Shown one piece after another: positions 1 through 64,000 of a DNA stretch of 64,000 bases. Numbering within the stretch: position 1 is the first letter of the stretch; the number at the start of each line of letters is the position of its first letter. The notes under the pieces were generated by a model that had not been told where the DNA came from, ran no database searches, and worked only from the letters and a program-made list of their open reading frames with translations. Origin of the DNA: Nitratireductor mangrovi. GTDB lineage: Bacteria; Pseudomonadota; Alphaproteobacteria; Rhizobiales; Rhizobiaceae. The stretch spans positions 2,666,001-2,730,000 of the forward strand of contig NZ_CP042301.2 in assembly GCF_007922615.2 (NCBI RefSeq), written 5' to 3'. The translations under genes were made by a program, and so were the position numbers.

Positions 1-181
1 AGCGCGCCAGGATTTCTCCAGGTGCGACACCATCCCAGCCAGCCACCCCGTGGGCCCCGGCAGACGTCCTGTTGCGCGGTGAACCGGCATCCACGACGAG
101 AACCGACCGGCTCGCGCGCCCGAGTTGGAGCGCGGCAGTCAACCCGGCGAAGCTTCCGCCGATGACAATGACGTCGAACAT
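1..181 (-). CDS. NAD(P)/FAD-dependent oxidoreductase, N-terminal part (cut by window edge)
   Basis: The 60 visible residues begin MFDVIVIGGSFAG and continue with LTAALQLGRA and SVLVVDAGSPRNR. This is a dinucleotide-binding Rossmann start: a glycine-rich GGSFAG loop and an acidic residue closing the second strand, as in thioredoxin-reductase-like flavoproteins. The ATG at 179-181 has an AAGGA ribosome site 8 bases upstream that overlaps the stop of the aztD gene, only 11 bases away, so the two are very probably co-transcribed and coupled. Linkage to zinc uptake is seen; a role in it is only inferred. The substrate domain lies outside the window, so the exact subfamily is open. Confidence 0.8.
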   Translation of the reverse strand, partial: MFDVIVIGGSFAGLTAALQLGRASRSVLVVDAGSPRNRTSAGAHGVAGWDGVAPGEILAR

Positions 182-192
182 AGCGTTGTCCT

Positions 193-1959
193 TCAGTGCG
201 CCAGCATCTCGGCGACGATGTCCCCGGCACTCAGCGATGCCGGATAGTAGGTTGGCCAGTTGCTCAGTTCCTTCAGCAGTTCGGCGCGGTCGTCGCCCCA
301 ATAGAGGTGATAGTGGTCGGCCTTCTCCGGCGCGATCTTGTGGTCGCTGAACTGGATGAACTGCGGCGCATCGCTGTCGCCCCCGGTCTTCCTGAAGATG
401 AACCGGACGCCGCGATTGCCCTTCTCGTAGGTCAGGATCTCATAGCCATCATATGCGTAGCGGCCCGCCGAAGCCTTGCCCGCCCGGTAGAAGGTGACCG
501 TGCCGTCTTCGATCGTGATGCGCTCGACATCGGTCCGGTACCCGGCCTCGTAGTAGGCTTTGTAGTGTTCGGCGCTCGTTTCGCCGTTCTCCGCCTTGTG
601 CATCCAGACAGGGTCCAGCGTGCCGTCCTGAAGATAGGGGTAGACCGACTGCCAGTCGCCGGCATAGTCCGACAACGGGCGGTCGCTGATCTGGCTGTCC
701 TCGAAATAGCCCTTGTAGATTTGGCCGTCGCCGTGGTGATGAGCGTGGGTTTCCTTGCCCTCATGCGTCTGGCCGGAACCACCGACGGCCACGATGGTGA
801 AGGGACGGCCCTCGACGGCGATCTCGACGGCCTTCGTGAAGGAGGCGGCATCGACCAGATGGAGCTTCGATTGCAGCGGGTCCGTGACAACGATGTTGTC
901 GCCTGCAACAGCCACGCGCGGGCGCGAATCGGACCAAGGCCCATCCATCGAGTAGGGGTCGGTCAGCTTGAGCGAGGCGAGCATTTCACCACGGACCACG
1001 TCGAGCTGGTGCAACTGTCCATCCTCGGTGAAGACATAGGCGAACCTCGCCCGGACCGGATCGACGGCGAAGTGGACGCGGCGCGTGGCCAGTTCGACCA
1101 GACGGAAGGCATCGGCTTCGGCGGTCGGGTCGATCAGCACGACCTTGTCCGGTCCATAGTTGCCGAGGAAGTACTGCAGGCCACGACCACCCAGAAGCGT
1201 CGTCGCCTTTCCATCCGGAAGGCCATCTGCATAGGGCAGGTGCCGTATCTCAGGCGCAACCTTGCCATAAGTGACGACGAGAAGTCCTGTCGAGCAGGCG
1301 AAGGCAAGGATGTTGCCCGACGCCGCTTCACCGTGCAGGTCGGGACACTCGGCGACCGTACCTAACTCCGCGCCCACGCGATCCAGCACGCCGATACCAA
1401 CAGGCAGGTTGGAGGGCTCTTGTAAGTCAGGAACGGACACCAGATCGTGACCGCCAAAGGCGACCGCGACCCCGTGATGTGGAGCGCCGGAACTCACCTC
1501 GCGGCTTGTCGCCTTGCCATTCAGTGCGTCCCGTTCGCCGAAAATGCGGGCGGCACCTTCCTTGTCGAAGAAGACGGCGAACTGGCCGTGGTGTTCGACG
1601 AAGTGGACCGGATATCCGCCGGCAATCTCAGCACCGGTTAGTCGCGGCGCTTCGACGTCCAGATCACGATGATCGCCATGGTCGTCGAATGCAATGCCGG
1701 TCGATATCGTTGAAACAACGTTGCCATCCCGTTGTACGGCGAAGACGGCGGCACCGCTACTGCTGCGGTAGAGTGCCGCTGGCGCCTTCACCTGGAAAGT
1801 GTCGATCACTTCGCGTTTGACGGCGTCCACCGCCGTTACCTTCGGCTCGGAATGATCCGACACGAACAGGCGCCATGCCGTCATTTCGTCGGCTTGCGCG
1901 GTCGCCACGCTCACACCTGCGAATAACCCGGAGGCGATCATGCCAAAGATTTTTTTCAT
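193..1959 (-). CDS. aztD: Periplasmic zinc metallochaperone AztD fused to a ZinT domain
   Basis: This protein should bind periplasmic zinc and pass it to the AztC binding protein. Of 588 residues, 1-23 are a signal peptide (MKKIFGMIASGLF...ATAQA). Residues of about 25-390 look like the beta-propeller of AztD, with histidines in GDHRD, HFVEHHG and GAPHHG. A His-rich linker (HEGKETHAHHHGDG, about 395-410) leads into a complete ZinT/YodA domain ending in FSDHKIAPEKADHYHLYWG and NWPTYYP, the histidine signature of ZinT. AztD is normally the propeller alone and ZinT a separate protein, so the fusion is notable. An upstream ATG at 1974 gives five extra residues, but 1959 is preferred: MKK starts a standard signal peptide and GAGAAGAG lies just ahead. 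The gene follows aztABC, behind its own terminator and a palindromic operator. Confidence 0.85.
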   Translation of the reverse strand: MKKIFGMIASGLFAGVSVATAQADEMTAWRLFVSDHSEPKVTAVDAVKREVIDTFQVKAPAALYRSSSGAAVFAVQRDGNVVSTISTGIAFDDHGDHRDLDVEAPRLTGAEIAGGYPVHFVEHHGQFAVFFDKEGAARIFGERDALNGKATSREVSSGAPHHGVAVAFGGHDLVSVPDLQEPSNLPVGIGVLDRVGAELGTVAECPDLHGEAASGNILAFACSTGLLVVTYGKVAPEIRHLPYADGLPDGKATTLLGGRGLQYFLGNYGPDKVVLIDPTAEADAFRLVELATRRVHFAVDPVRARFAYVFTEDGQLHQLDVVRGEMLASLKLTDPYSMDGPWSDSRPRVAVAGDNIVVTDPLQSKLHLVDAASFTKAVEIAVEGRPFTIVAVGGSGQTHEGKETHAHHHGDGQIYKGYFEDSQISDRPLSDYAGDWQSVYPYLQDGTLDPVWMHKAENGETSAEHYKAYYEAGYRTDVERITIEDGTVTFYRAGKASAGRYAYDGYEILTYEKGNRGVRFIFRKTGGDSDAPQFIQFSDHKIAPEKADHYHLYWGDDRAELLKELSNWPTYYPASLSAGDIVAEMLAH

Positions 1960-1974
1960 CTCTTCTCGTCTCAT

Positions 1975-1986
1975 ATGTTATAACAT
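1975..1986. promoter_or_regulatory. Palindromic candidate Zur operator upstream of aztD
   Basis: ATGTTATAACAT is a perfect 12-bp palindrome placed 15 bases before the preferred aztD start. It shares the ATGTTAT half-site with the zur-aztA intergenic region. Its arms are closer together than in the 6-3-6 box at 4850, so the assignment to Zur is inference from position and half-site; it could also contain the -10 element. Confidence 0.55.
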
Positions 1987-2000
1987 TACTGCTTCAGGCC

Positions 2001-2025
2001 GAAAGAAAGGCGGATCACCCCGCCT
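2001..2025 (-). terminator. Candidate intrinsic terminator after aztC
   Basis: On the minus strand, AGGCGG, a loop GGTGAT and CCGCCT are followed by TTTCTTTC. The six-pair GC stem with a T-rich tail lies between aztC and aztD and suggests that aztD is transcribed mainly from its own promoter. Confidence 0.55.
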
Positions 2026-2046
2026 CTCCGTTCGTCATGAAGGCCG

Positions 2047-3087
2047 TCAGCTGCCCAGGATAGCGCCTTTGATCGTGGTGACGTTGTGCCGCATCATGTC
2101 GATATAGGTCGCGGCAGGACCATCTTCCCCTGACAGAGCATCGGAATAGAGCGTGCCACCGATCCTGATACCGGTCTCGGACGCAATCTGCTCGATCAGG
2201 CGCGGGTTGGTGATGTTTTCGACAAAGATCGCCGACGCCTCGTCTTCCCTGACCTGCCGGATCAGCGCTGCGACATCTGCTGCCGAGGCTTCGGACTCGG
2301 TGGAGACACCCTCGGGTGCCAGAAACTTCAGCCCGTATTCGTGCTCGAAGTATCCGAAGGCATCATGCGAGGTGATGATCGTGCGCTTGTCCTCCGGGAT
2401 CGCTGCCACCACGGCCTCGATCTCTTTCTCGAGCGCCTCGAGCTTTGCACCATAGGCTTCGGCGTTGGCCCTGTAGGTGTCGCAGCCGGCCGCATCGGCT
2501 GCGCAGAACGCGTCGGCGATGTTCTTCACGTAGACCTCGGCGTTGTGGACGGAATGCCAAGCATGGGGATCAAATTCGCCATGATGGTGACCATGATCTC
2601 CTTCGTGGGCATGTTCCTCCTCTTTCTCGTGGGCGTGTTCGCCGCTCTTGTCGTGAGCGTGTTCTTCCCCCTCTTCGTGCTTGTGCTTCTCCGCCTCATG
2701 GTCGTGCCTGGCCTCTTCCCCGTCGTGGTGGTCTTCTTCCGTACTCTTGAGGACCTCGCCGCCCTTGGTCAGTTCGACCACGGGCGCCTTGGTGCCGCTC
2801 GCCTCGACAAGGCGCTGAAGAAATCCTTCGAATTGCAGCCCGTTCACGAGAACAACATCGGCAGCCCCGACGGCCGCCGCATCGGCTGGCCTGGGTTCGT
2901 AGACGTGAGCATCGCCGTCCGGCCCCACCAGTGTGGTGATATCGACCTTGTCGCCACCGACATTGCGGGCAAAGTCGGCGATGATCGAGAAACTGGCCAC
3001 GACGTTGAGGTTTTCCGCCGAAGCCATCGCCGTATGGCCCAGCGTCATGATGCTTGCGGCCGCGGCAAGCTTTGCCAGTTTGGACAT
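2047..3087 (-). CDS. aztC: Zinc ABC transporter substrate-binding protein AztC (ZnuA-like)
   Basis: This is a cluster A-I (ZnuA/AztC) periplasmic zinc-binding lipocalin-free receptor of 346 residues. Residues 1-23 form a signal peptide. A zinc-ligand histidine is seen in DAHVYEP (H61), others in DPHAWHSV and TSHDAFGYF, with a late acidic ligand in TLYSDALS. A long His/Glu/Asp-rich loop (about 119-170) lies before the second ligand, typical of zinc rather than manganese receptors. The start is set at 3087 by GAGGAG nine bases upstream and by the signal peptide; the longer open frame upstream overlaps aztB and is rejected. It follows aztB by 17 bases in one operon. Confidence 0.93.
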   Translation of the reverse strand: MSKLAKLAAAASIMTLGHTAMASAENLNVVASFSIIADFARNVGGDKVDITTLVGPDGDAHVYEPRPADAAAVGAADVVLVNGLQFEGFLQRLVEASGTKAPVVELTKGGEVLKSTEEDHHDGEEARHDHEAEKHKHEEGEEHAHDKSGEHAHEKEEEHAHEGDHGHHHGEFDPHAWHSVHNAEVYVKNIADAFCAADAAGCDTYRANAEAYGAKLEALEKEIEAVVAAIPEDKRTIITSHDAFGYFEHEYGLKFLAPEGVSTESEASAADVAALIRQVREDEASAIFVENITNPRLIEQIASETGIRIGGTLYSDALSGEDGPAATYIDMMRHNVTTIKGAILGS

Positions 3088-3104
3088 TGCGATAAACTCC
3101 TCTG

Positions 3105-3980
3105 TCAGGCTGTACGATGAGAGTGATGCTGGATCCGCGTCGCGAGGACGCCGCGCGTGCCGGCAACGATGGAGACGACATAGATCATGCCCGCCGACAG
3201 GATGATGGCAGGACCCGAGGGCAGAGATGCATGGTAGGAAAGAAGAAGTCCGGAGACGCAGGACGCAATGCCGATTGCGACCGCAAGCACGCACATCCAT
3301 TCCAACCGAACGGTCCAGAACCGGGCGGCAGTCGCGGGCAGCATCATCAGACCGACGGCCAACAGCGTTCCAAGCGCCTGGAAACCACCTACCAGGTTGA
3401 GCACGACCAGTCCGAGGAAGACGAAGTGGACGGGCGGCCCCAATCGCGACACGGAACGCAGGAACAGCGGATCGAGGCATTCGGCGACAAGGCCGCGCCA
3501 AAAGACAGCCAGTGATGCCAGGGTGAGTACCGTTATCCCGCCGATCAGCGTCAGCGCCTCGTTGTTGAGGGCGAGGACGGTGCCGAAGAGGACATGCATG
3601 AGATCGACGTTCGATCCGCGCATGGACACGATCAGCACGCCCAGCGCGAGTGAGATCAGGTAGAAGGCCGCCATCGAGGCATCTTCCTTCTGGACGGTCA
3701 GACGCGACACAGAGCCGGCCGCAATCGCCACGACCACGCCGGCGACCAGGCCGCCAAGCGTCATCGGAACGATCTCGAGCCCAAACAGCAGAAAGCCGGC
3801 TGCCGCGCCGGGCAGGATGGCGTGAGCCATCGCGTCACCCGTCAGGCTCATGCGGCGCAGCATCAGAAAAACGCCGACCGGGCAAGCGCTGATCGAAAGA
3901 AGCACCGCCCCCAGCAGAGCCCGTTGCATGAACGCGAACTCGATGAACGGCCCGAGCAGCAAGTCGTACAATCCACTCAT
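3105..3980 (-). CDS. aztB: Zinc ABC transporter permease AztB (ZnuB family)
   Basis: A 291-residue ABC-3 family inner-membrane permease. Multiple hydrophobic segments are visible (for example ALLGAVLLSISACPVGVFL and MLPATAARFW), together with the family motif MSLTGDAMAHAILPG, which begins the region after the first helices. It forms the channel for zinc delivered by AztC and energised by AztA. Its ATG overlaps the aztA stop in an ATGA arrangement, so the two are translationally coupled. Confidence 0.93.
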   Translation of the reverse strand: MSGLYDLLLGPFIEFAFMQRALLGAVLLSISACPVGVFLMLRRMSLTGDAMAHAILPGAAAGFLLFGLEIVPMTLGGLVAGVVVAIAAGSVSRLTVQKEDASMAAFYLISLALGVLIVSMRGSNVDLMHVLFGTVLALNNEALTLIGGITVLTLASLAVFWRGLVAECLDPLFLRSVSRLGPPVHFVFLGLVVLNLVGGFQALGTLLAVGLMMLPATAARFWTVRLEWMCVLAVAIGIASCVSGLLLSYHASLPSGPAIILSAGMIYVVSIVAGTRGVLATRIQHHSHRTA

Positions 3981-4777
3981 CAGGCTGTCCCTCGCTGATG
4001 ATCGCCATGCGAATGAGCGTGATCATGATGATCATGGCCGCTCACATCGCCGGGCGCACACCACGGAGCATCCTCGTCCCAGGCCTCGTGGAACTGACGG
4101 GCGCGCAGCAGGTTCTCCGGCGACAGCGTCCTGCGGGCTTCGCCCCATGCAATCGGGCTGCGGGCAAGCAGCAGCGCCTCCGGGAAATGGTGTCGGACCA
4201 CATCAAGGTCGTGAACGACCACCATCACGGTCCGCTCCTCGCCGTGCCAGCGCTTGATGAGCGCGACAAGGTCGGCGACCGTTTTCATGTCGATGGCGTT
4301 GAAGGGTTCGTCCAGCAAGATCAGATCCGCATCCTGGACAAGCACGCGCGCGAAGAGCGCGCGTTGGAGTTGGCCTCCTGAAAGCGTGTCGATGGGCCGG
4401 CTCTCGAAACCTTCCAGGCCGACGGCCGAAAGCGCCTTGGCCACCGCCTCCCGATCCTCAGGCCCGTAGCGCCCCAGCAGCCCACGGCGTGGCCACAGGC
4501 CGAGCGAAACGAGATCAACGACGCGCGCGGGAAAAGTGCGGTCGAGCTCCGACTGCTGAGGCAGATAAGCGAGGCTCAGGCCGGGCGTGACCTTGCAGCT
4601 GCCTGCCATAGGCTTGAGTACACCGACGATGCCCTTCATGAGGGTCGACTTGCCCGATCCGTTCGCCCCGACGACAGCGGTGAGAGACCCCTTGCGGACA
4701 ACGCCATTCAAGTGGTGAACAGCCGGATGGCTGTTGTAGCCGAGCGTCAGGTCTTTGAAGGTCACGCAGGCCGACAT
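3980..4777 (-). CDS. aztA: Zinc ABC transporter ATP-binding protein AztA
   Basis: A 265-residue ATPase that powers AztB. Seen motifs: Walker A GANGSGKST, Q-loop LPQQSELD, signature LSGGQLQRA, Walker B LILLDEPFNAID and switch VVHDLD. The C-terminus carries an unusual His-rich tail (GHDHHDHAHSHGDH), which may sense or buffer cytoplasmic zinc. A GTG at 4807 would add ten residues, but it lies almost at the predicted transcription start, so the ATG at 4777 with GGAG seven bases upstream is preferred. First gene of the aztABC operon, divergent from zur. Confidence 0.92.
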   Translation of the reverse strand: MSACVTFKDLTLGYNSHPAVHHLNGVVRKGSLTAVVGANGSGKSTLMKGIVGVLKPMAGSCKVTPGLSLAYLPQQSELDRTFPARVVDLVSLGLWPRRGLLGRYGPEDREAVAKALSAVGLEGFESRPIDTLSGGQLQRALFARVLVQDADLILLDEPFNAIDMKTVADLVALIKRWHGEERTVMVVVHDLDVVRHHFPEALLLARSPIAWGEARRTLSPENLLRARQFHEAWDEDAPWCAPGDVSGHDHHDHAHSHGDHQRGTA

Positions 4778-4817
4778 TGCAAACTCCGAGAGCGCGCCGG
4801 TGGACACGCTTGACGAG

Positions 4818-4846
4818 TGAATATGTTATGTTATTACGCTCGTCAA
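4818..4846 (-). promoter_or_regulatory. Predicted aztA promoter
   Basis: On the minus strand, TTGACG (4841-4846) and TATTCA (4818-4823) are separated by exactly 17 bases. The spacer contains the Zur-like half-sites described at 4824-4838, so repressor binding would block RNA polymerase. Confidence 0.55.
4824..4838. promoter_or_regulatory. Second, weaker candidate Zur box between zur and aztA
   Basis: TGTTATGTTATTACG matches the pattern TGTTAT-N3-ATAACA at all six left-arm positions and four of six right-arm positions. It overlaps the predicted aztA promoter spacer. It also overlaps a possible zur promoter, TTGACG at 4810-4815 with TATTAC at 4832-4837 (16-base spacing). Confidence 0.5.
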
Positions 4847-4849
4847 GAA

Positions 4850-4864
4850 CGTTATACCGTAACG
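4850..4864. promoter_or_regulatory. Candidate Zur box between zur and aztA
   Basis: CGTTATACCGTAACG is an inverted repeat (CGTTAT-ACC-GTAACG) 13 bases before the zur ATG and just upstream of the aztA -35 element. The architecture resembles published Fur/Zur-family boxes; assignment to this Zur is inferred from position. Confidence 0.6.
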
Positions 4865-4877
4865 AATCGAGCGTTTG

Positions 4878-5306
4878 ATGAACGCAGTTGAAGACGAGGC
4901 TGCTGCCGGGCCTGGCCGCGGCAGGCACGGACGCAACCAGCGGCTGGTATTGGACGCCTTGAGACAAACGGACAAACCGGTGGGCGCCTACGACCTCCTG
5001 CGGCAACTTCGCGGCGAGGGCTTCTGCTCGCCTGTACAGGTCTATCGAGCACTCGACCAGCTGATTGCCGAAGGCATCGTCCACAAGATCGAGAGCGTCA
5101 GCGCATATGCGCTTTGTACCCACACTGACTGCCGAAGGCGGGGTCATGCGGTCTTTGCCGTCTGCGCCCGATGCGGCCAGGCGACCGAGACTCACGATTC
5201 GTCCCTTGCCCGGCTGCTGGCGGAGATAGCGCGCAAGCAGGGTTTCCGGATCGAGGGGGCAACGGTGGAACTGTCGGGGCTGTGTGAAACCTGCTCAGAT
5301 GCCTAA
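4878..5306 (+). CDS. zur: Zinc uptake regulator Zur (Fur family)
   Basis: A 142-residue Fur-family repressor. The N-terminal winged helix is visible as RLVLDALRQTDKPVGAYDLL and SPVQVYRALDQLIAEG. The dimerisation part has two CxxC pairs (VCARC and LCETC) for structural zinc and HAVFAVC plus ETHD as regulatory ligand candidates. CxxC pairs plus the divergent aztABC operon favour Zur over Fur or Mur. The ATG at 4878 is chosen; a TTG just before it is also open. It should repress aztABC(D) and perhaps itself when zinc is plentiful. Confidence 0.92.
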   Translation: MNAVEDEAAAGPGRGRHGRNQRLVLDALRQTDKPVGAYDLLRQLRGEGFCSPVQVYRALDQLIAEGIVHKIESVSAYALCTHTDCRRRGHAVFAVCARCGQATETHDSSLARLLAEIARKQGFRIEGATVELSGLCETCSDA

Positions 5307-5469
5307 GGCTCCGGTCCTTATTCTCACCGGGTGTGGCAGTTTGGATATCGACGCGACAGCGCCTGGAGTGCCGGTTGTTTCGGCCACTTCAGCGGCTTTG
5401 CGCCCGCTTTTCGGCCATAGAGACCTACGTCGCGTCGCCATGTCCGCGGCAGTCATTCACCGGCCTGTC

Positions 5470-7116
5470 CTATTCCGCAGCCTGTCCGATGCCACCGCCG
5501 ACGGACAGGCTTTCGAACAGCCGCGCCACCGCCTCCGCACCCGGGTCGTTGACATCGCGCAACCGTTCCTCGGAAATGTAGCTGGCGCGTCCGGCCTTGG
5601 CGCGCCGAATCGTGCCCGTGAAGTCTGCGCCCCCGCGCGCGGCCCTGGCCGCAGCGTCGATCCCCCGCGGCAGCGCTTCGAGGGCGGGAACCAGCGCATC
5701 AATCATCGTGCGGTCGCCCGGTTCTGCACCTCCCACCTGACGAATGCGGTTCAGTCCGGCAGACAGTGATGCGATCCAGTCCTTGCCGCTGGCCGAAGCA
5801 TCTCCGGCGGCGGTGAAGAAGATTGCCAGCAGAACACCGGACGAGCCACCCATGGTCTGGCTGAGTTCCATCCCCACCGCACGGTAGAGCTGCGTCAGAT
5901 CGGCCAAAGGAAGGCGATCGAGTGCGTTCATCAGGGCACGTGCAGCGGTTGCCAGGGTGGTTCCGGTGTCGCCGTCACCTGCCTTCGAATCCAGCGCGTT
6001 CAGTGCGGCTTCGGCGCGGATCATGATTTCGCAGCATCTGCGGATCAGATCGCGCCTTGCCGGGAATGCCGATGGCATCGGCTGAATCGGCGTCAAACCG
6101 TCGGGCAGCGGATGTTTCTCGACCTTGCCAAATGCTTCGAGCGGCGGCCAGGCTGCTGGAGCGACGGGCGCCAGCAAGGCACTTTCGAGTTCCTTGGTTG
6201 CTGGCACCAGCGACAGGGAAAAACCGTGCATGTCGAGTGAGGTCATCATCGCTGCCGGGCCGACGATCCACTTGATCTGCTCCCCGATCGCCGAACGCGC
6301 CAGTTGCTCGGCAAGAATCGACATTTCCAGATGAGTGGTGCTCCCCAGATTGTTCAGCAACGCAACATGCGGCCCTGGTTTGAGCGACCGTTCAAGGCGC
6401 CCCACCACGGTCGCCATGGCATGCTTGGCATCCTTGTAGATCACCTGCTCGGCACCGGCTTCCCCATGGATGCCAAGGCCGAGTTCGGCGTGGCCCGGCC
6501 GGATGCGGTCATCCTTCGGCGAGCCGGGAATGGTGCAGGTATCGAGCGACATGCCTATCGATATGACGCTGTCGATAACCTTTTGGGCAGCAGACGTGAC
6601 CGAGTCGAGGTCCTGACCGGCGTCGGCCAGCGCCCCAGCCACCTTGTGTACGAACAGCGTTCCGGCTACCCCACGCGCTTGCGGCAGGTCCGGCAGAGCG
6701 ATGTCGTCGTCCACTATGACCATGTTCACGTTGAGGCCGAAGGCGCGCGCGCGCTCGGCCGCAAGGCCGAAATTGAGCCTGTCGCCCGTGTAGTTTTTCA
6801 CGATGAGCAGGCAGCCGGCCTTGCCCGTGACGGTAAGGATTGCGGCCAGAACCGCATCGACGGAAGGCGAGGCGAAGATATCGCCGCAGACAGCGGCCGT
6901 GAGCATTCCCTGGCCTACGAAACCGGCATGAGCTGGCTCGTGGCCCGATCCGCCGCCCGACACGATCGCGACCTTGGACCTGTCCCAGTCGGTGCGAAAG
7001 ACGACCTTGATATGCGGGTAGCCGTCGAGTCGGGCGAGCCGTCCTCCGGAACCACGCAGCACCCCGTCAACCGCGTCGACAACGAGGGTGTCTTTCGTAT
7101 TGTAAAACTGTGCCAT
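5470..7116 (-). CDS. ATP-dependent dihydroxyacetone kinase, DhaK-DhaL fusion
   Basis: A 548-residue cytoplasmic kinase that phosphorylates dihydroxyacetone or a related short ketose. The DhaK part (about 1-330) shows SGGGSGHEPAHAGFVG and GIHGEAG, the histidine that covalently holds the ketone substrate. The DhaL part (about 350-548) shows the ADP-magnesium loop GDGDTGTT and TMGGSSGVL. The fused form is the ATP-using type rather than the PTS-driven split type. The start at 7116 has GAGGAG upstream; an upstream in-frame start is rejected. Last gene of an ABC transporter operon, so it probably phosphorylates the imported compound. Related kinases act on erythrulose, so substrate identity is open. 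Confidence 0.9.
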   Translation of the reverse strand: MAQFYNTKDTLVVDAVDGVLRGSGGRLARLDGYPHIKVVFRTDWDRSKVAIVSGGGSGHEPAHAGFVGQGMLTAAVCGDIFASPSVDAVLAAILTVTGKAGCLLIVKNYTGDRLNFGLAAERARAFGLNVNMVIVDDDIALPDLPQARGVAGTLFVHKVAGALADAGQDLDSVTSAAQKVIDSVISIGMSLDTCTIPGSPKDDRIRPGHAELGLGIHGEAGAEQVIYKDAKHAMATVVGRLERSLKPGPHVALLNNLGSTTHLEMSILAEQLARSAIGEQIKWIVGPAAMMTSLDMHGFSLSLVPATKELESALLAPVAPAAWPPLEAFGKVEKHPLPDGLTPIQPMPSAFPARRDLIRRCCEIMIRAEAALNALDSKAGDGDTGTTLATAARALMNALDRLPLADLTQLYRAVGMELSQTMGGSSGVLLAIFFTAAGDASASGKDWIASLSAGLNRIRQVGGAEPGDRTMIDALVPALEALPRGIDAAARAARGGADFTGTIRRAKAGRASYISEERLRDVNDPGAEAVARLFESLSVGGGIGQAAE

Positions 7117-7126
7117 GCACTTCTCC

Positions 7127-8122
7127 TCAAATGACACGGGCGCCACGGTCGTCGAAATAGAGCGGCCTCTCGGGCCGCAGCGAAATCGTGTCGCCGGGCC
7201 GCAACGTGGTGTGCGCGTCGACGAGCGTGACCAGCGCGTGGTTCTCTATGAGCAAGTGTAGCCGGGTCTGATCCCCGAGATGCTCGACCCGGGTGACACT
7301 TGCCGGCTTGCCGTCACCCTCGCGGATGTGTTCGGGCCGCAAGGCAATGGTCGCTGCCCTATCGGGTGCGCCGCCGAAGACCCCCGCTGGCAAGGTATTG
7401 ATACGTGGCTGGCCGAGCCTCGTTGCCACGTAGAGGCTGGCCGGATTTTCGTAGATTTCGCGCGGTGTTCCGAACTGGACAAGCTGACCCCGGTCAAGCA
7501 CGCCGACATGAGTGGCCATGGTCATTGCCTCGACCTGATCGTGCGTAACGTAGACAAGGGTCGAACCCAGATCGGACTGGATGCGTTTCAATTCAATCCG
7601 CAGATCGGCGCGCAGCTTGGCGTCAAGCGAACTCAGCGGCTCATCCATCAGGAAGACCTGAGGTCTGCGGACCAGCGCCCGGCCGATGGACACCCGCTGC
7701 ATTTCGCCGCCGGAAAGCGCCGTTGCCTTGTTGTCGAGCTTGTGCGCGATCTGCAACACGTCGGCCACCTCGGCCACGCGGCGTTCAATCTGCGTCTGCG
7801 GCGTGTTGAGGATCGGCGAGCGAAGCGGAAATTCGAGGTTCTGGCGAACTGTCAGGTGGGGATAGAGCGAGTATTGCTGGAACACCATCGCGATGTTGCG
7901 CTGGGCGGGCGTGTCGGCAATTACGCTCCGGCCGCCGATCCGGATATCTCCCGCATCCGGCGTCTCCAGTCCGGAAATGAGCCTGAGCGTGGTCGTCTTG
8001 CCAACGCCGGTGGGGCCAAGCAGCACGACGAATGCCCCGTCGGGCACTGTCATCGTCACGTTGCTGACGGCATCGATGTCTCCAAACGACTTGGAGACGC
8101 CCTCGAGCACAACTTCAGCCAT
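7127..8122 (-). CDS. Sugar/polyol ABC transporter ATP-binding protein (MalK/UgpC type), copy 2
   Basis: A 331-residue ATPase with Walker A GPTGVGKTTT, Q-loop FQQYSLYPH, signature LSGGEMQRV, Walker B VFLMDEPLSSLD, switch YVTHDQ and a C-terminal TOBE-like region (ALRPEHI). The signature motif is intact, in contrast to its partner upstream. AAGGGAG seven bases before the ATG fixes the start at 8122; the gene overlaps the upstream ATPase by eight bases. Two unlike ATPases in one operon probably form a heterodimer, as described for the rhizobial GlpST glycerol importer. Confidence 0.88.
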   Translation of the reverse strand: MAEVVLEGVSKSFGDIDAVSNVTMTVPDGAFVVLLGPTGVGKTTTLRLISGLETPDAGDIRIGGRSVIADTPAQRNIAMVFQQYSLYPHLTVRQNLEFPLRSPILNTPQTQIERRVAEVADVLQIAHKLDNKATALSGGEMQRVSIGRALVRRPQVFLMDEPLSSLDAKLRADLRIELKRIQSDLGSTLVYVTHDQVEAMTMATHVGVLDRGQLVQFGTPREIYENPASLYVATRLGQPRINTLPAGVFGGAPDRAATIALRPEHIREGDGKPASVTRVEHLGDQTRLHLLIENHALVTLVDAHTTLRPGDTISLRPERPLYFDDRGARVI

Positions 8123-9233
8123 GAGCAATCTCCCTTGCTCCGACCGTTCTGAGATGCGGCCGGTCCAGGATCAGGCTCGAGCCGGTCTCGGCATCGAACA
8201 ATGATAGCGTTTTGGTGTTGAAGGCGAGCCCGGTCATGTCGCCGATACGCGCCGGCTGATCGGAGGGGACACGCGCCTTGACGTCGCCATTTGGCGTATC
8301 GAGCGTGACGATCTGTGTCGTGCCGAGATATTCGGTCGCGATAACCTGTCCGCGATAGGATGAATCGTCCTCCAGCCTGATATGTTCTGGCCTGACACCC
8401 AGTGCGAATTTCCGAGCCTGGGTCTGCTGCTCCAGTCTGGGAATTGCGACCGCGGCTTCCGCAAGCGCCACGCTGTTCGCGTGAGGCTCCAAAGGCCCAT
8501 CAAAATGCAGGAAGTTCATCGGCGGCGAGCCGATGAAATCGGCGACGAACATGGTCGCGGGATCGTCATAGATTTCCTGCGGCGTTCCCCATTGCTCCAC
8601 GACGCCGTGGTTCATGACCGCGATCTTGTCGCCCATCTGCATGGCTTCGAGCTGGTCATGAGTCACATAGACGGTTGTCGCGCCCATGCGGTCGTGCAGC
8701 GCCCGCAATTCCTCCGCCATGTGCTCACGGAACTCGGCATCGAGCGCACCAAGCGGCTCGTCCATGAGAAAGGCCTTCGGCTCGCGCACGATGGCCCTGC
8801 CGAGCGCGACACGTTGCCGATCGCCTGACGACAGGGCGCCAACCGGCCGATCGAGAATGTCTTCGATGCCAAGGATGCGCGAAACCTCGCCAACCCGCTG
8901 CCGGACATCCGATCGGCGCATGCCCTGACTGATCAGCGGATAGGATATGTTCCGTCGAACGTTCATGTGCGGGTAGAGCGCAAACATCTGGAACACGAAC
9001 GCGATGTCACGCGCACTGGCCGGCATCTGCGCCACATCCTGCCCGTCAAGAAGTATCTGGCCGGATGTCGGCAATTCCAGCCCGGCGATCATGCGCAGCG
9101 TTGTCGTCTTGCCGCAGCCCGAAGGTCCGAGCAGCATGAAGAACTCACCGTCTCGGATGGTAAAGTCCGATCCCTCCACGGCAACGAACTCACCGAACTC
9201 CTTTCGCAGATTGCGGATGACGATCTCGGCCAT
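8115..9233 (-). CDS. Sugar/polyol ABC transporter ATP-binding protein (MalK/UgpC type), copy 1
   Basis: A 372-residue ATPase with Walker A GPSGCGKTTT, Q-loop FQMFALYPH, Walker B AFLMDEPLGALD and switch YVTHDQ, then an OB/TOBE region (GVRPEHIRLED). The signature is altered: LSSGDRQRV in place of LSGGQ. The substitution in the key glycine suggests an asymmetric dimer with the second ATPase. The start at 9233 follows GGGAGTAGGAGG; the longer open frame overlaps the small membrane gene and is rejected. Confidence 0.88.
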   Translation of the reverse strand: MAEIVIRNLRKEFGEFVAVEGSDFTIRDGEFFMLLGPSGCGKTTTLRMIAGLELPTSGQILLDGQDVAQMPASARDIAFVFQMFALYPHMNVRRNISYPLISQGMRRSDVRQRVGEVSRILGIEDILDRPVGALSSGDRQRVALGRAIVREPKAFLMDEPLGALDAEFREHMAEELRALHDRMGATTVYVTHDQLEAMQMGDKIAVMNHGVVEQWGTPQEIYDDPATMFVADFIGSPPMNFLHFDGPLEPHANSVALAEAAVAIPRLEQQTQARKFALGVRPEHIRLEDDSSYRGQVIATEYLGTTQIVTLDTPNGDVKARVPSDQPARIGDMTGLAFNTKTLSLFDAETGSSLILDRPHLRTVGAREIAHG

Positions 9234-9238
9234 TCCTC

Positions 9239-9427
9239 CTACTCCCGGAAATGGCTGACGATGATGAACATCACCGTGCCGGCGAGCGTTACGATGAACG
9301 ACCAGGAATAGGCCCACATCACGTAGGGTTGCATCAGCATCACGACGCCAAGGCCAATGAGGATCGATGCCAGCATCTCCCACGGGCCGCGCCTTAGGCG
9401 GAGCAGTCCGTTGATGATCTCGCTCAT
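9239..9427 (-). CDS. Small two-helix membrane protein of the sugar/polyol ABC operon
   Basis: A 62-residue protein starting MSEIINGLLRLRRGPWEML with two hydrophobic stretches (SILIGLGVVMLMQPYVMW and FIVTLAGTVMFIIVSH). Its ATG overlaps the stop of the upstream permease (ATGA) and its stop lies five bases before the next ATPase, so it is clearly part of the operon. A small protein at the same place is known from the rhizobial glycerol transporter operon (GlpU); equivalence is inferred from position and size. It might stabilise the permease. Confidence 0.8.
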   Translation of the reverse strand: MSEIINGLLRLRRGPWEMLASILIGLGVVMLMQPYVMWAYSWSFIVTLAGTVMFIIVSHFRE

Positions 9428-10362
9428 TTGCGCACCGCCCCAAAAGTGATGCCACGCAGCAGATGTTTGCGAAGCAGAATGGTGAAGATCATCACCGGGA
9501 GGAGAAACAGTGTGGCTCCAGCCGCGACGGCCGGCCAATCCTTGCCGATGCCGATGATGGTCGGGATGAACGGCGGCGCGGTTTGCGCTGTCCCCGACGT
9601 CAGCAGAACGGCAAAAGCGTATTCGTTCCAGGAAAAGATCAGGCAGAAGATCGCCGTGCTCGCGATGCCGGTCGCAGCCTGCGGCAGGACCACCTTGTAG
9701 AAGGCCTGGAAGCGCGTGTAGCCGTCGATCAGCGCCGCCTCCTCGTATTCCCGCGGGATCTCGTCAATGAACCCCTTCAGTAGCCAGACCGCGAGCGAGA
9801 TGTTCACCGCCGTATAGAGCAGGATCATCCCCAGATGCGTGTCAGAGAGGCCAAGCGTGCGGAACATGAGGAAGATCGGGATTGCCACGGCGATTGGCGG
9901 CATCATCCGCGTCGAAAGGATGAAAAAGAGAAGATCATCCTTCAGCGGCACCTTGAACCGGCTGAATGCGTAGGCAGCGAGCGTGCCGAGAAAGACGCTC
10001 AGAAACGTAGACCCAAAGCCTATGATCACCGAGTTCAGGAACCTATCGCCGAACCGCGACGGGCCCGAGATAACCATGTCGTACTGGCGCACGATGGCAT
10101 CGTACCAGGTCTGCGGTGGGCCATGTGCCTCAAGCGCCTCCGGGTTCATTCGCGTGCGCGTCGTGAAAAGGTTCACATAGCCTTCTAGGGTCGGTTCGAA
10201 GATCACCTTTGGCGGGTAGGCGATGGCGTCCGAAGGCGACTTGAAGCCGGTAGCGACGATCCACACCAGTGGCAGAAGCGTAACGACCGCATAAAGGACG
10301 ACCATCGTCCCGGCCACCCATTTCTGCCTCGGAGAAGGCTCGGTGATCGAATAGCTGCTCAT
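9424..10362 (-). CDS. Sugar/polyol ABC transporter permease (MalG type)
   Basis: A 312-residue inner-membrane permease with six likely helices (first WVAGTMVVLYAVVTLLPLVW) and the coupling loop EEAALIDGYTRFQAFYKVVLP, the EAA motif that contacts the ATPase. Start at 10362 overlaps the stop of the MalF-type gene (ATGA). Upstream open sequence is that overlapping gene in another frame. Confidence 0.9.
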   Translation of the reverse strand: MSSYSITEPSPRQKWVAGTMVVLYAVVTLLPLVWIVATGFKSPSDAIAYPPKVIFEPTLEGYVNLFTTRTRMNPEALEAHGPPQTWYDAIVRQYDMVISGPSRFGDRFLNSVIIGFGSTFLSVFLGTLAAYAFSRFKVPLKDDLLFFILSTRMMPPIAVAIPIFLMFRTLGLSDTHLGMILLYTAVNISLAVWLLKGFIDEIPREYEEAALIDGYTRFQAFYKVVLPQAATGIASTAIFCLIFSWNEYAFAVLLTSGTAQTAPPFIPTIIGIGKDWPAVAAGATLFLLPVMIFTILLRKHLLRGITFGAVRK

Positions 10363-11306
10363 CGTTCCTTCACCTTGTTGAGCGCCTTCACGTAGATCGA
10401 CGCCAGGCCGAAGACGGTGACAAATAGAATGATCGCGTAAGCAGAGGCATAGCCGGTACGCCATTTCTCAAATGCTTCGCGCTTGAGATTGATGGACGTG
10501 AGTTCCGTCACCGAGCCAGGCCCACCGCCAGTGAGTTGCACGACGAGGTCGAACATCTTGAAGTTCTCGATGCCGCGGAACAGTACCGCCAGCATCAGGA
10601 AGGGCAGCACCATCGGGACGGTGATCGTCCAGAATTGCCGCCAGGGCGAAGCGCGGTCGATCGCCGCCGCTTCATAGATGTATCCTGGGATCGAGCGAAG
10701 GCCGGCCAGGCAGATCAGCATGACGAACGGCGTCCACATCCATGTGTCGACGATGACGATGGCCCAAGGGGCGAGATCAACCGATCCGATCATGGAAAAA
10801 GATGACGGGTCGATGCCCGTGAAGAACGACACCGCGTAGTTGAACAGCCCGATCTGCGGTTGGTAGAGAAAGGTCCAGAAATTGCCCACTACCGCCGGCG
10901 ACAGCATCATCGGCAGGACGATGATCGTGGTCCAGAGATCATTGCCGCGGAACTTCTTGTTGATCAGATAGGCAAGCGCAAAGCCCAAGACGACCTGCAG
11001 GACCAATGTCCAGATCAGGAAGTGCGCGGTCGCCTGCATGGTCAGCCAGATGTCGCGATCGGTGAGAATGCGCGTGTAGTTGCGGAGCCCGACCCACTCC
11101 AACTCGGCGCCGGCCCGGTTCGCCCGGTAGTTCGTCAGGCTGAGTCTGATCGTCCAAGCGAGCGGGAAGATGTTGATCGCCAGAAGCAGGAAGATGGTAG
11201 GCGCAACGAATATCCAGGCGATTGCGCGATCGCTCAGTCCGCGCATTCTTCGCGCGATACCTGACGGCGTTGCCTGCGCAATCCGGTCCATCGCTGATTC
11301 AGACAT
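10359..11306 (-). CDS. Sugar/polyol ABC transporter permease (MalF type)
   Basis: A 315-residue inner-membrane permease. Hydrophobic helices are visible (AIAWIFVAPTIFLLLAIN, WTTIIVLPMMLSPAVVGNF), as is the EAA loop YEAAAIDRASPWRQFWTITVP. It pairs with the MalG-type permease immediately downstream. The gap to the binding-protein gene contains a strong hairpin. Confidence 0.9.
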   Translation of the reverse strand: MSESAMDRIAQATPSGIARRMRGLSDRAIAWIFVAPTIFLLLAINIFPLAWTIRLSLTNYRANRAGAELEWVGLRNYTRILTDRDIWLTMQATAHFLIWTLVLQVVLGFALAYLINKKFRGNDLWTTIIVLPMMLSPAVVGNFWTFLYQPQIGLFNYAVSFFTGIDPSSFSMIGSVDLAPWAIVIVDTWMWTPFVMLICLAGLRSIPGYIYEAAAIDRASPWRQFWTITVPMVLPFLMLAVLFRGIENFKMFDLVVQLTGGGPGSVTELTSINLKREAFEKWRTGYASAYAIILFVTVFGLASIYVKALNKVKER

Positions 11307-11382
11307 GGCTGGGACACTTTAGCAATAAACGATCTGGCGCCTTTCCGCAGCAAACCGCGGGACGACTTTCAGCGCACGGGGT

Positions 11383-11408
11383 CCCCGCCCGGCCGACGCC
11401 GGGCGGGG
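11383..11408 (-). terminator. Strong hairpin between binding-protein and permease genes
   Basis: An 11-bp perfect stem (CCCCGCCCGGC / GCCGGGCGGGG) with loop CGAC and no T tract. Its place just after the binding-protein gene suggests mRNA end protection or partial termination, giving more binding protein than permease. Confidence 0.6.
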
Positions 11409-11427
11409 GCTCGAGGGAGGACCGATC

Positions 11428-12753
11428 TTAAATCCTGCCGTCGTCTTCGAAATTTTCCGTCCAGTCCCTGACCAGGCCGTCCAGGGCTTCCTGAGCCGTG
11501 CCCTGCCCTGCCACGACATAGTCGTGGAAGCGCTTCTGGGTGTCCTGCAGCAGAGTTGCGTAGCTGGGCTCTGCCCAGAAGTCTTTCACGATCGCCATCG
11601 AGTCGAGGAAGGTCTGGGCGTAAGGCTGGCTTTGCGGAAACTCGGGCGCCAGAGTAACAGCCTTAAGGCAGGAGAAGCCGCCCATCGACCACCACTTGGC
11701 CTGCACCTCGGGCTGCGCAAACCACTTGATATACTCAAGCGCGGCGTCCTTCTTCTGCGAATAGGCCACCACCGAGATTCCCTGGCCGCCCAGCTGGGCG
11801 AACTGGTCGCCATCGGGGCCGGCGGGGTTGGCGAAATAGCCCGTCTTGCCTCCACCGACATTGGCGTCGGTCTCGAAGCCCGGCCAGGTAAAGGCGAAGT
11901 TCATCTGCATCGCGACCTGGCCCGACTTGAAGGCATCGATGCCTTCCGACATGTAGCCGTTCGAAGACCCCGGCGGCGTGCAGCAATCATACAGCGCCTT
12001 GTAGTATTCGAGTCCCGCCACGGCGCCTGGCGAGTTGACGAAGCCTTCCATCTCGTACGGCTTGTCCGGGTTCTCGTACTTGAAGCCGAAGCTGTAGAGC
12101 ACGTCCATCGCACCCATGGTGATGCCTTCGGAACCGCGCTCTGTGTAGATCGACGCGCCATAGACGGTCTTGCCGTCAATCTCGCGATTCTGAAAGAACT
12201 CGGCGATATCCTTGAGCTCGGCGAAGGTCTTGGGCGCAGCGAGATCGCGCCCGTACTTCTCCTTGTATTCGGCCTGCAACTCCGGCCGCTCGAACCAGTC
12301 CTTACGGTAGGTCCAGCCGACGACGTCGCCGAATGCCGGCAGCGCCCAGTAGTTGGGCGTGTTCTTCGGCCACTGCGAATAGCCGACCACCGTCGCGTCG
12401 ATAAAGTCGTCCATCTTGATGCCGTTGGCGTCGAAGAAGTCGTTGAGCTTGATATAGTGGCCGTTCTCGGCGGAACCGCCGATCCACTGGCTGTCCCCGA
12501 TCATCAGATCGCAAAGCTGGCCGCCGGAATTCAGCTCATTGAGCATTCGGTCGGCGAAGTTCGGCCACGGCACGAATTCGAAGCTCATCTTGTGGCCGGA
12601 CTGGGCCTCGAAGTCCTTCGACAGCGCGACCAGAGCGTTGGCCGGGTCCCAGGCGGCCCAGCAAAGCGTAAGGTCCTCGGCCTGCGCGGCACTCGAGGCG
12701 AACGCTGCAGTAAGCGAAATAGCGGCAACGGATGCCAGATGGGCACGTTTCAT
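11428..12753 (-). CDS. Extracellular solute-binding protein (family 1) of the sugar/polyol ABC transporter
   Basis: A 441-residue periplasmic receptor: signal peptide MKRAHLASVAAISLTAAFA...AQA, then a family 1 (MalE-like) fold with LCWAAWDPANALVALSKDFE, many aromatic residues, and paired cysteines in YDCCTPPG. The downstream DHA-kinase fusion and the GlpSTPQUV-like gene order suggest a C3 or C4 polyol or ketose as ligand (glycerol, dihydroxyacetone, erythrulose); this is inference. Its promoter carries the LacI operator. Confidence 0.88.
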   Translation of the reverse strand: MKRAHLASVAAISLTAAFASSAAQAEDLTLCWAAWDPANALVALSKDFEAQSGHKMSFEFVPWPNFADRMLNELNSGGQLCDLMIGDSQWIGGSAENGHYIKLNDFFDANGIKMDDFIDATVVGYSQWPKNTPNYWALPAFGDVVGWTYRKDWFERPELQAEYKEKYGRDLAAPKTFAELKDIAEFFQNREIDGKTVYGASIYTERGSEGITMGAMDVLYSFGFKYENPDKPYEMEGFVNSPGAVAGLEYYKALYDCCTPPGSSNGYMSEGIDAFKSGQVAMQMNFAFTWPGFETDANVGGGKTGYFANPAGPDGDQFAQLGGQGISVVAYSQKKDAALEYIKWFAQPEVQAKWWSMGGFSCLKAVTLAPEFPQSQPYAQTFLDSMAIVKDFWAEPSYATLLQDTQKRFHDYVVAGQGTAQEALDGLVRDWTENFEDDGRI

Positions 12754-12799
12754 GATGGGTCCTCCCGAAAAGACGCAAACATAAGCTTACGTACCTCAA

Positions 12800-12827
12800 A
12801 CTAAATGAGGTACGTACCTCATGTCAA
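12800..12827 (-). promoter_or_regulatory. Predicted promoter of the sugar/polyol ABC-DHA kinase operon
   Basis: On the minus strand, -35 TTGACA (12822-12827) and -10 TTTAGT (12800-12805) are separated by 16 bases, and that spacer is exactly the palindromic operator. A repressor bound there would exclude RNA polymerase. Confidence 0.7.
12805..12822. promoter_or_regulatory. LacI-family operator O1 (18-bp palindrome)
   Basis: ATGAGGTACGTACCTCAT is a perfect palindrome with the central CG typical of LacI-family sites. A half copy (ACGTACCTCA, 12789-12798) lies next to the predicted transcription start, and another copy sits in the promoter of the adjacent lacI-type gene, linking site and regulator. 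Confidence 0.8.
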
Positions 12828-12906
12828 CTCAGAATCTGACGATCGTGGATTGCGTCGACTGGCAGCCGGAATTGCACGGGTTCTTAAAGGGCCGCGGCCC
12901 AGCGGA

Positions 12907-13935
12907 TCAGACCAGGTTTTCGCGCACCACAATCTCGATTCTGATGCGTTCCTGCGACTGGACTATGTCGAGCCCGTCACTCTTGGCGCGCAATACCCGC
13001 AGGGCGCTGCGCACGATATGGCCGACATTCTGGCTGATGACGGCGTCCATCAGATTATCGCGCAACGCGTCGCGCGTAACATCGGTAAGCTCATGGCCGA
13101 TGACCGTTATGTTGCTCCGGCGCCCATAACCGCGCAGCAGATCGACCAGCGCGTGACTGCCGTGGCCGACCGAATATATGCCGTTGATATCCCCTCGCTC
13201 CGCCAGCACGGCGGTGACAACACGTGCAGTGAGGTCTTCATTGTCGTGGTTCTCCAGCGACGGCAGCACTTCAATCTCGGGGAAGGATTCAGCCATCACC
13301 TGATCGAAGCCCAGACGCCGCTCGACATTATCCCGAGCCTGCATCGAGCTGACCAGAACCATGACCGAACCGCCTGTATTTCCTAGGAATTTCCCCATCA
13401 GGAAGCCGGCTGTGCGCCCGGCCGCGACGTTGTCGACGCCAATGAAATGGTCGCGCTCCGTGTTCGGAAGGTCGGAAACCAGCGCCACGACAGGTATGCC
13501 CTCGGCCTTCAGCCGTACAATGGCATCGCGGAGATGGGGTGTTTCCGGAGCGAAGATCGCGACGCCGTCGGTATCGTCGGCGCCGAGTTCGCGCAGCGAT
13601 CTGACCAGGGCGTGCGGATTGTCGTTCGGGAACGTCAGGATGCGAACATCGGTCCGCTCGGTGACCGAGTTCGCAATGGCCTCGTTAATCGCGTCGCGCA
13701 GCGTTCGGACAAAGAGGGCCGGCATGTCCGGGAGTACGAACACCAGCCGATAACGGCGCTGGCGCGCCAGGTTCGCCGCCGTGACATCGCGGACGTAGCC
13801 AAGCTGTTCGATAGCACTATTGACGCGGGCAACCGTCTTTTCGCGCACGCCTGGCCGCGCGTTGAGGACGCGATCGACCGTTGCAAGGCTCACCCCTGCG
13901 GCCTTCGCGATATCGTTGACTGTCGGCCGCGCCAT
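12907..13935 (-). CDS. LacI-family transcriptional regulator
   Basis: A 342-residue repressor. Residues 1-50 are the LacI helix-turn-helix (TVNDIAKAAGVSLATVDRVLN with hinge region following), then a periplasmic-binding-like effector domain (VFVLPDMPALFVRTLRDAI, GVDNVAAGRTAGFLMGKFLG, IYSVGHGSHALVDLL). GGGAGG before the ATG at 13935 fixes the start; the longer open frame has no ribosome site. It lies upstream of the ABC operon on the same strand, and shared palindromes indicate it represses that operon and itself. Confidence 0.92.
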   Translation of the reverse strand: MARPTVNDIAKAAGVSLATVDRVLNARPGVREKTVARVNSAIEQLGYVRDVTAANLARQRRYRLVFVLPDMPALFVRTLRDAINEAIANSVTERTDVRILTFPNDNPHALVRSLRELGADDTDGVAIFAPETPHLRDAIVRLKAEGIPVVALVSDLPNTERDHFIGVDNVAAGRTAGFLMGKFLGNTGGSVMVLVSSMQARDNVERRLGFDQVMAESFPEIEVLPSLENHDNEDLTARVVTAVLAERGDINGIYSVGHGSHALVDLLRGYGRRSNITVIGHELTDVTRDALRDNLMDAVISQNVGHIVRSALRVLRAKSDGLDIVQSQERIRIEIVVRENLV

Positions 13936-13953
13936 TCGCACCCTCCCGCGCCG

Positions 13954-13985
13954 TATATCGCGATTTGGATGAGGTACGTCAATCA
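13954..13985 (-). promoter_or_regulatory. Predicted promoter of the LacI-type gene with operator O2
   Basis: On the minus strand, TTGACG (13977-13982) and GATATA (13954-13959) are 17 bases apart. Overlapping the -35, TGAGGTACGTCAATCA (13970-13985) matches 14 of 16 positions of the O1 core on the plus strand, so autoregulation is likely. Confidence 0.65.
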
Positions 13986-14167
13986 TCAGGAATGGCAGTC
14001 GAGCGGACCACCCCAATGCAAACGCCCGCTTTTTGCGTTCCGCATGTAGAAGCTGCCTGGCCCGTTTCGGCCCCAGATGCCGTCCGACGGCTCCAGGCTC
14101 GGATATTCAAAGGAACGCGGCTAGGGTGGCGCGGATTTCATCGTGATATAGGCGCCACAGGCTTGGT

Positions 14168-16066
14168 TCACGCCTTCGGCATGCCCTTTGGCCTGAGCGC
14201 GCGCTTCTGCGCCGCGATGCGAAACGGAGCATTGACGGCGCCATAGCCCCGGTAGCCGCCGCGGCGTTCGACGATCTCGAAAAAGAAGCCCTCGCCGTAG
14301 TTGCCGCTGTAGAACTGGAAATATTCGCCATCGCCATCCCGGTCGTAGAGGATGTTGGCGGCCCGCATGCGACCAGTCAGTTCCGGTTCCAGCCCGAGGC
14401 GCGCCTCCAGATCATCGTAGTAGTTGGGCGATATTTCCAGCGGCCGGAACCCGAGCGAGCGCACCCGATCGGCGGATCGGAAAATGTCGGCGCTCGCGAA
14501 GGCCAGGTGCTGTACGGTCGATCCGAAGCTTTCGGCGAGGAAGTGGCCGGCCAGGGTCTTGCGGTTCTCGGCGCCGTTCAGGGTCAGTCGGAGTGCGCCG
14601 CCGTCGGCCTCGACGACCTGACTGCGCACAAGGCCGCCAGGGTCGACGACGTCGACCATCGGCAGTTTTCGCGTCTTCAGGATCGAGGTGTAGAACAGCA
14701 CCCAGGTCAGCATCTCCTCGTAGTTCATCGTCTGGGCGATGTGGTCGATCGCTAGCAGGCCGGCGTCCTGTTCCTCGGGCTGAGCCAGCGCCTCGAACTC
14801 GATATCCCACACGCGAGACAACTCGCCGCCGTCGATAAAGTAGATGACGCCGCCGCCCACGCCGCGGATCGCCGGGATCGAAAGCTCGCCCGGCCCATGC
14901 CGCTGCTCGAAAGGCTCCGCACCCAGAATGCGGGCGCGCGTGACCGTGGCCGCCGCGTCTGCCACGCGGATCCCCATGGCATACGCGTTGGCGCCGTGAA
15001 CGAGATGAGAGGAGTGGGCGAGCCCTTCCCGCTCCGTGTTGATGACGATGTTGATGCCGGACCGCTCGGGTCCCTGGCGCCACAGCACCACGTCCTTGGA
15101 GCGGTGCCGCGCGCGTGGCGAAAAGCCAAGCGTCGACAGCATCCGGCCCAGTTCGGTAGCCTCTTCCTCGCTGGTCGCGAACTCGATGAACTCGACACGT
15201 TCAACGCTGACCCGTGGCGGCATGTCGGGCACGGCGATCGCGACCGCCGGCTCCTCCCGCCGCACCTCGTCCATCAGATTGAGTAGCGAACGACGCCCGT
15301 CGACGGCGATGGTGCGCGGCGAGCCGCCCCTGAACTGGTCGTTGAAGATCTCGAGCGACAGCGGCCCCGCATAGCCGGTGGCGGCGACCGCACGCATGAA
15401 GGCGGTAACCGGCAGGTCGCCTTCGCCGGGCATGTTGCGGTAGTGCCGGCTCCACGACAACAGGTCCATCGCCAGACGCGGCGCGTCGGCCAGTTGCACG
15501 ATGAAGATGCGGTCGCCCGGTATGGACCGGATCGTATCGGCATCGATCTCGCGCGCAAGCGTGTGGAAGGAATCGAGGATCAAGCCGACATTGGGATGGT
15601 CCGCACGGCGCACGATCTCCCAAGCGTCGCGGTGATCGCTGACATGGCGCCCCCAGGCAAGCGCTTCGTAACCGACGCGGAGTCCACGTTTGGCGGCTCT
15701 CTCTCCAAGCTCGCGCAGATCAGCGGCGGCACGATCGATACCACCCAGCGCAAGAGGCGAGACATTGGAGCAGATCAGCATCAGGTCGGTGCCGAGTTCG
15801 GCCATCAGGTCGAACTTGCGTTCGGCACGGTCGAAGGTTCGGGCGCGCTGCGGTTCGGGCATGCCCTCGAAGTCGCGGAACGGCTGGAACAAGGTGATCT
15901 CCAGCCCGTGTTCGCGCACCATGCGCCCGACTTCCGCGGGGGTCCCGTCGAAGGCAAGAAAGTCGTTCTCGAAAATCTCGACGCCATCGAAGCCCGCAGC
16001 GGCGATCGCGGCCAGCTTCTCGCGCAGATCGCCGCTGATCGATACCGTCGCGATCGAAGTCTTCAT
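14168..16066 (-). CDS. 3-dehydroshikimate dehydratase with HPPD-like C-terminal domain (QsuB type)
   Basis: A 632-residue fusion that should convert 3-dehydroshikimate to protocatechuate. Residues of about 1-270 are an AP-endonuclease-2-like TIM barrel with metal ligands in GVEIFEND, LILDSFHTLA and LSLEIFND. Residues of about 290-620 form a VOC (4-hydroxyphenylpyruvate dioxygenase-like) pair with ligand histidines in IDHIAQTM and VQHLAFAS and a glutamate in FFFEIVERRGGY. This two-domain form matches bacterial QsuB/QuiC1 enzymes. Its ATG overlaps the stop of the dehydrogenase gene (ATGA). With that enzyme, the 3-dehydroquinase and the TRAP transporter it forms a quinate/shikimate catabolic route. 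Confidence 0.9.
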   Translation of the reverse strand: MKTSIATVSISGDLREKLAAIAAAGFDGVEIFENDFLAFDGTPAEVGRMVREHGLEITLFQPFRDFEGMPEPQRARTFDRAERKFDLMAELGTDLMLICSNVSPLALGGIDRAAADLRELGERAAKRGLRVGYEALAWGRHVSDHRDAWEIVRRADHPNVGLILDSFHTLAREIDADTIRSIPGDRIFIVQLADAPRLAMDLLSWSRHYRNMPGEGDLPVTAFMRAVAATGYAGPLSLEIFNDQFRGGSPRTIAVDGRRSLLNLMDEVRREEPAVAIAVPDMPPRVSVERVEFIEFATSEEEATELGRMLSTLGFSPRARHRSKDVVLWRQGPERSGINIVINTEREGLAHSSHLVHGANAYAMGIRVADAAATVTRARILGAEPFEQRHGPGELSIPAIRGVGGGVIYFIDGGELSRVWDIEFEALAQPEEQDAGLLAIDHIAQTMNYEEMLTWVLFYTSILKTRKLPMVDVVDPGGLVRSQVVEADGGALRLTLNGAENRKTLAGHFLAESFGSTVQHLAFASADIFRSADRVRSLGFRPLEISPNYYDDLEARLGLEPELTGRMRAANILYDRDGDGEYFQFYSGNYGEGFFFEIVERRGGYRGYGAVNAPFRIAAQKRALRPKGMPKA

Positions 16067-16920
16067 GCGTGAAGCTTTTTCTCGTCGTTGGCCCGCAGGA
16101 CTCGCCGCAGCGACAGGGGGTCAACCTCGGCACCAGTGAAATGGCGGAACGCATCCAGTCCCTGATAAAAGAACAGTTCCCACCCGGTCATGATCGCCAG
16201 TCCGGCGTCGGCGGCGGAGCGTAGAAAATCCGTATCCACCGGCGTGTAGACAGCATCGAATGCCCAGGACGCTCCGACCATGTGCCGGCGTTCCATCGAA
16301 GATCCGGAATGGCCACTCATGCCGATCGGCGTGCAATTGACCAGCCCGTCCGCATGCTCGACCGCTTCCTCGGTGGACGTGGCCCTGATCACCCGGGGCG
16401 CCGCCCCGGCCTCCGACAGCATCGCCGCGAGACGATGCGCCTTGCCCGGATCAGTGTCAAAGATGCGCAATTCGCCGGCGCCGAGGCGCACCAGTGCAAA
16501 TGCGATCGCCTTGCCCACTCCGCCAGCGCCCACCAGCGCCACCTTGCCGGGAGCCGTCTTGCCGAACGACGCTTCGAATGCGGAAATGAAGCCGGAATGG
16601 TCCGTATTGTGTCCCAGCGGGCCGCCATTCCCGAACAGCACCGTGTTGCAGGCGCCGATTCTTGCCGTGGGCGGATCGGAGAGCTTGACGCGCGCCACGA
16701 CCTCTTCCTTGTAGGGATAGGTGACGTTCACGCCGCGGAAACCTTCGTCAAGGCAGCGATCGAACACGGCCCCGAAGTCCAGCCCGAGATCGCGCGGCAC
16801 CAGGCGTTCATACCTAACTTCGACACCGCAGAGCCTTCCCGCTTCCACGTGAAGCCGAGGCGATTGCGAGCGGGCGATGTTGGCTCCGATGAGGCCGAGC
16901 CGGACGGAACCCATGATCAT
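16063..16920 (-). CDS. Shikimate/quinate dehydrogenase family protein (AroE/YdiB-like)
   Basis: A 285-residue NAD(P)-dependent oxidoreductase. The substrate pocket shows SQSPRLH, GVNVTYPYKEEV (catalytic lysine) and GHNTDHSGF (catalytic aspartate); the cofactor site shows GAGGVGKAIAFAL. The acidic residue in IFDTD after the second Rossmann strand, where NADP-specific AroE has basic residues, favours NAD and thus a catabolic role. It is coupled to the dehydroshikimate dehydratase by an ATGA overlap. ATG at 16914 is an alternative start. TTGTTCCGGACAA (16940-16952), an inverted TTGT/ACAA repeat, lies just upstream. Confidence 0.88.
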   Translation of the reverse strand: MIMGSVRLGLIGANIARSQSPRLHVEAGRLCGVEVRYERLVPRDLGLDFGAVFDRCLDEGFRGVNVTYPYKEEVVARVKLSDPPTARIGACNTVLFGNGGPLGHNTDHSGFISAFEASFGKTAPGKVALVGAGGVGKAIAFALVRLGAGELRIFDTDPGKAHRLAAMLSEAGAAPRVIRATSTEEAVEHADGLVNCTPIGMSGHSGSSMERRHMVGASWAFDAVYTPVDTDFLRSAADAGLAIMTGWELFFYQGLDAFRHFTGAEVDPLSLRRVLRANDEKKLHA

Positions 16921-17099
16921 CTCTGGTGTTGCGAACCGATTGTTCCGGACAAGTTAGCGATCGAACGCACTTTCAGCAACACACAAACTCCGTTTTGTCT
17001 GGCGTTTTTTGTTTTATCCGATGACATTCTCCTTGAGCGCCCGTCCGCATGATGGGCTACCGCAGGACCGTGCGGGCGCACGGGCTCCGCCGGAACTCG

Positions 17100-17790
17100 T
17101 CAGCGAACGTCCGCTGACGTCACCGCATGAACAAGCCTGAAAGCCGCATCGCAGTGAAGTTCGCTGGCACCACACCTGCGAAGCATCCCAAGGGCAAGAT
17201 GGGTGGTGCAAGCCTCCTCAAGGGCTTCGACGTCATGCCCCGACAACAGAAATACCCAGTCAGCCGTGGCATCGCCGCCGCGAATCCGTTGCTCGGTTGT
17301 CTCGGCGGCGCTCGGTGTGTCGGTTTTCAGGAGATGGGCCCCGGTCAAACCCGTCCTTTCCGGCAACAGGGAAACGAGACCGCACAGGAAGCTCTCCAGT
17401 CCGCTCTCCGCGCCGGGGCCGGGGGACAGCCGGATGGTCTTCATGAATGGCGCGATCCCGCCGCCGTTTGCTCGCGGCGACGCGGCATTGGCTGCGGGTC
17501 ATGCCGCGATGGAGGGGCATCATCTTGGTTGATCAGGGTGTGGGATTGTTCAGTCGGGCCCGATAGGCATCCGACGTCAAGATCGCATAGGTGGCCAATT
17601 CGTAGATAACGAAAAACGCGCCGCTGTTCTCCTGTCGCCAACGCGAGCCTCTGTTGAAGCCCGGTATGCTCAAGCGTTCCGGCAGATGCTCTCTCGAATG
17701 CCATTCATGGAACTCAGCCAGGTGAGCGTCGTCCACGCTCCACCACATTGCGATGGCCGCATCGCCGAGCAGCTTCAAGCCCTCCTCCAC
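17100..17790 (-). pseudogene. Broken gene for a DUF4286-like protein (nonsense codon plus frameshift)
   Basis: The first part (17790 to 17533) encodes MEEGLKLLGDAAIAMWW, EFHEWHSREHLPERLSIPG and ends RLNNPTP at an in-frame TGA. The same frame continues STKMMPLHRGMTRSQCRVAAS, as homologous proteins would after a tryptophan, so the TGA probably replaces TGG. At about 17467 the frame shifts by one base in an AAAC run. The remainder (from about 17465 to 17100) continues NGGGIAPF, MKTIRLSPGPGAESGL, QRIRGGDATADWVFLLSGHD. Restoring both lesions gives about 230 residues. The family recalled is a ferredoxin-like dimeric domain of unknown function; that name is from memory. A stem (CGTCAGCG / CGCTGACG, 17098-17119) covers the stop. 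Confidence 0.8.
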
Positions 17791-17824
17791 AAACTCTCAA
17801 GAGCATGGCCTCGACCGGAGACGA

Positions 17825-18511
17825 CTACCGTATCGTACCCTTGGAGAGGGCGTGCTCGACCCCGCCTTCGACATGCCTGACCAGCACGTCCCGGGCACGC
17901 GCCGCGTCCCGATCCAGCGCGCAATCATGCATGATCTTGTGTTCCTCGGCCGCGATGTCACCGCGGAAAGAAAGGGCAATCATCTGATAGCGAAGATATT
18001 TGTCGAACACGCCGGCATGGGTCTCGATGAGGACCGTCGAACCGCAGGCAGAAATCAGTGCCTGATGAAACTCCCAATCATAGCGCTTCCAGAGCTCGGT
18101 TTCGCTGCGATCACCATCGTGCATGCGCCGTTCCATCGTCGCAAGCTTGTGGTAAGCGGCAACAACTCGCCCCTCCCATTCCATGTCGCCGGCCGCGAAC
18201 GACTGCTTGAGAGCATGCCCCTCAAGCAGCAGCCGCAACGCCGCGATCTCGCGCAAATTCTCGACCGAGACCGGCGCGACCTCGAACCCTCTCTGGCCCT
18301 CCGCCACGACAAGGCTTTCGGATGCCAGACGATTCAGGGTTTCGCGCAAGGTGCTGATGCTCGCGCCATAGGCATCGCGCAGGCGCTCGAGCTTCAGCTT
18401 CTGACCGGGTGCGAGGCGGCCGAAGATGATGTCCGACCTGATCCGACGGTAGGCATTTTCTCCGATTGTCGGGACCGGAGCGGCGGAAGGCAGCGAGACA
18501 TCGTGCTTCAT
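17825..18511 (-). CDS. GntR-family regulator with FCD domain (paralogue 1)
   Basis: A 228-residue regulator: winged helix at about 18-85 (ENAYRRIRSDIIFGRLAPGQKL, GASISTLRETLNRLASESLV) and an FCD effector domain with metal-ligand-type residues (DWEFHQALISACGS, HKIMHDCALDRD). It is closely similar along its length to the next gene, an evident tandem duplication. Likely ligand is quinate, shikimate or a pathway intermediate; inferred from location beside the catabolic genes. Confidence 0.9.
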   Translation of the reverse strand: MKHDVSLPSAAPVPTIGENAYRRIRSDIIFGRLAPGQKLKLERLRDAYGASISTLRETLNRLASESLVVAEGQRGFEVAPVSVENLREIAALRLLLEGHALKQSFAAGDMEWEGRVVAAYHKLATMERRMHDGDRSETELWKRYDWEFHQALISACGSTVLIETHAGVFDKYLRYQMIALSFRGDIAAEEHKIMHDCALDRDAARARDVLVRHVEGGVEHALSKGTIR

Positions 18512-18517
18512 ACGATC

Positions 18518-18530
18518 CTGATAATATCAG
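18518..18530. promoter_or_regulatory. Candidate operator between the two GntR genes
   Basis: CTGATAATATCAG is a perfect odd-length palindrome (CTGATA-A-TATCAG) seven bases upstream of the paralogue 1 start. Its form suits a GntR dimer; no experimental basis. Confidence 0.45.
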
Positions 18531-18554
18531 ATCGGCAACCCCGCAACCTTTCGG

Positions 18555-19229
18555 TCACGTCACCAGCAATCCGTGCCGGACGGTATGCTCGACGCACGCG
18601 CCAATGTGCCGGCCGAGCACCTGTGAGGCCTGCGCGTGATCGCGTTCGAGAGCAAATTCGAGCAACTGCCGATGTTCCCCCGAGGCTTCGCCGCCGCGAT
18701 AGATCACCGCGATGATCTGATAGCGCAGATAATGATCGAATATCTGCCGATGGGCCGCCATCAGTTCGACCGAGCCACAGGCCGATATCAGCGCGGCATG
18801 GAACTCCCGATCGTAGCGCTTCCAGTCCTCGGTGCCAGAGCGGTCGCCGCTTTCCATTCGTACTTCCATGCGCGCCAGCTTGTGGTGTGCCGCGAGCACC
18901 CGGCTCTCCCACTCCACGTCGCCGCGCTCGAACGATTCCCGCATGGCGTGGCTTTCGAGGAGTTCGCGCAGGGCCGCCACCTCCCTGAAATGGTCCTGTG
19001 AAACAGGCGCAACCTCGAACCCGCGCTGCCCTTCCGCCAGTACCAGTCGCTCGGACGAAAGCCGGTTGAGTGTCTCGCGAAGCGTGCTGACGCTCGCCCG
19101 ATAGGGCGCGCGCAGCCGCTCCAGCTTCAGCCGGGCCCCCGGCTGAAGCTTCCCGAAAATGATGTCGTGGCGGATGGCGCGATAGGCGGCTTCGCCAGCG
19201 GTGTCCAAGGCAGAGCTGAGATCGGTCAT
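18555..19229 (-). CDS. GntR-family regulator with FCD domain (paralogue 2)
   Basis: A 224-residue regulator with the same layout as paralogue 1: winged helix (AAYRAIRHDIIFGKLQPGARLK, ASVSTLRETLNRLSSERLVLA) and FCD domain (YDREFHAALISACGS, EHRQLLEFALERDH). The two share long runs such as LRETLNRL, AEGQRGFEVAPVS and HDIIFG/SDIIFG. It is divergent from the TRAP transporter operon and probably regulates it. Confidence 0.9.
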   Translation of the reverse strand: MTDLSSALDTAGEAAYRAIRHDIIFGKLQPGARLKLERLRAPYRASVSTLRETLNRLSSERLVLAEGQRGFEVAPVSQDHFREVAALRELLESHAMRESFERGDVEWESRVLAAHHKLARMEVRMESGDRSGTEDWKRYDREFHAALISACGSVELMAAHRQIFDHYLRYQIIAVIYRGGEASGEHRQLLEFALERDHAQASQVLGRHIGACVEHTVRHGLLVT

Positions 19230-19314
19230 GGTGGCGTTCCCGTTCTCACCTTCATCGCAGGTCAGCCTTGAAGCGGCAATCCGCTTGCGTTCCTCCGGCG
19301 AATGACATATTCAG

Positions 19315-19329
19315 AAATCTATGAGATTT
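19315..19329. promoter_or_regulatory. Inverted repeat between GntR paralogue 2 and the TRAP operon
   Basis: AAATCTATGAGATTT has perfect 6-bp arms around ATG. TTGATCAA (19343-19350), a second palindrome, lies close by. Either could be the GntR operator for this divergent intergenic region; no clear promoter was identified. Confidence 0.45.
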
Positions 19330-19432
19330 TTGATAATGCCTATTGATCAAGAAACTGTCTAGTGGCAAGACTTGGGCCACGACGGTCCGCCTGCCGGGAG
19401 GCCGTTGCCACAATGGCCTGGGAGGATTAGCC

Positions 19433-20419
19433 ATGATCGAATTCACGAGACGAACGCTGGTAGCGGCGGGCTCCGCCCTTGCGCTCACTGCCTTTGCCAC
19501 GGTAGCCACCGCGCAGGAGAAGATCGGGCTGCGCTTTTCGGCCGTGTTCTCGGAACAGGACATCCGCGCCGAGATGATGAAGAGGTTCGCCGAAGCGATC
19601 GGCGAGGATTTCGACTATCAGGGCTACTACGGCGGCACACTGTTCAAGCAGGGAACAGAACTGGTCGCGCTGCAACGCGGCAATCTGGAGATGGGCAACA
19701 TCGCCCCACAGGACATGTCCAACCAGATTCCGGCCTGGTCAGTGCTGACCTCGGCCTATCTGTTCCGTGACGCCGATCATCTGCGCACCTTCTTCGAGAG
19801 CGATGCAGGCAAGGAAATGACGCAGATGGTCGAGGACCAGCTCGGCGTGAAGATCCTGGGTCCCACCTATTTCGGCTCGCGCCAGGTTGGTCTGAATCTC
19901 GACAAGAAGATCAGCACGCCTGCCGACATGGCCGGCGTCAAGCTCAGGATGCCGGGCGGCGACGCATGGCAATTCCTGGGCTCCGCGCTTGGCGCGAACC
20001 CCGTGCCGATGGCCTATGCCGAGGTTTACACGGGACTGCAGACCGGCGCGATCGACGGGCAGGACAATCCGCTCCCGAACGTCCAGAACATGAAATTCTA
20101 CGAGGTGATGAAGCAGATCGTGCTGACCTCCCATCTGGTCGGTTACGATCTCCTGACCATCTCGCTGGATGCCTGGAACAAGCTGACGCCCGAACAGCAG
20201 GAGAAAGTCCAGGCCGCGGCCGACTCCGCCATCGAATGGAGCACTGCCGAGCATCTCAAGCGTGAGGAGGAACTGGCTTCGTTCATGAAGGAACAGGGAT
20301 TGGAACTCTACAAGCCGGACGTGGACGCCTTCCGCGCGCATGCCCAGAAGATGTATCTTGAATCGGACCTGGCCAAGGACTGGCCGGACGGCATGGTCGA
20401 TCGCATCAACGCGCTCTGA
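19433..20419 (+). CDS. dctP: TRAP transporter substrate-binding protein DctP
   Basis: A 328-residue periplasmic receptor: signal peptide MIEFTRRTLVAAGSALALTA...ATA, then the DctP fold with the conserved arginine region GVKLRMPGGDAW and AYAEVYTGLQTGAIDGQDNP, the hallmark of the family. GGAGGATTAGCC before the ATG at 19433 fixes the start; the longer frame is rejected. Operon order DctP, DctQ, DctM, 3-dehydroquinase points to quinate or shikimate as cargo. Confidence 0.92.
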   Translation: MIEFTRRTLVAAGSALALTAFATVATAQEKIGLRFSAVFSEQDIRAEMMKRFAEAIGEDFDYQGYYGGTLFKQGTELVALQRGNLEMGNIAPQDMSNQIPAWSVLTSAYLFRDADHLRTFFESDAGKEMTQMVEDQLGVKILGPTYFGSRQVGLNLDKKISTPADMAGVKLRMPGGDAWQFLGSALGANPVPMAYAEVYTGLQTGAIDGQDNPLPNVQNMKFYEVMKQIVLTSHLVGYDLLTISLDAWNKLTPEQQEKVQAAADSAIEWSTAEHLKREEELASFMKEQGLELYKPDVDAFRAHAQKMYLESDLAKDWPDGMVDRINAL

Positions 20420-20515
20420 TCCTCGCCTGAACGATCCGCGGCCCGCTTCAAGCCGGCGGGCCGCGCCAACCTGAAGCGCGGCCCATGCCGCGCGGCATCC
20501 GGCTCGGAGGTCGCA

Positions 20516-21028
20516 ATGCCGCTCGCTCGCATCGGGCAGTTTCTCTATCGGCGCGCCGAGAACGTCCTGGCCATACTGCTGGTCGTGATGTTCCTCGCCT
20601 TCATGGCGCAGATCATCTTCCGCTACTTTCTTAACTTCCCCATCGGCTGGACCTCGGAACTAACCGTCATCACCTGGCTGTGGCTGGTTCTCTGGGGGGC
20701 GGCCTTCGTCCTGCGCGAGGACGAGGAAATACGGTTCGATCTCATCTACGGGGCGGTGGGCCCGGGCGTTCGCAGGGCGATGACGATCGTTTTCTCCGTA
20801 GTGCTGCTTGTCATCTACCTTTTTTCGTATCCGGCCGTCCTCGACTACGTGACCTTCATGAAGGTGCAGGCGACCGCCTACATGAAGATCCGGTTCGATC
20901 TGCTGTTTTCCATCTACCTTTTCTTCGCCGCGGCGGTGATCGTGCGCTACGCTTGGCTGCTGTGGGGCGCGATCCGAAGCCGCAATCCGCGCCGGCGCGA
21001 TCCGGAGCATGCGGGCTCCAGCCTATGA
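20516..21028 (+). CDS. dctQ: TRAP transporter small permease DctQ
   Basis: A 170-residue four-helix membrane subunit with the family feature NFPIGWTSELTVITWLWLVLWGAAF in its second helix region and a basic C-terminus. CGGAGG precedes the ATG. It joins DctM to form the sodium-coupled transporter. Confidence 0.9.
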   Translation: MPLARIGQFLYRRAENVLAILLVVMFLAFMAQIIFRYFLNFPIGWTSELTVITWLWLVLWGAAFVLREDEEIRFDLIYGAVGPGVRRAMTIVFSVVLLVIYLFSYPAVLDYVTFMKVQATAYMKIRFDLLFSIYLFFAAAVIVRYAWLLWGAIRSRNPRRRDPEHAGSSL

Positions 21029-22326
21029 GCCTCGCCGACCCGTTCGCACTCTGCCTGGTCACCATCATAGCGCTCAGCCTGCTGGGCCTGCCGATCGGGC
21101 ACGCGATGATCGCGGGTTCGATCGCCTATCTCTATCTGGCCGGCCTCGACATGGGCACGGCCGCCGAACAGCTGCTCAACGGCATGTACACAAGCTACAT
21201 CCTATTGGCGGTCCCGCTGTTCATCCTGTCCGCCGAGATCATGAACACCGGCTCCATGACCGAGCGCCTCCTGCGCTTCTGCAATACGCTGGTCGGCCGG
21301 TTTCGCGGCGGCCTGGCGCTGGTCAACGTGGTACAGTCGATCATCTTCGCCGGCATGTCGGGTTCGGCGATCGCCGATGCGGCCGGCGTCGGCAAGATGA
21401 TGCAGAAAATGATGACCCATGGCGGCCGCTATCCGGCAAGCTTCGCCGCTGCCCTCACCGCAGCAACCGCGGTCATCGGGCCAATCATCCCGCCCTCCAT
21501 CCCCGTGGTGCTCTACGCGCTCGTGTCCGACGCGTCGATCGGCTACCTGTTCCTCGGCGGCATGGTGCCGGGCCTGCTGATGGGCCTTTTGCAGATGGTC
21601 CTGGTTGTCTGGCGGGCGCGGCGCCGCAATTTCCCGGTCGAGGACCCGGTTCCGCTGCGGCAAATCCCGGGCATCACCATCCGCGCCTTTCCCGCCTTGA
21701 TGATGCCGGTGGTGCTGTTGGGCGGCATCTATTCGGGTTTCACCACGCCGACGGAAGCCGCCGCGATCGCGGCCGCCTACGCCTTCCTGATCTCGGCCCT
21801 GCTCTATCGCACGGTCACGTTTCGCAGCACCTACCAGACACTTCTGTCCAGCGCGCGGACTACCGCGTCAATCGGCATGCTGATCGCCGGCGCGCTCGTC
21901 TTCAACTACGTGGTCACGGTCGAAAACATCCCGCGCACGCTGAGCGCTTTCCTGCAGGGTTTCGACCTGACGCCGACGATGTTCCTGATCATCGTCAACA
22001 TCCTGCTGCTGGTGCTCGGATGCCTGCTCGAGGGTACCACCATCATCCTGATCGTCATTCCGGTGCTGATCCCCACCGCCCAGGCCCTCGGGGTCGACCT
22101 GGTCCATTTCGGCATCGTCTGCGTCGTCAACATCATGATCGGGTTGATCACGCCGCCCTATGGTCTGCTTTTGTTCATCATGACGAACATCGGCCAGGTG
22201 TCGCTGCGCGCGCTCGTGCGCGACATCCTGCCCTTCCTCTACGCGATGCTCGCCTCACTCGCCTTGATCACCTTCTTTCCCGATCTCGTTCTCTTCCTGC
22301 CCCGCATGCTGGGATACCAAGGCTGA
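21025..22326 (+). CDS. dctM: TRAP transporter large permease DctM
   Basis: A 433-residue permease of the ion-transporter superfamily with many helices and conserved stretches FAGMSGSAIADAAGVG, IIPPSIPVVLYALVS and GLITPPYGLLLF. The ATG overlaps the DctQ stop (ATGA). A longer open frame starts inside dctQ and is rejected. Confidence 0.93.
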   Translation: MSLADPFALCLVTIIALSLLGLPIGHAMIAGSIAYLYLAGLDMGTAAEQLLNGMYTSYILLAVPLFILSAEIMNTGSMTERLLRFCNTLVGRFRGGLALVNVVQSIIFAGMSGSAIADAAGVGKMMQKMMTHGGRYPASFAAALTAATAVIGPIIPPSIPVVLYALVSDASIGYLFLGGMVPGLLMGLLQMVLVVWRARRRNFPVEDPVPLRQIPGITIRAFPALMMPVVLLGGIYSGFTTPTEAAAIAAAYAFLISALLYRTVTFRSTYQTLLSSARTTASIGMLIAGALVFNYVVTVENIPRTLSAFLQGFDLTPTMFLIIVNILLLVLGCLLEGTTIILIVIPVLIPTAQALGVDLVHFGIVCVVNIMIGLITPPYGLLLFIMTNIGQVSLRALVRDILPFLYAMLASLALITFFPDLVLFLPRMLGYQG

Positions 22327-22332
22327 CTGTCA

Positions 22333-22773
22333 ATGACCGCACCGATTTACGTCATCAACGGCCCCAACCTGAACCGCCTCGGAACGCGCGAACCCGAAAT
22401 CTACGGTCGAACGACGCTGGCCGAAGTGGAAAATATCTGCCGGGAAGCGGCCGGCGAGACGCCGTTGGAATTCAGGCAATCGAACCGCGAATATGAAATC
22501 ATCGAATGGATCCACGAGGCAATCGATCGCCCGGCGGTCGGCATCGTCATCAATCCGGCCGCGTTCACCTTTACCTCGATCGCCATCCTCGACGCACTGA
22601 AGATGTTTCCCGGCCCGATCATCGAACTGCACATCTCGAACATCCACCGACGCGAAGAAATCTACCACCGTTCGCTGGTATCGAAGGTCGCTACGGCAGT
22701 GATCGCGGGACTTGGCCCGCGCGGCTATTTGCTGGCGGTTGGAGCGATGAACGAGTGGGTTCCAGCGAATTAG
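22333..22773 (+). CDS. aroQ: Type II 3-dehydroquinate dehydratase
   Basis: A 146-residue cytoplasmic enzyme interconverting 3-dehydroquinate and 3-dehydroshikimate. Seen motifs: [18 protein letters not shown] (flexible lid with catalytic arginine and tyrosine), [32 protein letters not shown] and [17 protein letters not shown] (catalytic histidine). Asparagine-proline-alanine is followed by alanine-phenylalanine rather than the common GAYTH, a small variation in the catalytic histidine segment. Last gene of the TRAP operon, so probably the catabolic isozyme. Confidence 0.9.
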
Positions 22774-23163
22774 CCTTCGGGCGAATCGCGCGGCGCATTC
22801 AGTTGGACGTCGCTGTTGGTGCTGATCGATGGCATGAGGATAGGTTGCCGATCAGAAAGTGCTGTTGCGGGGCCGCTAAGAGAATCTCTGCTTTTCGGCC
22901 ACCACCCGGACCAAACACGGGACATGGGAATGGGGCGCCAGCGTGCCGACCCAACGAGTGTCAGGTTCAGAGTTTGGCGAACATCGACTAGGTGAAGCGA
23001 ATATCGGCTCCCTGCGAACGACTGCTGTCTGAGCAAAGCGAAATTCCGCGAACTTCAGATTTGGGCGCGCAAACCCGCCAGCAGGAGCTTGCCCGGAGAG
23101 GGGCCGATAGGAGACGGTCCGGTCCCGGAGTGGCCGGTCTGAAAGCCCGGCCACGCTCCGCGA
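22774..23163. other. Gene-poor region between aroQ and trpA
   Basis: No credible coding frame: the short open frames on both strands show no recognisable protein. Apart from the terminator-like hairpin beside trpA I see nothing definite. It could hold decayed coding sequence. Confidence 0.5.
23126..23160 (-). terminator. Hairpin downstream of trpA
   Basis: CGGAG plus TGGCCGG pairs with CCGGCCA plus CTCCG around a loop, with a two-base bulge. It begins three bases after the trpA stop and lacks a T tract on the minus strand. Confidence 0.5.
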
Positions 23164-23955
23164 TCACGGCTCCGTCAGGCCACCGACATAGGCGACGACG
23201 CGCGAAACAGCGCTGGCGGGCTCGCCCTCGATCGTCCTGACCAGTTCGGTCCCGATCGCCACGCCGTCGGCCATACCGCCGAATGTGATGACATCGCCTC
23301 GGGTCTTGATGCCAAATCCGATGCAGATCGGCAAAGGGGTGATCGAGCGCAGCCGCTCGGCAAAGGCGCTGACTTGCGAAGGGTCGGGGGCAGTCAGTCC
23401 CGTGGTTCCGTTGGTCGAAACGCAATAGACGAAGCCGCTCGCATTGGCCAAGGAATGTCGTAACCTCGCGTCATCGCCATTGCGGGTCACCATGCGGATG
23501 AAGTTGATGCCGGCCTTGAGGGCCGGGATGCAGAGTTCGGCGTCCATTTCCGGCGGAAGATCGACGATGATGAGGCCGTCGATGCCGGCCGCCTTGGCGT
23601 CGGTCAGGAAACGCTCGACGCCATAGATGTAGATCGGGTTGTAATAGCCCATCATCACGATCGGCGTCTCGTCGTCATCTTCGCGAAAGCTCGTCGCCAT
23701 TTGAAGCGTCTTCTTCAGCGTCTGCCCGCCCTTGAGCGCGCGCAGGCCCGCCGCCTGGATCGCCGGCCCGTCGGCCATCGGGTCGGAGAACGGCATGCCG
23801 AGCTCGATGATGTCGCTGCCCGCGCCCGGCAGCGCCTTCATGATCGACAGCGAGGTCTCGTAGTCGGGATCGCCGCCCATGAAATAGGTGACGAGCGCCG
23901 GGCGTCCCTCGGCCTTCAGCTTCGCCAGGCGGCGGTCGATGCGGGTCTCGGTCAT
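23164..23955 (-). CDS. trpA: Tryptophan synthase alpha subunit
   Basis: A 263-residue TIM barrel that cleaves indole-3-glycerol phosphate. The catalytic glutamate is in [16 protein letters not shown] and the aspartate follows in the same run. The loop 6 region reads [11 protein letters not shown], keeping the tyrosine and threonine needed but diverging from the usual YYVSxTGVTG; the segment [15 protein letters not shown] is also unlike the normal ATPTTD. The start at 23955 has GAAGGAAA upstream and overlaps the cutA stop. Activity is likely but this copy is more divergent than TrpB. Confidence 0.93.
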
Positions 23956-24275
23956 GCGTTTCCTTCTGCCGTGGTCTCGGCCGCGATCCATTGTTCGAAA
24001 GCCGGGTTTGCGCCGACATTCATGTGGCGGATGATGGCCGGCGTGTCATAGGGATGATGTTCGGCGATGAACGCCTCCAGCGCCTCGGCGCGCTCCGCGC
24101 CGGTCTTGAAGATCGCCAGCGTCTCGGCCTCGTCGGCGATCTGGCCGTCCCACCAGAACAGCGAACGCACGCCCTCGACGATGTTGGCGCAGGCCGCAAG
24201 TCGCGCCTCGAGGACGGCGCGCGCCAGCCTGGCCGCCTCTTCGGCGCTGGCGAACGTCACGTGGACCTCGATCAT
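23952..24275 (-). CDS. cutA: Divalent-cation tolerance protein CutA
   Basis: A 107-residue CutA1 homologue, a small trimeric cytoplasmic protein. Seen features: [14 protein letters not shown] with the conserved cysteine, [15 protein letters not shown], and [12 protein letters not shown]. It lies inside the trp operon (upstream gene of unknown function, downstream trpA, overlapping by ATGA), which is unusual placement. Its role in metal tolerance is from the family; in trp synthesis no role is known. Confidence 0.93.
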
Positions 24276-24284
24276 CGCCGTACC

Positions 24285-24524
24285 TCACTCGGCATGTTCG
24301 CGCACCTCGATGGTGACCGCGAAGGCGTAGAAGCCGTCGCGCTCGATACGGCTGCGCGCCATGCCGGCGTCAAACGCGATGCGCGGCTCGTTGTCGTCCT
24401 CGATCCGCGTCATGAAGGCGAGGTTGCGGCTTTCGCGGATGCCTTGCGGGTTCTCGCGCGCATCATCGGTGCGGATCGCCACGTAATGATGCGGATTGTG
24501 TCTGGATCGGTAGATTTCGAACAT
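24285..24524 (-). CDS. Small hypothetical protein between trpB and cutA
   Basis: A 79-residue cytoplasmic protein (MFEIYRSRHNPHHYVAIRTD..., ending VTIEVREHAE) with no signal or membrane segment. I do not recognise the family. Its operon position and length, plus GGAGG about six bases before the ATG, make it a real gene rather than a chance frame. Confidence 0.65.
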   Translation of the reverse strand: MFEIYRSRHNPHHYVAIRTDDARENPQGIRESRNLAFMTRIEDDNEPRIAFDAGMARSRIERDGFYAFAVTIEVREHAE

Positions 24525-24560
24525 GCGTCCACCTCCCGGATGGCTTGCCTCGAAACGTGC

Positions 24561-25781
24561 CTAGAGCTCCATGCCCAGCATTTTGCCGACGGTGAAGATG
24601 TCCTTGTCGCCGCGGCCGCACAGGTTCATGACGATGATCTGATCCTTGCCCATCCTCGGCGCCCGCTTGACCACCTCGGCCAGCGCATGGGCCGGCTCGA
24701 GCGCCGGGATGATGCCCTCGACCCGGGTCAAGAGCTGGAACGCCTCCAGCGCCTCGTCATCCATGATCGGCACATATTCGACCCGGCCCGCTTCCTTCAG
24801 CCACGAGTGTTCCGGCCCGATGCCGGGATAGTCGAGACCTGCCGAGATCGAATGCCCGTCCTTGATCTGGCCGTCGCCGTCCTGGAGCAGATAGGTGCGG
24901 TTGCCGTGCAGCACGCCGGGCCGGCCGGCCGTCAGCGAGGCGCAATGCTCGTCGCCGGAAAGCCCCTTGCCGCCGGCCTCCACGCCGACGATCGCGACCT
25001 CGCGGTCGTCGAGGAAGGGATGGAAGAGCCCGATCGCGTTGGAGCCGCCGCCGACGGCGGCCACCAGCAGGTCCGGCAGCCGGCCCTCGGCCTCCATCAG
25101 CTGCTCCCGGGTCTCGCGCCCGATCACCGACTGGAACTCGCGCACCAGCTCCGGATAGGGATGCGGGCCCGCCGCCGTGCCGATCAGGTAATAGGTGTCC
25201 TCGACATTGGTCACCCAGTCCCTCAGCGCCTCGTTCATGGCGTCCTTGAGCGTGCCATGGCCCGACGATACCGGCCGCACCTCCGCGCCGAGCAGCTTCA
25301 TGCGGAAGACGTTCGGTGCCTGCCGCTCGACGTCGGTCGCCCCCATATAGACCACGCAGGGCAGGCCGAAGCGCGCCGCCACCGTCGCCGTCGCCACGCC
25401 GTGCTGGCCGGCACCCGTCTCGGCGATGATGCGGGTCTTGCCCATGCGCCTGGCGAGCAGGATCTGGCCGAGGCAGTTGTTGATCTTGTGCGAGCCGGTG
25501 TGGTTCAGCTCGTCGCGCTTGAAATAGATCTTGGCCCCGCCGAGCTTCCCGGTCAGCCGCTCGGCGAAATAGAGCGGCGACGGCCGTCCGGTATAATGCC
25601 GGCCCAGATGTTCGAGTTCGGCCTGGAACGCATCATCCTTGCGCGCGGCGTCCCAGTGCGCCTGCAGATCCAGGATCAGCGGCATCAGGGTCTCGGCGAC
25701 AAACCGACCCCCGAAAATCCCGAACATCCCGCTCTCGTCAGGTCCAAAACGGAACGAGTTCGGATCTGGGTTGCGTGACAT
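24561..25781 (-). CDS. trpB: Tryptophan synthase beta subunit
   Basis: A 406-residue PLP enzyme condensing indole and serine. The PLP lysine is in [13 protein letters not shown]; the phosphate loop GGGSNAIG and substrate loop AETGAGQHG are intact, as is GRGDKD near the C-terminus. The order trpB, unknown, cutA, trpA lacks trpF upstream and accD-folC downstream, the usual alphaproteobacterial neighbours. The cluster is divergent from an AraC gene. Confidence 0.96.
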
Positions 25782-25984
25782 GTTTTGTGCTCCCGACGGT
25801 TGACCGAACCGAATTGGGCTGTATCTGGCGGGAACAAGTCAAACGTCACGACGCACGCCATGCGCAATGGTAACGAACTGATATTCAAGTCAAACTTGGC
25901 GAAGGTCTGGCGGGCGTGCCCCACGCACTTGTTCCCTCCTTCGCCGCAATGGACAGCACCGCGGCCTGCCAATATCGTTGGCCC

Positions 25985-26974
25985 ATGAGCACGCTCGAGC
26001 TTGTCGATGCATCGAACCGGCTTGCCCGCCTGCCGGGCCTGCGCTCGCAGAGCGTCGGCGAGGCCGTCGCAGCGCTGTCGCAGCGCTACCGCAGCCACCG
26101 GCTGGAATTCGGGCACCAGAGGAGTGTCGAACTCGATTTCAGGCACCACGCGATCGATCTTGGCAAGGCGTCGCTCAACCTGTTGCGCTACGGGCCGCGG
26201 CTGGTCGTCGACGCGGGGAGCTTCGACACGTTCTACATGATTGAGTTCCCGCTCAGAGGCGGCGTGGACATCCTTTACGGCGACAACCGCGTGCATTCCC
26301 GCGTCGGCGGCGGTCTCGTCCTGTCACCCGGAACCTATATCCGCTCGAACTGGCATGAAGACACCACGCAGATCATGCTGCGGCTGGACCGGACGTTCGT
26401 GGAAAGCGCCTGGCAGCGGCGCACCGGATCACCCGTGCGCCAAACACCCATGTTCCGTCCCGAACTCGACCTGAGCTCACCCGAGGGACGCCGCATCGCA
26501 CGCCTGATCGGCGTGATGGTAACCGAGCAAATCGAGGCGGAAGCGACAGCGCTCGCGCCCATGCCGCTCGTCCACGCGGTCCTCGAGACGCTGTTCGATC
26601 ATGTGCCGGCAACGACAGTCGCGACCGTCGAGGCGCTAGCCGGCGGGCCGGTACCGCATTATGTTGGCCGCTTTCGGCGCCTGCTCGACGATCCGGCCGC
26701 ACTGCCGCAGCCTGTTGGCGCGCTCGCAGCCAGGATCGGCATATCCCAGCGGGCGCTGTCGGCGGGCATGCGGCGCTTCACCGGCTTTTCTCCGCACGAA
26801 TACCTGACCATGCGGCGCATGGAGCATGCGCGTGTTCTGCTGGAGCGCAGCGACCTGCCGATAGCCAGCATCGCCGGGGCCGTTGGCTATGCGCATGCCG
26901 GCCGTTTCGCGGCAGCGTTCCGGGGCCATTTCGGCGTCAATCCTTCCCGCCTCGCCTTCCCTGACGATAACTGA
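25985..26974 (+). CDS. AraC-family transcriptional regulator
   Basis: A 329-residue regulator with an N-terminal AraC-binding-like cupin region (FYMIEFPLRGGVDILYGDN, LSPGTYIRSNWHEDTTQIML) and a C-terminal double helix-turn-helix (ISQRALSAGMRRFTGFSPHEYL, VGYAHAGRFAAAFRGHFGVNPS). The start is uncertain: ATG at 25985 is used, with no good ribosome site; ATG at 25949 and 25916 are in frame. It precedes the FGGY kinase operon and is its probable activator. Confidence 0.85.
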   Translation: MSTLELVDASNRLARLPGLRSQSVGEAVAALSQRYRSHRLEFGHQRSVELDFRHHAIDLGKASLNLLRYGPRLVVDAGSFDTFYMIEFPLRGGVDILYGDNRVHSRVGGGLVLSPGTYIRSNWHEDTTQIMLRLDRTFVESAWQRRTGSPVRQTPMFRPELDLSSPEGRRIARLIGVMVTEQIEAEATALAPMPLVHAVLETLFDHVPATTVATVEALAGGPVPHYVGRFRRLLDDPAALPQPVGALAARIGISQRALSAGMRRFTGFSPHEYLTMRRMEHARVLLERSDLPIASIAGAVGYAHAGRFAAAFRGHFGVNPSRLAFPDDN

Positions 26975-27058
26975 AAGGCCGTTTTCGGCATCGCCGGTCC
27001 ATTTCAGGACGCCGAATGGAGCCCTTCGCCTCCCGGCGATTGACAGGCCGTGTCCCCT

Positions 27059-27076
27059 GCCCCGCACAATCGGGGC
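27059..27076 (+). promoter_or_regulatory. Inverted repeat in the FGGY kinase leader
   Basis: GCCCCG-CACAAT-CGGGGC is a perfect 6-bp inverted repeat between a TTGACA (27040-27045) and the ribosome site of the kinase. It could be an operator for the HutC or AraC regulator, or an RNA hairpin; the promoter itself is weakly defined. Confidence 0.4.
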
Positions 27077-27094
27077 AAGAACGGGAGGTGCGGA

Positions 27095-28597
27095 TTGGGC
27101 ACGGGAGCGGTGATCGCCGCAGATATCGGTTCCTCGGTGTTGAAGGCGGTCCAGTTCGACAGCGAAGGGGCGGTGCGGGCCGTCGCCAGGCGGCCGGTCA
27201 CCACCCATTCGCCCGACCCGCGCTCGCATCAGCAGGATCCCGACGAATGGTGGCAGGCATTCGCCGGGGCCGTCGCCGAGCTTCCGGACTCCAGCCATGC
27301 TTCGGCCGTCGTCCTGACCGGCTCCATGCAGAACCTGATCGCACTCGATGCGGCCGCCCGTCCCCTCGCCCCGGCCGTCCTTTATTCCGATCGCCGTCTT
27401 GACGAGGAGGAGATCGCCACACTCAGCGCCCGGCTTCCGGCCGACTACGCGAAGCGCACGGGAAACAGGCTCGACCCGGCACATACGATCCTCAAGCTGA
27501 TGATGCTGCCGAGGTTCGTTCCAGCGGCAACAGGTCGGCGGGATGTGCGTTGGGCCTTCGGGGCAAAGGATGCGATTTCGTTCCGCCTCACCGGCAGTTG
27601 TGCCATCGATCCGACGACAGCGTCGACGACCGGCCTGATGGGCATCACGACGCGCGACTGGGACGGCGACCTGGTCGTGGCCGCCGGCATCAACCCCACC
27701 GCCCTGCCGAAAATCCTGGCCGGCGACGAAATCGTCGGGCATCTCTCGGTCGAGGCAGCAAAATTCACAGGGCTTCCCGCCGGCATTCCGGTCTTCAACG
27801 GCGCCGGCGACGCGGCCACCGCGACCTGGGGTGCATACGCCGACAGTCCCGGCCGGGCCTATTGCTATCTCGGCACGACCGGCTGGGTGGCGGCCACGCT
27901 CGACCTGGCGGACGCCGCCCCTCCCCGCGAAATCTACACGCTCGCCGATCCCCTTCGCCGCGACCGTGTGATCATCGTCTCTCCCTTCCTGACGGCAGGC
28001 GCGGCGCTCGACTGGCTGGCCGAGACGACGGACCGAGATCTCGAAGAGTTGCTTGTGGGAGCCGCGGCGAAAGACATGTCGCCGCCCGCCGCGATGTTCC
28101 TTCCCTACCTGAAGGGAGAACGCGGCCCGTTCGAGGACAGCCGCGTGCGCGGTGCATTCCTCGGCCTCGACCACGCAACGACCGCAGAGGCGATGGCTTA
28201 TGCCGCGATCGAAGGCATTGCCTTCGCCGTGCGCCACAACCTCGATATGGCGGGTTTGCCGCCCTCGCCGCTCACTGTAATCGGCGGTGCGGCGCGGCAC
28301 TACATGCAGCGCCAGATCATGGCCGACGTGCTCGGCCGTGAGATCGCCGTGCTCGACGACAGCCAGGAAACCGCCGCGCTCGGCGCCCTGCGCATGATCG
28401 CTCCGAAGCTCGGCATCAGGCCAAAGGCCCGGCCAGCGGATGGCCATGTCAAGCCGCGGCGGGAGCGGGTCGGCTGGCACGACCGCCGTTTTTCCACCTA
28501 TCTTGCCGCCTCGCGCTTCGCGTGCGAGCAGTCGCCGACCCTTCACGCATACGACGTACAGACAGAAAAGCACTCAAACGACAGGAGGACGTCATGA
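27095..28597 (+). CDS. FGGY-family carbohydrate kinase (xylulokinase-like)
   Basis: A 500-residue sugar kinase. The phosphate-1 motif ADIGSSVLKAVQFD, the substrate region TGSMQNLIALD, the catalytic aspartate in GAGDAATATWGAY, and the adenine motif VIGGAARHYMQRQIMADVLG are present. The TTG at 27095 is preferred: GGGAGG sits six bases upstream and the protein then begins MGTGAVIAADIGSS. It is coupled to the binding-protein gene by ATGA. Sugar specificity cannot be read; a pentulose or related sugar is likely. Confidence 0.88.
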   Translation: MGTGAVIAADIGSSVLKAVQFDSEGAVRAVARRPVTTHSPDPRSHQQDPDEWWQAFAGAVAELPDSSHASAVVLTGSMQNLIALDAAARPLAPAVLYSDRRLDEEEIATLSARLPADYAKRTGNRLDPAHTILKLMMLPRFVPAATGRRDVRWAFGAKDAISFRLTGSCAIDPTTASTTGLMGITTRDWDGDLVVAAGINPTALPKILAGDEIVGHLSVEAAKFTGLPAGIPVFNGAGDAATATWGAYADSPGRAYCYLGTTGWVAATLDLADAAPPREIYTLADPLRRDRVIIVSPFLTAGAALDWLAETTDRDLEELLVGAAAKDMSPPAAMFLPYLKGERGPFEDSRVRGAFLGLDHATTAEAMAYAAIEGIAFAVRHNLDMAGLPPSPLTVIGGAARHYMQRQIMADVLGREIAVLDDSQETAALGALRMIAPKLGIRPKARPADGHVKPRRERVGWHDRRFSTYLAASRFACEQSPTLHAYDVQTEKHSNDRRTS

Positions 28598-29505
28598 GAA
28601 AAACGCTTTCCATGCTTGCAGGGCTTACGATGCTGCAATTATCCGCCGCGCATGCCGAGGACGTGGCCGTGCTCACGCCGTATCTGAGTTCAGTCGCGAC
28701 CAACGAGATGGTCGAGACCTTCACGTCGGAAGCCGGCGCGAAGGGCTGGACGGTCAACGTCGTCGACACGCGTGGCGACTTCCAGCAGCTCGCCAGCCGT
28801 GTCGAGGATGTCACCAATGCCGGGGTGTCCGCGATTGTCCTGGTCAGCGTCGACCCCAACCAGATCGGCGACCAGGTGGCCGCGGCCGCCGCGAAAGGCA
28901 TTTCCGTGGTCGCCCTCGACGGCGCGCTCGCCGATGGCGTGTCGGTCAACATCACCACAGACAATTTCCGTCTCGGCACGATCCTGTCCGACTACCTGTT
29001 CGAGGCGCTGGGCGGCGAAGGCGATATCGTCAAGTTCTTCCATTCGGCGCATCCCGGCGTGCGCCAGCGGGAACTCGCGCTGGACGAGGCGCTGGGGAAG
29101 AACGACGGCATCAAGGTGATCGCCGAGCATTACGTCCAGGTTCCGGGACCGATCGACAATGCCCGCCAGGCGATGGAGACCTTCGTGCGCCAGTATAGCG
29201 CCGACATCGACGGCGTGTGGGCCGCCTGGGACGAGCCGGCGATCGGCGCTCTGCTGGCGATCCAAAGCGATCTGCCGGATTCGGCGGCGCTGATCGCCGG
29301 CATCGACGGCAATCCGCAGGCCGTGGACCTGATCCGCCAGTGCACCAACCTGATCGCAACCGTCAGGCAGGATTTCGCCGGCATCGCCAGCAAGGCCGTT
29401 GAGCAGATCGGCGCGATCATGGAGGGGCAGCAGCCGGCCGAACGCGAAATCTTCGTGGACGCTACGGTGATCGACCGCGCAAGCCTCGGCGTCAGCTGCG
29501 AATAG
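28594..29505 (+). CDS. Ribose-type sugar ABC transporter substrate-binding protein
   Basis: A 303-residue periplasmic receptor of the Peripla_BP_4 class: signal peptide MRKTLSMLAGLTMLQLSAAHA, followed by TNEMVETFTSEAGAKGW, LVSVDPNQIGDQVAAAAAKGI, VVALDG, and the hinge region ITTDNFRLGTILSDYL and AAWDEPAIGALLA. ACAGGAGG precedes the ATG. A longer frame starting inside the kinase gene is rejected. Confidence 0.9.
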   Translation: MRKTLSMLAGLTMLQLSAAHAEDVAVLTPYLSSVATNEMVETFTSEAGAKGWTVNVVDTRGDFQQLASRVEDVTNAGVSAIVLVSVDPNQIGDQVAAAAAKGISVVALDGALADGVSVNITTDNFRLGTILSDYLFEALGGEGDIVKFFHSAHPGVRQRELALDEALGKNDGIKVIAEHYVQVPGPIDNARQAMETFVRQYSADIDGVWAAWDEPAIGALLAIQSDLPDSAALIAGIDGNPQAVDLIRQCTNLIATVRQDFAGIASKAVEQIGAIMEGQQPAEREIFVDATVIDRASLGVSCE

Positions 29506-29515
29506 CCTGCGGACC

Positions 29516-31033
29516 ATGCTCGAAATCCGCGGCCTCACGAAGCGTTTTGGCGGCATCGTGGCGCTTGACGGCGTCGCGATGTCCGTCGCGCGGGGCCGGG
29601 TCCACGCCCTGTTGGGCGAAAACGGGGCCGGCAAGTCCACCCTGTTCAAGTGCCTGTCGGGCGTCCATGCACCCGATGCCGGCGAGATGTTCCTCGACGG
29701 CCGGCCTTTCGCCCCCCAAAGCCCGATCGCGGCAGAAACGGCCGGTCTCAGATTCGTGCATCAGGAGTTGAACCTTGTGCCCGGCTTCTCCGCCTTCGAA
29801 AACGCTTTCGTCGGGCGCCGGTACCCGCGCCGGGCCGGCCTCATCGATTGGCGCGCCATGCGGCGCCGGTTTGCCGGCATCCGCGACCGCTACGGGCTCG
29901 ACGTCGACATCGACGTGCCGGTCGGTCGCCTGTCGACGGCGAAATGCCAGCTGGTCGAAATCCTGCGCGCGCTGATGGACGAAGCGAGGCTGCTCGTCCT
30001 GGACGAGCCGACGGCTTCGCTGAGCGAGGCGGAGGCCGAGACGCTGCACGGCATCGTCCGGCGTCTCGCCGCGCATGGCTGCGCCATGATCTTCGTGTCG
30101 CACCGGCTGGACGAGGTGTTCGCCGTGGCGGACGAATACACCGTGTTGCGCAACGGCCGCTCGGTCGGCAGCGGCACGATGAAGCAGATCGACCGGGACG
30201 GTATCGTGGCCCTGATGGCCGGCGAAGGGTTTCGCCAGGAGGATGCCTCCGGCGCGATCAACACTGGCGCGGCGGTCCTTCAACTCTCGGATATCCGCCC
30301 TTCGCCGGTGCGCGCCGGCGTCGACATGTCGGTCGCCGCCGGGGAAATCGTCGGCCTCTACGGCATTGTCGGCAGCGGGCGGTCCAGCCTGCTCAAGACG
30401 ATCTGGGGCGCCAACCCGCTGGCATCCGGCGAGATCCGGATCGACGGATCGAGGCTTCCAGCGATGGGGATTGGCGAGCGTATCAGAGCCGGCGTCGCCT
30501 ACGTGCCCGAGGATCGGCGCACCAAGGGGTTGGTCATGCACCATCCCATCCTCGACAACGCGCTACTGCCGAGCCTGTCGCGATACCGGGTCGCCGGCTT
30601 CCTGCCGGTGGTGAACTGGCGCGCCGCGCGCATCGGCGCCCGCGCCATGCTGTCGGAGCGCAACGTCAAATACGGCCGGTTGACCGACCCGGTCTCCACC
30701 CTTTCGGGAGGAAACCAGCAAAAGGTGATGATCGGGCGCTGGCTTGCCGGCGACACGCGCCTTTTCCTGCTCGACGAGCCGACGCGCGGCGTCGACGTCC
30801 GCTCCAAGGCGGAAATCCACGCCCTATGCCGGCGGCTCGCCGAGAATGGTGCCGCCGTCGTCCTTGTCACCAGCGATATCGAGGAACTCCTGATGCTCGC
30901 CACGCGCATCGTGGTGATGGCGCAAGGACGCGTCACGCTCGACATGGCCAATCAGGGTCTCGAACGCCAGACCATCCTCGGCGCCACGTTCAGCGCCGAG
31001 AGGCAGCGCGTGGCGATGAGGACCGTCCCGTGA
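29516..31033 (+). CDS. Sugar ABC transporter ATP-binding protein (RbsA/XylG type)
   Basis: A 505-residue protein with two ATPase domains. Domain 1: Walker A GENGAGKST, signature-like LSTAKCQLVEI, Walker B LLVLDEPTAS, switch SHRLDE. Domain 2: degenerate Walker A GIVGSGRSS, signature LSGGNQQKV, Walker B LFLLDEPTRGVD. Two-domain form and the degenerate first signature and second Walker A are normal for the CUT2 family. Confidence 0.93.
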   Translation: MLEIRGLTKRFGGIVALDGVAMSVARGRVHALLGENGAGKSTLFKCLSGVHAPDAGEMFLDGRPFAPQSPIAAETAGLRFVHQELNLVPGFSAFENAFVGRRYPRRAGLIDWRAMRRRFAGIRDRYGLDVDIDVPVGRLSTAKCQLVEILRALMDEARLLVLDEPTASLSEAEAETLHGIVRRLAAHGCAMIFVSHRLDEVFAVADEYTVLRNGRSVGSGTMKQIDRDGIVALMAGEGFRQEDASGAINTGAAVLQLSDIRPSPVRAGVDMSVAAGEIVGLYGIVGSGRSSLLKTIWGANPLASGEIRIDGSRLPAMGIGERIRAGVAYVPEDRRTKGLVMHHPILDNALLPSLSRYRVAGFLPVVNWRAARIGARAMLSERNVKYGRLTDPVSTLSGGNQQKVMIGRWLAGDTRLFLLDEPTRGVDVRSKAEIHALCRRLAENGAAVVLVTSDIEELLMLATRIVVMAQGRVTLDMANQGLERQTILGATFSAERQRVAMRTVP

Positions 31034-31959
31034 GCGCCATTTCCCGGTTTGGCACGCTGCTCGGGCTGATAGCGATCGTCGCGCTGTTTTCGGCGCTGTC
31101 GCCCGGCTCCTTCGCGCAGGCCTCCAACCTGATCAACATCACCCAGCAGATGTCGCTGCTGGCGATCGTGGCGCTCGGCGCGACCTTCGTCATGTCGCTG
31201 TCGGAGTTCGACCTGTCGGTCGGCGCGGTGGTGTCGATGTCCGGCATCGTTTCGGTCAGCCTGTTCGCCCTCGGGTGGGGGATCGTTCCGACCATCGCGA
31301 TCACCCTTTTGGCCGGCTTCGCGGTCGGCTGCGCCAGCGGCTTCCTGATCGCGACATGGCGCATGCCGAGCTTCATCATGACGCTGGCAATGGGCACCAT
31401 CATCGGCGGCATCACCTTCTGGGCCAGCGGCGGCGCCACGCTGTTCGGCAGCATACCCGACGGTTTCCGCAACCTGGGGCGCGGCTACCTGGCAGGCATA
31501 CCCGTGCTCACGCTGTGGGCCCTGACCACAACGGTATTCGCCGCGCTGGTACTCGACCACACCGAACCCGGCCGGCGCATGCTGGCGATCGGCGGCAACA
31601 GGGAAGCAGCCCGCCTCACCGGCGTCAGGATCGTGCCTACATCGGTCCTCGCCTTCGGCCTATGCACTTTACTTGCGGCGCTCGCCGGCCTGCTTTTGAC
31701 CGCGCGCCTGGGCAGCGCGCATCCGACCGGCGGCGCCGGCTTTCTGCTCCAGGCCTATGCCGCGGTGTTCCTCGGCATGACCGCGTTTCGCGACGGGCAG
31801 CCAAACGCGGCCGGCACGCTGGTGGGTGCCGCCATCATCGCAGTCGTGGCGAACGGGCTGACCATCCTCGGCGTCCCGAACTATCTGCAGGACATCTTCA
31901 CCGGCCTCATCATCATCGGCGCGGTGCTGGTGCGCAATATCGGACACTCGGAGCGATGA
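31030..31959 (+). CDS. Sugar ABC transporter permease (RbsC type)
   Basis: A 309-residue CUT2 permease with about eight to ten helices, the motif EFDLSVGAVVSMSGIV and the coupling loop GGNREAARLTGVRI. The start is a GTG at 31030 overlapping the ATPase stop (GTGA). The longer open frame through the ATPase gene is rejected. Confidence 0.9.
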   Translation: MSAISRFGTLLGLIAIVALFSALSPGSFAQASNLINITQQMSLLAIVALGATFVMSLSEFDLSVGAVVSMSGIVSVSLFALGWGIVPTIAITLLAGFAVGCASGFLIATWRMPSFIMTLAMGTIIGGITFWASGGATLFGSIPDGFRNLGRGYLAGIPVLTLWALTTTVFAALVLDHTEPGRRMLAIGGNREAARLTGVRIVPTSVLAFGLCTLLAALAGLLLTARLGSAHPTGGAGFLLQAYAAVFLGMTAFRDGQPNAAGTLVGAAIIAVVANGLTILGVPNYLQDIFTGLIIIGAVLVRNIGHSER

Positions 31960-32672
31960 AACACTTGCCGGAGGCCTCAGCACACGAGCGTGTCGCCAGC
32001 GCCATGATCTCCGAACTCGCGAGCGGCCTGTGGCGCGCCGGCGACCATCTACCGGCCGAACTGGAACTGGCGGCCTTTTACAAGGTCGGGCGGCGCACCG
32101 TGCGCAAGGCACTCGCGGTGCTGGAGCGGCAGGGGCTCGTCGTCAAGAACCAGGGGCGCCGGACGCTGTTTCGCGGCAGGTCGATTTCGCGCCTGCGCGA
32201 GACGGTGGAGGACTTTCCGACGGCCGCGCGCAGGGCCGGCTTCGTGCCCTCTACCCGGGTGGCCGAGTTCGCCCGTATCGCCGCCGGTCTTACCGAGGCA
32301 CGGGCCTTGTCGCTGCCGCTCGGCGCGCCGGTTGCCGAGATCTGGCGCTTGAGGCTTCTGGACGGGCGGGTCGCAGTCTGCCAGCGCTCGGTGCTTCCCG
32401 ACGAGATCGCAAGCCGCGTTCCGCGCTCGCGACTGAGCCACGGATCGCTCTACGCGGCGCTGCGCGAACATGCCGGCGTGGGCGAACTGTTCGTCGCGAG
32501 CGAGCAATTGGCGACGTCGCAGGCATCCGAACTCGAAGCACGGCACGCGAGGATCGAACCGGGACGCAGCGTCGTCCGCATGGCCCGCGTGGTGGCGGAC
32601 GCGCCTTGCCGCTTGGTCGAATATTCGAACGTCATCTTCCTGGACCGCAGCTACCACTATGCCGTCGTCTAG
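31956..32672 (+). CDS. GntR-family regulator, HutC type with UTRA domain
   Basis: A 238-residue regulator: winged helix (HLPAELELAAFYKVGRRTVRKA, LERQGLVVKNQGRRT) and a UTRA effector domain (AEIWRLRLLDGRVAVCQRSVLP, ending VEYSNVIFLDRSYHYAVV). Its ATG overlaps the permease stop. A regulator as the last gene of its own operon, with a different AraC regulator at the front, suggests two signals control the sugar operon. Confidence 0.9.
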   Translation: MKHLPEASAHERVASAMISELASGLWRAGDHLPAELELAAFYKVGRRTVRKALAVLERQGLVVKNQGRRTLFRGRSISRLRETVEDFPTAARRAGFVPSTRVAEFARIAAGLTEARALSLPLGAPVAEIWRLRLLDGRVAVCQRSVLPDEIASRVPRSRLSHGSLYAALREHAGVGELFVASEQLATSQASELEARHARIEPGRSVVRMARVVADAPCRLVEYSNVIFLDRSYHYAVV

Positions 32673-32813
32673 AGCGTTTCAGGCCTGACGCACCTGCTGT
32701 CCCCATCACTCGGGAAGCACTCGCCGCGATATTTCCCGTTTCACTGCTGCGTGCTTGCGGCATCCTGGCGCAATCGGCAGCGTCAAGTCGCATATTCACG
32801 CCGCCACGGCTGG

Positions 32814-34247
32814 CTATGGCAGCGTGTAAGCGGTTTTGACGGTGGTGTAGAACTCGGCGGCGTAGCGCCCCTGCTCGCGCGGGCCGTAGCTGGAGCCTTT
32901 GCGGCCTCCGAAAGGGACATGATAGTCGACGCCGGCCGTCGGCAAGTTGACCATCACCATGCCGGCCTCGGCGTTGCGCCGGAAATGCGAAGCGTATTTG
33001 AGGCTCGTCGTGCAGATGCCGGAGGACAGGCCGAAGGGCGTGTCGTTGGCGGCAGCAAGCGCCTCTTCGTAGTCCTTGACCCGCTGGACGCTGGCGACCG
33101 GACCGAAAATCTCCTCGCGATTGATGCGCATCTCGGGCGTGGTATCGGTGAAGAGCGCCGGCTGCAGGTAGAAGCCCGGGTTTTCCCGGTTCAGCCGCTC
33201 GCCGCCGAAGGCAAGCGTCGCCCCTTCCTCTCGTCCAATGTCGATAGGAAATGTCCTGATCGAGCTGGCCCTGGTCGACCACCGGCCCGATATGGGTGCC
33301 GGCCTTCAAGGCGTCGTCGACGACGAGGCCCTTCAGCTTTTCGGTGACAGCCGCGACAAAGCGGTCGTGGATGCCGTCCGTCACAACGAGGCGCGAGGAA
33401 GCGGTGCAGCGCTGGCCGGTGGAGAAGAAGGCGCCGTTGACGGCACAGTCGACCGCAATACCAAGGTCGGCATCGTCGAGCACAACCAGCGGGTTCTTGC
33501 CGCCCATCTCGAGCTGGAATTTCTTCATCTGTCCGACGCAGGCGGCCGCGACCTTCTTGCCGGTCGCGACCGAGCCGGTGAAGGTGACGGCGTCGACGCG
33601 CGGATCGTTCAGGATGGCGTCGCCGACAACCGCGCCGCGGCCCATGACAAGGTTGAAAGCGCCCTCCGGCACGCCGGCGCGCACGATGATGTCGGCAGCG
33701 CCCAGGCCGAACCCGGCACGAGTTCGGCTGGCTTGAAGACCACGGTGTTGCCGTAGGCGAGCGCCGGCGCGATCTTCCAGGCCGGTATCGCGACCGGAAA
33801 ATTCCACGGCGTGATGATACCCACCACACCGACCGGCTCGCGCGTCAGTTCGACATCGATGCCCGGCCGCGTCGAGGCCAGCTTCTCGCCCGAAAGCCGC
33901 AGCACCTCGCCGGCGAAGAAGTCGAATATCTGCGCGGCGCGCATCACCTCGCCAACGCCTTCGCCAAGCGTCTTGCCCTCCTCGCGCGAAAGCAGCCGGC
34001 CGAGTTCGTCCTTGCGCGCAAGGATCTCGCTCGACACCTTCTGGAGGATATCGTGGCGCTGCTGGATGCCCGAGCGCGACCAGGCGGGAAAGGCGGCGCG
34101 GGCCGCGGCGATCGCCTCAAGCGCCTGCTCGCGGTCGGCGCGCGCATATTCGCCGATCACATCGCCGGTGTTCGACGGGTTGACGTTGTCCTGCGCCTCG
34201 GCGCCTTCCGCCCAGCGTCCGGCGATGAAGTTGTGATGAATGGTCAT
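32814..34247 (-). pseudogene. Aldehyde dehydrogenase pseudogene (alpha-ketoglutarate semialdehyde dehydrogenase type)
   Basis: Three consecutive reading frames cover one ALDH. Frame 1 (34247 to about 33697): FIAGRWAEGAEAQDNVNPS, GIITPWNFPVAIPAWKIAPA, FKPAELVPGS. Frame 2 (about 33697 to 33245): ADIIVRAGVPEGAFN, FTGSVATGKKVA, LEMGGKNPLVVLDDADL, FFSTGQRCTASSRLVV (catalytic cysteine). Frame 3 (about 33243 to 32814): MRINREEIFGPVASVQ, PFGGRKGSSYGPREQG. The first shift looks like loss of one G in CTGGCC; the second needs two missing bases or one extra near 33244. All catalytic residues survive, so inactivation is recent or these are sequencing errors. It adjoins a XylX-like gene. Confidence 0.88.
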
Positions 34248-34267
34248 TGTTCGGCGGCGTTCCCGTT

Positions 34268-35425
34268 TCAGATCAGCCCGGCCCCTGCCAGATCGCGCAT
34301 CAGGTGACTGGCGCTATAGCGCCACGCAGGGCAACCCGTCGAGAGTTCGACGCGGTTTACAAGCGCTCCAAGACGCTCGGAAGAAATGGTGACGATGTCC
34401 CCGGTCTTGTGCGTGAAGCCCTTGCCCGCCTCGCCGCGGTCTTTCACCGGGGCGAACATCGTGCCGAGATAGAGTACCATCCCGTCCGGATATTGATGGT
34501 GGTCTCCCATCGCGGCAGCCACCAGTTCCTCGGGCGAGCGACTGATCTCGGCCATCGAGCTTTCACCCTCAAGCACGAAGCCGTCCTCGCCTTCGACACG
34601 CAACCCAACTATGGCCTGCTTCACGTCGGCGAGCGAATAGCCGGCATCAAACAGACGAATGAAGGGTCCGAGCGAGGCCGACGCATTGTTGTCCTTGGCC
34701 TTGCCGAGGAGCAGCGCCGAGCGGCCTTCGACGTCGCGGAGATTGACGTCGTTGCCGAGCGTGGCGCCGACGATCCGTCCGTCGCTGGCGGCGATGACGG
34801 CGACCTCGGGCTCCGGATTGTTCCATGTCGAAACGGGATGCAGCCCGACATCGGCACCGAAACCCACCGAGGCCATCGGCTGGCATTTGGTGAAAATCTC
34901 GGCGTCGGGGCCGATCCCGACCTCCAGATATTGCGACCACGCCCCCCGCTCGATGAGTTTCGACTTGATTGCCATCGCCTCCGGTGAACCGGGTTTCAGC
35001 GTCGAGAGATCGTCGCCGATCAGCCCGGCAATGTCGGCGCGGATCGCTTCCGCTTTTCCGGGATCCCCCCGCGCCTGTTCCTCGATCACCCGTTCCAGCA
35101 GACTGACGACGAAGGTGACGCCCGAGGCCTTCACCGCTTGCAGATCGACAGGCGAAAGCAGGAACGGGCGCGAAGGATCGGTGCGCGCGGCCACGCTGTT
35201 CGCCGCGATCTCCGAGAGGCTGCCCAGGCTTCTGCCCTCGGCCCCAGCCACATACGCGGTCGGGTCCTCCAGTTCGCAGAGGTCGCGCACGGTCGGCGCA
35301 GCGCGGGCGGTGATGTCGACAATTTCGCTGCCACGCACTGCGACGACGACCGGATGCGCGCGGTCGGGTGTCCGCGCGCGCCCGACAAAAACGCCGTCCT
35401 GAGGCAGATCGATCGCAAAAGACAT
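34268..35425 (-). CDS. FAH-family protein, probable 2-keto-3-deoxy-pentonate dehydratase (XylX-like)
   Basis: A 385-residue fumarylacetoacetate hydrolase superfamily enzyme. Metal ligands are visible in YLEVGIGPDAEIFTK, NNPEPEVAVI (two glutamates) and LGNDVNLRDVEG; GKAKDNNASASLGPF is typical of the long AraD1/XylX-type branch. In Weimberg-type pathways such dehydratases make alpha-ketoglutarate semialdehyde, the substrate of the neighbouring dehydrogenase, here a pseudogene. Function is inferred from length and neighbour; related enzymes act on other keto-deoxy acids. Confidence 0.8.
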   Translation of the reverse strand: MSFAIDLPQDGVFVGRARTPDRAHPVVVAVRGSEIVDITARAAPTVRDLCELEDPTAYVAGAEGRSLGSLSEIAANSVAARTDPSRPFLLSPVDLQAVKASGVTFVVSLLERVIEEQARGDPGKAEAIRADIAGLIGDDLSTLKPGSPEAMAIKSKLIERGAWSQYLEVGIGPDAEIFTKCQPMASVGFGADVGLHPVSTWNNPEPEVAVIAASDGRIVGATLGNDVNLRDVEGRSALLLGKAKDNNASASLGPFIRLFDAGYSLADVKQAIVGLRVEGEDGFVLEGESSMAEISRSPEELVAAAMGDHHQYPDGMVLYLGTMFAPVKDRGEAGKGFTHKTGDIVTISSERLGALVNRVELSTGCPAWRYSASHLMRDLAGAGLI

Positions 35426-35435
35426 GTGTTATCCC

Positions 35436-35654
35436 TTAGCGGCGCTTGAAGACGGGTGCACGCTTTTCCTTGAACGCGGCCCGGCTTTCGAGGGCATCCT
35501 CCGTTGCAAAACAGATCGTCTGGAGGTCGCGCTCGTATTCAATGGCCTTCTCCGGGGGCATCGTATGCGCCGCCCTGAGATTGAGCTTTGCCGTTTCCGC
35601 GGCGATCGGCGCCCGCGCGGCGATGGTCCCGGCAATCTCTCGAGCACGCACCAT
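35436..35654 (-). pseudogene. Crotonase (enoyl-CoA hydratase) C-terminal remnant
   Basis: Seventy-two residues resemble only the C-terminal end of an enoyl-CoA hydratase: IAGTIAARAPIAAETAKLNL, FATEDALESRAAFKEKRAPV. The catalytic oxyanion-hole region is absent, and the 248 bases upstream (to 35902) show no continuing crotonase frame and no other gene. The truncated gene is probably dead. Confidence 0.7.
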
Positions 35655-35902
35655 GAGGTCTGAAAGACAAATCCGTCATCGGGACGCGTGAAGGCGTCCC
35701 GCTGGCCAGGTGGAAGGCAAACCTGTTGGCGATCGGATAGCTGACAAACATTTCTTTCGCCGACGAACTCTGCCTTACTACCCTAGCCGCCGCAATCCCT
35801 CTGCAGCCTATCGATGCTTCGTCAACCTGGCACGCGGACTGGCTGCGAAAGCTCGAAAACGACTCGCACGTCACCAGGCCGGGCGCTAAGGGACGCGTAG
35901 CG

Positions 35903-36934
35903 CTATATGCCCGCACCTTCCCGGTAACCGGTCAGGAAGGCGGTGAGATTGTCGCCCAGCGAATCGCAAAGATAGCCCCCTTCCTGGACTATGACGGCGG
36001 GCATGCCGATGCTGGCGCAGCGTCGCCCGATCTGCCGGAATCCGGCCGTGGTTACGGACAGGCCGCCGAAGGGGTCGCCCTCGAAGGCATCCAGACCCAA
36101 TGCGAACACGACAGCGCCCGGCGCAAACGAGGCGACGCGGCTCAATGCCGCGTCGAGCGTGTCCAGGAAGATCTCATCGCCGGAGCCGCGCGGCAATGGC
36201 AGGTTGTGGTTATAGCCCAGACCGGCGCCTTCACCTCGTTCGGAAGCGTACCCCCAGAAGAACGGATAGAAGCGTTCCGGATCGGCATGAAGGGAAACCG
36301 TCAGCACGTCGGAGCGGGCGTAGAAGATACCTTGCGTGCCGTTGCCGTGATGCAGATCGATGTCGACGATCGCGACGCGCTCGTGAACGCCGCGCAGCAC
36401 CTGCGCTGTTATCGCCGAATTGTTGAGAAAGCAGAAGCCGCCCGCCAGGTCGGCGAAGGCGTGGTGACCAGGTGGGCGGCTGAGTGCGTAGACAGCCCGC
36501 TCTCCATCGCGGACCATGGCGGCCGCCTCGGCGGCTGTCTGTGCGCTCCAGTAAACCGATTCCCAGGTCCGCTCCGATATCGGACAGGCCGTGTCGGTCA
36601 TGTGATATCCGGCCTGGCCGACAGCGGAGCGCGGATAGGAGAAGTCGCGGCGGTCGGGGTGGATGTTCGGGACCACCTCGGCGGATGCGTCTGAGATGCG
36701 CTGCCAGCGTGCATAGATCGTCTCCAGGAAGCGCAGATATTCGGGGGTGTGGACAGCGGCAGCTGGCGCCAGCCCATGATCTCGTGGCTCGGTTCGCTCA
36801 AGACCGGCAGCTGTCGCCCCTGCGAGCAGCCGCTCGGCGCGCTCCGGCACTTCCGGGTTCGGCTGCGGCGCACCCGACGACAGGAAGTGCTTCGGATCGT
36901 GTTGGCGTTGGATCTCGTGAAAGACGAATTTCAT
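35903..36934 (-). CDS. Histone-deacetylase-family amidohydrolase (acetylpolyamine amidohydrolase-like)
   Basis: A 343-residue zinc-dependent deacylase. Active-site motifs are complete: RPPGHHAF (catalytic His pair), GGFCFLNN, DIDLHHGNGTQ (zinc Asp and His), LGLDAFEGDPFG (second zinc Asp) and EGGYLCDSL (transition-state Tyr). The length and GFCFLNN context fit bacterial acetylpolyamine amidohydrolases. It follows a putrescine-type transporter, an aminotransferase and a BKACE enzyme, so it probably removes an acyl group from an imported acylated amine. Confidence 0.88.
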   Translation of the reverse strand: MKFVFHEIQRQHDPKHFLSSGAPQPNPEVPERAERLLAGATAAGLERTEPRDHGLAPAAAVHTPEYLRFLETIYARWQRISDASAEVVPNIHPDRRDFSYPRSAVGQAGYHMTDTACPISERTWESVYWSAQTAAEAAAMVRDGERAVYALSRPPGHHAFADLAGGFCFLNNSAITAQVLRGVHERVAIVDIDLHHGNGTQGIFYARSDVLTVSLHADPERFYPFFWGYASERGEGAGLGYNHNLPLPRGSGDEIFLDTLDAALSRVASFAPGAVVFALGLDAFEGDPFGGLSVTTAGFRQIGRRCASIGMPAVIVQEGGYLCDSLGDNLTAFLTGYREGAGI

Positions 36935-36964
36935 GCTGCTCCCGCCCGTTGCAGAATTGGCTAG

Positions 36965-37897
36965 TCAGAAGGCGACACGGTCGCCGCCCTTGAGATCCAG
37001 CATGGCGCGCGCCTCATGCGGAGCCGCGATCGTAAAGCCCATCTCCTCAAGGATGCGGCGGATACGGGCCACCTGATGCGCATTGTCCGGGGCGAGACCG
37101 CGCCCTTTGCCGTCCGTCAGGTTGTCCTCCAGTCCGACACGGACATTGCCGCCCAGCAGGGCGCCCATCGTTCCGAGCCGCATCTGGTGACGTCCCGCCG
37201 CCAGCACCGAGAAGCGGTAGCTGTCCGCCAGCAGGCGGTCGGCGGTCGCCTTCATGAACACGAGCGCCTCCGGGCTCGCGTCGATCCCGCCCAGTATGCC
37301 CAGCACGAACTGGACGAACACCGGCGGCCGGATCAGGCCCTGCTTCAGATAGTAGGCGACGGTCTGGAGATGGCCCGCGTCGTAGCATTCGAATTCGAAC
37401 CGGGTGCCGCATCCATCTCCCAGTTCAGACAGAATGTGCTCGATGTCTGCGAAGGTGTTCTTGAACACCACGTCACGGGTTGCCTCGAGGAAGCCCTGCT
37501 CCCACTCGTGCTTCCAGCTGTCGAACCGCCCGGCAAGCGGGAAGATGCCGAAATTCATGGATCCCATGTTGAGCGAGCACATTTCCGGCTTTGCGGCCAA
37601 TGCCGGCGCGAGGCGTTCTGCAAGACTCATCTGCGACGAGCCTCCCGTCGATATGTTCACGACGGCGTCGGTCTGCTGGCGGATACGCGGCAGGAATCCC
37701 TCGAAGTGGGCAATCTCAGCGCTCGGTTTGCCGGTCCGCGGGTCGCGCGCGTGAAGATGCAGCACCGAGGCCCCGGCCTCGGTCGCTCCGACCGCCTGCT
37801 CCACCATCTCGTCGGCAGTCACCGGCAGGTTAGGGCTCATCGTCGGCGTGTGGATCGAACCTGTCAGGGCACAGGTCAGGATCACAGGGTCAGCCAT
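36965..37897 (-). CDS. BKACE-family beta-keto acid cleavage enzyme (DUF849)
   Basis: A 310-residue TIM-barrel zinc enzyme: LTCALTGSIHTP, ASVLHLHARDPRTG (zinc histidines), VNISTGGSS, SLNMGSMNFG, FECYDAGHL and GNVRVGLEDNL are all characteristic. The family cleaves a beta-keto acid with acetyl-CoA to give acetoacetate and a new acyl-CoA (Kce is the named example). Substrates vary by clade. Tight spacing to the aminotransferase gene (2 bases) suggests its keto acid arises by transamination. Confidence 0.92.
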   Translation of the reverse strand: MADPVILTCALTGSIHTPTMSPNLPVTADEMVEQAVGATEAGASVLHLHARDPRTGKPSAEIAHFEGFLPRIRQQTDAVVNISTGGSSQMSLAERLAPALAAKPEMCSLNMGSMNFGIFPLAGRFDSWKHEWEQGFLEATRDVVFKNTFADIEHILSELGDGCGTRFEFECYDAGHLQTVAYYLKQGLIRPPVFVQFVLGILGGIDASPEALVFMKATADRLLADSYRFSVLAAGRHQMRLGTMGALLGGNVRVGLEDNLTDGKGRGLAPDNAHQVARIRRILEEMGFTIAAPHEARAMLDLKGGDRVAF

Positions 37898-37899
37898 GA

Positions 37900-39261
37900 T
37901 CAGTGGTTTCCGCGCGGCAGGTCCAGGCGGTCGGAAAAGGCGTCGAGACTGGCGGTGAGCACCTCCATGATCTCGCCGACCTGCTCGCGGCTTGTGATCA
38001 ACGGCGGGCAGACCATGAAGTGGTCTCCCTCCAGACCGCCGCGGGTTCGCCTCGAGTAGATGATCAGTCCGCGCGAATAGGCTTCCTCGACGAGGTGGAT
38101 GTGGGCATCAATCTCTCTTGGCAGTGGCGTCATGAACTCGGGGTCGGACACCAGCTCGAAGGCCAGCAACAGTCCCTTGCCGCGAACGTCGCCGATAAAG
38201 GGGTAACGCGCCTTCAGGCCACTCAGTTCGGCCATGAGAAGATCGCCCACCTCGCGGGCGTTGGCACACAATTCAAGGCGCTCGATCTCCTCCAGAACGG
38301 CCAGGCCGGCCGCGCAGGCAAGGGGATTGCCGGCATAGGTGTAGCCATGCACGAAACCGCCCGCCGCGAGCACCGCGTCTGCGATATCGCGCTGTGCCAC
38401 CATCGCCCCGAGCGGTGCGTAGCCGGCCGCGAAGCCTTTCGACAGAGCCACGATGTCCGGCTTCAGGTCCCAGTGCTCGGCGGCAAGAAAGCGGCCCGTG
38501 CGCCCGGCACCGGACATAACCTCGTCAAGGATCAGGAGGATGCCGTACTCGCGGCAGATCTCGGTAACGCGCCGGTAATAGCTGTCGGGAGCGACAAGCG
38601 CGCCGGTCGCGGCCCCGCCAACCGGCTCCATGATGAAGCCGAGAACGCTTTCCGGCCCCTGCAGTTCGATCTCGTCGCGCAGCAAGTCGGCGTAGCGGAT
38701 GCCGCGTTCCTCCATAGAGAGGTCGTCGCGGTCAAGATAGCAGGTCGGCGCCGGAATCTTCGGCATCTGTCGCAACATGGGTTCGAACGGCCCGCTCATC
38801 AGTTCCATCCCGGTCAGCGCCAGCGCGCCCAAAGTGGAGCCGTGGTAGGAGGGGTAGCGGGAGATGATCTTCCAGCGGCCTTCGCGGCCGGTTGCGACGG
38901 CATGCTGCCGGGCCAGCTTGATGGCGCTTTCCACCGCTTCCGATCCGCCCGAAACGAAAAAGACGCGGTCGAGCCCCTCCGGCATCCTCGATGCGGTCAG
39001 CCGCGCGAGGCGCTCAGCCGGCTCATTCTCGAAATGAAGTCGGTAGGCGAAGGTCGTCTTGGCCATCTGGCTGCGCATGGCATCGAGCACGTGTTCGTTG
39101 CCATGCCCGATATTGGCCACCATGGCGCCGCTGGAGCCGTCGATGTAACGGCGTCCATCAGCATCCCAGATGTAGATGCCCCGTGCCTCGCCGACCAGCG
39201 GACGGCGCTGCCGGGACTGATAGAACAGGTTCGATGGCGGCGGGGAAGCCTGGAGGTTCAT
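37900..39261 (-). CDS. Class III aminotransferase
   Basis: A 453-residue fold-type I PLP enzyme, with DGSSGAMVANIGHGNEHV, FVSGGSEAVESAIKLAR, IISRYPSYHGSTLG, ILDEVMSGAGRTG (PLP Asp) and ALSKGFAAGYAPLGAM (PLP Lys). The class transfers terminal or beta amino groups to pyruvate or 2-oxoglutarate. Between BKACE and a PotA-type ATPase (ATGA overlap), it should act on the imported amine after deacylation. Confidence 0.93.
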   Translation of the reverse strand: MNLQASPPPSNLFYQSRQRRPLVGEARGIYIWDADGRRYIDGSSGAMVANIGHGNEHVLDAMRSQMAKTTFAYRLHFENEPAERLARLTASRMPEGLDRVFFVSGGSEAVESAIKLARQHAVATGREGRWKIISRYPSYHGSTLGALALTGMELMSGPFEPMLRQMPKIPAPTCYLDRDDLSMEERGIRYADLLRDEIELQGPESVLGFIMEPVGGAATGALVAPDSYYRRVTEICREYGILLILDEVMSGAGRTGRFLAAEHWDLKPDIVALSKGFAAGYAPLGAMVAQRDIADAVLAAGGFVHGYTYAGNPLACAAGLAVLEEIERLELCANAREVGDLLMAELSGLKARYPFIGDVRGKGLLLAFELVSDPEFMTPLPREIDAHIHLVEEAYSRGLIIYSRRTRGGLEGDHFMVCPPLITSREQVGEIMEVLTASLDAFSDRLDLPRGNH

Positions 39262-40361
39262 GGGTGCGCTTCCGGCTCCACAAGCGCGCAGTCGCGGCCG
39301 CGCACGATCGCTATGACGCGCTCACCCTGCCTGTAGGGGCTCTCCTCGATCGGATTCAGCGCCTGAAGGGAACGGCCATTGATGTCGACGAAATAACGCG
39401 CCGCCTGACCCTGATAGTCAACGGCGGTTACCTCGGCCGGGAGAGCGAGCGCGTCTGCCGGGAGGTCACCTTCCTGTTGTCGGAGGGTCAGCCTCTCCGC
39501 CCTTATGACGACGGTGGCATCCGTCCCCTTCGCGAAGCCGCTGGCGCGGCCCGCGGGCAGCTGCAGGCTCCCCAATCCGTTCATGGCCACTTCAACGGCA
39601 TCCGCGCCGGCCGTTGCTACCGTGCAAGGCAAGAGGTTCGAGTTACCCAGGAATCGAGCCACGAAAGCCGAGGCCGGCGCCGTGTACACTTCCTCCGGCG
39701 CGCCCATCTGCTCGACATGCCCGGCACTCATCACCACGATGCGGTCGGACATCGCCAACGCTTCCGACTGGTCGTGGGTAACGAAGATCGTGGTTATCCC
39801 AAGCTGCGACTGGATGCGCTTCAGTTCCACGCGCATGTCTTCACGCAGATTGGCGTCGAGTGCTGAGAGCGGTTCGTCGAGCAGGAGCACGTCAGGTTCT
39901 ATGACGATTGCACGTGCCAGGGCGATGCGCTGCTGCTGGCCGCCCGAGAGCTGCCGCGGGTAGCGGTCGCCGACCTGCGGCAGTTGCACCAGTTCGAGCG
40001 CAGCGTTGACGCGCCTCGCGATCTCCTCGCGCCCGACACTGCGGTATTTGAGCCCGAAGGCGACGTTGTCGAATATCGTCTTGTGCGGAAACAGCGCATA
40101 GTTCTGGAACACGATCCCCAGATTGCGCCGGTGGATAGGCACACGGGTGACGCTGCGGCCCTTGATCTCGATCTCGCCCTCGCTGGGGTCGAGCAAGCCG
40201 GCGATCATGCGCAGCGTCGTCGTCTTGCCGCAGCCGGAAGGTCCCAGCAGGGTAACGAAGCTGCCCTCCTCCACATCGAGGTCGAAACGATGCACCGCGG
40301 TCACGTTGCCGAACCGCTTGACGATACCCCTGAGCGCTACTGCGCTTGCTGATTTGGTCAC
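39258..40361 (-). CDS. Spermidine/putrescine-type ABC transporter ATP-binding protein (PotA-like)
   Basis: A 367-residue ATPase with Walker A GPSGCGKTTT, Q-loop FQNYALFPH, signature LSGGQQQRI, Walker B VLLLDEPLSALD and switch FVTHDQ, then a TOBE domain. The GTG at 40361 (MTKSASAVALRG) is chosen, with GGAG five bases upstream; the longer frame runs into the potD-like stop. Last transporter gene of a PotB-PotC-PotD-PotA order. Confidence 0.9.
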   Translation of the reverse strand: MTKSASAVALRGIVKRFGNVTAVHRFDLDVEEGSFVTLLGPSGCGKTTTLRMIAGLLDPSEGEIEIKGRSVTRVPIHRRNLGIVFQNYALFPHKTIFDNVAFGLKYRSVGREEIARRVNAALELVQLPQVGDRYPRQLSGGQQQRIALARAIVIEPDVLLLDEPLSALDANLREDMRVELKRIQSQLGITTIFVTHDQSEALAMSDRIVVMSAGHVEQMGAPEEVYTAPASAFVARFLGNSNLLPCTVATAGADAVEVAMNGLGSLQLPAGRASGFAKGTDATVVIRAERLTLRQQEGDLPADALALPAEVTAVDYQGQAARYFVDINGRSLQALNPIEESPYRQGERVIAIVRGRDCALVEPEAHP

Positions 40362-40424
40362 GTGGGACTCCGCTTGGTTTGAATGGCCGGCGGAGCGCCA
40401 CTGCACTCCGCCATTGCCTCAGCG

Positions 40425-41570
40425 TCAGTAGCCGCGCTCGACCCTCGAATACTGCTTGGACCATTCTTCCTCATTGCTGTTCCAGTAGTCGGCATCGAAG
40501 AAATTGAGGCCCTCCAGCGTGCCGCCGGGATCGAAGGCGGGCAGTGCCTTGACCTTGTCGGAGAGCTCGACCTTGCGGGGATCCAGCGCCGGCGGATAGT
40601 TCTGGCCCTCCGCCACGGCGATCGCCACCTCCGGCTCAAGCATGAAGTTGAGCAACTCCTCGCAGGCCTCCATCGGGCTGCCCTTGATGACGAAGATGCA
40701 TTCCTGCCAGCCGAGGCCGCCGGGCGGGTCGTAGTAGCCGATGTCGTGACCCTGGTCCTGGAGCGCCTTGATGCGGCCGGACCAGCCCTCGGTCACGTGG
40801 ATCTCCTCTTCAGCCAGCAGGCTCATCAGCTCGGCACCCGACGCCCAGTATTTCAAAACCAGGTCGCGGTTCGCCCGGATGGCATCCCAAACGGCCTCCA
40901 CGTCCTCGATGTTGTTGGGATCCTGGTCCGTCTGCAGCGCGCCGTACCAGATGCGTGTCTTCCAGTCGCTCCAGCCGCCGATCTTGCCCTTGTGCGCGGG
41001 ATCGATCATCACCTTCGCGCCCTTCTCCTTCACCTCATCGTCGGAGATGAACTTGCGGTTGTAGGCGATGCTGGTCGTGCCGTAATCGTAGGGAACGGCG
41101 GACAGCTTGCCGTCGGTGATGTTGCGGAACACCTGCTGCAGCGCCGGAATGACGTTCCGCAGGTTCGGGATGTTGTCCTCGTTGAGTTCGGAAGACAGAC
41201 CCAGCGAGTGGTAGCGCGAATAGTCGAACACGCCCGACAGATGCGCGAGGTTGAACTCGCCATCCTGGCTCGCGCGCACCCGCGCCAGATATTCGTCGGC
41301 GCCGCCGAATGTGCCGTCGACCACTGTAATGCCCGTCTTATCGGTATAGGGATTGAACGCGTGCTCGCGGAAGGCTTCCGAAACGATGCCGCCCCACCCG
41401 TCGAACCGGACCTGATCGGGGGTCGCGGCGCGGGCAAACTTGGCAAACGGGCCGCCCGCGACACCGTAGACCGTAGCGGACGCGCCGATCAGTCCGAGGA
41501 ATGTGCGCCGGTTCACATCGCCGTGGCGGTAGCGGTCAAGCAGTCGTTCATAGCGCCTGGTGTTTTCCAT
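40425..41570 (-). CDS. Polyamine-type ABC transporter substrate-binding protein (PotD/PotF-like)
   Basis: A 381-residue receptor with a twin-arginine-like export signal (GDVNRRTFLGLIGAS, cleavage after ARA) and the family 1/PotD fold: FNPYTDKTGITVVDGTFGG, AVPYDYGTTSIAYNRKF, YWASGAELMSLLAEEE, EGWSGRIKAL. The ATG at 41570 is preferred to 41576 because GGGAG then lies about eight bases upstream. Ligand unknown; neighbours suggest an acylated di- or polyamine. Confidence 0.88.
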   Translation of the reverse strand: MENTRRYERLLDRYRHGDVNRRTFLGLIGASATVYGVAGGPFAKFARAATPDQVRFDGWGGIVSEAFREHAFNPYTDKTGITVVDGTFGGADEYLARVRASQDGEFNLAHLSGVFDYSRYHSLGLSSELNEDNIPNLRNVIPALQQVFRNITDGKLSAVPYDYGTTSIAYNRKFISDDEVKEKGAKVMIDPAHKGKIGGWSDWKTRIWYGALQTDQDPNNIEDVEAVWDAIRANRDLVLKYWASGAELMSLLAEEEIHVTEGWSGRIKALQDQGHDIGYYDPPGGLGWQECIFVIKGSPMEACEELLNFMLEPEVAIAVAEGQNYPPALDPRKVELSDKVKALPAFDPGGTLEGLNFFDADYWNSNEEEWSKQYSRVERGY

Positions 41571-41633
41571 CGTCATGCTCCCATTGGTTTTTCAGTGCCC
41601 GCGTTTCCCTGGAGCCGCGGAGCCGTGCTCCTG

Positions 41634-42419
41634 TTATCCGCGTCTGGCCGCCATCCACCGCGCCACACCCATGCCCGCGATCGGGACCGCAACCGTCATG
41701 ACGATCATCACCGTCCCGAGGGCGTTGATTTCCGGCGAGATGGAATTGCGCAGCATCGCGAAGATCTGCGTCGGCACCGTCTCCACGCCTCCCGGCTTCC
41801 AGAACATCGTGCCGGTGATGTCGTCGAAGGAGATCGTGAAGGCGAAGATCATGCCGGCGAAGACGGCCGGCATGAGCAGCGGCAGTGTGACCGTGAAGAA
41901 GGTCTGGATCGGACCGGCGCCGAGGCTCAGCGCCGCCTCTTCGTATTCGCGCTTGATCGCCACCAGGCGCGCCTGCACGACGAGCAGCACGAATGGCAGC
42001 GTGAAGATCACATGTCCAAGCAGCAGCAGGACGAAGCTGCGCGGCAGGCTGAGCCAGCGCAGGAACAGCAACAACGCCACGGCCAGAACCACTTCCGGAA
42101 TGAGGATCGGCGCGATGAGCAGGGTCGAAATCGTGTTCTTGCCGGGAAAGCGATAGCGCACGAGCGCCAGCGCGGCCAGGATGCCCAGCACCGTCGAGAT
42201 CACCGCAGTCAGCGCCCCGAGCAGCAGCGAAATACGGAAGGCGCGCACGATGGCATCGTTGTGCCACAGTTCGATGAACCAGCGCAGGCTCAGGCCCTCC
42301 ATCGGGAAGGACCCGAACTGGCTCGTGTTGAACGACAGCAATACGACCACGCCGACCGGCAGGAACATGAAGAAGTAGACGGCGATTGTGTAGAGCCTGA
42401 TGAGAGACCAGCCCGACAT
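41634..42419 (-). CDS. Polyamine-type ABC transporter permease (PotC-like)
   Basis: A 261-residue inner-membrane permease with six helices (IAVYFFMFLPVGVVVLLSF first) and the EAA loop YEEAALSLGAGPIQTFFTVTLP. Four bases separate it from the PotB-like gene. Confidence 0.9.
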   Translation of the reverse strand: MSGWSLIRLYTIAVYFFMFLPVGVVVLLSFNTSQFGSFPMEGLSLRWFIELWHNDAIVRAFRISLLLGALTAVISTVLGILAALALVRYRFPGKNTISTLLIAPILIPEVVLAVALLLFLRWLSLPRSFVLLLLGHVIFTLPFVLLVVQARLVAIKREYEEAALSLGAGPIQTFFTVTLPLLMPAVFAGMIFAFTISFDDITGTMFWKPGGVETVPTQIFAMLRNSISPEINALGTVMIVMTVAVPIAGMGVARWMAARRG

Positions 42420-42423
42420 CGCC

Positions 42424-43290
42424 CTACCCGAACGACTTGGCGATCTGGCCGATCCCGACCAGGCGGTTGTAGACGGCCACGATGCCGCCGAGAATGATCA
42501 GCAGCACGATCGACAGGGCCGATCCAAGCGGCCAGTTGAGCTGCGTGATGATCGCCTCGAATACCAGGTTGGCGAACATGGCGTCACGCGGCCCACCCAG
42601 CACCAGCGGCGTGATGTAGGTTCCGGCGGCGAGGACGAAACAGAGGAGGCCGCCGGCAGCGAGCCCCGGTAGCGACAGCGGCAGCGTCACCTCGCGGAAC
42701 GTCTGCATGCTGCTGGCGCCCAGCGACCGGGAGGCGTCGGCGAGATTGGGGTCGATTGCGTCGAGGCTGACATAGACGTTGAGCACCATGAAGGGCAGCA
42801 GGAAGTGCACCAGTCCGAGGATGACCGTCGCCTCGTTGTAGAGCATCTGGATCGGTTCGGAGATGATGCCGGTCGCCACCAGCAGTTGGTTCAGCGCTCC
42901 CGAAACGCCGAGGATGTTGATCCACGACATGGTGCGGATGATGTAGCTGATCCAAAAGGGCAGGATCAGCAACAGAAGCAGCAACGTCTTGTGGCGTGTC
43001 CGCGAAGTCGCGATGAAATAGGCCGGCACGTAGCCCAAGACCGCACAGGACAGGGTGGTGATGGCGGCGATCCGCAGGGTGGAAAGCAGGATGTCCCTGT
43101 AGAAGGGATCGCTCAGCACTTCCTGCCAGTTGTCGAGGTGGAAGCCGGGAACCTCCGCACCCGTCGCCGAGCGCAGCCAGAACGAATAGACGATGACGAA
43201 GAAGACCGGAACGACGAGCAGAAATCCGATCGCTCCGAGCGCCGGTGACAGCAATATCCAGGGACGCGCCGCGCCCGCCGTTTCACCCAT
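42424..43290 (-). CDS. Polyamine-type ABC transporter permease (PotB-like)
   Basis: A 288-residue inner-membrane permease with six helices and the EAA-like loop LADASRSLGASSMQTFREVTLP. First gene of the operon running down to the deacylase; divergent from the LysR gene. Confidence 0.9.
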   Translation of the reverse strand: MGETAGAARPWILLSPALGAIGFLLVVPVFFVIVYSFWLRSATGAEVPGFHLDNWQEVLSDPFYRDILLSTLRIAAITTLSCAVLGYVPAYFIATSRTRHKTLLLLLLILPFWISYIIRTMSWINILGVSGALNQLLVATGIISEPIQMLYNEATVILGLVHFLLPFMVLNVYVSLDAIDPNLADASRSLGASSMQTFREVTLPLSLPGLAAGGLLCFVLAAGTYITPLVLGGPRDAMFANLVFEAIITQLNWPLGSALSIVLLIILGGIVAVYNRLVGIGQIAKSFG

Positions 43291-43364
43291 TGGCTCCCAT
43301 CCGCCTCTTGCCGACCGTTCCCTGTGGCCTGTTCAAGGGTCGTCAAAAGTGTGATCCGCGCGGC

Positions 43365-43416
43365 AGCATTCTCAAGACGCATAATGACAATGGTGGCTAT
43401 AGTTTCCGGGAATGCT
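43365..43416. promoter_or_regulatory. Inverted repeat in the LysR-transporter intergenic region
   Basis: AGCATTC (43365-43371) and GAATGCT (43410-43416) are perfect inverted 7-mers 38 bases apart, with CTATAG (43397-43402) between. LysR proteins often bind separated dyads; assignment is inference. Confidence 0.4.
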
Positions 43417-43430
43417 ACAGTGCGACCGCC

Positions 43431-44411
43431 ATGAGAGATCACCTCGCCACCCCGCCTTCACCCGCCGGCCGTATGGTCTGGAACCTCGACTGGAACCTGA
43501 TCCGGACTTTCCTCGTGATCGTCGAGCGCGGCGGCATCACGGCCGCCGCCAACGCCCTCCTGCTCAAGCAGCCCAGCGTTTCCAACGCGCTGCGCCGGCT
43601 GGAGGGCCACCTGTCAAAGCGGCTTATCCTCCGCGGGCCCGGTCAGTTCGAAGTTACCCCCGCCGGGCGCCTGCTCTACAACGAGGCGATTGAGATTTTC
43701 GGCAGCATTTCCCGACTTGGCACGCTGATCAGGGACATGGAAGAGGAAGTGTCCGGCCACGTCACGCTCGCCATGGCAAGCCACGTCGTCTCGCCGGTGC
43801 TCGACGAGGTGCTGTCCCGGTTTCATCAGCGGCACAGGTTCGCCACGCTGGCAATCGATGTCATGACCAGCCGTGATGTCATTCAGACCGTTCGGCAACG
43901 CCAGGCGAGTCTCGGCATCGGCCTCGTTCACGAGAAGCACCCGCATCTCAACTATCTGCGCCTCTTCCGGGAATATTTCGGTTTCTATTGCGGTCCGCGA
44001 CACCGGCTTTTCGGCAACGATAGCCTGTCGCTCGCGGACCTGCGTGGTGAAACCTTCGTCTCGTTCAAGACGGATCGCCTGACCGATGCGCTGCGACCGG
44101 TGGCGCTGCTGCGCGCCCAGGCCGAACTCAAAGACAGCATCGTCGGCGTTTCGTCCAGCCTGGAGGAGGTACGCCGCATGATCCAGGCCGGCCTTGGCAT
44201 CGGCCCGTTACCGGTTCATGTGGCACAGCGCGACGTGGAAGCCGGCCTGCTGTGGCGGCTGCCGCCCTACGACGATCCGCCGGCGATCGATATCCACATC
44301 GTCACCAATCCGGGCACACGCATGAACCGCGCCGAAGCGAATCTCATCGAAATGCTTCGAGAGGCCGTCGCCCGCGTGCCGTTCGCGGAGCGCGACTATC
44401 GCCAGCGATGA
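43431..44411 (+). CDS. LysR-family transcriptional regulator
   Basis: A 326-residue regulator: winged helix (LIRTFLVIVERGGITAAANALL, KQPSVSNALRRLEGHL) and a periplasmic-binding-like effector domain (SGHVTLAMASHVV, GIGLVHEKHPHLNYL, IQAGLGIGPLPVHVA). Starting at ATG 43473 (MVWNLDWNLIRTF) is possible and more typical in length. Divergent from the polyamine-type operon and likely its activator. Confidence 0.9.
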   Translation: MRDHLATPPSPAGRMVWNLDWNLIRTFLVIVERGGITAAANALLLKQPSVSNALRRLEGHLSKRLILRGPGQFEVTPAGRLLYNEAIEIFGSISRLGTLIRDMEEEVSGHVTLAMASHVVSPVLDEVLSRFHQRHRFATLAIDVMTSRDVIQTVRQRQASLGIGLVHEKHPHLNYLRLFREYFGFYCGPRHRLFGNDSLSLADLRGETFVSFKTDRLTDALRPVALLRAQAELKDSIVGVSSSLEEVRRMIQAGLGIGPLPVHVAQRDVEAGLLWRLPPYDDPPAIDIHIVTNPGTRMNRAEANLIEMLREAVARVPFAERDYRQR

Positions 44412-44432
44412 GGACCGTTCTATCCGCCAGAC

Positions 44433-45227
44433 CTACGTTCTCGGCAGGCCCACATTTGCGTTCTCCGCCACCACCGGATTTGTGAGCACGCCAACGCCCT
44501 GCACCCAGACATCGACATTGTCACCGGGCACTACCGGCCCGACGCCCGACGGGGTGCCTGTGAGGATTACGTCGCCTGGTTGAAGGGTCACTGCAGAACT
44601 GAGATAGGAGACAAGCTGCGGCACGCCGAACAGCAGGTCCGACGTCGAACTCGCCTGGCGGTCGATTCCACTCACCCGCGCGCCGAGCATCAGGTTCGAC
44701 GGATCGAGCCCGGTCGCGATCACCGGACCTAGCGGGCAGAAGCTGTCGAACCCTTTCCCGATCAGCAACGCCCCCTGGTCCATCTCCTCCTTCTGAATGA
44801 CGCGCTCCGACACGTCATTGGCGCAGGTAAAACCCAGCACATGGTCAAGCGCGCTATCGACGGGCACTCGTCGCCCGGCGCGGCCAATGACCACCGCCAG
44901 CTCCGCTTCGAAGTGCACGTTCGAGCCTTCACGCGGGTAGACGATCGGCTCGCCTGGGCCGACAACCGTATTGGACGGCTTCATGAAGAACAGCGGACGC
45001 ACGGGAGGCTTCGCACCGGACTCCTCGATGTGCGCGATGTAGTTCAGACCCACACCAAAGATTCTGGGCGCCTCGACCGGTGCCAGCAGGATGGCGTCGG
45101 CCACGGCGTCGGTAACTCCGGAGGACTCGAGCGTTTCGAACGGCGAGCGCGCGAGCCGGTTCAGCCGATCGCCTTCGAGGATGCCGTGATGAGTGCCATC
45201 ATCAAGCCGGTACCGCGCGATAAGCAA
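44433..45227 (-). CDS. FAH-family hydrolase/isomerase (short type)
   Basis: A 264-residue fumarylacetoacetate hydrolase family enzyme with GVGLNYIAHIEESG, NVHFEAELAVVIGRAG (two metal glutamates), GFTCANDVSERVIQ, GKGFDSFCPLGPVI and LTGTPSGVG. The start is a TTG at 45227 with AGGAG eight bases upstream; no ATG fits the conserved N-terminus. Such enzymes hydrolyse or isomerise 2,4-dioxo or 2-keto acids. The neighbours suggest a sugar-acid breakdown product as substrate. Confidence 0.85.
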   Translation of the reverse strand: MLIARYRLDDGTHHGILEGDRLNRLARSPFETLESSGVTDAVADAILLAPVEAPRIFGVGLNYIAHIEESGAKPPVRPLFFMKPSNTVVGPGEPIVYPREGSNVHFEAELAVVIGRAGRRVPVDSALDHVLGFTCANDVSERVIQKEEMDQGALLIGKGFDSFCPLGPVIATGLDPSNLMLGARVSGIDRQASSTSDLLFGVPQLVSYLSSAVTLQPGDVILTGTPSGVGPVVPGDNVDVWVQGVGVLTNPVVAENANVGLPRT

Positions 45228-45243
45228 TTCGTTTCTCCTGATT

Positions 45244-46143
45244 TTATTGCGCAATGAGCTCGATTTCGTCCCGGTCGGGCGGGCCGTCATGAACCAGCAA
45301 CGTGTAGCTGCTCTCGAAGGTCTCCTCAGGTTCTAGCGATAATCCGACGTCGCGAAATGGACCAACAGTCACCACCCCCCAATCCGCGACGAACCAGAAC
45401 GGCACTCGGCCCGGCAGCCGGTGTGGCACGACGCATACGCCGGCGATCGCGCCGCCGCCGACTGGTCCGGTGAAATCCACCCAGCGGGCTCCGGCACCGC
45501 TGACCGCCACGCCGCCAGACAGGCCGCGGTCGTCGGTCACGGCCCCGCCGTTCTGCACGATCATGGAATCCGCCACACGAACGTTGAACCAGGCGTGACG
45601 CGTCGGACCGAGCTTGAGGGCGAACTCGCCGCAGGAGAGACGCGAGGTCATGTCTATGCGGTTGCGCCGGGCGCCGCAATCGACCGTGATCGTGCGCACC
45701 TCGCGCGCTACAAGCCTCCCGGCTGGTGCGGCCCACTCCGTTGGGCCATGCCATTCCAGCGTCTGCACGATGCGATAGCCGTCGTCCGCTGCGCCGGCTT
45801 CTTTTACAATCCCAACGATGCGGCCGGGCGATCGTCCCTGAAAGACTTCGTCAACGTAGAAATTGTAGGTATATTCCTCGACCTGCGCGTTGGCCGCAGG
45901 CACCATGGCATGCACATGATCCGAGGCTATCCAGGCACCGCAATGGTGCGGATGGTCCGAGGGGCTCTCGGAGGTGACGCAGAAGCCCGCCGGCGTCGAC
46001 AGCGGGTGAAGGTAGCTGCGGAATGCACCCTGCGTCACCGCCAACACGCTCGCATCACCATGCCGCAGTCGCATCCGATGCGCCTTCGCCCATGCGCCCC
46101 GTGGCAACGCGATCTCATCTGACCTGAAGGTAAACTCGGGCAT
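45244..46143 (-). CDS. DUF6807 (PmoA-like) family protein
   Basis: A 299-residue cytoplasmic protein with the family hallmark SDHPHHCGAWIASDHVH, and SRLSCGEFALKLGPTRHAWFNV. It belongs to the beta-sandwich group annotated PmoA or DUF6807, often found in carbohydrate clusters with Gfo/Idh/MocA enzymes, as here. The biochemical activity is not established; the histidine-rich motif suggests metal binding. Confidence 0.82.
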   Translation of the reverse strand: MPEFTFRSDEIALPRGAWAKAHRMRLRHGDASVLAVTQGAFRSYLHPLSTPAGFCVTSESPSDHPHHCGAWIASDHVHAMVPAANAQVEEYTYNFYVDEVFQGRSPGRIVGIVKEAGAADDGYRIVQTLEWHGPTEWAAPAGRLVAREVRTITVDCGARRNRIDMTSRLSCGEFALKLGPTRHAWFNVRVADSMIVQNGGAVTDDRGLSGGVAVSGAGARWVDFTGPVGGGAIAGVCVVPHRLPGRVPFWFVADWGVVTVGPFRDVGLSLEPEETFESSYTLLVHDGPPDRDEIELIAQ

Positions 46144-46145
46144 CG

Positions 46146-46865
46146 TCAGTCGACCGGCGTCAGGCCGCGCGTGTGTGCGGGCAGTTCGGTGTCGGCAAAG
46201 AGGTCCGGATGTGCCGCCGCGATCTGCGGCAGCGCCACCAGTATCTCGCGCAAATGTCGCCTCATGGCAGCTTCGGTGCCGTCAGGGTCGTTGGCCGCGA
46301 GGCGCTCTACGATTGCCTCATGCTGGCGGATCAGCAGTGGCATCGGCGAAGCGTGAGGCAGGCTGAGGAAGCGCACCCGGTCGGTCTGCACGCGTGCGCT
46401 CTCGACGATGCGCCAGGCATAGTCGCAATCGACGATATCGGCGATCGCCCGGTGAAACGCCTCATCCAGATCGTTAAAGCTGCGATAATCGTCATGGGAG
46501 GCGGCGACGCGCTGCCTGTCGACATGGCGACGCAGTTCCAGCACTTGTTCCGCCGTCGCAAGCCTGCCGGCGTTTCTGGCAATGTCGCACTCTATGGCCT
46601 CTCGAACGAAGCGCGCATTGGCCAGTTCGCGCGCCGAAATCTTCATGACGTATGTACCGCGACTTGGCCTGATCTCCACCAGTCCGGCCTCCGACAGCTT
46701 GATAAAGGCTTCGCGCACCGGCTGACGGCTGACGCCGAACCGCGCCGCAATCTCTGCTTCGGACAAGGCCTCTCCGGGCCGCAGCTGAAGCTCGACGATG
46801 CCCTGCCGGAGCGCTGCGACGATCTGCGGCGCGATCGGTTCCCTCATGCGCAATGCGATTTCCAT
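46146..46865 (-). CDS. GntR-family regulator with FCD domain (uronate-like cluster)
   Basis: A 239-residue regulator: winged helix (LRPGEALSEAEIAARFGVSRQ, PVREAFIKLSEAGLVEIRPS) and an FCD domain (FNDLDEAFHRAIADIVDCDY, IRQHEAIVERLAANDPD) with candidate metal histidines. The ATG at 46865 is chosen over longer frames that run through the operator. Divergent from the TRAP operon and probably its repressor, in the way UxuR/ExuR-type proteins act on uronate genes. Confidence 0.9.
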   Translation of the reverse strand: MEIALRMREPIAPQIVAALRQGIVELQLRPGEALSEAEIAARFGVSRQPVREAFIKLSEAGLVEIRPSRGTYVMKISARELANARFVREAIECDIARNAGRLATAEQVLELRRHVDRQRVAASHDDYRSFNDLDEAFHRAIADIVDCDYAWRIVESARVQTDRVRFLSLPHASPMPLLIRQHEAIVERLAANDPDGTEAAMRRHLREILVALPQIAAAHPDLFADTELPAHTRGLTPVD

Positions 46866-46945
46866 GTCCCCGCAACTTCCCTGCACTGCCGCCGGCCATC
46901 GGCCGCCTGTGTGGCGACGAAATGAGACGCTGATCTCACCATGGC

Positions 46946-46992
46946 TTGCGCCAGCCGCCTGACCATGTATCATACCGGTATGGTGCCATACC
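46946..46992 (+). promoter_or_regulatory. Predicted TRAP operon promoter with overlapping GntR operators
   Basis: -35 TTGCGC (46946-46951) and -10 TATCAT (46968-46973) are 16 bases apart. Overlapping and following are two palindromes: CATACCGGTATG (46971-46982, perfect) and GGTATGG-TG-CCATACC (46977-46992, perfect 7-bp arms). They share the GGTATG unit and fit a GntR repressor site covering the transcription start. Confidence 0.65.
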
Positions 46993-47051
46993 GCAAGCAA
47001 CTGCTGTGCCGCGGACCTTGCGCACCGGAGGGCAATCCGAGGGAGGAGACA

Positions 47052-48074
47052 ATGACCTCAAGGGGTATCAAGATTTCGCGACGCGGCTTTATCGCCGCCG
47101 GCACCGCTGCGCTCGCTTCGCCGGCTTTCATCCGTCACGCCAAGGCGCAGGAGTTCGTGTGCAAGATCGCCCATACCGAAGGCATCGGCACGCCGATCAC
47201 CAACGCCTTCGACGCCTGGGCGGCCGCGATGAACGAAAAGAGCGGCGGTCGTATCGACGCGCAGCATTTCCCAGCCGCACAGCTTGGCGGCCTAGCGGAA
47301 GCGCTGGAAGGAAGCCGCATCGGCACAATCCAGGTGACGACGGCCGGACCCGACTCCGAGGAGGCAATAGCGCCCGAGATCGCTGCTTTCGGCGGGGCGC
47401 CCGGTTTCATCTACAAGAGCGAGGAGCATGTCGATCGCGTGTTGCAGGGCGAACTCGGGCAGAAATGCTCTGACATCGCCCGGGCCAAGACCGGCGTCGA
47501 GTTCGTCGCTTACGGTGAGACGGGCTTCCGCCACATCCTGGCCAAGCGGCCGGTTGGCAATCTCGCCGACCTCGCAGGCCTCAAGATCCGGGTGCCGCAG
47601 CTCCGCATCTGGGTCGATTTCTGGTCACTCCTCGGCACCGCGCCGACGCCGCTTCCGTACAGCGAACAGTACTCGGCGCTGTCGACGGGCATCATCGATG
47701 CCATAGATTCCGACGTGTTTTCGATCGTCGGCTTCAAGTTCCACGAGCAGGCGCAGCACCTTACGCTGACCGGCCACTGGTTCCTGCCCAAGGCGGTGCG
47801 CGTCAACGCCGCATGGCTGGACAGCCTGCCGGAGGACCTGCGCGCTATGGTACGCGAAACGGCCAAGGAGGCCTTCGCCGAGCAGCGTCGCATCAATCGC
47901 GCCAATGCCGCAAAGACGCTGGAAGATCTGAAGGGCCTCGGCGTGCAAGTACAGCAATTGCCGGCGGAAGAACTGGCCAAGATGGAAGAGAAGACCGCCG
48001 GTCTGTTTGACGAGTTCGGGTCGAAGAGCCCTGAGACCGCCGAGATGATCAAGGCCATCCGGGCCCTGGGCTGA
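47052..48074 (+). CDS. TRAP transporter substrate-binding protein DctP (uronate-like cluster)
   Basis: A 340-residue periplasmic receptor with a Tat-type signal (KISRRGFIAAGTAALASPAF), then the DctP fold including GLKIRVPQLRIWVDFWSLLG and YSALSTGIIDAIDSDVFSI. GGGAGGAGAC precedes the ATG at 47052. Its arginine site (KIRVP) is the family carboxylate binder, consistent with an acidic sugar. Confidence 0.92.
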   Translation: MTSRGIKISRRGFIAAGTAALASPAFIRHAKAQEFVCKIAHTEGIGTPITNAFDAWAAAMNEKSGGRIDAQHFPAAQLGGLAEALEGSRIGTIQVTTAGPDSEEAIAPEIAAFGGAPGFIYKSEEHVDRVLQGELGQKCSDIARAKTGVEFVAYGETGFRHILAKRPVGNLADLAGLKIRVPQLRIWVDFWSLLGTAPTPLPYSEQYSALSTGIIDAIDSDVFSIVGFKFHEQAQHLTLTGHWFLPKAVRVNAAWLDSLPEDLRAMVRETAKEAFAEQRRINRANAAKTLEDLKGLGVQVQQLPAEELAKMEEKTAGLFDEFGSKSPETAEMIKAIRALG

Positions 48075-48095
48075 GGTCTGGTATAGTCTGACATC

Positions 48096-49973
48096 ATGGG
48101 CATTGAAGTCGAAACCGATGCCGCGCCCGAAGGCGCGGCATCCACCGATATGCATGGTGGCTTCGCGCGGATCGTCGACCGATCGCTGGAGGGGGTCACG
48201 GTCGGGCTGATGCTCGTGGCGGTCGCCGTCGCGTGCCTTCAGGTCGTGCTTCGCTACATTTTCAACTCGGGTCTGCCCTGGCCCGAAGAACTTGCGACCT
48301 GGGTCTTCGGCTGGGCGGTCTTTCTCGGCATGGCAGTCGCAACCGCCCGCGATTCGCACATATCGATCGACGTGGTCACCCGGGCACTTCCCGCACGACC
48401 CCGCGCCTATCTGCTTCTATTCAATCGCTCGGTGATGGCCGCCGCCAGTATCATGCTGGTCATACATGGCTGGGACTATGCGAACCGCGTGATCTCGGCG
48501 TCGCCCGCCCTCCAGTGGTCGATGCAGTACTACTTCGTCGTGCTGCCCGTAGGTGCCGCGTTCAATCTTTTCTTCCTGGCTTGGCCATCGACCAGCCGCA
48601 CATGGCTGCAGGGTCTTGGCGTGCTCATCGGCGGCGTGCTGATTTACGCCGCAATCCGCTACGGCGCATCCAGCGTCTACGGGCAGAGCGGCAGCGCAAT
48701 CGTGCTGGTCGCCGCCGGGATCGTATCCATTGTCATCGGCGTGCCGGTCGCCTTTGCACTGATCTTTGGCGCCTTCGCGGCCTTCGCCGCCTTCAATCCG
48801 CTTCTGCTGGTCACGATCTCGCAGAACATGGGGGCGTCGATGAATTCGTTCACGCTGCTGGCCATCCCCTTCTTCATTCTCGCCGCCGCAGTCATGAACG
48901 CTGGCGGGATTACGCCGCGGCTGGTCGACCTCGCCATGCAGTTGGTCGGCCATCTGCGCGGCGGTCTCGGGCAGGCCAACGTCGTCACCAATACCATGCT
49001 GGCCGGCGTCTCAGGCTCGTCCACCGCCGACGCTTCCACGATCGCCAAATTGCTGGTTCCCGAGATGGCCGAGCGCGGCTACAGCCGCCCGTTCGGAGCG
49101 GCTCTGACCGCATCCGCAGCCACACTGGCGAACCTCATTCCGCCAAGCCTGGGACTGATTATCTACGCTGCCCTCGCCTCGGTCTCGGTCGGCGCGCTGT
49201 TCGTCGCCACGATCGTGCCGGGACTGATGGTCGCCGGCGCGCTGATGCTCGTCGTCTACGTGCTGTCGCGACTGCGGGGCTATGGCGGCGACCTGCCGAA
49301 AGCCTCGCTTCGGGAGCGCATGTCGTCACTGGGGCTGGCAATCCCGGCCCTGATCTTGCCGGTGATTATCGTCGGCGGCGTGCGTTTCGGCGTGTTCACC
49401 GCCACCGAGGCCGGCGCAATCGCCTTCATCTACGCCTTTTTGTGCGGGGCGCTGCTCTACCGCAAGCTGACGGCGGCGAACTTCATCGCGGCCATCCGTG
49501 AATCGGCGCTCGACACGGTGGTGATCGCGATCATCATTGCCGCTGCCGCTCCCTTCGCCTGGGTGCTGGCCTTTGAGCAGGTGCCACAAAAGATCGCGCT
49601 GGGACTTGCCGAACTCGTCTCTCAGCCGATCGTACTCATCCTCGCCATCAACCTGTTCCTGATCATCGTCGGCCTGTTCATGGAGATGATCGCTTCCCTG
49701 GTCATTCTCGTGCCCATCCTTGTGCCGCTGGTGATCGCCGGCGGCATGGACCCGATCCAGTTCGGCGTCGTGATCGTCATGAACCTCGTCATAGGCGCGC
49801 TCACACCACCGCTCGGCGTGCTGGTGTTCACCACCGCGCGCGTGGGCGGAGCGAACCAGACCGAAACGTTCAAGGCCATCCTGCCTTTCGTAGCGGCGCT
49901 CGTAACAGTGCTGATGCTGGTGACGTTCGTGCCTGCATTCACCATGCTGCCAGTGGCCTGGCTCGGGCCCTGA
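48096..49973 (+). CDS. Fused TRAP transporter permease (DctQ-DctM)
   Basis: A 625-residue inner-membrane protein. Residues of about 20-195 are the DctQ part (LPWPEELATWVFGWAVFLGM), joined by an extra helix to the DctM part (about 205-625) with NVVTNTMLAGVSGSSTADAS, LIPPSLGLIIYAALA and GALTPPLGVLVFTTARVGG. Fused permeases are known in the family; the earlier TRAP in this window is split, so the two are unrelated acquisitions or distant paralogues. Confidence 0.93.
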   Translation: MGIEVETDAAPEGAASTDMHGGFARIVDRSLEGVTVGLMLVAVAVACLQVVLRYIFNSGLPWPEELATWVFGWAVFLGMAVATARDSHISIDVVTRALPARPRAYLLLFNRSVMAAASIMLVIHGWDYANRVISASPALQWSMQYYFVVLPVGAAFNLFFLAWPSTSRTWLQGLGVLIGGVLIYAAIRYGASSVYGQSGSAIVLVAAGIVSIVIGVPVAFALIFGAFAAFAAFNPLLLVTISQNMGASMNSFTLLAIPFFILAAAVMNAGGITPRLVDLAMQLVGHLRGGLGQANVVTNTMLAGVSGSSTADASTIAKLLVPEMAERGYSRPFGAALTASAATLANLIPPSLGLIIYAALASVSVGALFVATIVPGLMVAGALMLVVYVLSRLRGYGGDLPKASLRERMSSLGLAIPALILPVIIVGGVRFGVFTATEAGAIAFIYAFLCGALLYRKLTAANFIAAIRESALDTVVIAIIIAAAAPFAWVLAFEQVPQKIALGLAELVSQPIVLILAINLFLIIVGLFMEMIASLVILVPILVPLVIAGGMDPIQFGVVIVMNLVIGALTPPLGVLVFTTARVGGANQTETFKAILPFVAALVTVLMLVTFVPAFTMLPVAWLGP

Positions 49974-50001
49974 GCGGAACAGCTTTCATGAAGGACTTCA
50001 C

Positions 50002-51030
50002 GTGAAAAAGACGCGCATCGCGATCGTCGGTCTGGGCATGGCGGTCACGCCCCACGCCAGGGGGCTCGTCGACCTTGCCGGCGAGGTGGAGGTGGCTTAC
50101 GCCTTCAGCCCTAGCGAGGCGCGTCGCAAGGCGTTCGCCGACAAATTTGCGTTCCCGACCTGCGACAGCCTCGACACGATCCTGAAAGACAGGAGCGTCG
50201 ATGCCGTCGCGGTCTACACGCCGGCCAACACACATCGTGACATCGGCCTTGCCTGCGCGCACGCGGGCAAGCATGTGCTGATGGAGAAGCCGCTCGACAT
50301 CACCACGGCGCGCGCCATCGAGCTTGTCGAAGGCTGCCGCACCGCCGGCGTGAAAATGGGGGTGGTGCTTCAGCATCGTTTCCGTCCAGCCGGAGTGAGG
50401 CTGGCGGAGATACTGGCAGCGGGCGAACTCGGCCGGATCGTCGGCTGTTCGGCTGCGATCCGCCTGTGGAGGCCGCAATCCTATTACGACGAGCCCGGCC
50501 GCGGGTCCTTCGCCCGCGACGGTGGCGGGGTCCTGATTTCCCAGGGCATCCACACGCTTGACCTGATGCTGAGCTTGGCCGGGCAGGTCGACACTGTGAC
50601 CGGTTTCAACACGACGACACCGGTGCACACCATGGAAACAGAAGACATGGTCTGCGCAGCCATACGCTTCGACAATGGTGCTTTCGGCACGATCGAAGCC
50701 ACGACCGCCGCCTATCCCGGCTTCGCCGAGGAGATCGTGCTGACCTGTGAGAAAGGCACCGCCCGCCTCACCGGCACGCAACTGCTGGTCCAGTTCCAGG
50801 ACGGTGGCGAGGAAACCATCGAGGCCGACAGGAGCGCCGGCGGCACGGGGGCCGATCCCATGGCGTTCCCCCACGACTACCATCGCTCGGTGATGGCCGA
50901 TTTCGTCGCGGCGATCCGCGACGGCAGTGCGCCGAAGGTGACCGGCTATGAGGCATTGAAGGTGCACCGCCTGATCGACGCGCTGATTGAGACCGGGCAG
51001 ACCGGAAAGGCCGTGGCGGTAGCCCGATGA
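50002..51030 (+). CDS. Gfo/Idh/MocA-family oxidoreductase (copy 1)
   Basis: A 342-residue NAD(P)-dependent sugar oxidoreductase: Rossmann IAIVGLGMAVTPHARG, the catalytic lysine in LMEKPLDIT, and GGGVLISQGIHTLDLML with the catalytic histidine-aspartate region. The start is GTG at 50002 with AAGGA upstream. Its stop overlaps the next oxidoreductase start. Possible job: oxidation or reduction of an acidic sugar entering by the TRAP transporter. Confidence 0.9.
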   Translation: MKKTRIAIVGLGMAVTPHARGLVDLAGEVEVAYAFSPSEARRKAFADKFAFPTCDSLDTILKDRSVDAVAVYTPANTHRDIGLACAHAGKHVLMEKPLDITTARAIELVEGCRTAGVKMGVVLQHRFRPAGVRLAEILAAGELGRIVGCSAAIRLWRPQSYYDEPGRGSFARDGGGVLISQGIHTLDLMLSLAGQVDTVTGFNTTTPVHTMETEDMVCAAIRFDNGAFGTIEATTAAYPGFAEEIVLTCEKGTARLTGTQLLVQFQDGGEETIEADRSAGGTGADPMAFPHDYHRSVMADFVAAIRDGSAPKVTGYEALKVHRLIDALIETGQTGKAVAVAR

Positions 51031-52049
51031 GCAGCCCCTTGCGCTTTGCGGCGATCGGGCTTGATCACCGGCATATCTACCACCTTGTGGGCGAGAACAT
51101 TGCGGCAGGCGCCGAGTGCGTCGGCTACTGTTCCGAGACCAGTGATCCTCGGGTTCTGGAGGGGTTTCGCGAGCGTTTCCCCGCACTTGCCGAGGTCGAG
51201 CGTGACCGGCTGTTCGACGATCGATCCATCGATTTCATCGTTTGTGCATCGATTCCGGTCGACCGACCGGCGATCGCCGTCAGAGCCATGCGCGCTGGCA
51301 AGGACGTGATGGTCGACAAGCCGGGCGCGACAAGTCTTGTCCAGGTGACTGAACTGGAACGGGTAGCAGCAGAGACGGGGCGCATTTTCTCCATCTGCTT
51401 TTCCGAGCGTTTCGTCGTGAGAGCCTGTGAGGCCGCTTCGCGGCTGGTGGCTGAGGGCGCGGTTGGTCGCGTGGTACAAACAACAGGTCTCGGCCCCCAC
51501 CGCCTCAACCGCGCAATCAGGCCAGAGTGGTTTTTTCGGCCGGAGACATTCGGCGGCATTCTAACCGACATCGGCTCGCACCAGATCGACCAGTTCCTGC
51601 ACTTTACCGGTAACTTGTCCGCCGACATCGTCGCAAGCACAGTCTCCAATCACGCCTTGCCCGACGTTCCCCTGTTCGAGGATTTCGGCGAAATTCTTCT
51701 GCGTGCGGACGATGCGTCGGGCTTTATTCGCGTCGACTGGTACACGCCTGACGGCCTGCCGACCTGGGGCGATGGTCGGCTGTTCCTGCTTGGCACCGAA
51801 GGTACGATCGAACTCAGGAAGTATGTAGACATCGACGGACGTCCGGGGGCGGATCACCTGTTTCTTGTCGACCAGCGGGGAACCCAACACATCGACTGTT
51901 CAGCCGAGCCACTGGCCTACTTCAAGCGATTTCAAGATGACGTGCGCGAGCGCACCGACACGGCCATGCGGAAGGGCCACGCACTCACCGTCACGAGGCT
52001 GGCGATCGAGGCGCAATCCGTCGCCCGCCGCCTGGGGAGCCGTGCATGA
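51027..52049 (+). CDS. Gfo/Idh/MocA-family oxidoreductase (copy 2)
   Basis: A 340-residue protein, distinct from copy 1: FAAIGLDHRHIYHLVGENI (histidine-rich in place of the glycine loop), catalytic lysine in MVDKPGATS, and GGILTDIGSHQIDQFLHFTG. The nucleotide loop lacks the full GxGxxG, so cofactor binding may differ. ATGA overlaps link it to copy 1 and uxuA. Confidence 0.88.
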   Translation: MSSPLRFAAIGLDHRHIYHLVGENIAAGAECVGYCSETSDPRVLEGFRERFPALAEVERDRLFDDRSIDFIVCASIPVDRPAIAVRAMRAGKDVMVDKPGATSLVQVTELERVAAETGRIFSICFSERFVVRACEAASRLVAEGAVGRVVQTTGLGPHRLNRAIRPEWFFRPETFGGILTDIGSHQIDQFLHFTGNLSADIVASTVSNHALPDVPLFEDFGEILLRADDASGFIRVDWYTPDGLPTWGDGRLFLLGTEGTIELRKYVDIDGRPGADHLFLVDQRGTQHIDCSAEPLAYFKRFQDDVRERTDTAMRKGHALTVTRLAIEAQSVARRLGSRA

Positions 52050-53269
52050 GGCATATGTGGCGCTGGTTTGGGCCGCATGACAAGTGCCGCATAGAGGACA
52101 TCGAGCAGTCAGGAGCCCTCGGCGTTGTCTCGGCTCTGCATCACCTGCCGAATGGCGTCGTATGGCGTCCGCAGGAAATCGCGCTGCGCAAGCAACAGGT
52201 CGCGCACCGATCGAACGGTGAGCCGTCTACACTGCGCTGGGACGTCGTTGAAAGCCTCCCCGTCAGCGAGGACATCAAGAAGCAGAATGGCGACTGGCGC
52301 GAGCACGTCGAGGCATACAAGCAGTCGTTGCGCAATCTCGCTTGCGCCGGCATCGAGATTGTCTGCTACAATTTCATGCCGGTACTGGACTGGACCCGCA
52401 CTGCACTGCGTTGGCGCGTTCGGAACGGTGCGACATGCATGCGCTTCGACATCCACGACTTCGCGGCATTCGATATTCACATCCTGCGCCGCGAAGGCGC
52501 CGCTCGCGACTTCGACCGAGAAGTGGTGGAGGAAGCCGCGCGTCGCCATGCCGCAATGAGCGACGAAGCCCAGCAGGTGCTCGCCCGTTCAGTCACGATG
52601 GGTCTGCCGGGATCCACCGAGTCGATGGATCTGGCGCGTGTGAGAGAGCATCTCGCGGCGTACGGTCCGATCACGCCCGCCCGCCTCCGAAGGCATCTCA
52701 CAGATTTTCTGCAGCAGGTCGTGCCGGTCGCCGAAGAGGTGGGCATCAGGCTGTGTTGCCATCCCGATGATCCGCCCTTTCCACTGCTCGGGCTGCCGCG
52801 CGTCATGTCTACCGCCGATGACTACGCAACAATTCTCGAAGCCGTCGACAGCCCAGCGAACGGGATGACGCTTTGTTCCGGCTCGCTCGGCGCGCGCCCG
52901 GACAACGACTTGCCCGCCATCATGGACCACTTTGGCAGCAAGGTGCATTTCCTGCATTTGCGCAATGTCAAGCGCGATACCGAGGCCCTTGTGGGTTCCT
53001 TCTACGAGGCCGAGCACCTTGAGGGCGACACCGACATGGTTGCACTCATCGCCTCGGTCCTGCGCGAGGAAATGCGCAGGCGTGGCGAGGGTCGCACCGA
53101 TGCCGAGATCCCGATGCGCCCCGACCATGGGCAGGAGATCGTCGACGACCTCGGGCGCGGAGGGCAGCCGGGATATCCGATCGTCGGGCGTCTCCGCGGT
53201 CTTGCCGAGCTGCGAGGCATCGAGCGGGCTTTGGCCTCTACCCGTGCATACGTTCTCCAATCTGGCTGA
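52046..53269 (+). CDS. uxuA: Mannonate dehydratase
   Basis: A 407-residue TIM-barrel enzyme that dehydrates D-mannonate to 2-keto-3-deoxygluconate. Seen: MWRWFGPHDKCRIEDIEQSG, VVESLPVSEDIKKQNG, CYNFMPVLDWTRT, CCHPDDPPFPLLGLPR (metal Cys/His), LCSGSLGARPDND, FLHLRNVKRD and RPDHGQEI. Length is normal. No classic mannonate oxidoreductase (UxuB) lies here; a Gfo/Idh/MocA enzyme may fill that step. Confidence 0.95.
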   Translation: MRHMWRWFGPHDKCRIEDIEQSGALGVVSALHHLPNGVVWRPQEIALRKQQVAHRSNGEPSTLRWDVVESLPVSEDIKKQNGDWREHVEAYKQSLRNLACAGIEIVCYNFMPVLDWTRTALRWRVRNGATCMRFDIHDFAAFDIHILRREGAARDFDREVVEEAARRHAAMSDEAQQVLARSVTMGLPGSTESMDLARVREHLAAYGPITPARLRRHLTDFLQQVVPVAEEVGIRLCCHPDDPPFPLLGLPRVMSTADDYATILEAVDSPANGMTLCSGSLGARPDNDLPAIMDHFGSKVHFLHLRNVKRDTEALVGSFYEAEHLEGDTDMVALIASVLREEMRRRGEGRTDAEIPMRPDHGQEIVDDLGRGGQPGYPIVGRLRGLAELRGIERALASTRAYVLQSG

Positions 53270-53473
53270 TACTTGGCGGGTATCGATGGGCTGCCCTCAG
53301 CCGACGCGTTGAAGCGGGTGCCTGCGCACCTGCCGCGCCGCACAGACCTCCGCGTGCCGCTGGTGGACCCAATTTTCCGAACAAGATCCAGCCACGGTCT
53401 CCGCGAGACCACGAGACGCCTACCCGGCAGCAGCGTCGAGCGTTATAGACGCGCGACCATGCCTCCACTTTCC

Positions 53474-53487
53474 TGTATACATCGTTC
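53474..53487 (+). promoter_or_regulatory. TGTATACA operator-like site, left copy
   Basis: CTGTATACATCGTT is the exact reverse complement of the right copy at 53601-53614. The core TGTATACA is palindromic and resembles GntR-family operators of the kind bound by VanR-like proteins; the identity of the regulator is not given by any gene in the window. Confidence 0.55.
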
Positions 53488-53600
53488 GGAACCACAGGAT
53501 TCGGCGTCGAACTGCCGTCGCGCTCAATTCGCCCGGATCACGACAGCGTCAGGTCACGCCGCGAAGTGCCATCGTCAGCGCGGCGGACCGAACTGCTGCT

Positions 53601-53614
53601 AACGATGTATACAG
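53601..53614 (-). promoter_or_regulatory. TGTATACA operator-like site, right copy
   Basis: AACGATGTATACAG repeats the left site in inverted orientation; the core centres are 131 bases apart. It is the nearer of the two sites to the dehydrogenase start. Confidence 0.55.
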
Positions 53615-53732
53615 AAAGCAAAAATGCGTGGTGACACGCCGCACATGACTCAATAGTCTTGTCACGTCGCCAGCTGGCGCCGGCAGCGAGCCGAGCGCTC
53701 GCCAATTTCGGCCTTTCGAGGGAGGAGAGGTC

Positions 53733-55196
53733 ATGAACGTGATGCACAGCCCCACGGTGGGTCCGAAGACGCCTGAAAGCTTCTTCATTAACGGGCGCTG
53801 GGTCGAGCCGATCTCGAAGCAATTGCTGAAGGTCGTTTCACCGGCGACGGAAGAACTGCTCTTGAGCTATCCCGAAGCCGGGCCGGCCGACATCGATCGC
53901 GCCGTCGCCGCGGCCCGCGCGGCCTTCGACAAGGGCCCCTGGCCGCAGATGTCGGCCACGGAGCGTGCGCGCTATCTGCGGCGCGTCGCGGAGCTCTTGA
54001 ACGGGCGCCTCGACGAGATCGCACAGGCCTGGACGCTGCAGGTCGGCGCCCCGATCTCGCTGACCAAGAAGCTCGTTGGGCAGAACCCGACGCTCTTCAA
54101 CTATTATGCCGACCTGATCGAGACCTTTGCCTTCGTCGACGAGCGCAAGCGCGACGACGGCGGCAGGGTGCGGGTGGTCAAAGAACCCGTCGGCGTTTGC
54201 GCCGCCATCACCCCGTGGAACGCGCCGCTGGTGCTGCTTTCCTACAAGGTCGCGGCGGGCCTTGCCGCCGGCTGTACCATGGTCGCGAAGCCGTCCCCCG
54301 AAACCCCGCTGGAAGCCTACATCCTGGCGGAATGCATCGAACGGGCAGGTTTGCCGGAAGGTGTGTTCAACATCGTGCCGGCCGGCCGCGAGGGCGGCGA
54401 TCGTCTCGTTCGTCACAAGGGCATTGACAAGGTGGCGTTCACCGGCTCGACCGGCGCCGGCAAGCACATCGCCGCCGTTTGTTCGGAACGCCTGGCGCGG
54501 GTCAGCCTCGAGCTTGGCGGCAAATCGGCCGCGGTGCTCCTCGACGACGCCGACTTCCAGGCGGCCCTGCCGAGCCTGATGGTCTACACCATGCCGATCA
54601 CAGGTCAGGTGTGCTTCTCGCTGACCCGTATCCTGGTGCCGGAGCGGCGCGAGAAGGAATTCCTCGACCTCTATCTGGGCGCGGTCTCCGGCATCAAGGT
54701 CGGCGACCCGTTCGACCCAACCACGCAGATGGGGCCGCTGACCATGGCGCGGCAGCGGGCGCGCGTGGAAGGCTACATCGCGGCGGGACGCGCCGAGGGA
54801 GCGCGCATTGCCTGCGGCGGCGGACGCCCACAGGGACTGGATCGAGGCTACTACGTCGAGCCGACCGTCTTCACCGACGTCACGCCGCACATGAAGATCG
54901 TGCAGGAGGAGATCTTCGGTCCGGTCGTCTCGGTGCTGACCTATCGCGACGAGGACGAGGCGGCCGAGAAGGCCAACAACTCCTCCTACGGGCTGTCTGG
55001 CGCGGTCTATACCGTCGACCCGGAACGCGGTTACCGCATGGCGCGGCGCATGCGCACCGGCTCGGTCACCATCAACGGCATGATCGTCGATCCGAAGCAC
55101 CCCTTCGGCGGCTACAAACAGTCCGGCATCGGGCGCGAAGGCGGCCCGGAGGGGCTCGACAACTATCTGGAGACCAAGACCATCCACTACGCCTGA
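53733..55196 (+). CDS. Aldehyde dehydrogenase (first, upstream of Liv-type transporter)
   Basis: A 487-residue NAD-dependent ALDH with ITPWNAPLVLLSYKVAAGLA, AKPSPETPLEAY, FTGSTGAGKHIA, SLELGGKSAAVLLDDADF (general-base Glu), PITGQVCFSLTRILV (catalytic Cys) and EEIFGPVVSVLTY. Similar enzymes oxidise terpenoid or aromatic aldehydes, but specificity cannot be read. GGGAGGAGAGG sets the start. First gene of an operon ending with another ALDH. Confidence 0.93.
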   Translation: MNVMHSPTVGPKTPESFFINGRWVEPISKQLLKVVSPATEELLLSYPEAGPADIDRAVAAARAAFDKGPWPQMSATERARYLRRVAELLNGRLDEIAQAWTLQVGAPISLTKKLVGQNPTLFNYYADLIETFAFVDERKRDDGGRVRVVKEPVGVCAAITPWNAPLVLLSYKVAAGLAAGCTMVAKPSPETPLEAYILAECIERAGLPEGVFNIVPAGREGGDRLVRHKGIDKVAFTGSTGAGKHIAAVCSERLARVSLELGGKSAAVLLDDADFQAALPSLMVYTMPITGQVCFSLTRILVPERREKEFLDLYLGAVSGIKVGDPFDPTTQMGPLTMARQRARVEGYIAAGRAEGARIACGGGRPQGLDRGYYVEPTVFTDVTPHMKIVQEEIFGPVVSVLTYRDEDEAAEKANNSSYGLSGAVYTVDPERGYRMARRMRTGSVTINGMIVDPKHPFGGYKQSGIGREGGPEGLDNYLETKTIHYA

Positions 55197-55254
55197 TCCC
55201 CGGGGAAGGCGACCGAAACGAAGTTCAGACTGGTTCAAAAACGGGAGGAATACC

Positions 55255-56451
55255 ATGCTGAGACGTACATTCATTGCCCTGACCGCGTCCGCCGCGACGC
55301 TCGCCCTTGCCGGCGCCGCGTACGCCCAGGAGGTGATCAAGATCGGCGCCAGCGCGCCCAAGTCGGGACCTCTGGCGGGCGGCGCCGCGATGACCCACTG
55401 GCCGAACATCAAGCTCTGGATGCAGGAGGTCAACGACGCCGGCGGCCTCAAGGTCGGCGACAAGCAGATGAAGCTCGAACTGGTCGAATATGACGACAAG
55501 ACCAATGGCGAGGAAGCGATCAAGAACATCCAGCGGCTCGCCACCGTGGACGAGGTCGACTTCATCGTCGCCCCCTATTCCACCGGGCTCAACATCGCGA
55601 CCGCGCCGGCCATCGCCAGATACGGTTATCCGCACATTGCGACGACGGCAGCGACCGACGGCGTAAAGGATTTCGCCGGCCGCTGGCCGAATTCGTTCTG
55701 GATGCTCGGCACCTCGACCCAACTTGCCGAAGGCATCGTCTCGACGCTGGCCAAGATGAAGGACAAAGGCGATATCGGCAACAAGGTGGCACTGGTCAAT
55801 GTCGCCGATGCCTTCGGCCTGGAACTGGTCGCCGCCGCCAAGCCGGCGCTCGACGCTGCCGGGTTCGAGATCGTCTACGAGACCTCCTACCCGCTAGGCA
55901 CGCAGGATCTGGCCCCGGTCATCAGCCAGGCCAAGGCCGCCGCACCGGACGCATTCGTTGCATTTTCCTATCCGGGTGACACCTTCGCCCTGACCGAACA
56001 GGCACAGGTGCAGAACCTGGACGTAGGCGTCTTCTATACCGGTGTCGGGACCGCCTTCCCGCCATTCGCAGGCCGCTTCGGCGCGGCCGCCAATGGCATC
56101 ATGGGTATCGGCGGCATCAACAGCGAAGATCCCACGGTCAAGGCCTATATCGACAAGCATAAATCGGTGCTGAACGCCGATCCGGACTATTGGGCCAGCG
56201 CAACGACTTATGCAGGCCTGCAAATCCTTGGCCAGGCGATCGAAAAGGCAGGTTCGCTCGACCGGGCGGCCGTCGTCGAGGCGATCAAGACCAACACTTT
56301 CGACACCGTGATCGGCCCGGTGGCCATGCCGGAAAACGTCAATCCGAACGTCTGGACCGTCGGTCAATGGGATGGCGGCGTCTTCAAGGCGGTCGCGGCC
56401 GAAGGCCTCGACGTGGCCATCGAACCCGCCAAGAAGGGTGGCTGGCAATAG
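55255..56451 (+). CDS. livJ: Branched-chain-type ABC transporter substrate-binding protein
   Basis: A 398-residue periplasmic receptor: signal peptide MLRRTFIALTASAATLALAGAAYA, then the Peripla_BP_6 fold (IKIGASAPKSGPLAGGAAMT, ELVEYDDKTNGEEAIKNIQRL, DFIVAPYSTGLNIATAPA, FVAFSYPGDTFALTEQA). ALDH genes on both sides suggest an aromatic or aliphatic carboxylate or aldehyde-derived ligand rather than leucine. Confidence 0.92.
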   Translation: MLRRTFIALTASAATLALAGAAYAQEVIKIGASAPKSGPLAGGAAMTHWPNIKLWMQEVNDAGGLKVGDKQMKLELVEYDDKTNGEEAIKNIQRLATVDEVDFIVAPYSTGLNIATAPAIARYGYPHIATTAATDGVKDFAGRWPNSFWMLGTSTQLAEGIVSTLAKMKDKGDIGNKVALVNVADAFGLELVAAAKPALDAAGFEIVYETSYPLGTQDLAPVISQAKAAAPDAFVAFSYPGDTFALTEQAQVQNLDVGVFYTGVGTAFPPFAGRFGAAANGIMGIGGINSEDPTVKAYIDKHKSVLNADPDYWASATTYAGLQILGQAIEKAGSLDRAAVVEAIKTNTFDTVIGPVAMPENVNPNVWTVGQWDGGVFKAVAAEGLDVAIEPAKKGGWQ

Positions 56452-56496
56452 GATAGCATCCTCTCGCGGCGCGACCGCGTCGAACCGGACCTACTC

Positions 56497-56518
56497 TCCC
56501 TCGCCGCTCGGCGAGGGA
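56497..56518 (+). terminator. Hairpin between livJ and livH
   Basis: A 9-bp perfect stem, TCCCTCGCC / GGCGAGGGA, with loop GCTC and no T tract, in the 230-base gap after the binding-protein gene. As with the hairpin at 11383 it may raise binding protein levels relative to the permeases. The rest of the gap shows nothing definite. Confidence 0.55.
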
Positions 56519-56681
56519 TAGAAAACGCTGGCCGCAGGCGTTGTACCACTTTCCCTGGGGTAGCAAACGAAGCTCGTCGGGGTAGGCGCGCACATAGGCC
56601 GCTAATCGCAATAGCTGCCGTGATTCACCTTGAATTGATGCAAATCGGGCGGGCGCAAACGACCCGCGCTAGAATAGACCC

Positions 56682-57548
56682 ATGAACATACTGATTACCG
56701 GCATTCTGCTCAGCGGTACCTATGCGCTTGTTGCCCTCGGCCTGACGCTGCAATACGGCGTCGCCCGCATCATGAATCTCGGCAATGGCGAGACGCTGGT
56801 CGCAGCCTGTTTCGTCGCCTTCTGGCTCTATGCTGCTTATGCGATCAACCCGCTCCTCGGGCTTCTGCTGATCGCACCGGCCGCCTTTCTGATCAACTGG
56901 GCGATCTATGCCCTGGCCCTTGCGCCTCTGGTGAAACGGGCCAAGAACCGCGGCCAACTCGAGGCCGACTCCATCCTGGCGACCTTCGGCCTGCTCTTCC
57001 TGCTGCAGGGATTGATGATCCTCGGCTTCGGTGGTGAATACCGCTCCTACACCTTCCTGGCGGAGCGCTTCGACCTCTTCGGCAACTCCTACGGCCTGAA
57101 CCGCGTCGTCGCCTTCGCGGCGGCGGTCGTGATCTGTTCTGCGCTCTGGTTCTTCCTTTACCGAACTCGCCAGGGCACGGCGATGCGTGCCGTCGCCGTC
57201 GATCCCAATTCGGCCAATCTCGTTGCCATCGACGTTCCGCGAACCGCAGCGATCGCCTTCGCACTCGGCGGGGCGCTGACCGCCTGCGGTGGCGCGCTGA
57301 TTTCGACCTTTTACACCTTCAACGCGTCGATGGGCGTGATCTTCACCATGAAGGCGCTGATCATCGTCATCATGGGCGGCGTCGGCGACCTGCGCGGCGC
57401 TGTGCTTGCGGCCCTCATTCTCGGCGTCTCCGAGACACTCGTGGCGAGCCTGATCGATCCGGGCCTGACGCTCGCCGCAACCTACGCGCTCTTCATCCTG
57501 GTGCTCCTGTTCCGACCGCAGGGCATCTTCGGCAGGGCTCCGTCATGA
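56682..57548 (+). CDS. livH: Branched-chain-type ABC transporter permease LivH
   Basis: A 288-residue inner-membrane permease (TYALVALGLTLQYGVARIMN, VDPNSANLVAIDVPRTAAIAF, TMKALIIVIMGGVGDLRGA). The coupling loop is VDPNSANLVAIDV. Stop overlaps the LivM start (ATGA). Confidence 0.93.
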   Translation: MNILITGILLSGTYALVALGLTLQYGVARIMNLGNGETLVAACFVAFWLYAAYAINPLLGLLLIAPAAFLINWAIYALALAPLVKRAKNRGQLEADSILATFGLLFLLQGLMILGFGGEYRSYTFLAERFDLFGNSYGLNRVVAFAAAVVICSALWFFLYRTRQGTAMRAVAVDPNSANLVAIDVPRTAAIAFALGGALTACGGALISTFYTFNASMGVIFTMKALIIVIMGGVGDLRGAVLAALILGVSETLVASLIDPGLTLAATYALFILVLLFRPQGIFGRAPS

Positions 57549-58507
57549 CCGCGTTCACTCTGAAAGAGTGGCGCTGGCTCGCCGGCGGAGCGGTGATTGC
57601 CGCGGTGGCGGCACTGCTGCCGCTGTTCGACCAGGGATTCTACCTCTCGATCTCCGTGAACATCATGCTCTATGCCGCGCTGTGCACGGCTTGGGCGCTG
57701 TTTTCCGGACCGACCCACTACGTATCTCTGGCAACGGCCGCCTTCTACGGGCTCGGTACCTACTCCGTCGGTCTCGGCATCGACATCCTGCCCTACCCGG
57801 CTCTGGTCGCTATAGCGGCGGCCATCGGCGCGGCGGCGGCCGGGCTGGTCGGCGCGGCGACCCTGCGCATCTCGGGCGTCTATTTCGTCATCTTCACCTT
57901 CGGGCTCGCCGAATTCGTCCGCCAGGTCGTGACCTGGACCCAGACCAAATTCGCAACCGCAATCGGCCTTTACGTCTTCACCGATCTTGCCGAGCAGCAC
58001 ATCTACTGGATGCTGCTCGCGCTGACGGTGGCCGTGTTCCTGACCGGCTTCCTGATCAGCCGGTCGCGTCTCGGCTTCGCCATGAATATCATCGGCAACG
58101 ACGAGACGGTGGCACGCCATGTCGGCATCGACACCGCACGGGCAAAGGTGACGCTGTTCATGATCTCCGGCGCCTTCATCGCGATCGCCGGCGCAATCAT
58201 GGCGCCGCGCTACTCCTATATCGAGCCGCCGTCGGCCTTCAATCCGATGATCTCCTTCCTCGTCGTGATCATGGCGCTGTTGGGGGGAACCAGGCGTCTC
58301 TGGGGGCCGCTGGTCGGCGTTATCCCGTTCACCATCATGATGGACTTCGTGTCCTCGCGATTCCCGAACCACACCATGATCGTGATCGGGCTCGCTTTTC
58401 TGGCCATTGTCTACGTTATCCCGCATGGCGTTACCGGGCTGATCGAGCAGTTGCGGGAAAGGCTGAAGAGGCGAGCCGAGGCCCTTGGTGAGGAGAGGCC
58501 GGCATGA
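57545..58507 (+). CDS. livM: Branched-chain-type ABC transporter permease LivM
   Basis: A 320-residue inner-membrane permease with ISVNIMLYAALCTAWALFSG, LRISGVYFVIFTFGLAEFVR, NIIGNDETVARHVGIDTARA (coupling loop) and MALLGGTRRLWGPLVG. Overlaps its neighbours by ATGA on both sides. Confidence 0.93.
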   Translation: MTAFTLKEWRWLAGGAVIAAVAALLPLFDQGFYLSISVNIMLYAALCTAWALFSGPTHYVSLATAAFYGLGTYSVGLGIDILPYPALVAIAAAIGAAAAGLVGAATLRISGVYFVIFTFGLAEFVRQVVTWTQTKFATAIGLYVFTDLAEQHIYWMLLALTVAVFLTGFLISRSRLGFAMNIIGNDETVARHVGIDTARAKVTLFMISGAFIAIAGAIMAPRYSYIEPPSAFNPMISFLVVIMALLGGTRRLWGPLVGVIPFTIMMDFVSSRFPNHTMIVIGLAFLAIVYVIPHGVTGLIEQLRERLKRRAEALGEERPA

Positions 58508-59238
58508 CCGAAGCTGCCGCACTTTCCGTCCACGCGGCCCGAAAGGCGTTTGGCGGCCTGGTCGCCGTGAACGACGTCTCGTTCGAAGTCAGACCCGGCG
58601 CGTTGCTCGGCCTGATCGGACCCAACGGCTCCGGCAAGACCACGATGCTCAACCTGATCTCGGGCGCGCTGAAGCCGACCGCCGGCGCCATCGAGCTTGG
58701 CGGCGAGCGCATCTCGGACCTTCCGGCGCACAGGATCGCCCAGCGTGGCGTGGCGCGCACCTTCCAGCTCGTGCGCATGCTTCCGGCGCTGGACGCCGAG
58801 GAGAATGTCATGGCCGGGGCTGTCTTCGGCCACACGCGGCTATGGGGCGAGGATGCGCGCAAGCGGGCACGCGACCTGCTCGACCGTGTCGGCCTGCGAG
58901 GCCGCGCGCACGTTCCGGTCGGCGCCTTCACCTATATCGACCAGAAGCGCGTCGAACTCGCTCGCGCGCTCGCCTCCGATCCGCGCGTCCTGCTGCTCGA
59001 CGAATGGCTGGCCGGGCTCAACCCAAGCGAGTTGAAGATCGGCATCGCCCTGATCGACGAGTTACGGCGCGAGGGCCGAACCATCATCATGGTCGAGCAT
59101 GTGATGGACGCCATCCGAGAGCTGTGCGACCGTTGCGTTGTCATGTCGGGCGGACAGAAGATCGCCGAGGGCGGCGTCGCCGAGACCTTGTCGGATCCTG
59201 AGGTCGTGCGCGCCTATCTGGGAGACGAGGATGCTTGA
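58504..59238 (+). CDS. livG: Branched-chain-type ABC transporter ATP-binding protein LivG
   Basis: A 244-residue ATPase: Walker A GPNGSGKTT, LivG-type VARTFQLVRMLPALDAEENV, a signature-region FTYIDQKRVELARALASDPR (the canonical LSYGQ is replaced by FTYID), Walker B VLLLDEWLAGLN and switch VEHVMD. Walker B has DEW in place of DEP. Stop overlaps livF by eight bases. Confidence 0.9.
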   Translation: MTEAAALSVHAARKAFGGLVAVNDVSFEVRPGALLGLIGPNGSGKTTMLNLISGALKPTAGAIELGGERISDLPAHRIAQRGVARTFQLVRMLPALDAEENVMAGAVFGHTRLWGEDARKRARDLLDRVGLRGRAHVPVGAFTYIDQKRVELARALASDPRVLLLDEWLAGLNPSELKIGIALIDELRREGRTIIMVEHVMDAIRELCDRCVVMSGGQKIAEGGVAETLSDPEVVRAYLGDEDA

Positions 59239-61069
59239 GGTGCAGAACCTCGCCGTCTCCTACGGCCGCCACCGGGCGCTCGAAGGCGTGGGCATCACCG
59301 TCGAAAAAGGCGAGATCTGCGTCATCCTAGGTGCCAACGGCGCCGGCAAGTCGACGCTTCTGAAGGCGATCGCCGGAATGGTGTCGACCGATACCGGCGA
59401 GATCATCATGAACGGACGCGCGATCACGCGCGAAAAGCCGAACAAGGTGGTCGAGGCCGGCGTGGCGCTCGTCCCCGAAGGGCGCGGCATCTTTGGCGAC
59501 CTTTCGGTGGCGGAGAACCTGCAGCTTGGCGCATTCGCCCGCCGCGCGCGCCGTGCCGAGCAGGTGACGCTGAAGACGATCTACGAACTGTTCCCGCGGC
59601 TCGCCGAACGCAAGCGTCAGATCGCACGCACCATGTCCGGCGGCGAGCAGCAGATGGTGGCCATCGGACGGGCGCTGATGTCGAAGCCCGACATCCTGAT
59701 GCTGGACGAACCGTCGCTCGGCCTTTCTCCGATCCTCACCCGTGAGCTCTTCCGCTCTCTGAGCGACGTCGCGGCCACCGGGGTCGGCATCCTGCTTGTC
59801 GAGCAGAACGCCAAGCAGAGCCTGAAGATCGCAGGACGCGGCTATCTGATCGAGAATGGCCATGTCACCGGAGAAAACAGTGCCGAGGCGCTGCGCAACG
59901 ATCCGGCGGTGATCGCGGCCTATCTCGGCGGCGCTGGCGGCGGGCGCGCCACCCGACCCGCCGTGCACCTGCCACCGGCGATGCCGCTGCCGGCCGCCGT
60001 CGCGGCGATGGGCCGGATGGCGGGCGACCTCGCCGCGCGCGCCGGAGACGTGAGCCGCGCCTTCGTGCGCTCTCTGCGGCGCGCGGAGACGCTGCCATCT
60101 GCTTTCGCGGGCCGATACGATCCGAAGGCGGGAGGTGACCCCTGGCAGGAAATCGCCCGGGCCGAGCCAACAGCGGAAACGGCTAGCACCGCCGTTCCCG
60201 CCATCGCCGAAGAGGCCCGTTGGCTGGCCGCCTCCTCCGGCAATCTGGCTCGCAGCGCCGCAGAGCGGCTGGCACGCCATGTCGAAGCAAACCGGCGCGG
60301 GGCCACGGTTCCCAGCGCCTTCCAGAGGAAGACGCTTCCGGAAACAGACCAGAAAGCATCATTGCCAACGCCGGACCTCGCGTCGCGGACTGTAGCGTTT
60401 CCGGTCCCTGCCCAGACTCCCGCCGACATGGCAGGCCGGGCCGCGGAGCGCATGGCACGGCATCTCGCGACGGTCAGGGCAGCGGCCCCGTTGCCGAGCG
60501 CCTTTCAACGAAACGTCGAGGAGTACGCCCCGAGTTCTCCGGCGAACAGGACCCCGCACGCGCAAAAACTCAACGGTTCGCGCGGGCTGCTCGGCCATAA
60601 CAGCGCTGCCGCCGGAATGCGGCTCGACGAAGCGGAGACGCCGTCGAACGACGCACCGGCGACAGGTATCGCTATCGCCCAGTTGGTCGCTCGCGCCGAG
60701 GCCGCGCAAAAACGACATGTGGCCGCCGAAAGACGTACCACGCCGAACACAAACGGACCGCGTTCGGCCACTCCAGATTCACCGAGCGACCGAGACCAGG
60801 TCGCGTCGGGCGACGACGAGACGTCGATCGCCGAGTTGGCGACCCGCGCCGCCGCGATCCAGCGGCGGCACATCGACAAGGGCCAGCGCATACTCACCGT
60901 GCTCACCGTCCCCGCCGCGTCGCCCGCCACGAGCGAGCCGGCGACACCGGCCGCGGACCCAACAACACCCGACGACAAGGCCGTCCGCAAGGCGGCCAGG
61001 AAACCCGCCCGCAAGGGCAAGAAGCACAAGGCGAAGAAAAAGCCTGCCAAGCACCAGGAGAAGCGCTGA
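59231..61069 (+). CDS. livF: LivF-type ATP-binding protein with a long repetitive C-terminal extension
   Basis: Residues 1-234 are a complete LivF ATPase: Walker A GANGAGKST, LVPEGRGIFGDLSVAENL, signature MSGGEQQMV, Walker B ILMLDEPSLGLSP, switch LLVEQNAK. Normal LivF ends here (YLGG). This frame continues without a break for about 378 residues, Ala/Arg-rich and probably disordered or helical, with recurring units: LPSAFAGRY (288), VPSAFQRKT (360) and LPSAFQRNV (421), each preceded by a helix such as AAERLARHVEANRR or AAERMARHLATVRA; then AIAQLVARAEAAQKRHV (about 481) and SIAELATRAAAIQRRHI (532). It ends in a very basic Lys-rich tail (about 580-612). Stop overlaps the ALDH ATG (TGATG), so the extension is in the operon. 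Function unknown. Confidence 0.88.
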   Translation: MLEVQNLAVSYGRHRALEGVGITVEKGEICVILGANGAGKSTLLKAIAGMVSTDTGEIIMNGRAITREKPNKVVEAGVALVPEGRGIFGDLSVAENLQLGAFARRARRAEQVTLKTIYELFPRLAERKRQIARTMSGGEQQMVAIGRALMSKPDILMLDEPSLGLSPILTRELFRSLSDVAATGVGILLVEQNAKQSLKIAGRGYLIENGHVTGENSAEALRNDPAVIAAYLGGAGGGRATRPAVHLPPAMPLPAAVAAMGRMAGDLAARAGDVSRAFVRSLRRAETLPSAFAGRYDPKAGGDPWQEIARAEPTAETASTAVPAIAEEARWLAASSGNLARSAAERLARHVEANRRGATVPSAFQRKTLPETDQKASLPTPDLASRTVAFPVPAQTPADMAGRAAERMARHLATVRAAAPLPSAFQRNVEEYAPSSPANRTPHAQKLNGSRGLLGHNSAAAGMRLDEAETPSNDAPATGIAIAQLVARAEAAQKRHVAAERRTTPNTNGPRSATPDSPSDRDQVASGDDETSIAELATRAAAIQRRHIDKGQRILTVLTVPAASPATSEPATPAADPTTPDDKAVRKAARKPARKGKKHKAKKKPAKHQEKR

Positions 61070-62529
61070 TGGCCCGCACTTTCGAAGGCATGTATATCGG
61101 CGGCGGCTGGACCGCCGCGAAGCGAACCTTCAAGGACCTCAATCCTTCGGACGGCTCGGTCTGGGCCGAGGTACCCGATTCCGGCCGTGCCGAAACGGCG
61201 GCGGCAATAGAGGCCGCCCACACCGCCTTTCCGGAATGGGCTCAGCTCCCCTTTTCCAAGCGCGCGCACTTCATGCACAAGGCCGCCGAAATCTGGGAAA
61301 AGCGCCGGATGGAGATCGTCGACGCCATCATGGCCGAAGGTGGCGGCTGGTTCGGCAAGGGCATGTTCGAGACGGGGTACGTGACCGAGATATTCCACGC
61401 GGCGGCCGGCTCGGTCTGGAACCCCACCGGCGAGGTGCTGCCTTCCGAATACGGCAAGGTTTCCATGGCCGTGCGGCGCCCGATGGGCGTCGTGTCGGTC
61501 ATTTCACCGTGGAACTTTCCCTGCATATTGACCGCTCGCGGCTTCCTGTTCCCGCTGGTGGCCGGCAACACGATCGTGCTCAAGCCGTCAGAGGAGACGC
61601 CCTATCTCGGCGGCCTGCTGTTTGCCGAAATCTTCGAGGAAGCGGGCCTGCCCAAGGGGGTCTTCAATGTCGTCACCTGCTCGCGCGACAATGTCGGCGA
61701 GGTCGGCGAGGAGCTGATCGAGCATCCCTACGTGAAGGGCATTTCCTTTACCGGTTCGACTGCGGTCGGCCGCCAGGTGGCGGCCCGGGCGGGCGCGCAT
61801 CTGAAGAAATGCTGCGTCGAACTGGGCGGCAAGGATTCGCTCATCGTGCTCGACGATGCCGACATGGAGCGCGCCACCCAGGCGGCTAGCTTCGGCTCCT
61901 TCATGCATCAGGGCCAGATCTGCATGTCGGTGGAGAAGGTGCTGGTACATGAGAAAATCTTCGACGATTTCCTCAAGCGCTTCGTCGAGCGCGCCGGCAA
62001 GTTGAAGGTCGGCGATCCGACCAAAAGCAAGGAGAATGTGATCGGGCCGCTGATCAACGACAAGCAGAGTGCCAAGGTAAAGGCACAACTCGACGACGCC
62101 ATCGCCAAGGGCGCAAAGGTCTTGCTGGGCGGCAAGGTCGACGGCCGCTTCATCGAGCCGACGATCCTCACCGGTGTCACGCCCGACATGAAACTTTACC
62201 AGGACGAGACCTTCGGGCCGGTGGTGCCGGTGATCCCGTTCCGGACCGACGACGAGGCGGTACAGATCGCCAACGACACCGAATACGGGCTCTCTGCCGG
62301 GGTCATGACCCGCGACGAGGGCCGCGGACTGGCGATCGTGCACAGGCTCGACACCGGAAACTGCCACATCAACTGCTCGAGCGTGAACGACGAGCCGCAC
62401 GTGCCGTTCGGCGGTTTCAAGGCCTCAGGGGTCGGCAAGCATGGCGGGCGCTGGTCGCTGGAAACCTTTACCGAGACGCGCTGGATCACGCTCGACCGCG
62501 GCGGCCGGCCCTACCCGCCCGTTTTCTGA
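61069..62529 (+). CDS. Aldehyde dehydrogenase (second, benzaldehyde/vanillin dehydrogenase-like)
   Basis: A 486-residue NAD-dependent ALDH: ISPWNFPCILTARGFLFPLV, LKPSEETPYLGG, FTGSTAVGRQVA, VELGGKDSLIVLDDADM (general base), HQGQICMSVEKVLV (catalytic Cys) and DETFGPVVPVIPF. Similarity of layout to aromatic aldehyde dehydrogenases is inferred. The conserved arginine after the cysteine is a lysine here. Translationally coupled to livF. Confidence 0.92.
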   Translation: MARTFEGMYIGGGWTAAKRTFKDLNPSDGSVWAEVPDSGRAETAAAIEAAHTAFPEWAQLPFSKRAHFMHKAAEIWEKRRMEIVDAIMAEGGGWFGKGMFETGYVTEIFHAAAGSVWNPTGEVLPSEYGKVSMAVRRPMGVVSVISPWNFPCILTARGFLFPLVAGNTIVLKPSEETPYLGGLLFAEIFEEAGLPKGVFNVVTCSRDNVGEVGEELIEHPYVKGISFTGSTAVGRQVAARAGAHLKKCCVELGGKDSLIVLDDADMERATQAASFGSFMHQGQICMSVEKVLVHEKIFDDFLKRFVERAGKLKVGDPTKSKENVIGPLINDKQSAKVKAQLDDAIAKGAKVLLGGKVDGRFIEPTILTGVTPDMKLYQDETFGPVVPVIPFRTDDEAVQIANDTEYGLSAGVMTRDEGRGLAIVHRLDTGNCHINCSSVNDEPHVPFGGFKASGVGKHGGRWSLETFTETRWITLDRGGRPYPPVF

Positions 62530-62625
62530 GGAAGGCCGCGGTACCGCGGGATCGGCCGCTTTGGCAACTGGCTTGCGCGGTCGCCGCGCTTTCGCCGCGG
62601 CGCTGACTGTTTTATAGGCCGGGAC

Positions 62626-63072
62626 ATGCGCTTTCTTGTCCCGTCCCTGCTTTTCATTGCGACGATCAGTTTCACACTCGGCGCAATCCTGCCGCTCATT
62701 CGCGTCGAGCGGCTGTTCGTCTTTGCCGACGAGCCCTCGTTGCTCGGCATCGTCTCAGGCCTATGGGAGACCGGCGACGTCTTCCTCGCGCTCATCGTGG
62801 GCCTGTTTTCGCTGGCGTTCCCGGCGCTGAAGCTCGGCCTCATGCACATCGCCGCCTATGCCGGCGCCTCAGCACGCCGCGCGGTGCCCGCCTGGGTCGG
62901 ATCGTTGTCGAAATGGTCGATGCTGGATGTGGTGCTGGTAGCCCTGGTCGTCTTCGCGGCGAAAACCAGCGGCCTGGCCAGCGCTCTCACCAAGCCGGGC
63001 TTGTTGTTTTTCGCGGCTTCGGTGGTTCTGACGGCTGCCGTCTCGGCGCTATTGCGTCGGCGAGGCGGTTAG
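62626..63072 (+). CDS. Paraquat-inducible protein A (PqiA)-like membrane protein
   Basis: A 148-residue protein with four hydrophobic segments: FLVPSLLFIATISFTLGAIL, VFLALIVGLFSLAFPALKLG, MLDVVLVALVVFAAK and LLFFAASVVLTAAVSALL. The motif KWSMLDVVLVALV is the PqiA-family signature; this is a single-module short form. Role in envelope lipid handling is from the family. Convergent with sciP, eight bases apart. Confidence 0.85.
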   Translation: MRFLVPSLLFIATISFTLGAILPLIRVERLFVFADEPSLLGIVSGLWETGDVFLALIVGLFSLAFPALKLGLMHIAAYAGASARRAVPAWVGSLSKWSMLDVVLVALVVFAAKTSGLASALTKPGLLFFAASVVLTAAVSALLRRRGG

Positions 63073-63080
63073 CGGCAGGC

Positions 63081-63356
63081 TCAGTGGCGGTATTGCTGGA
63101 TGCGCGTCGTACGCAGGCCGGCCAGGCCGTATTCGTCTATAGAGGCCTGCCAGGACAGGAACTCTTCAACGGTCAGCTTGTAGCGCTGGCACGCCTCGTC
63201 GAGACTGAGGAGCCCGCCGCGAACCGCTGCCACGACCTCTGCCTTGCGGCGGATCACCCAACGCCTGGTATTCGTCGGCGGCAGGTCGGCAATGGTGAGG
63301 GGGCTGCCGTCTGGCCCTATAACGTACTTTACGCGGGGTCTAACCAGATCGGTCAT
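63081..63356 (-). CDS. sciP: SciP-like CtrA inhibitory protein (DUF1153)
   Basis: A 91-residue helix-turn-helix protein: VKYVIGPDGSPLTIADLP, RRWVIRRKAEVVAAVRGGLLS, DEACQRYKLTVEEFLSWQAS. In Caulobacter, SciP binds CtrA and inhibits transcription of CtrA-activated genes in G1. The ATG at 63356 is used; an upstream start adds nine residues unlike the family. A CtrA-like box lies 60 bases upstream, consistent with feedback. Confidence 0.93.
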   Translation of the reverse strand: MTDLVRPRVKYVIGPDGSPLTIADLPPTNTRRWVIRRKAEVVAAVRGGLLSLDEACQRYKLTVEEFLSWQASIDEYGLAGLRTTRIQQYRH

Positions 63357-63415
63357 TGCACTCTCTGAACTACTCACACTCAAACACCAGTCTCGATCAG
63401 ACTAGTCCAACAGCT

Positions 63416-63430
63416 TTAAAAAAGGCCTAA
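63416..63430 (-). promoter_or_regulatory. Candidate CtrA box upstream of sciP
   Basis: TTAA-N7-CTAA (TTAAAAAAGGCCTAA) differs at one position from the CtrA consensus TTAA-N7-TTAA. It lies 60 bases before the sciP start in the divergent sciP-mnmA region. Confidence 0.6.
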
Positions 63431-63586
63431 GGGTTGGTTACCGGATTGTTGCGAAACGGGACTTGCTAAAATGCCGTCTTTTTGGCGTGCGCCCTTGCCT
63501 CCCCGAACTGGCGAAGCCATTCCGCTTGACCTATGTTGAGGGCGTTGGCATCTAGCCCCGGACCCGTGACAAGCCGAGCGACCCTG

Positions 63587-64000
63587 ATGAACAGCCTCGA
63601 TCTCCCCGGCCGGCCGGAAGAAACGCGCGTCGTCGTGGCGATGTCCGGCGGCGTCGATTCATCCGTGGTCGCCGGCCTCCTGAAGCGCGACGGCTACGAG
63701 GTGATCGGCATCACCCTGCAGCTTTACGACCACGGCGAGGCGACGCACCGTGCCGGCTCCTGCTGCGCGGGCCGCGACATCGAGGACGCCAGGCGCGTGG
63801 CCGAGACGTTGGGCATTCCGCATTATGTGCTGAATTACGAAAAGCGCTTCCGCGAGGCGGTGATCGATCCTTTTGCGGCGAGCTATGTATCCGGCGAGAC
63901 GCCGATCCCCTGTGTCGCCTGCAACCAGACGGTCAAGTTCGCCGACCTCCTGGCGACTGCGCGTGATCTTGGCGCCGATGCCCTCGCCACCGGCCATTAT
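63587..64000 (+). CDS. mnmA: tRNA-specific 2-thiouridylase MnmA, N-terminal part (cut by window edge)
   Basis: The 138 visible residues show the PP-loop [47 protein letters not shown], and the catalytic cysteine region [18 protein letters not shown], diagnostic for MnmA, which thiolates uridine 34 of certain tRNAs. The ATG at 63587 is chosen; the protein starts [19 protein letters not shown]. Divergent from sciP, a common alphaproteobacterial arrangement. Confidence 0.96.

Follow-up and report, generated by a model that had tools for sequence, protein, structure and literature searches.

A repeat-bearing C-terminal tail on a LivF-type ATPase of Nitratireductor mangrovi, possibly a docking tether for the adjoining aldehyde dehydrogenase

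Importers of the LivKHMGF type carry one LivF per complex, and the LivF ATPases of branched-chain amino acid importers are the closest described relatives of the protein analysed here, alike in core motifs, core length, and the gene order LivK-H-M-G-F. A second point of comparison, in design only, is provided by the Rubisco linkers, for which one study sets out search criteria: a largely disordered chain with repeated structured elements at a spacing of 20-120 residues (PMC11570498). Our literature search, covering titles and abstract openings, returned no report of a tail on LivF, of the helix unit described below, or of a fusion of LivF with an aldehyde dehydrogenase (ALDH).

The window, i.e., the whole 64,000-nucleotide stretch of N. 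mangrovi contig NZ_CP042301.2 that was analysed, contains the gene order ALDH1-LivK-LivH-LivM-LivG-LivF-ALDH2 (LivH and LivM assigned by eye), and thus the LivK-H-M-G-F order of the known importers:

53733..55196, + strand: ALDH1, aldehyde dehydrogenase (found in 10/23 type-A loci)
55255..56451, + strand: LivK periplasmic binding protein (Pfam Peripla_BP_6; solved relatives)
56682..57548, + strand: LivH permease (named by eye and position; conserved in relatives)
57545..58507, + strand: LivM permease (named by eye and position; conserved in relatives)
58504..59238, + strand: LivG-type ATPase (family searches)
59231-61069, + strand: LivF-type ATPase with tail, 612 aa (translated ORF, ATG at 59231 to TGA at 61067-61069)
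59231..59932, + strand: LivF-type ABC ATPase core, residues 1-234 (translation; Pfam ABC_tran; invariant alignment columns)
59933..61069, + strand: C-terminal tail, 378 residues plus stop (translation; homologous tails in relatives; without Pfam family)
61069..62529, + strand: ALDH2, aldehyde dehydrogenase, 486 aa, the proposed tail partner (Pfam Aldedh, 543 bits)

The LivF core scored 108.4 bits against Pfam ABC_tran (cut-off 25) and contains GANGAGKST, MSGGEQQ, and ILMLDEP, which we take to be the Walker A, signature, and Walker B motifs. Its top NCBIfam model was PRK11614 LivF at 245.9 bits, under the 441-bit cut-off, and for this reason we call the protein LivF-type and not a LivF equivalog; it differs from the branched-chain LivF proteins in missing this cut-off and in adding the 378-residue tail. 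The TGA of LivF and the ATG of ALDH2 (61069) share one base (TGATG), which bears out the overlap reported in an earlier reading of this DNA from its sequence only, and with the stop at 61067-61069 the tail and ALDH2 lie on separate polypeptides, so the window LivF is not a fusion. Upstream of the locus, positions 46941-53269 encode a TRAP transporter (DctP and a fused DctQM), two Gfo/Idh oxidoreductases, and a UxuA-type mannonate dehydratase, together looking like a sugar-acid operon; many relatives instead have a further aldehyde dehydrogenase gene, ALDH3, upstream of the Liv operon.

The core closes with AAYLGG (residues 229-234), where LivF normally ends, as the sequence-only reading had stated: 22 of 24 other LivF loci end within 4 residues past the core, and the remaining two are fusions. 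Homologues ending at about residue 235, which that reading had counted as evidence against a meaningful extension, therefore exist, but the nearest relatives keep the tail. Over this GC-rich stretch each of the five other frames has only 1 to 6 stops, so that an open frame alone is weak evidence for the tail. A frameshift or sequencing error near residue 234, also raised earlier, was excluded, because many separate assemblies have related tails that follow the core in frame. We determined dN/dS for 12 partly overlapping pairs of related loci, five of them drawn from four genomes of a single genus; it was 0.16-0.46 for the tail and 0.02-0.25 for the core, with the tail evolving faster in every pair. 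Judged from these in-frame relatives and substitution ratios, the tail is translated, as had been thought probable, and is under purifying selection looser than that on the core. We consider it very improbable that the tail has no function and is tolerated as read-through or low-complexity sequence in a GC-rich genome: the Ala/Arg/Pro-rich composition, the few stops in other frames, and the faster evolution relative to the core would all fit such an origin, but dN/dS is well under 1, motifs are conserved across families, and no tail-less LivF was found within the tailed clade among the loci read.

When the tail was used as the query, 21 of 394 family genomes matched at E <=0.001, of which 20 were true tails, including that of the own genome, distributed over nine genera; the match in G235 (C28, E 8e-6) was excluded from the count because it falls in an ORF other than LivF. 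The sample holds three further genomes of the own genus, and none of them matched. A species-level collection yielded 18 tailed loci (34 stretches fitted a pattern), several of them duplicating genomes of the family sample, with carriers in Mesorhizobium, Aliihoeflea, Aminobacter, Aquamicrobium, Aquibium, Chelativorans, and Pelagibacterium, as well as a Bradyrhizobiaceae MAG and Rhizobiaceae and Hyphomicrobiales assemblies without a genus name. At the order level, a profile matched 3 of 397 genomes besides the own genome, and a profile built from 17 type-A tails, i.e., tails of the window's kind, recovered the tail of G493 (E 1.8e-10). Two loci, L083 and L051, were cut off by contig ends. Searching the extension by itself, as had been advised, thus recovered homologous tails in relatives, but the window tail fell into no Pfam family, and the profile of 17 tails matched no solved structure better than E 0.25. 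Pfam gave a single chance-level match across the 17 tails (PF25435, E 0.049, in one tail), and no match was found among the plasmids of PLSDB.

Within the tail we recognised five copies of one unit together with two conserved blocks and a basic end:

60020..60103, + strand: helix unit 1, residues 264-291, LAARAGDVSRAFVRSLRR (unit profile E 5.5e-9, in profile; AlphaFold2 helix 257-285)
60095..60145, + strand: PSAFAGRYDPKAGGDPW block, residues 289-305 (P, S, A, F, G, R, P, P, and W invariant in 17 tails)
60245..60319, + strand: helix unit 2, residues 339-363, running into VPSAF (profile E 4.2e-5, outside profile; AlphaFold2 helix 327-357)
60419..60502, + strand: helix unit 3, residues 397-424, running into LPSAF (profile E 4.7e-8, in profile; AlphaFold2 helix 397-418)
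60569..60607, + strand: LNGSRGLLGHNSA motif, residues 447-459 (contains GHNS at 60593-60604)
60674..60745, + strand: helix unit 4, residues 482-505, LVARAEAAQKRHVAAER (profile E 2.6e-7, in profile; AlphaFold2 helix 482-503)
60827..60907, + strand: helix unit 5, residues 533-559, LATRAAAIQRRHIDKGQR (profile E 6.5e-10, in profile; AlphaFold2 helix 532-557)
60977..61066, + strand: Lys/Arg-rich C-terminus, last 30 residues (translation)

The repeat is a helix with the consensus LAxRAxxIQxxHVxxxR(R/K), often with PSAF behind it; in about 40% of 93 collected units, PSAF begins six residues past the first of the final arginines (P in 42, S in 39, A in 43, and F in 37). Although the collecting pattern fixes some of the unit positions by design, Arg was found in 85 of the 93 units at a position where the pattern allowed K, H, or Q, and in all 93 where K was allowed. 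The unit pattern occurred 72 times in 21 type-A tails (mean of 1000 shuffles, 0.1). The 23 type-B tails (described below) had 23 occurrences (shuffle mean 0.05), confined to 13 tails of which two are identical. These counts rule out composition as the source but are not an independent test, the pattern having been composed after both sets were viewed. The repetition of the unit exceeds chance. More independent are the recovery of the G493 tail by the profile of 17 type-A tails and that of unit 2 by a unit profile lacking it. In the window the five units start 75, 58, 85, and 51 residues apart (range 51-85). This unit profile was built from 21 typed units, which included four of the window's but not unit 2. 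It gave five matches in the own genome at E <=4.2e-5, all in the tail, with the next match at E 4.45 (150 of 333 first-look candidates scored), and the best matches in tail-less genomes were weak (E 0.006 in G001 and 0.02 in G055). The hydrophobic moment of the units was only modestly raised, at 0.366 compared with 0.295 for shuffles (sd 0.149), and 31% of the shuffles were higher. An origin of the unit as a copied ALDH helix, both being Ala-rich, was excluded: when 48 ALDHs were searched together with 10 type-B tails and 1000 shuffles, the best 40 rows included no ALDH.

The motifs listed in the sequence-only reading were all recovered. Its three LPSAFQR-type motifs at 288, 360, and 421 correspond to PSAF at 289, 361, and 422, preceded by L, V, and L; its two repeat units start at 485 (...ARAEAAQKRH) and 536 (...TRAAAIQRRH); and its Lys-rich end is the Lys/Arg-rich stretch of the last 30 residues. 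As an inventory of repeats it was incomplete, in that the helix copies at about 264, 339, and 397, the PSAFAGRYDPKAGGDPW block, and LNGSRGLLGHNSA had been missed. LPSAFQR as the shared repeating unit was excluded, since PSAF is present in 21 of 21 type-A tails but in only 1 of 23 type-B tails. The PSAFxGRYDPKxGGDPW block is likewise present in type-A tails, and GHNS occurs as one copy in each of the 21 type-A tails and in none of the 23 type-B tails. IGHNSG-like sites occur in other alphaproteobacterial proteins. When GHNS was considered as a docking motif of wider use, a degenerate DNA pattern for it fitted a single further site in the own genome (L164); this pattern requires a preceding Ile and so misses the window's own LLGHNS.

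AlphaFold2 was run twice, with and without the core, and in both runs predicted helices covered all five units with boundaries agreeing within two residues. Most of the linkers had pLDDT <50, from which we predict disorder, a property for which a check had been suggested, and there was no confident overall arrangement (pTM 0.43 and 0.28), the underlying alignments being shallow (18 and 17 sequences). The tail is thus predicted to consist of helical beads on a mostly disordered string. In its five predicted helical repeats, all within the 20-120 spacing, the tail is like EPYC1 and CsLinker (PMC11570498), and it would also be like them in being largely disordered if the prediction from these shallow alignments holds, but in the window the string is attached to a bacterial transporter ATPase, and its binding to an enzyme is putative. 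The resemblance to the Rubisco linkers would appear to be one of design and not of descent.

The composition of the tail also bears on whether a specific protein partner is needed at all. The pI of the window tail is 10.7, with medians of 10.6 for 20 type-A and 10.3 for 22 type-B tails, and many tails end Lys/Arg-rich, as would be expected of a basic anchor to anionic lipid or nucleic acid that sets the membrane region of the importer with no specific protein partner. Such an anchor leaves unexplained the fixed R, A, H, and R within the 93 units (some of these positions being fixed by the pattern), as well as the GHNS and GRYDPKAGGDPW blocks. Nor is every tail basic: the lowest pI of a type-B tail was 6.1, and the K+R fraction of the last 40 residues in tails of relatives ranged from 0.10 to 0.55. 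We therefore regard anchoring of this kind as quite unlikely to account for the tail, and any role of the basic end within the docking tether proposed below is putative.

Loci with a more distant ALDH2 (63-80% identity) also carry LivF tails, here called type B, of 122-398 residues. Some of these combine the helix unit with a Lys-rich end, and in one type-B subclade other pieces, seen by eye, take their place (DLVxRA, RLxxxLxEIExAA, and VYRR). The canonical unit is missing from 10 of the 23 type-B tails; when these ten were scored with the profile, L080, L158, and L147 fell near the top of 1000 shuffles, some of which equalled them. Across all tails, the number of pattern matches varied from zero to five. 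Two side observations were made on these tails. In L151 (G170), the 398-residue tail has near-identical copies of a AHDAAMRAGAERSRQAERVKNQEQ-like stretch, which suggests recent tandem growth, and the tails of L142 and L154 repeat a distinct short motif like EHRxFYVPAGA ahead of the helix units.

The relationship between the tail and ALDH2 was followed in both directions. Among the 394 family genomes, the 20 with a type-A tail were exactly the 20 with an ALDH2 of >=88% identity (G235 left out), and at the type-A loci of the family ALDH2 was 88-93% and complete LivF cores were 76-83% identical to those of the window. From tail to enzyme, ALDH2 follows LivF in 26 of the 27 tailed loci that were found without an enzyme query (23 type-A loci plus L078, L079, L080, and L162); in the exception, L098, the contig breaks off within the tail, and this genome has its ALDH2 on another contig (L116). 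From enzyme to tail, a tailed LivF lay upstream in all 19 loci inspected among a further 21 family genomes with a more distant ALDH2, the other two being ALDH2 fragments (G286 and G369), and in the class genomes outside the family (385 searched) a tailed LivF stood beside ALDH2 in 3 of 3, two of these tails being identical. For 18 of 22 type-B loci the ALDH2 query was the means of discovery, and ALDH2 is present there by construction. A second ALDH2-like copy in G407 (L148, 55%) has no adjoining Liv genes. The sequence-only reading had linked the transporter to the aldehyde dehydrogenases in general; the constant ALDH2 neighbour and the fusions of neighbouring branches described below agree with such a link, but since ALDH1 and ALDH3 come and go, in 10 and 33 of 45 tabulated loci respectively (some of the absences being due to short contigs), the likely partner is the downstream ALDH2 alone. 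No ALDH3 was found when the own genome was searched, the best match being ALDH2 at 44%.

The nearest solved relatives of ALDH2 were salicylaldehyde and vanillin dehydrogenases (PDB 6qhn and 9ihb; 408 and 398 bits), which hints at an aromatic aldehyde as a possible substrate; these enzymes are closer to ALDH3 (566 and 533 bits), and their likeness to ALDH2 is at the family level. Among the best 25 of 45 NCBIfam models matched by ALDH2, none reached its own cut-off, and a Pfam search of ten neighbour genes of relatives gave no pathway in common by which to name a substrate. In L080, a flotillin gene follows ALDH2 (11905-13413).

In a tree of 64 LivF cores (midpoint root; L083 and L161 left out; 6 of 10 fusions included), the 42 tailed cores formed one clade (96/85), within which the 20 type-A cores formed another (99/96). 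Since both the tail and ALDH2 go back to a single clade, finding them together is weak, non-independent evidence of a partnership and may reflect one ancestral arrangement. This single origin also fits a tail that acts on the transporter itself, its helices binding to LivG, LivF, or the cytoplasmic side of LivH/LivM and gating ATPase activity or assembly, with ALDH2 a neighbour by descent. The other Liv genes are as constant beside the tail as ALDH2 where the contig reaches (LivH or LivM being masked in some loci by ORF picking), and there are precedents among ABC ATPases, such as MalK and MetN, for C-terminal regulatory domains. Regulatory domains, however, usually have a compact fold and constant length, whereas these tails vary between 122 and 398 residues in length and between zero and five in pattern matches, their predicted helices are separate with no confident arrangement (pTM values as above), and the LivF proteins of neighbouring branches manage without a tail. 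On balance, we think regulation of the transporter an unlikely explanation, though less so than the basic anchor.

The neighbouring branches offer a different kind of evidence, for here LivF without a tail adjoins an ALDH3-type gene or is fused to one. With an unfused ALDH3-type gene directly behind LivF there was no tail in 2 of 2 loci, and 3-9 residues in 6 of 7 other loci. At least 10 of the 357 order genomes have LivF and ALDH in a single open frame (L165-L173 and L176), eight in one genus and one each in two other families, with 30 of 62 matches read and LivF absent from the fetched flank in 13 of these 30 loci. G654 was excluded from the fusions (47% over the whole fusion, with three stops inside), and L177 (G559), in which the LivF frame runs 330 codons through the ALDH gene in another frame and which could be a frameshift or an overlap, was assigned to neither the fusion nor the tail count. 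The fusions belong to the same transporter family as the window LivF and have the C-terminus of LivF joined to the aldehyde dehydrogenase by a linker, about 20-98 residues long, that showed no helix unit by eye. They differ from the window in that the connection is covalent and the enzyme of the ALDH3 type, whereas the window tail and ALDH2 are separate. The fused enzymes group with ALDH3 and not with ALDH2 (joint group 100/100, with a long-branch warning). Fusions appear in three places of the LivF tree, which with the 6 fusions included requires three changes, whether gains or losses. It would seem from the fusions that in this transporter group selection has favoured a LivF joined to an aldehyde dehydrogenase; because the fused enzyme is of the ALDH3 type, the fusions back the principle of tethering and not the pairing of the LivF tail with ALDH2.

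Based on these comparisons, our preferred reading, to which we give a probability of about 0.45, is that the tail would act as a multivalent docking tether holding ALDH2 under the importer. The earlier suggestion of a docking or scaffold element fits the predicted bead-on-string architecture, but the shared unit on which it would depend is the helix and not LPSAF. In the proposed arrangement, the LivKHMGF importer would probably take up an aromatic or similar small molecule, and the C-terminus of its LivF would present several short helices, five of them in the window, along a basic, Ala/Pro-rich chain predicted to be mostly disordered. Every such helix would bind one subunit of an oligomeric ALDH2, which might in this way be held, and perhaps clustered, beneath the importer and would then oxidise its aldehyde on entry or formation. 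Enzymes of the aldehyde dehydrogenase superfamily are usually dimers or tetramers, and several equal helices on one ATPase chain together with a usually oligomeric enzyme would give the geometry of a multivalent tether. Counting against the tether are the 10 type-B tails that lack the canonical unit, the modest hydrophobic moment, the weak unit matches in tail-less genomes, and the single clade behind both tail and ALDH2. A more ambitious version of the tether, possible if somewhat doubtful, is a bacterial transport metabolon in which the built-in linker of LivF, like a membrane-anchored EPYC1, would cluster or condense an oligomeric aldehyde dehydrogenase at the site of import, with neighbouring branches reaching the same end through direct fusion.

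If the tail does hold ALDH2, it would represent a genetically simple and testable coupling of uptake and aldehyde oxidation at an ABC importer, for which the varying number of units, the type-B tails, and the fusions form a natural comparison set. The helix unit would also mark a transporter group which, from its ATPase alone, would read as a branched-chain amino acid importer.
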